DNA of 14,061 nucleotides. Source: Sedimenticola sp. (GTDB lineage Bacteria > Pseudomonadota > Gammaproteobacteria > Chromatiales > Chromatiaceae). Location of the stretch: contig JALWGP010000133.1 in the NCBI GenBank assembly GCA_027038775.1, positions 1 through 14,061 on the forward strand, in the 5' to 3' direction. Under the pieces are notes generated by a model that saw only the letters and a list, made by a program, of their open reading frames with translations, ran no database searches and was not told where the DNA came from. Shown one piece after another: positions 1 through 14,061 of this stretch (the first letter of the stretch is position 1; the number at the start of each line of letters is the position of its first letter). The position numbers were made by a program, and so were the translations under genes.

Positions 1-1763
1 GCCGGGGCATGGTTGGGGGGGGTGGTGCGGTGCTGGCCGGGCACGAACAGCTGGGGCCCGCGCTCGCCCACCACGTAGAGCGAGCCGGCATTCACGGGGC
101 CACCAGAGGCCATGAACCCGCCAAACAGGCTGCCGAAGAAGCTCCCAATGCCGTTGGCGATTCCGCCGAACAGGCCTCCAAGCCAGTCTCCCGAGCCTTT
201 CCCAAGGCCGGAGATGGCCTTGCTCAGCGGATCGGTGATGGTGGTGCGGACGATGACCCTGAGAATGTCCTGCTCCAGGGCCTTGAGCACGTTGGAGAGC
301 TTGTCGCCTTCGAGGATAGCCCGCTCGAATGCGCTGCTCATGATGCCGCCGAGCTCGGTCCAGGTATCGCCGGTCTTCCACGCCTGCTCTTCGAGCTTCG
401 AAGTGCCAATCACGATTTGGTCGATCATCCCCACCTGCTTCTGTATCCACTGGCGATCCATGTCCTCGAACTGCCTCGACACGGCGTCCAGCATGGCGTA
501 GCCATCCGGATCCATGGCTTCCCGCATGTACTCCCTCGTGAGGTCCGTGGTCTTCTTGATGCCGACCATGACCTGGTCGACCAGGCCGACCTGCTTCAGG
601 GCGATCTGGCGGTTCATGTCGTCGAACTCTGCAATCACCCCATCGAGCATGATGTCCAGGTCGTCGCGCATCTTCTCTGCAGCCTGTTCGACGTTGCCGG
701 TCACGCCGCCCATGCCCACCTTGGGCTCGAGCGCATTGTCCTTCCCCTCGAGCACCTTCAGGATCTTCTTGCGCTCCTCCAGGTTTCGCTTGAGGTACGT
801 CCGGTTGATGCGGAGCCGCTCCTCCAGGTCGGCGCGCTCTGCTTCGGACCTGGCGTTCCTGTAGGCGGCTTCCAGCCTGGCTCGCTGGGAATTGAGGATC
901 TTCAGCTCGTCCAGCAGCTTCTGCCCACGTACTTCGGGAGAGTCCGCATGGGTGCCGAAAGCCCCGAAGTAGTCCAGCACGGCATACTTCGCCTCCGAGA
1001 TTTTGAGCTTCAGCGTCTCCCAGTCCCCGGCCATCCGGGAGAGCCCCATGCTGATCTTGGTCTCGACGGCCTCGTGCGCCCGCCGGATGAGCCCGACCTC
1101 GGTCTGATATGCCTCGGCCTTGTCGATCATCGACTTGTCGAACAGCAGGCCGTAGTCCCGGATCTTCCTGTTGACCGCATCGATGCTGGACTGGCTCGAC
1201 CGCCACAGCTCCACCAGCTTCACGCCCTCGGTGTCAACGGCGTTCATGGCCAGGGCCAGCTGCCGGTTTTTGTCCTCCAGAGAGGAGAGCTTCTTGCCGA
1301 ACTCGTTCCAGAGCTGGAAGTTGGATTTCAAGTTGCCATGGGCGTCCCGGATGGAGATGTTCAGCTCCTTGAACGTCTTGTCTAGGGAACCGGAGCCGAT
1401 CCGCCTGGCGAAGCGCTGGAACGCGGTGTCGAGCACGTTGGTCTGGATGCCCGCGGCCTCGGCCTGGATCCTGATGCGCTGGAGCTGGTCCGTCGTCAGC
1501 CCAAGGCGACGAGAGGCCTTGCCCAGGTTGTCGAGGTTGCCAGAAGCGCGATAGACACTCTCTGCAAAATTGTCCATTGTGGAAATCGCAGCCCGGATGG
1601 ATGCGATACCGGCAACAGTACCGAAGGCACTGGCCAGGGCCTTTTTCATCTTTCTGGCATTTTTCTCAAGGCGCTTGATCCGCCTGTTGGCAGTCTCCGC
1701 TTCCTTGTGGAACCTGGATGCCTCTGCCTCGAGCTTGACGACCAGTCGTGCAAGATCCGCCAT
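1..1763 (-). CDS. Phage tail tape measure protein (C-terminus cut by window edge)
   Basis: The frame is open on the minus strand from ATG at 1763 to the window edge, giving 587 codons with no stop. An in-frame TAG lies three codons upstream, so this is the first possible ATG. The start (MADLARLVVKLEAEASRF) and the lysine/arginine-rich helical stretch after it are typical of tail length tape measure proteins of Gammaproteobacteria. The end shows a glycine-rich segment followed by ASGGPVNAGS and GERGPQLFVPG, the usual tape measure C-terminal signature, so only a short tail is probably missing. The middle is coiled-coil-like and holds a two-fold internal repeat (around residues 380-404 and 432-456). 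In a phage this protein fills the tail tube and sets tail length. It starts 6 nt after the upstream gene and is probably co-transcribed with it. Confidence 0.9.
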   Translation of the reverse strand, partial: MADLARLVVKLEAEASRFHKEAETANRRIKRLEKNARKMKKALASAFGTVAGIASIRAAISTMDNFAESVYRASGNLDNLGKASRRLGLTTDQLQRIRIQAEAAGIQTNVLDTAFQRFARRIGSGSLDKTFKELNISIRDAHGNLKSNFQLWNEFGKKLSSLEDKNRQLALAMNAVDTEGVKLVELWRSSQSSIDAVNRKIRDYGLLFDKSMIDKAEAYQTEVGLIRRAHEAVETKISMGLSRMAGDWETLKLKISEAKYAVLDYFGAFGTHADSPEVRGQKLLDELKILNSQRARLEAAYRNARSEAERADLEERLRINRTYLKRNLEERKKILKVLEGKDNALEPKVGMGGVTGNVEQAAEKMRDDLDIMLDGVIAEFDDMNRQIALKQVGLVDQVMVGIKKTTDLTREYMREAMDPDGYAMLDAVSRQFEDMDRQWIQKQVGMIDQIVIGTSKLEEQAWKTGDTWTELGGIMSSAFERAILEGDKLSNVLKALEQDILRVIVRTTITDPLSKAISGLGKGSGDWLGGLFGGIANGIGSFFGSLFGGFMASGGPVNAGSLYVVGERGPQLFVPGQHRTTPPNHAP

Positions 1764-1769
1764 GTCGAT

Positions 1770-2300
1770 CTACCCCGTTTCCTCGTTGACTGTGGCAGTC
1801 TCGGGTATAGCAGATCGGGCGCGGATGACGGCCGAATGACGTTCCACGGTGATCGAGTAACCGGGAACCGGCCTCACCTGGATCTCCCGGCCGACGGAGA
1901 CCGCCTGCTTGAGGAATCGGGCCAGGTCCACGGCCCCCTCAACGTAGAGGCGATCCCGTGCACGTTCCAGGCGCTTGGCCAGGGCGTTGGGGGACACGTT
2001 GGTGATTCGATCCACCTCCACCAGGCCATGCAGCGTTGTGCTCAGGATGGCGTGGTAGTCCTCCAGGCCGAGAAGCCCGCGGGGGAAGGCGATCGTGAGG
2101 CCACCCTCCTCGATCTCCCAGTGATCCGAATAGCGCTTGAACCCCAGGCGCTTTGGGTGGCGCCTCGACTCCCTGCGGAGCCGTTCCCGGTGGTGCCAGA
2201 CGTATTCTTCCGCCAGCGCCAGGTAGTCCCCCGGCGGCAGGAACTTCTGAGCCAGGAGCTCAAACAGGTCGAGCGCGGCATGCTGCCGTTCCAGGTTCAT
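1770..2300 (-). CDS. Unknown phage protein, 176 aa, directly upstream of the tape measure gene
   Basis: I do not recognise the family. The 176 aa protein is mixed alpha/beta, rich in Arg, Leu and Glu, with no signal peptide or membrane segment. Its ATG at 2300 overlaps (ATGA) the stop of a possible 38-codon ORF, and it ends 6 nt before the tape measure ATG, so it looks like part of that operon. Its position is where tail assembly chaperones usually sit, but I see no -1 slippery site linking two overlapping frames, so a chaperone role is only a positional guess. A plus-strand ORF over the same bases (1707-2384) is taken to be a shadow because the minus frame is the one with operon-like junctions. 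Confidence 0.8.
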   Translation of the reverse strand: MNLERQHAALDLFELLAQKFLPPGDYLALAEEYVWHHRERLRRESRRHPKRLGFKRYSDHWEIEEGGLTIAFPRGLLGLEDYHAILSTTLHGLVEVDRITNVSPNALAKRLERARDRLYVEGAVDLARFLKQAVSVGREIQVRPVPGYSITVERHSAVIRARSAIPETATVNEETG

Positions 2301-2413
2301 GCGGAAGAGCCCTGCATTGACGGCGGCCCTCCTGCTGCACCAGGTGCCCGATCCCGATGCAGCTGCAGCACCGGAACCGGGTAATCACTGCTCCTGTTCG
2401 GCTGGTCCGGCAT
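2297..2413 (-). CDS. Possible small ORF, 38 aa, Pro/Gly-rich
   Basis: ATG at 2413 begins a 38-codon frame that fills the gap between two larger genes. It starts 6 nt after the upstream stop, and its TGA overlaps the next ATG as ATGA. The product (starting MPDQPNRSSDYPVPV) is rich in Pro and Gly and has no recognisable domain. The Shine-Dalgarno is weak (GAGAG close to the ATG). The snug fit and the mostly G/C third positions favour translation, but a frame this short can arise by chance. Its main role may be to couple translation of the 176 aa protein downstream. Confidence 0.4.
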   Translation of the reverse strand: MPDQPNRSSDYPVPVLQLHRDRAPGAAGGPPSMQGSSA

Positions 2414-2419
2414 CTCTCA

Positions 2420-2785
2420 TCAGGGCAGGGGTGACGCCCCCCTGGTGATCGTTGCCTCCTCCCGCGAGCCGGGCATGGGCAGGGCGGCCGCCCCATGATT
2501 CAGCTCCGAGATGAATCCGGCGAACTCCGCAGCCACGGAGATCGCGGCATTCACCTCGGCCCGTTCGGTGTCACTGGAGGCAGTGGAAGATGCCGCCCAC
2601 ACCAGCCGGAGCATGGCGGCCAGCTCCTCGGTGAGGAGTCGGGTGTCGAGCTTCTCGGCAAGTTGCCTGATCTGTTCCGGACTCACTTCACCGGGTTGGT
2701 TCGATTGGCGTTCCAGCAGGCGCCCCAGCTCGATGAGCGCGGCCGCCTTGTCACATGCTCGGGCGGCGTCAACATGCGTCTTCAT
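2420..2785 (-). CDS. Unknown phage protein, 121 aa, mostly helical
   Basis: I do not recognise this protein. It is predicted largely alpha-helical, with a segment rich in Leu, Ala and Glu (LAEKLDTRLLTEELAAMLRL) and no membrane span. I chose ATG at 2785 rather than the GTG one codon earlier because GGAGGT lies 6 nt before the ATG but only 3 nt before the GTG. The ATG shares its A with the TGA of the preceding gene (TGATG), which indicates translational coupling. The layout faintly resembles that of the 137 aa neighbour upstream (short charged start, then Leu/Ala-rich helices), so the two could be distant duplicates; this is a weak impression. Confidence 0.8.
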   Translation of the reverse strand: MKTHVDAARACDKAAALIELGRLLERQSNQPGEVSPEQIRQLAEKLDTRLLTEELAAMLRLVWAASSTASSDTERAEVNAAISVAAEFAGFISELNHGAAALPMPGSREEATITRGASPLP

Positions 2786-3198
2786 CACTCCACCTCCGGT
2801 CCAGCAGTTGCGAGTTCGTTGGGGTTCATCTGGGCAGGCGTTTCAGTGTCGGGCTTGGATTGGGCGGCGGTCTCCTTGTGCCTTTTCAGCAGGCGGTGGA
2901 GCACTTCCACGGCGGAAATGGCGTCGCTCAGTTGGGCGGTCTGCTCCCGCGCGGCCAGTACCAGCGAAAAAGTTGTATCTGACATGCCATCAAGCCCTGC
3001 GAGATGTTCTTCCAGCACGCACGTGAGCATATGAACCCGGTGGGCCATGCTTTCCACATCCAACCAGTCCGCGAGTAGTTCCGCCTCTCTCAAGGCCTCT
3101 TGCGGGATGGTCGGCTGCGGGTGCGATTCAAGGTGCTGGTGAAGGGTCCGGTACCGCTCTAGCACCTCATGGATGCTGGTTGGGATTTGTACGCTCAT
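2785..3198 (-). CDS. Unknown phage protein, 137 aa, mostly helical
   Basis: No family recognised. The 137 aa product is soluble and helical, with an acidic, Pro-containing C-terminus. ATG at 3198 overlaps the stop of the upstream 72 aa gene (ATGA) and is preceded by AAGGAG at 8 nt. It is the third gene of the coupled set that follows the C4-type leader, so its expression would depend on that switch. Genes in this position downstream of C4 RNAs in other phages include antirepressors and cell-division inhibitors, but nothing in this sequence shows such a role. Confidence 0.82.
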   Translation of the reverse strand: MSVQIPTSIHEVLERYRTLHQHLESHPQPTIPQEALREAELLADWLDVESMAHRVHMLTCVLEEHLAGLDGMSDTTFSLVLAAREQTAQLSDAISAVEVLHRLLKRHKETAAQSKPDTETPAQMNPNELATAGPEVE

Positions 3199-3413
3199 GA
3201 CTTTCTCTCCTTCGCCATCTCGTGGCGCGTTGCGGGGTTGGCGGGTTCTTCAATGTCGATTGCGCAAATGAGCCGGGCGTCCGGGTGCTGGCGCTTAATC
3301 TCGGCCAGTGCCTGCCGGGCTTGTGTTTCGTCGTGGCACACCCGCGACAGAGGGGCGCCAATCACCAAGTTGCCGTTCGGCAGGCGTTCGTCATGTCCGA
3401 TCCAGAAGTTCAT
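3195..3413 (-). CDS. Unknown small phage protein, 72 aa
   Basis: Function unknown. It begins MNFWIGHDERLPNGN and carries a short helix (ARQALAEIKRQHPDA) followed by a beta-like stretch, which could be a small alpha/beta fold. The start is well supported: GGAGGT lies 6 nt before the ATG, and the ATG overlaps the TGA of the preceding gene (ATGA). Its own TGA overlaps the next ATG in the same way. Confidence 0.8.
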   Translation of the reverse strand: MNFWIGHDERLPNGNLVIGAPLSRVCHDETQARQALAEIKRQHPDARLICAIDIEEPANPATRHEMAKERKS

Positions 3414-3649
3414 CCCGCCACCTCCAGCGCTTCTCGAGCGCGGGCATGCCCCTCATCGAGGCCAGCGTGGAAGGCGTCGAAATCGGACGATCCCGCCGGG
3501 TAGGGGCAGGCGATGCGTGCGCCGTCGAGGCGGTAGCGCAAGGCGGCCAGGACGCCGGCCCGGTAGGCCTCGGAACGGGGATCGCGGAAGGGGTGGAATG
3601 CGCGGTCGAATACCGCTTGCGCGTTGGGGCGCTGGGTGGGTGTGGTCAT
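3410..3649 (-). CDS. Unknown small phage protein, 79 aa; first gene after the C4-type leader
   Basis: ATG at 3649 follows a strong Shine-Dalgarno (AGGAGG, 6 nt spacing). The frame is open much further upstream, but that part runs antisense through the toxin-antitoxin genes and the structured leader, so this start is preferred. The protein has an FHPFRDPRSEAYRAG motif and a DAFHAGLDEGHA motif. I recall similar small proteins of unknown function from proteobacterial prophages, but cannot name a family. Its Shine-Dalgarno overlaps a GACTAGGA element exactly complementary to a loop of the C4-like RNA, so translation of this gene, and by coupling the genes after it, is the likely target of antisense control. 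Confidence 0.85.
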   Translation of the reverse strand: MTTPTQRPNAQAVFDRAFHPFRDPRSEAYRAGVLAALRYRLDGARIACPYPAGSSDFDAFHAGLDEGHARAREALEVAG

Positions 3650-3657
3650 GGTCGGCC

Positions 3658-3697
3658 TCCTAGTCAGGTTGAAGAGACCGCCTTCCTTCACGCCAAT
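3658..3697 (-). promoter_or_regulatory. Downstream target pair (a2/b2) of the C4-like RNA, overlapping a Shine-Dalgarno
   Basis: On the minus strand ATTGGCGT (3697-3690) is followed by GACTAGGA (3665-3658), which runs into the AGGAGG Shine-Dalgarno of the gene starting at 3649. The C4-like RNA carries ACGCCAA and TCCTAGTC, the exact complements of seven and eight of these bases. This matches the known a/b target arrangement of the phage P1 and P7 c4 system, where antisense pairing hides the ribosome site and reduces downstream expression. Confidence 0.65.
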
Positions 3698-3704
3698 AAA
3701 GGGA

Positions 3705-3775
3705 GGCGGGCTGCACACGGTTGGCGTACCGGGACTAGGACCGGCGGGACCGAGGTCCCCCGCGTGCAACCCGCC
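3705..3775 (-). ncRNA. c4-like: C4-type antisense RNA (three-way junction)
   Basis: The minus-strand RNA folds as a closing stem of GGCGGG (3775-3770) with CCCGCC (3710-3705), extended by GCACGC pairing with GTGTGC. Inside it are a perfect hairpin GGGACC-TC-GGTCCC (3759-3746) and a second hairpin closed by CCGG/CCGG (3744-3729). Loop segments hold ACGCCAA (3727-3721) and TCCTAGTC (3740-3733), complementary to copies both upstream and downstream in the same transcript. This layout and the base pattern match my memory of the C4 antisense RNA family of phages P1 and P7 (related to the P4 CI RNA), where a processed leader RNA acts in trans on the downstream mRNA. A covariance-model search would be the firm test. 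Confidence 0.72.
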
Positions 3776-3789
3776 ATGAATCGGGCATG

Positions 3790-3812
3790 AAAAAACGCAC
3801 CGAGTGGCGCGT
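3790..3812 (-). terminator. Intrinsic-terminator-like hairpin in the C4 leader
   Basis: On the minus strand ACGCGCC (3812-3806) pairs with GGTGCGT (3801-3795), one pair being G-U, around an ACTC loop. A run of six T follows (3795-3790). It lies between the leader promoter and the C4 structure, so it could stop most transcripts early and act as the attenuation element of the switch. I recall a similar GCGTTTTTTCATGCC block in front of other C4-type RNAs, which would make it a conserved part of the module. Confidence 0.5.
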
Positions 3813-3820
3813 TGCTTGCG

Positions 3821-3841
3821 CCTAGTCTTCCGGACGCCAAT
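3821..3841 (-). promoter_or_regulatory. Upstream copy (a1/b1) of the C4 target elements
   Basis: ATTGGCGT (3841-3834), CCGG and GACTAGG (3827-3821) occur in this order on the minus strand, just after the predicted transcription start. The same order, in reverse complement, is found within the C4-like RNA. A nascent leader could therefore pair with C4 RNA here as well as at the Shine-Dalgarno copy, as in the double a/b design of P1/P7 and P4 leaders. Confidence 0.55.
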
Positions 3842-3871
3842 CCGGGCCGCTGAATGTGCAGCGGTAAAACA

Positions 3872-3901
3872 AGCATAGCCCCGGCCGCGCAGGGAGGTCA
3901 A
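3872..3901 (-). promoter_or_regulatory. Sigma70-type promoter for the C4 leader and following operon
   Basis: Minus-strand -35 TTGACC (3901-3896) and -10 TATGCT (3877-3872) are separated by 18 bp. This is the best promoter seen in the window, and it would start transcription near 3865, just ahead of the a1/b1 elements. Its -35 box lies 16 bp from the toxin-antitoxin operator palindrome, so regulators bound there might affect both directions. Confidence 0.7.
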
Positions 3902-3907
3902 ATGCCT

Positions 3908-3937
3908 TTGGCGATGTTGTAGCTTGTGAGCTACACT
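3908..3937 (+). promoter_or_regulatory. Candidate toxin-antitoxin promoter
   Basis: TTGGCG (3908-3913) and TACACT (3932-3937) are 18 bp apart and would give a start very near the ATG at 3944, so the toxin mRNA would have almost no leader. The -10 overlaps the right arm of the 18 bp palindrome, a common design for autoregulated toxin-antitoxin operons. Confidence 0.45.
3918..3935. promoter_or_regulatory. 18 bp palindromic operator of the toxin-antitoxin operon
   Basis: TGTAGCT-TGTG-AGCTACA is a perfect inverted repeat with 7 bp arms, located in the divergent promoter region 9 bp before the toxin ATG. HigA-type antitoxins usually bind such palindromes over their own promoter. Binding here could also reach the divergent C4 leader promoter. 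Confidence 0.6.
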
Positions 3938-3943
3938 TTCCCC

Positions 3944-4240
3944 ATGCGGTAGGAGATCGCCACCACCGAGGTCTTCGACAAGTGGCTGAAGAGCCTGAGG
4001 GACCGCCAGGCGGTCGTGGCCATCGCCAACCGGCTCACCCGCGTGGCGGCCGGCCACCTGGGGGACGTGAAGCCGGTGGGGGATGGGGTGAGCGAGATGC
4101 GCATCTTCACCGGCAAGGGATACCGCCTCTATTTCACCTTGCGGGATGCGCGCCTGGTGCTGCTGCTGTGCGGTGGCCACAAGGGCACCCAGAGCAAAGA
4201 CATCGCCAGGGCCAAGGCGCTGGCGAAGGAGATCGAGTGA
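3944..4240 (+). pseudogene. RelE/HigB-family toxin with an amber codon near the start
   Basis: From codon 4 on, the frame encodes a typical addiction-module killer protein of the RelE/ParE fold: EIATTEVFDKWL, then LRDRQAVVAIANRL, GDVKPVGDGVSEMRI, GYRLYF and the closing LLLCGGHKGTQSKDI. Family members are mRNA-cleaving or gyrase-targeting toxins of about 95-100 aa. Here ATG (3944), CGG and TAG (3950-3952) precede the conserved Glu-Ile, so the natural reading stops at codon 3. The next usable start is GTG at 4016, giving 74 aa without the first helix. The antitoxin 3 nt downstream is intact. Either the toxin is dead, or a non-standard or truncated start is used, or the base is a sequencing error. 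Confidence 0.65.
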
Positions 4241-4243
4241 ACG

Positions 4244-4519
4244 ATGAAAGTGAAGCCTTTCAATCCGGCAGAGCACCTGCAGACCGACGAGGAGATCGCC
4301 GAATACCTGAACCAGGCCTACGATGACGAGGATCCCGAGGTGTTCGTCATCGCCCTGGGCAACGTGATCCGAGCCCAGGGGGTGGCCGAGGTGGCGCGCA
4401 GGGCGGGGCTCAACCGCGAGAGCCTGTACAAGCTGATCTCCGGCAAGACCCGCCCGAAGTGGGAGACGGTCCACGCGCTGATGCGGGCACTTGGCCTGAA
4501 GCTGCGCACGGCTGCCTGA
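4244..4519 (+). CDS. HigA-type antitoxin, HTH addiction module antidote protein
   Basis: The 91 aa protein has the N-terminal pattern NPAEHLQTDEEIAEYL and a helix-turn-helix at about residues 47-68 (VAEVARRAGLNRESLYKLIS), then RALGLKL. It belongs to the family of putative addiction-module antidote proteins that pair with the killer family upstream. It would bind the toxin and repress the operon at the 3918-3935 palindrome. ATG at 4244 lies 3 nt after the toxin stop, with AAGGAG upstream inside the toxin gene. It ends 23 nt from the convergent endonuclease gene. No defect is visible, so it may remain active as a repressor without a working toxin. Confidence 0.9.
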   Translation: MKVKPFNPAEHLQTDEEIAEYLNQAYDDEDPEVFVIALGNVIRAQGVAEVARRAGLNRESLYKLISGKTRPKWETVHALMRALGLKLRTAA

Positions 4520-4542
4520 TCCGTCCGGGGCCCATCCGGCCG

Positions 4543-4968
4543 TCATGCCAGCTCCCGCACCAGCGCGCAGAAGCCTTCGGCCGACGTGGTGAAGGTCCAC
4601 TCCACCCCCTCACCGCGGTGGAGGCCATCCCGCACGAAGGACATGGGCACCACCACCCGCCAGGGCTGGCGGTCCTCCCGGTAGGCCAGGCAGGGCACCA
4701 GATCATCGGCCTGCGCCTGCTCCATCGCCTGCACCCACCACTTCTGCAGAAGGTGTCCGGTGGCGCGCCGGCTCCGTTTCACCTCCACGGCCAGGCGCCG
4801 CAGCATGTCCGCCACCGGGCCCTCCTCGGTATCGCACACGATGAGGTCACAACCACCCGACCGCGCCTGCACCAGGTTCCGCACCATCCTCACCCCGAGG
4901 TGATCCATCACCAGGCCGGCAAATTCCCGCTCCCCGCCGGCGCCCTTCGCTCGCTGGTGGCTGCCCAT
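4543..4968 (-). CDS. PDDEXK-type endonuclease, Holliday-junction-resolvase-like
   Basis: The 141 aa protein has the spacing of a small PD-(D/E)XK nuclease: GGEREF near residue 13, SGGCDLIV with Asp41, then VEVKR with Glu62 and Lys64, followed by a WWVQAMEQA helix. Phage proteins of this kind are annotated as PDDEXK endonucleases or resolvases that cut branched DNA during recombination or before packaging. The ATG at 4968 shares its A with the TGA of the ssb gene (TGATG). It is the last gene of the recombination operon. Exact substrate cannot be judged from sequence. Confidence 0.8.
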   Translation of the reverse strand: MGSHQRAKGAGGEREFAGLVMDHLGVRMVRNLVQARSGGCDLIVCDTEEGPVADMLRRLAVEVKRSRRATGHLLQKWWVQAMEQAQADDLVPCLAYREDRQPWRVVVPMSFVRDGLHRGEGVEWTFTTSAEGFCALVRELA

Positions 4969-5354
4969 CAGAACGCCAGCGGGTCGTCGTAGAAGGCCTC
5001 GGTGGCGGCGTTCGCCTCCGCCTTTTCCTTCTTCGGCCTGCTCTCCCGGTACCGCCCACGGGCGCTCTTGATTCCGGCGATGCCATCGGCGGTGATCTGG
5101 AAGCCCTCCACCGGCTGCCCGTCGCGGTTGGTGTAGTCGTTGGCCTGGAAGTCGCCGCTCACCCGGATGGCGTCCCCCTTTCGGTATTTCGCCAGCTCGT
5201 CGGCCAGGGAGCCGAAGGCGACGATGGAGAGCGGGAGGTCGCGGTCCTCGGATCCGATGTAGGCGAAGCCGAAGGCGGTCACCATGGGGCTGCCGGTGCG
5301 GGTCTGGATGTTCCTGGGGTCTGTGCCCAGGCGGATTCGTGCGATGCAGAACAT
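4968..5354 (-). CDS. ssb: Phage single-stranded DNA-binding protein
   Basis: The 128 aa protein has an OB-fold pattern (MFCIARIRLGTDP, LPLSIVAFGSLADELAKYRKGD, IRVSGDFQ, GFQITADGI), then a charged linker and an acidic end DDPLAF resembling the C-terminal tip by which SSB recruits partner enzymes. I start at ATG 5354, because the longer open frame adds 17 residues unlike any SSB start. A purine-rich GGGGAAGAG lies just upstream. It follows the putative annealing protein by 16 nt and precedes the endonuclease with overlapping codons. It is likely to coat single strands during phage replication and annealing. Confidence 0.85.
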   Translation of the reverse strand: MFCIARIRLGTDPRNIQTRTGSPMVTAFGFAYIGSEDRDLPLSIVAFGSLADELAKYRKGDAIRVSGDFQANDYTNRDGQPVEGFQITADGIAGIKSARGRYRESRPKKEKAEANAATEAFYDDPLAF

Positions 5355-5370
5355 GTCTCTTCCCCCGGGG

Positions 5371-6213
5371 TCACTTGCCTGCTGGGGGCTCCACCGCCTC
5401 ACCACCGGCCAGCTTGTCCTTCAGCTTGCGGGCCTTCGCGGTCTCCTTCGGCAGGTCGAAGAAGTCCTCCGGCTTGGCCATGCCGTCCTTCAGGGCCCGG
5501 TAGATGTGCCGGAGCTGGATCATCTCCGCGCCGATCATCTTCTCCAGGTGCTTGCCACCGAGACGGCGGGAGAGCATCTCCCGGCTGACGCCGAAGGGCT
5601 CGAAGGCCTCCACCAGCTGCGCCACGCTCTCTTTGTTGACCTGCACCGCGTTCTCCAGCGTCACCTGGCACTGGTTGAGCGCGGCGTCGATGACATCGCC
5701 GGGGATCACCGCAAGGATGCAGGCGCGGAGCCGGCGGGCGCCCTGGTTGGCCGTCATCTCGTAGATGTCGCGCGGGTCCTCCAGGGTGGTCACCTTGCCC
5801 CGGGCCTTGCGGGTGTGCTTCACAGTGAAGACCTTCACCACCCGCACGTTGGTCTCCAGGTCGTGCGCGAAGGCCTCCACCACCGACTCGCCCTTCTCCT
5901 GGGAGAGCTCGCGGACGCCGTAGGTCATGTTGCCCCAGTGTTGCGCTACGGCTTCGGCCAGGCGGATGGAGGGGCCCGTGACGGTGGTGCCGCCGCGGGG
6001 GAAGGCGTAGACGGCCTGCTCTGCCAGGGTGGGGCGGGTGCAGGCCTGCAGGATCTTGTCCACGGCGGCCACGGGATCGCGCGGGAAGCGCTTGGCCAGG
6101 GCGATTGCCGCCTGCACCTCGGCCACGGCGCGGGCGGAATCGCTCTCCATCATGGCGCCGGCAGCCGGCGTGGTGGAATTCTTCCCGAAGGGGTTGGTGA
6201 TTGCAGTGCTCAT
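5371..6213 (-). CDS. Putative phage recombination protein, ssDNA-annealing (RecT-like) candidate
   Basis: This is a 280 aa protein starting MSTAITNPFGK. Its core (YAFPRGGTTVTGPSIRLAEAVAQHWGN, then ETNVRVVKVFTVKH, DPRDIYEM and NQGARRLRACILAVIPGDV) is a conserved phage block I recognise from prophages, usually left unannotated. The IPGDV helix region followed by a long helical C-terminus, and the position between a RecE-like exonuclease and an SSB, suggest a single-strand annealing protein of the broad RecT class. That function is inferred mainly from context. ATG at 6213 overlaps the exonuclease TGA (ATGA) and has GGAGG upstream. Confidence 0.75.
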   Translation of the reverse strand: MSTAITNPFGKNSTTPAAGAMMESDSARAVAEVQAAIALAKRFPRDPVAAVDKILQACTRPTLAEQAVYAFPRGGTTVTGPSIRLAEAVAQHWGNMTYGVRELSQEKGESVVEAFAHDLETNVRVVKVFTVKHTRKARGKVTTLEDPRDIYEMTANQGARRLRACILAVIPGDVIDAALNQCQVTLENAVQVNKESVAQLVEAFEPFGVSREMLSRRLGGKHLEKMIGAEMIQLRHIYRALKDGMAKPEDFFDLPKETAKARKLKDKLAGGEAVEPPAGK

Positions 6214-7010
6214 AGTTGTTCCTCCAGAGCAGCCCAGGCGGGCATGGTCAGTTCGATGGGGCCGTCGGCATAGCCAGGCCAGGTGTCGGTCTCCAGGCAG
6301 TGGCGCAGCTTCTCCAGGGCACGCTCCCGCAGAATGCGACCGCGCTCGAGGAAGACGTCCGGCGCGATGTAGACCTGGACGGTGTGCGGCGGGCTGGACT
6401 CGATCACCAGCCAGGCGAAGGTCTCCGTGGGGCGCCCGACCAGGGCGGCGGCCTCCAGGTAGTGGGCGGCGCTCAGGTCGTAGCCGTACCGCACCACCGC
6501 ACGGGTGAAGGCGTCCTCGCTGGCATCGCTGGTGGTCTTCACGTCCAGCATCAGGGATAGGCCCTCCGGCGCCCACCAGTCGGGCCGGGCCTTGAGCTCC
6601 AGGCCGCCTTCCTCCCAGAAGAGGGAGTGCTCCACCATGGCCTCGTGCTGCAGCAGCTCCGCCACCCAGGGATCGGCGCGGGCGGCATCGGCCATGGCCC
6701 GGGCGGTCTCCAGCTCTCCGGCCAGCATCACCGCCCGGCCATCGGCCTCCTCGAGGGCGGCCCGGTAGGCCTTGGTGTTGCGGGTGGAGGCCTCCACCAC
6801 CAGGTACTCCGCCTCGAGGCGCTCGGGCTCCAGGAGCAGGGTGTGCACCAGGCTGCCGAGCTGCATGGCGGTGGTGGGCGGCTGGGGGTTCTCCCGCTCC
6901 CAGTGGAACCGGGCCGGGTTGCGCAGCAGGGTCTTGAGCTGGGTGGACCCGAAGGCCTCATGGGCGTGATAGTCCCGGTTCGGCAGGTCGGGGATGATGC
7001 GCGCCTTCAC
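6210..7010 (-). CDS. RecE-like PD-(D/E)XK exonuclease (DUF3799-type)
   Basis: The 266 aa protein opens with YHAHEAFGSTQLKTLLRNPARF and AMQLGSLVHTLLLEPE, the hallmark of the exonuclease-VIII-like DUF3799 nucleases of phages. The catalytic core shows Asp144 (ARPDWW), then Asp156 and Lys158 (MLDVKTT). The helix that in relatives carries a QxxxY motif reads YDLSAAHY, with Ser180 in place of Gln. The enzyme would resect double-stranded ends 5' to 3' for the annealing partner. The GTG start at 7010 overlaps the preceding stop (GTGA) and has GGGGGTGA as ribosome site. Confidence 0.88.
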   Translation of the reverse strand: MKARIIPDLPNRDYHAHEAFGSTQLKTLLRNPARFHWERENPQPPTTAMQLGSLVHTLLLEPERLEAEYLVVEASTRNTKAYRAALEEADGRAVMLAGELETARAMADAARADPWVAELLQHEAMVEHSLFWEEGGLELKARPDWWAPEGLSLMLDVKTTSDASEDAFTRAVVRYGYDLSAAHYLEAAALVGRPTETFAWLVIESSPPHTVQVYIAPDVFLERGRILRERALEKLRHCLETDTWPGYADGPIELTMPAWAALEEQL

Positions 7011-7258
7011 GACTCACCCCCGGCCACGCGGTTGAGGTAGGGCACGGCCCAGGCGGTCACCACCTCGCCCACCCGGGCCGGATCCTCGCTGGCCAGGGCC
7101 TCGGCCAGGCGGCCGGTCTCGCGCTCCTTCCCGCCGTCCCACCAGTCCTCGATTGCGTCCGGGCCCACGGCCTCCCAGAGCACCTCAGCGGCCTGGTGGT
7201 CTCCGGCTGCCGCGGCATCGAGGAGGTCGAGTACTGCGGGGGTCAGCTCGCCAGTCAT
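7007..7258 (-). CDS. Unknown small phage protein, 83 aa
   Basis: I do not recognise this protein. It is acidic, with a helical start (LTPAVLDLLDAAAAGDHQAAEVLWEAVG) resembling an ankyrin-like helix pair, followed by AIEDWWDGG. Its ATG overlaps the stop of the small-terminase-like gene (ATGA), and its TGA overlaps the GTG of the exonuclease, so it is firmly inside the recombination operon. A cofactor of either neighbour is possible but unproven. Confidence 0.8.
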   Translation of the reverse strand: MTGELTPAVLDLLDAAAAGDHQAAEVLWEAVGPDAIEDWWDGGKERETGRLAEALASEDPARVGEVVTAWAVPYLNRVAGGES

Positions 7259-7542
7259 ACCTCATCCCACCCGTCATTCGCCGGATCGATCGGCTGCTCG
7301 AGGCGCTGCCGATCCTTCGGCGTCAGGCCGAATTTCGCCATCGCGGTCTCTAGGCGCACGAGCTTCGCCGCGGTCATCCTGTCAGGGTCTCGGCGAAATT
7401 CCGCCAGCAGGCAGGCCAGCACCTCCAGTGCCAGGAGGTCAGACTCCTGGATGAGCCCGTCCGGGGCGCGCTTGACGATGTCCCGCCAGGCGGCCCGTTG
7501 ATCCTTGCTGAGGCGGCCAGGTGGCCGAAGGTGATCACTCAT
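7255..7542 (-). CDS. Small terminase subunit-like protein, P27 family type
   Basis: The 95 aa protein has the P27-type layout: LSKDQRAAWRDIV, then ESDLLALEVLACLLAEFR, LVRLETAMAKFG and the closing LTPKDRQRLE. Small terminases bind the packaging site and hand DNA to the large subunit. The protein is shorter than most P27 members (about 110-150 aa), and no large terminase follows; the next genes are recombination genes. ATG at 7542 has GGAGA at good distance. It is the first gene of the coupled operon and lies next to the repeat-rich block, which could be its binding region. Confidence 0.65.
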   Translation of the reverse strand: MSDHLRPPGRLSKDQRAAWRDIVKRAPDGLIQESDLLALEVLACLLAEFRRDPDRMTAAKLVRLETAMAKFGLTPKDRQRLEQPIDPANDGWDEV

Positions 7543-7607
7543 GGTTCGTTCTCCAATCGTTCCCAAACATAAAACGCCTCTCGCAAAAAAACGGATGCCC
7601 GAACGGT

Positions 7608-7703
7608 CCCTGAGCGCCGTCCTGCAGAGATTTCGCCCCCCCTGCCTCTTGAGGTAGGGTAGAGTGGGTAGCTGTCGATCGCCTGCCACAGCGGCGCTCA
7701 GGG
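7608..7703. repeat. 12 bp inverted repeat flanking GGTAG repeats
   Basis: CCCTGAGCGCCG (7608-7619) and its exact reverse complement CGGCGCTCAGGG (7692-7703) enclose 72 bp. Between them GGTAG occurs at 7653-7657, 7658-7662 and 7667-7671. The arms are too far apart to be a simple terminator. A protein-binding or packaging-site role is possible. Confidence 0.45.
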
Positions 7704-7902
7704 CCTGTTGTGGCGTTGTCTGACGGGCCGGAATTCGCCCTTACGCCACTTGAAGCTCCCACCGGCCGGGCATCTTGCTCCCGCCCGGGGTCTGCGCCCT
7801 GTAGGAATCGACATCGTGAGCCCATTGGGTGCAGTCGCTGCGTGGCTGCGACCAGGGAGGTGCTGGCCAGGATGGAGTCGCCCCTGCCGTTCCAATCCGG
7901 CC

Positions 7903-8093
7903 ACCCGGCCACCACCCGGCCACCACTGAGCAGCCGGATCGTAGAAATGGGAAATAGAGAGTGGCCGCAACTACCCGGCCACCTCTCTATTTCTTTAAGG
8001 GCGGCCGAGTAGTAAGGCCGGCCGGGTGAAGGAGGTGAAAACGGCCGCACCAAAGGGATACCCGGCCGCGCGCCATTCCAAAACCGGCCGGGT
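7903..8093. repeat. Cluster of six ACCCGGCC octamers (iteron-like)
   Basis: ACCCGGCC is found on the plus strand at 7903-7910, 7914-7921, 7973-7980 and 8060-8067, and on the minus strand at 8020-8027 and 8086-8093. Near copies lie at 7761-7770 and 7896-7902. The first two are spaced 11 bp, one helical turn. One copy sits across the loop and stem of the 7951-7993 hairpin. Clusters like this downstream of a RepA-like ATPase are typical of initiator or terminase binding sites. Confidence 0.6.
7951..7993. repeat. Long stem-loop, 16 bp stem with a single bulge
   Basis: GAAATAGAGAGTGGCC (7951-7966) pairs with GGCCAC-C-TCTCTATTTC (7977-7993), leaving one unpaired C and a 10 nt loop. No long T run follows on either strand, so it does not look like a simple terminator. 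A structured origin element or a recombination or packaging hairpin are the alternatives. Confidence 0.6.
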
Positions 8094-8115
8094 TGCTCGG
8101 CTGCCTTCGCGCGAC

Positions 8116-9318
8116 TCACTTTGGCGTCCCCACGATGGGGTGGAGATACTGCTTCCGGCCGCCCCTGCGCTCATGTTCTGGCAGGTCTCGCAGCTGCAGG
8201 CGCCCATCTGCCAGCAAGCGCCCAATGGCGGCTCTCAACCGGTTTCGCGGTACGCCTGACAGCTCGTACTGCTCTTTGGCGCTGGCGATGGTGTGCTTCT
8301 TGCCTTCAGCCAGCTGGGCCTGAATGAACCGCAGCGCCGCCAGCTCGTCGGCTTGGGCGCGCTCCAGCGCGGCCTGATTTTCGTCTGGACGTTCAGCCCA
8401 GGCGATCTCCCAGCCATTGCGCGCAATGAGAATGGGGCGTTGCGGAGGGCAGTACGACAGCTTGGGCAAGGACAGCTCCAGCAGCTGGCCGCCGCCTTCC
8501 AGCAGGGGGCGCAGTTCTGGCGGCGCGATGTCGTGGTCTTCCAGGGTGGAGAGCACCGCTACCATCCTCGATCCGTCCGGTAGGGCGGTGCCGCCGCGAC
8601 CCGTATATTGATCACGAGTGGCCGACCTCGCCGCTTCTTGCCCGACGTGATGAATGAACCGCACGCAGCAGCCTAGGGCGCGAATCAGGCGCCGGGCTGC
8701 CAGCACCATTGCCTGAGCCCCGTCATTTACGCTGGCCTCTCCGGGGCCAAAGCTCACATAGGGATCTACCACCACCAGGGCGGGCGGATCGTCGCGCAAG
8801 GCCTCGATCAGCCGGTCCACGTTGGCGGTCAAGATCACGTCGCCCATGACATTGGCGGCGAATTTGAATGGCTGCCCGGACAGATCAGAAATGCGCACCC
8901 GCTCGCGCACCCGCGACAGATCGAGCTCGGCCAGGCCCATGCCCTTGCAGACTTCCCGCAAACGGGCGGTGAGCTGTTCCCGCGAGTCCTCCCCGGTGAG
9001 GAACAGCACCCACCCGCCCCGGCTCTTGCGGCCGTACAGGGGGCGCTCCAGGGCGATATGCACCGCCTCCCACAATGCGAGGGTGGTCTTGCCAGTGCCT
9101 CCAGCGGCTACCAACAGCGCCAGATCGGCGTACAGGTAGCGTTCAACCAATGCGGCCGGTGCCAGCCTGGCCGCCTGCCACTCCTCCTCGGTGATTGGCT
9201 CGGGTGGATGCCAGCCTGAATCCGCCTCGTTCACGTTAGGGTTGAGCGGAATAATCTGCGCACCCTCAATTTCCCGGTCGATCCGAGATAGGGTCTCCTG
9301 CAGTTCGTCCTCAGTCAT
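8116..9318 (-). CDS. RepA-like AAA family ATPase (replicative helicase-like)
   Basis: The 400 aa protein carries Walker A (AAGGTGKTT, residues 71-79), a conserved acidic residue after a beta strand (LFLTGED, Glu110), Walker B (LVVVDPY, 181-187) and a histidine motif (FIHHVGQEA, 221-229). This is the RecA-like AAA_25 fold of hexameric RepA-type helicases common in prophages and integrative elements. The last 80 residues look like a winged helix (ASAKEQYELSGVPRNRLRAAIGRLLADGRL) that may bind DNA. ATG at 9318 overlaps the stop of the primase-like gene (ATGA). It probably unwinds element DNA, possibly at the repeats just downstream. Confidence 0.88.
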   Translation of the reverse strand: MTEDELQETLSRIDREIEGAQIIPLNPNVNEADSGWHPPEPITEEEWQAARLAPAALVERYLYADLALLVAAGGTGKTTLALWEAVHIALERPLYGRKSRGGWVLFLTGEDSREQLTARLREVCKGMGLAELDLSRVRERVRISDLSGQPFKFAANVMGDVILTANVDRLIEALRDDPPALVVVDPYVSFGPGEASVNDGAQAMVLAARRLIRALGCCVRFIHHVGQEAARSATRDQYTGRGGTALPDGSRMVAVLSTLEDHDIAPPELRPLLEGGGQLLELSLPKLSYCPPQRPILIARNGWEIAWAERPDENQAALERAQADELAALRFIQAQLAEGKKHTIASAKEQYELSGVPRNRLRAAIGRLLADGRLQLRDLPEHERRGGRKQYLHPIVGTPK

Positions 9319-9953
9319 GCTGCCGCCCTCGTATCACGTGGATACAGCTTCAACAGCATGGCCGCGACACGCTGCGCCGCTGCCCGTTCGCGATCCCAGT
9401 GCCCCTCCGGCATCGGCTGCCATTCCGGCGGCAGAGCGCGGTGACGGCGGGCCAGCTCGCGTCCGGCCACACGGGCGCCCACAACTTGCTGGAGGATGGC
9501 GAGCTCATGTACTAGCGCCTCCTCAAGCTTGGCCACCTCGCGCTGTCTGGCCGCCTCTCGCGCCCGCCGGGTGGCTTGCGGATCGGGCTTTGCCTCTATG
9601 CCAAGGTAAGCCGCCACCAGGCGCAGGGCCTCGCCCTTGGATCGGGCGATGCCGGCATGAACGAGCAAATCAAAGCCGTCGCCTCCGGTTGGATTGCCAC
9701 CCTGGCCGCAGATCCACCCCCCACGCTCGATCTCCGCACCGATCAGTCGGAACCGATTCCGCCCGGCACATGTGAGGTTCAGGCAGGGAACATGCCGATC
9801 CGGCGGCGGGAGCTCGGCAAGGCCGTGGGCGCGCCAAATCTTGGGCCATTTGTAACGCGCTGCGGCGGCAACGGTGCTAAAATCGAGGTGCTGAGTCGTT
9901 CTTGATAAGGCGCCGCCCGCCCTGCCCGGCGGGCTTTTTCGTTGCGGCGCCAT
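9315..9953 (-). CDS. Primase-like protein with N-terminal zinc ribbon (P4-alpha type), no catalytic domain
   Basis: The 212 aa protein has the pattern of phage primase zinc-ribbon domains: KWPKIWRAHGL, then PCLNLTCAGRNRFRL, GGWICGQGG and GDGFDLLVHAG. Cys57, Cys62 and Cys82 are present, but the fourth expected cysteine is Gly85, and the first pair is spaced CX4C rather than CX2C, so metal binding is uncertain. A basic helical C-terminus follows, and no Toprim or polymerase domain is seen. It may guide the RepA-like ATPase. The only start is ATG 9953, 2 nt after the alpA stop. The first 25 codons run through a hairpin that is a terminator on the other strand. Confidence 0.8.
   Translation of the reverse strand: MAPQRKSPPGRAGGALSRTTQHLDFSTVAAAARYKWPKIWRAHGLAELPPPDRHVPCLNLTCAGRNRFRLIGAEIERGGWICGQGGNPTGGDGFDLLVHAGIARSKGEALRLVAAYLGIEAKPDPQATRRAREAARQREVAKLEEALVHELAILQQVVGARVAGRELARRHRALPPEWQPMPEGHWDRERAAAQRVAAMLLKLYPRDTRAAA
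9875..9939 (+). ncRNA. Candidate small antisense RNA over the start of the primase-like gene
   Basis: An extended -10 (TGC-TAAAAT, 9875-9883) would start transcription near 9890. About 50 nt later GCCCGCC (9915-9921) and GGCGGGC (9928-9934) form a hairpin followed by five T (9935-9939), a good intrinsic terminator. The RNA would be fully complementary to the first codons of the primase-like mRNA and could limit replication. No convincing -35 is seen, and expression is unproven. Confidence 0.35.
9915..9939 (+). terminator. Intrinsic terminator inside the primase-like gene, plus strand
   Basis: A perfect 7 bp GC stem with a CTGCCC loop is followed by TTTTTC. It faces against the surrounding genes. 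It could end the short antisense RNA or stop plus-strand read-through into alpA. Confidence 0.6.
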
Positions 9954-9955
9954 GA

Positions 9956-10153
9956 TCAGGCCGCCATTTCATTATCGGCAGAAGGCCGGTTCTCGATCCA
10001 TTCGCCGACGTCGCGCTCTCGCCACGCCACCGATCGACGAGCAAGGCGCACGGGTTTGGGAAAATCATCTTCCGACATGAGGCGGTATAGGCAGCTCCTC
10101 GACAGGCCCGTTATTGCCAGAACTTGTTTCAAGCGCAGCAGTCGCTGGATCAT
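9956..10153 (-). CDS. alpA: AlpA-family transcriptional regulator / excisionase-like
   Basis: The 65 aa protein has the typical AlpA form: RLLRLKQVLAITGLSRSCLYRLM (helix-turn-helix, about residues 4-26), then FPKPVRLARRSVAWRERDVGEWI, the winged part. AlpA proteins of P4-like phages and satellites activate integrase or excision genes, or act as excisionases. ATG at 10153 follows GGGGGC. It begins the replication block (primase-like start is 2 nt after its stop), and its upstream region holds an inverted repeat and phased GGAAC repeats that may be its operator. Confidence 0.92.
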   Translation of the reverse strand: MIQRLLRLKQVLAITGLSRSCLYRLMSEDDFPKPVRLARRSVAWRERDVGEWIENRPSADNEMAA

Positions 10154-10183
10154 GTTTCGCCCCCATGGTTTGAGTTGGCATAT

Positions 10184-10211
10184 TTATGGAACCATAAGGA
10201 ACTCATGGAAC
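10184..10211. promoter_or_regulatory. Operator-like repeats upstream of alpA
   Basis: TTATGG-AA-CCATAA (10184-10197) is a perfect inverted repeat, and GGAAC recurs at 10188, 10198 and 10207, spaced 10 and 9 bp. The block lies between the terminator of the preceding gene and the alpA start, so it must include the alpA promoter if that gene has its own. I cannot place -35 and -10 boxes with confidence. Confidence 0.45.
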
Positions 10212-10226
10212 GAATAATGAAAACAG

Positions 10227-10259
10227 AAAAAAAAGGGCCCAAAATGGGCCCGTTTTTTT
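10227..10259. terminator. Bidirectional intrinsic terminator
   Basis: GGGCCC (10235-10240) and GGGCCC (10246-10251) form a hairpin with loop AAAAT, flanked by eight A (10227-10234) and seven T (10253-10259). It works in either direction. On the minus strand it closes the 209 aa gene and separates it from the alpA block. Confidence 0.85.
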
Positions 10260-10284
10260 CATTGCAAAAACAGCGACTTGTGAG

Positions 10285-10914
10285 TCATCCGGTTTTGTAA
10301 TCCAGGCACTCTTTCACTTGATTGACCACTGTTCTGCCTTCTTTCCCGGAAATCGTCGAAACGGTGCGATAGAAGCAACCATTCTTACTGCCGTTGAGCG
10401 CGATACCATAATCCTCGAGCAAATCAGCTACCAGACAAACAAGGAGTCGATCCGGCTTGGTTATATCTCTCCCGCGTTTGGTGGCAGCTGCCATCCTCTC
10501 CCGGGCAAGCTCTATCATGCCCTCCAAGAAACGCAGGTGATTTTTCACCTGCTTCGGCAACAAGCTTACATTCGTTTTTGTGTGCATCAGGATCGTCTCC
10601 TCAATCAACTCTCGTGTCTCAGAATCGAGTTCCTCGAATCCTTTCAACGTGTCGCGCAGGAATCTTTGGAACTTATCCAGTGCTGCGAGAATCTGCCCTT
10701 CGGTGGGCCGCTCCCTTTCACTTTTTCGTTCATGTAGGTAAATAGAAGCGATCTCCTGTGCCCTTTCCAGAAAACTCTGGAAATCCTTTCCATCCTCAGT
10801 TTCCTGGTGATACCGTTCAAAGAGCCTCTGCAAGGTTGCGATCTGCTCCTTGCTCAACGGCTCATCAATGATATGCCCAATGTCTTGAAAACGGCTGGGC
10901 TTCGGTTCCGGCAT
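10285..10914 (-). CDS. Unknown protein, 209 aa, AT-richer than its neighbours
   Basis: No family recognised with confidence. The protein is soluble and mostly helical, rich in Glu, Lys and Arg, with helices around residues 20-140 (FLERAQEIASIYLHERKSE, ALDKFQRFLRDTLKG). A C-terminal part (TKPDRLLVCLVADLLEDYG, NGCFYRTVSTISG) distantly recalls the end of other small proteins encoded next to phage integrases. ATG at 10914 has GGAGGT 6 nt upstream. Base composition and codon use are visibly less GC-rich than in the integrase and alpA genes, and a strong terminator closes the gene. The site between integrase and alpA often carries cargo genes such as defence or superinfection-exclusion factors; that role is only positional here. 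Confidence 0.8.
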   Translation of the reverse strand: MPEPKPSRFQDIGHIIDEPLSKEQIATLQRLFERYHQETEDGKDFQSFLERAQEIASIYLHERKSERERPTEGQILAALDKFQRFLRDTLKGFEELDSETRELIEETILMHTKTNVSLLPKQVKNHLRFLEGMIELARERMAAATKRGRDITKPDRLLVCLVADLLEDYGIALNGSKNGCFYRTVSTISGKEGRTVVNQVKECLDYKTG

Positions 10915-10946
10915 TGCGCACCTCCACGCAACCTCAACGAATAGGA

Positions 10947-11004
10947 GCCGGCGGCAGGCCGGGTGAGGAGGCCCGGCTTTTCGGCGGCCAACCTAGCCGC
11001 CGGC
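10947..11004. repeat. Nested inverted repeats between integrase and the 209 aa gene
   Basis: GCCGGCGGC (10947-10955) and GCCGCCGGC (10996-11004) are an exact inverted pair. Between them lie GCCGGG/CCCGGC followed by TTTT on the plus strand, and CGGCGGC/GCCGCCG around CAACCTA. Another octamer copy (GGCCGGGT, 10957-10964) is included. There is no T run on the minus strand, so this is a poor terminator for the integrase. Confidence 0.4.
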
Positions 11005-11012
11005 GTGATCTG

Positions 11013-12239
11013 TCAATGCCTGGCGGGAAATTTCACGATCTCCGCACCAGCCTTGAGTTTGTCCAGGTAATCGGCCCAGGCCTGCATCATCTCCTTGCGC
11101 TGTTTGAGAAACCGGGTGCGGTTGTACGCTCGGCCCAGGGTGTCCGGCACCGCGTGAGCCAGTTGGTGTTCGATCACCTCGGGCGCGTACCCGAGCTCCT
11201 CGTGCAGAAGGGTGCGAGCCACTGCGCGCCATCCATGTCCGGTCAGTTCGGTTTTGGTGTCGATGCCGAGGCGCCGGTATGCGGCATTGATGGCGGCCTC
11301 GCTCATTGGCTTGAGCGGGGAGCGCCCACCAGGGAACACCCAGCCGCCCGGCAGGTGCCCGGTCAGCGGCTGCAGCTCCTTGAGAATGGCCAACGCCTGC
11401 CGGGACAGTGGCACCAGGTGATCGGTGCCGGTCTTGCTGGTGACGTAGCGCCACTCCCCCTCTTCCAGGTTCACATCCTCCCAGCGCATGGTCCGCAGTT
11501 CCCCCGGGCGAACGAACAGCAGGGGCAGCAGCCGGATGGCGGCAGAGACGACGGCCCCGCCCTTGAAGGCATCAAAGGCGCGGAGGTATTCACCGACGGC
11601 AGCGGGGTCTGTTGGGGCCGGCATGTGCTTTGTCTTCACCGGGGCAAGCGCCCCTCTGAGGGCCGGCGTGGGATCCTCCTCGGCCATCCCGATGGTGATG
11701 GCATAGCGGAATATCTGCCCGGTGATTTGCAGCGCACGGTGAGCGGTATCCACAAGCCCGCTGCGTTCAGTGATGCGGAGCATTCTCAGGATCTCCGGGG
11801 CCTTGATCTCTCGAATGGGCCGGTCTCCGATATAGGGCAGGACGTTTCGCCGCAAGATGCCCCAGGTGCGCTCCTGGTGGCCGGGTGATTTCTTGCTCAG
11901 GTGGTTGTCATTCCAGTCTTGGGCCGCGGCCAGGAAGGTGCCCTCTGTTGCCTCCTTCCTGGACAGCTTCTCCATCTTCCTTGCATCGCTTGGATCGATG
12001 CCTGCGTCCACCATCTCCCTTGCTTCATCCCGGCGCTTCCTGGCCGCCTTCAGCTTGATGTCAGGGTAAACGCCGAGCGAGATGCGCCGCTCCTTCCCGG
12101 TCTCAGGGTGACGGTAGCGAAACCGCCAGCGCTTGGAGCCCTTCGGAGTCACTTCCAGGTAAAGCCCCCGTTCGTCATAGAGCTTGTAGAGCCGCTCCCG
12201 CGGCTTGGCTTTCCGGATCGCCATGTCTGTCAGTGCCAT
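11013..12239 (-). CDS. int: Tyrosine recombinase / phage integrase, P4 type with DUF4102 arm-binding domain
   Basis: The 408 aa protein begins MALTDMAIRKAKPRERLYKL with the DUF4102 arm-binding domain (GLYLEVTPKGSKRWRFRY, RISLGVYP), followed by a core-binding helical part and the catalytic domain. Visible catalytic residues are Arg244 (FVRPGELR), Lys269 (TSKTG), His335 and Arg338 (HGWR), His362 (HQLAH) and Tyr372 (AYNRT), so it should be active. I start at ATG 12239 with AGAGG upstream; the open frame continues 40 codons further, but that stretch is made of the repeat region. It lies on the 3' side of the tRNA-Ser gene and reads away from it, as expected for an integrase that uses the tRNA as attachment site. 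Confidence 0.95.
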   Translation of the reverse strand: MALTDMAIRKAKPRERLYKLYDERGLYLEVTPKGSKRWRFRYRHPETGKERRISLGVYPDIKLKAARKRRDEAREMVDAGIDPSDARKMEKLSRKEATEGTFLAAAQDWNDNHLSKKSPGHQERTWGILRRNVLPYIGDRPIREIKAPEILRMLRITERSGLVDTAHRALQITGQIFRYAITIGMAEEDPTPALRGALAPVKTKHMPAPTDPAAVGEYLRAFDAFKGGAVVSAAIRLLPLLFVRPGELRTMRWEDVNLEEGEWRYVTSKTGTDHLVPLSRQALAILKELQPLTGHLPGGWVFPGGRSPLKPMSEAAINAAYRRLGIDTKTELTGHGWRAVARTLLHEELGYAPEVIEHQLAHAVPDTLGRAYNRTRFLKQRKEMMQAWADYLDKLKAGAEIVKFPARH

Positions 12240-12259
12240 CGCCGTAAACCTCTTCTCAT

Positions 12260-12360
12260 GTTGCCCCACGCAACCAGCATGAAACCGGCCATTCCTGGAA
12301 TAGTTGCCCCACCCCCTTGCCAGGTTGCCCCCAATGTTGCCCCAGAAATACGGGGGCAAC
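12260..12360. repeat. Five GTTGCCCC repeats upstream of int, candidate arm-type sites
   Basis: GTTGCCCC occurs at 12260-12267, 12303-12310, 12324-12331 and 12336-12343, with an inverted copy GGGGCAAC at 12353-12360. They lie between the integrase start and the tRNA, where the arm domain of a P4-type integrase would bind during integration and excision. They may also cover the int promoter and so give autoregulation. Confidence 0.6.
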
Positions 12361-12400
12361 TGTGGGACGTGGTGGGCCGTTATGGGAAGAAGGGTACCAC

Positions 12401-12424
12401 AAAAAAGCCCGCGTTTATGCGGGC
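12401..12424 (-). terminator. Intrinsic terminator downstream of tRNA-Ser
   Basis: On the minus strand GCCCGC (12424-12419) pairs with GCGGGC (12412-12407) around a 6 nt loop, followed by six T (12406-12401). It ends the tRNA transcript about 36 nt after the CCA and isolates it from the integrase region. Confidence 0.8.
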
Positions 12425-12459
12425 TTAGGAATGTTATGAGATGTTTTGAGAAGGGTTTA

Positions 12460-12482
12460 TGGCGGAGAGGCAGGGATTCGAA
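12460..12482. other. Probable attachment-site region at the tRNA 3' end
   Basis: P4-type integrases commonly recombine within the T-arm to 3' end of tRNA genes, and the integrase lies on that side. The matching direct repeat at the other end of the element is outside the window, so the exact core cannot be drawn. Confidence 0.4.
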
Positions 12483-12549
12483 CCCTGGAGGGGCGTTGAC
12501 CCCTGCCGGTTTTCAAGACCGGTGCATTCAACCGCTCTGCCACCTCTCC
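12460..12549 (-). tRNA. tRNA-Ser (anticodon UGA)
   Basis: The 90 nt minus-strand gene has a 7 bp acceptor stem GGAGAGG/CCTCTCC, discriminator G and encoded CCA, a D-loop with AGCGGTTGAA, anticodon loop CTTGAAA with anticodon TGA, a long class II variable arm built on GGGG/CCCC, and T-loop GGTTCGAATCC. All match tRNA-Ser(UGA). Its 3' half is the likely attB for the integrase next door. Confidence 0.97.
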
Positions 12550-12609
12550 GAGGAACGCAAGAGGATACCGGAATCGCACCGGAATTGGAAAGGGTGGCGG
12601 GAGCCCGGG

Positions 12610-13350
12610 CTACCCGGGGTTCTCCTCCTCCAGCAGCCGGAGGAATCGCCGCGCGTCCTCCGCCATGTGGTCGTTGTTGAAGAGTACCAGGTTGGGCCAA
12701 GCGCGGCTGAGCCGGGTACGCAGCTGCCGCAGCTCCTCGTCCGAGTAGCGGTAGCGATAGTGGTAGGCGGGACGGCCGTGAAGGCGAAAGTAGCGCAGGC
12801 CACGTCCCACCGGGGTGCGCAGGAAGGGGTCCACGCCGTGAATCAGTTCCAGCTCGCGCAACAGGGGATGCAGGAGCCGGTCGGTCCACCCTTCGCCCCG
12901 GGGTTCGAAGACCAGGCGCAGCCCGTGCCGCGGGATTTTTTCGAAGAAGGTGCGCATGCGGCGGAGGTTTTCCGGTGTGGGTCCGAAACTGCGCGGGGCC
13001 TGGAAGAGCACCGCTTTTGCGTCGAGTGCCAGGGCGGTCTCCAGGGTCCGCTCCCAGGCCATGTGCGTCACCGGGTTCCAGCGGAAGCTTCCGGCCTGGC
13101 CCAGCTGTTGGGGCGACAGCGGCTCACGCAGGCGCCGGTAGGTGGGGCTGCGGGCGTCGTGGGTGACCAGTTGCCACGCCTTCAGGGTGAAGGTGAAGTC
13201 GCGGGGCGCCTCCTCCCGCCAGCGCCTGGCGGTGGCGGGCCGGGGCGGCTGGTAGAAGGTCTGCTGGATCTCCACCAGGCCGAAGTCGCGGAAGGTCCGT
13301 TCGTGGGATTCGGCGAAGCCGCAGGTGCCCACCCGTACCTTCACTGCCAT
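12610..13350 (-). CDS. DUF72 family protein (YecE-like)
   Basis: The 246 aa protein shows DUF72 marks: VRVGTCGFAES at the start, FGLVEIQQTFYQPP, then FTFTLKAWQLVTH and the late LRYFRLHGRPAY and LVLFNNDHMAEDA. DUF72 proteins form TIM-like barrels of unsettled function. This is one of the shorter forms, lacking the usual tryptophan-rich stretch after TCG. ATG at 13350 has AGGAG 7 nt upstream. It is probably a host chromosomal gene, divergent from the SixA gene and unrelated to the element. Confidence 0.9.
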   Translation of the reverse strand: MAVKVRVGTCGFAESHERTFRDFGLVEIQQTFYQPPRPATARRWREEAPRDFTFTLKAWQLVTHDARSPTYRRLREPLSPQQLGQAGSFRWNPVTHMAWERTLETALALDAKAVLFQAPRSFGPTPENLRRMRTFFEKIPRHGLRLVFEPRGEGWTDRLLHPLLRELELIHGVDPFLRTPVGRGLRYFRLHGRPAYHYRYRYSDEELRQLRTRLSRAWPNLVLFNNDHMAEDARRFLRLLEEENPG

Positions 13351-13374
13351 TTCCCGCTCCTCTCCGGAAACTGT

Positions 13375-13391
13375 CTACAATTCCATTGTAG
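13375..13391. promoter_or_regulatory. 17 bp palindrome with mirrored TACAAT boxes between divergent genes
   Basis: CTACAAT-TCC-ATTGTAG is a perfect inverted repeat, and TACAAT, a good -10 sequence, is present on both strands (13376-13381 and 13390-13385). It may be a shared operator or overlapping divergent promoters for the DUF72 and SixA genes. No clear -35 boxes are seen. Confidence 0.4.
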
Positions 13392-13412
13392 AACCGCAGC
13401 CGGGGAAACAGG

Positions 13413-13901
13413 ATGAAGCTCTATCTCATGCAACATGGCCAGGCACTCAGCAAGGAGGAGGATGCGCAACGGCCCCTGAGCGGACAGGGTGCGCAGGAGG
13501 TGGAGCGCCTGGCCCGGTTTCTGGATGGTGCAGGGGTGCGCGTGGCGCGCGTGATCCACAGCGGCAAGCTGCGTGCCTGCCAGACCGCCGGGATCCTTGC
13601 AGCCGCCATCGCCCCCGGGGTGGAACTGGAAGAGAGCGGCCTGCTCGATCCGAACGAGGATCCCCGCGCCCTGGACTGGCAGAGCGACGCCTGGGACAGG
13701 GACACCCTCATCGTTGGTCACCTGCCCTACATGGCCCGACTGGTCTCGCACCTGCTGCTGGACGAGGAGGAGACCGTCCTCGTGGACTACGAGCCGGGAA
13801 CCCTGGTCTGCCTGGTGCGCGGAGAGCGCGGGGCGGGCTGGCGCATCCACTGGATGGTGCGGCCCGCGCTGCTGGGGGGCGGGGAAGGCCCGGGAGAGTG
13901 A
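13413..13901 (+). CDS. sixA: Phosphohistidine phosphatase SixA-type (histidine phosphatase superfamily)
   Basis: The 162 aa protein has the short SixA layout: MQHGQA at the start with His8 as phosphate acceptor, RPLSGQG (Arg20), HSGKLRACQT (Arg54) and VGHLPYM (His103). SixA removes phosphate from histidine phosphocarrier proteins. The usual RHG at the active site is QHG here (Gln7), a variant I recall from some SixA-like proteins; its effect on activity is unknown. The sequence is host-like in composition. ATG 13413 has only a weak ribosome site (CAGG). Confidence 0.85.
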   Translation: MKLYLMQHGQALSKEEDAQRPLSGQGAQEVERLARFLDGAGVRVARVIHSGKLRACQTAGILAAAIAPGVELEESGLLDPNEDPRALDWQSDAWDRDTLIVGHLPYMARLVSHLLLDEEETVLVDYEPGTLVCLVRGERGAGWRIHWMVRPALLGGGEGPGE

Positions 13902-13980
13902 ACCGGGCCTATGTTCAAGCACCCTCCGGCAAGGTAAACTTCACCACCAATTCGCAACCTCCCGAGGCATCCCGTTCGCC

Positions 13981-14061
13981 ATGCCGGCATCCAGATTGCT
14001 GATCCTGCTGGGAATTTTCCTGTTCCACGCCGCCCTGGCCGCGCCTACCGACCGCTACGAA
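13981..14061 (+). CDS. Start of an exported protein, cut by window edge
   Basis: ATG at 13981 opens a frame that runs to the edge (27 codons). It begins with a short basic stretch (MPASR), a hydrophobic core (LLILLGIFLFHAALA) and an AxA-like cleavage site, a classical Sec signal peptide. The mature protein starts about APTDRYE. Nothing can be said of its function. A GAGG lies rather far upstream. It follows the SixA gene by about 80 bp. Confidence 0.6.
   Translation, partial: MPASRLLILLGIFLFHAALAAPTDRYE

Follow-up and report, generated by a model that had tools for sequence, protein, structure and literature searches.

A C4-type antisense RNA ahead of small uncharacterized genes in an AlpA-bearing prophage-like element of Sedimenticola sp.

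What kind of switch is formed by a minus-strand leader that carries two pairs of short repeats around a structured RNA, and which genes would it control? The question is raised by a stretch of 14,061 nucleotides of Sedimenticola sp. (GenBank assembly GCA_027038775.1, contig JALWGP010000133.1, positions 1 to 14,061 of the forward strand), hereafter called the window. The locus is an ordinary member of the known C4 family, of the P1 c4 and P4 CI kind. We consider it probable (about 0.72) that it is the immunity switch of an AlpA-bearing prophage-like element, working in the steps proposed below. Computed here were the match to the family, the fold prediction, and the complementarity, joint variation and spacing of the four sites; promoter activity, processing, repression and release are proposed from P1, P4 and Gifsy-1. 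New here are a further C4 member whose first gene is unusual, and a likely instance of specificity exchange. The locus is also a clean and complete example of a switch that is named differently in three partly separate literatures (P1 c4, P4 CI and Salmonella IsrK).

Table 1. Features of the leader and of the genes behind it, in positions of the window.
Feature	Position	Strand	Remark
Sigma-70-type promoter match TTGACC-18-TATGCT	3872..3901	-	consensus match only, not evidence of function
IsrK-like short leader RNA (a1, b1, terminator)	3790..3865	-	start inferred from the isrK model
a1 target ATTGGCGT	3834..3841	-	predicted to lie in a hairpin loop; a' pairs with 3840-3834
b1 target GACTAGG	3821..3827	-	pairs with b'
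Intrinsic terminator-like hairpin, then T's	3794..3813	-	1 found versus 0.4 in shuffles
C4 antisense RNA	3699..3781	-	RF01695 covariance match and predicted fold
b' loop TCCTAGTC of hairpin P3	3733..3740	-	covariance match, fold, strict loop test
a' junction segment ACGCCAA	3721..3727	-	covariance match, fold, strict loop test
a2 target ATTGGCGT	3690..3697	-	complement of a'
b2 target GACTAGGA	3658..3665	-	overlaps TAGGAGG (3662-3656), the Shine-Dalgarno for the start codon ATG at 3649
g79, 79 aa, first downstream gene	3410..3649	-	uncharacterized phage gene family, faintly RMF-like
g72, 72 aa	3195..3413	-	98.6% identical in L009
g137, 137 aa	2785..3198	-	46% over 108 aa to a gene behind C4 in L010
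g122, 122 aa	2420..2788	-	no Pfam/PHROG match
g176, 176 aa	1770..2300	-	after a 119-nt gap
Tail tape measure-like protein	3..1763	-	cut by the contig end

A covariance-model scan of the window with Rfam 15 assigns an 83-nt minus-strand stretch to RF01695 with 71.7 bits (cut-off 45; E 1.2e-12), aligned over positions 1-87 of the 87 in the model. The minimum-energy fold of this stretch is the expected three-way junction P1/P2/P3 (-49.9 kcal/mol), in which a' and b' are predicted to be unpaired. By analogy with P1, from whose annotation the ends were transferred, the mature C4 RNA would span about 3775-3702 (74 nt) and begin at the GG after a conserved AU; a GG start of the mature RNA is described in passages of PMC5320573. 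An earlier note on this DNA had proposed a complete C4-type switch and suggested the Rfam search, which thus gave a clear match. The first a/b pair, the terminator hairpin and the second a/b pair lie on the minus strand where the note had placed them, the three-way-junction RNA with a' and b' agrees with the covariance match and the predicted fold, and b2 overlaps the Shine-Dalgarno sequence of the 3649 gene as described. The note had also called the promoter strong. A promoter-like match is present (9 of 12 consensus matches; 1 site in a region of 501 bases versus 0.1 in shuffles), but the word strong exceeds what a consensus match shows. Upstream of C4, the isrK model (RF01394) matches with 40.9 bits, under its cut-off of 50, and the c4-a1b1 model (RF03163) matches 3826-3878 with 37.0 bits, under its cut-off of 46.7, both at the expected position. 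The leader (3870-3690) has no match in E. coli genomes.

The double complementarity claimed for the leader is confirmed, since a' and b' are exactly complementary to a1/b1 and a2/b2. We held the C4 stretch fixed, shuffled the two flanks 20,000 times with dinucleotides preserved and counted 7-mer complements. Single complements appeared in 208 (a1), 13 (b1), 47 (a2) and 237 (b2) of the shuffles, and three or four of the four together in none of the 20,000. The loop-only duplex energies are -9.3 kcal/mol for each of a'-a1, a'-a2 and b'-b1 and -11.2 kcal/mol for b'-b2, the strongest pairing thus being that at the ribosome site. The Shine-Dalgarno sequence of the 3649 gene is predicted to be mostly paired even without C4 (mean unpaired 0.24), so that C4 might add little to its cover.

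If the sites form a switch, they should fit their own C4 RNA better than those of other elements. RF01695 is present in 8 of 55 related genomes and in 24 of 369 genomes of the class; both sets include the window's own genome, and the strict filters used lose weak matches. The two sets gave 65 distinct C4 places, 40 of which, the window among them, became loci. In a loose test we took the longest complementary run in the span around each loop, a measure that also counts chance matches elsewhere in the flank. At least 7 complementary bases were found in the loci's own leaders (n=40) in 38 cases for a1, 33 for b1, 36 for a2 and 35 for b2, versus 215, 189, 135 and 160 in the swapped pairs (n=1560). 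A strict test used only loops derived from the fold and counted sites at 6 or more matching bases. It covered 19 of the 40 loci; the fold predicted for the other 21 C4 RNAs has a closed loop or a different shape, and these were left out. Of the 19 own leaders, 16 match at all four sites and the three others fall short at b1, compared with 2 complete matches in 342 swapped comparisons. The 19 loci have 18 different loop pairs. Judged from these sequences, the four sites change in concert from element to element, as a self-recognising antisense switch requires.

One pair of elements suggests an exchange of specificity between elements in which the downstream gene is retained. In L009, g79 is 82% identical to that of the window and g72 is nearly unchanged (Table 1), yet the a and b sites differ and all four have changed together; its loops are CTGCCAG (a') and CCTCAGC (b'), and this locus was not part of the strict test. 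In L004, which belongs to a different bacterial family and whose g79 relative has 50% identity, the loops are exactly those of the window. The pattern of the window and L009 recalls the heteroimmunity of P1 and P7 as treated in part of PMC12197685, and passages of PMC5320573 describe how a few bases in the a/b sites set heteroimmunity.

The leader of C4 elements has been described under several names. In the 20 loci L002-L021, scanned at E up to 0.01, the stretch directly 5' of C4 is matched by isrK in 17 and by c4-a1b1 in 15; matches above the curated cut-offs number 4 for isrK and 6 for c4-a1b1. The names isrK and c4-a1b1 denote overlapping stretches of one leader. In the sections of PMC2864571 used here, C4 is given for Proteobacteria and phages and c4-a1b1 for gamma-Proteobacteria and phages. 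The unity of isrK and C4 is already partly in print: a table footnote in PMC4603805 treats C4 of B. cenocepacia as one transcriptional unit with isrK, a Xylella table in PMC12189769 has C4 and isrK in neighboring rows, and passages of PMC10111431 state that the Rfam models C4 and isrK detect relatives of CI and seqA, with matches in several PICIs. A list in the review PMC12197685 keeps IsrK and C4 apart.

P1 offers the closest annotated comparison. Its C4 stretch matches the model with 68.8 bits, and its annotation gives a1, b1, a 77-nt C4, a2, b2 and icd, with the sites confirmed by sequence. Like the window, P1 has the C4 RNA between a1/b1 and a2/b2, and in both the first gene is small and has b2 at its ribosome site. 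The spacings in P1 and the window are nearly equal: 14 and 13 nt from a1 to b1, 29 and 31 from a2 to b2, 11 and 9 from the end of b2 to the ATG, and 1 and 3 between the C4 model match and a2. The likeness to P1 c4 asserted in the earlier note thus extends to the layout of the whole leader. Only the b1-C4 distance is clearly longer in P1 (67 versus 46). The P1 annotation has two c4 promoters with a C1 operator, whereas the window has one promoter match, and unlike the c4-icd-ant arrangement of P1 and P7, no icd or ant is recognized in the window.

Gifsy-1 brings published genetics to the comparison. Its C4 stretch (34214-34131) scores 69.0 bits, with isrK (79.3 bits) and c4-a1b1 (48.1 bits) just upstream. 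When the first isrK base is numbered +1, the transcript has a1 at +26-32 and C4 at +103 to +186, with a' inside C4 at +158-164; a2/b2 precede the next gene, which is annotated as similar to an antirepressor (anrP), where the window has g79. Ten positions taken from PMC4825925 (C18, G28, G31, AUG107, G114, AUG119, C159, C162, G173 and C175) are all as named in the Gifsy-1 sequence. The a1 and a' segments pair base for base, with G28 facing C162 and G31 facing C159. The compensatory IsrK/orf45 mutations reported in PMC4825925 (G28/C162 and G31/C159) coincide exactly with a1-a' base pairs of a C4 RNA, and the mutants therefore give published genetic support for a1-a' pairing in Gifsy-1. A literature search limited to open-licence papers did not find this re-reading. 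The terms 'C4 antisense' and 'C4 RNA' are absent from the main text of PMC4825925, passages of which name the processed RNA STnc1160, report a species of about 80 nt and compare the locus with P4 seqA/CI. According to part of PMC7067206, STnc1160 and IsrK are highly transcribed in Gifsy-1 under all conditions tested.

Re-read in this way, the mutants bear on how C4 is released, that is, on whether the short a1/b1 RNA is a decoy. In an experiment described in PMC4825925, STnc1160 (the C4 RNA) supplied in trans sharpened the growth arrest by IsrK instead of countering it, which speaks against a simple decoy model. The 45-codon orf45 of Gifsy-1 is the frame over C4, and its start codon is the AUG conserved at the 5' end of the RNA. 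An ATG is found within the first 12 nt of C4 in 37 of the 40 loci, and its frame is open through C4 in 29 of these 37, with the two other frames open in 25 and 26. We rejected this frame as a general coding feature, as there is no clear excess over the other frames, and the open frame over C4 is taken as a feature of the RNA, not a conserved gene.

The genes behind the switch are less usual than in the classical systems, being small and uncharacterized instead of antirepressor or replication genes. Four of them (g79, g72, g137 and g122) lie end to end with four-base overlaps, and no minus-strand terminator or promoter match was found between 3660 and 1700, the gap before g176 included. From g79 to g176 there is no Pfam or PHROG match at 0.01. 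With NCBIfam, g79, g72 and g122 have no match at E up to 1, and the best values for g137 (E 0.035) and g176 (E 0.025) are at chance level. The earlier note had recognized no antirepressor behind the switch, and the profile searches agree: no antirepressor family was found with Pfam and PHROG in any of the six genes between the switch and the contig end, nor with NCBIfam in five of them, and no replication gene was recognized in this interval. The note had added that the output may be new; in terms of function this stays a suggestion, with a first gene from an uncharacterized phage gene family. A search of 50,697 phage records (E up to 0.01) gave no match to the leader, g79 or g176, and no viral-contig relative of g137 or g72 was found.

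First frames behind C4 vary widely in the other loci as well. Antirepressor-type Pfam families (AntA 2, Bro-N 2, P22_AR_N 1, pRha 1 and ORF6N 1) account for at most 7 of the 39 first frames scanned. Replication-type domains (Toprim, DUF927, DUF3987, DnaB, AAA_25 with helicase, VapE) lie behind C4 in 10 of 13 loci, a count from hand-picked loci with 19 downstream frames that is not a rate; L026, L009 and L028 are the three without such domains. The heading of replication operons by C4 was dropped as a new result, as PMC10111431 already describes immunity RNAs matched by C4 and isrK before the PICI replication zone, in the gene order int-AlpA, Bro/immunity RNA, replication and late genes in the passages used. 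Compared with Gram-negative PICIs, the RNA of the window stands behind replication-type genes and ahead of small uncharacterized genes and tail genes.

Relatives of g79 are the first gene behind C4 in L009 (82%), L003 (59%), L004 (50%) and L089 (46% to g79 in alignment A3), the last with a C4 match of 56.4 bits. Together with the window, these make five distinct C4-led places with a g79 relative. A search starting from g79 relatives found C4 above the cut-off at 3 of 12 genome loci, two of them already known (L080, the same place as L009, and L083, the same place as L004). C4 above the cut-off was absent at the other 9 of the 12 and at all 20 viral-contig loci with a g79 relative, and these 29 loci rule out g79 as a gene bound to C4.

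A profile search, in which the best 7997 candidates were scored, gave at least 58 proteins of the g79 family, none with a precomputed Pfam domain or an informative name. The pattern Y..G...A...R......PY..G....DAF.AG..EG in g79 recalls ribosome modulation factor (RMF). An hhalign comparison of the family with 20 RMFs gave a probability of 32.8% and a score of 23.2. In 100 column shuffles, including two that repeated previous output, the maxima were 5.4% and 16.8. Of 57 family members searched at E up to 1, two match RMF (PF04957), the better with E 0.14 and not above the cut-off, and Meth_synt_1, an unrelated family, is matched equally often and equally well. The best Pfam match of any member is Mor (PF08765, E 9.7e-5, below the cut-off), in P0009 only, at residues 8-41 and outside the g79-like part. 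No PDB chain was matched by g79 at E up to 10. We rejected g79 as an RMF homologue, because the likeness is faint, single members fall short of Pfam significance and there is no PDB match; as a family pattern the likeness is suggestive and serves as a lead only. It is unlikely that the switch holds back a small ribosome-directed, RMF-like protein, with the prophage altering host translation once the a1/b1 leader RNA has soaked up C4. If true, the switch would decide via host translation and not through an antirepressor or replicase that sets dormancy or growth.

By analogy with P1, P4 and Gifsy-1, we propose that the promoter match starts a leader that would mostly end at the terminator and sometimes read on. 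The read-through RNA would be cut, as RNase P does in P1, to give the C4 RNA of about 74 nt. Its loops may then pair with a2/b2, cover the Shine-Dalgarno sequence of the 3649 gene and block translation, and polarity would also block the genes after g79. If C4 pairs with a1/b1 while the transcript is still young, early stopping would be favored. The short a1/b1 leader RNA could compete for C4, since a1/b1 carry the same sequences as a2/b2, and by soaking it up may release the operon.

The balance between these steps may differ, as the comparison with P4 illustrates. The CI stretch of P4 matches the C4 model with 74.9 bits and the stretch upstream of it matches isrK with 60.8 bits; they were identified as CI and seqA by their place and by passages of PMC10111431. 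The sequences GTGAGAA (a) and TTCACAGG (b) occur both before and after the C4 match, at +4 and +35 behind its end, so that P4 (CI, seqA and seqC) has the same four sites a1, b1, a2 and b2 as the window. The earlier note had likened the locus to P4 CI only loosely; the likeness holds, and loosely was too weak a word, for P4 CI is closer. Part of PMC4825925 describes CI as acting by premature termination, and the window also has a terminator hairpin between b1 and C4. C4 may accordingly work in the window mainly by stopping leader transcription through pairing with a1/b1 and a2/b2, with cover of the ribosome site secondary. This is possible, but we doubt it, because in the window, as in P1, b2 overlaps the Shine-Dalgarno sequence, and its pairing energy is the best of the four sites. 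P4 and the window also differ in gene order. The RNA of P4 guards replication genes according to PMC4825925, whereas the primase-zinc-ribbon-like (E 0.0015, below the cut-off) and AAA_25 helicase-like genes of the window (9953-8116) lie upstream of the leader, behind the integrase and AlpA genes.

The operon could also be a recombinant of parts, behind an RNA that is still made and no longer decides anything. The downstream genes do look mosaic, with g79 and g72 as in L009, g137 closest to L010 and then tail genes, and an early stop interrupts the neighboring toxin-like frame. We nevertheless regard such a relic as very unlikely, as some of the four sites should be lost in a decaying switch, and all four are intact together with the whole predicted fold. 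Action mainly in trans on host messages or incoming phages, which passages of PMC5320573 propose for the C4-like RNAs of A. baumannii, appears more improbable still: the window has perfect cis targets on both sides of C4, and only one C4 was found in its own genome (440 contigs, about 89% complete).

Several observations concern the element and its relatives. AlpA (PF05930, 74.8 bits, 9956-10153) and a phage integrase belong to the same element as C4. An int-alpA RNA (RF02996, 10932-11003, 56.3 bits, cut-off 35.8) lies directly behind the integrase gene, and a 209-aa gene between integrase and AlpA (10285-10914) has no Pfam match at 0.001. The element adjoins a tRNA-Ser gene (12460-12549). C4 can be present in many copies in other genomes (for example 10 in G306 and 6 in G398), and L077 (G293 contig 9) has four C4 matches inside 1.4 kb, starting at 1700, 2055, 2653 and 3007.

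On the plus strand, divergent from the C4 leader, lies a toxin-antitoxin-like pair (3944-4519) with matches to Gp49/DUF891 (4016-4240) and an addiction-module antidote (4244-4519); 'HigBA-type' is our own label for it. An in-frame TAG (3950) follows the ATG of the toxin-like frame (3944) by two codons, and the frame may therefore be broken. Between the C4 promoter match and these genes is a perfect palindrome, GTAGCTTGTGAGCTAC (3919-3934), with five-base arms and a partly matching center, which could be an operator common to the C4 promoter and the toxin-antitoxin-like genes.
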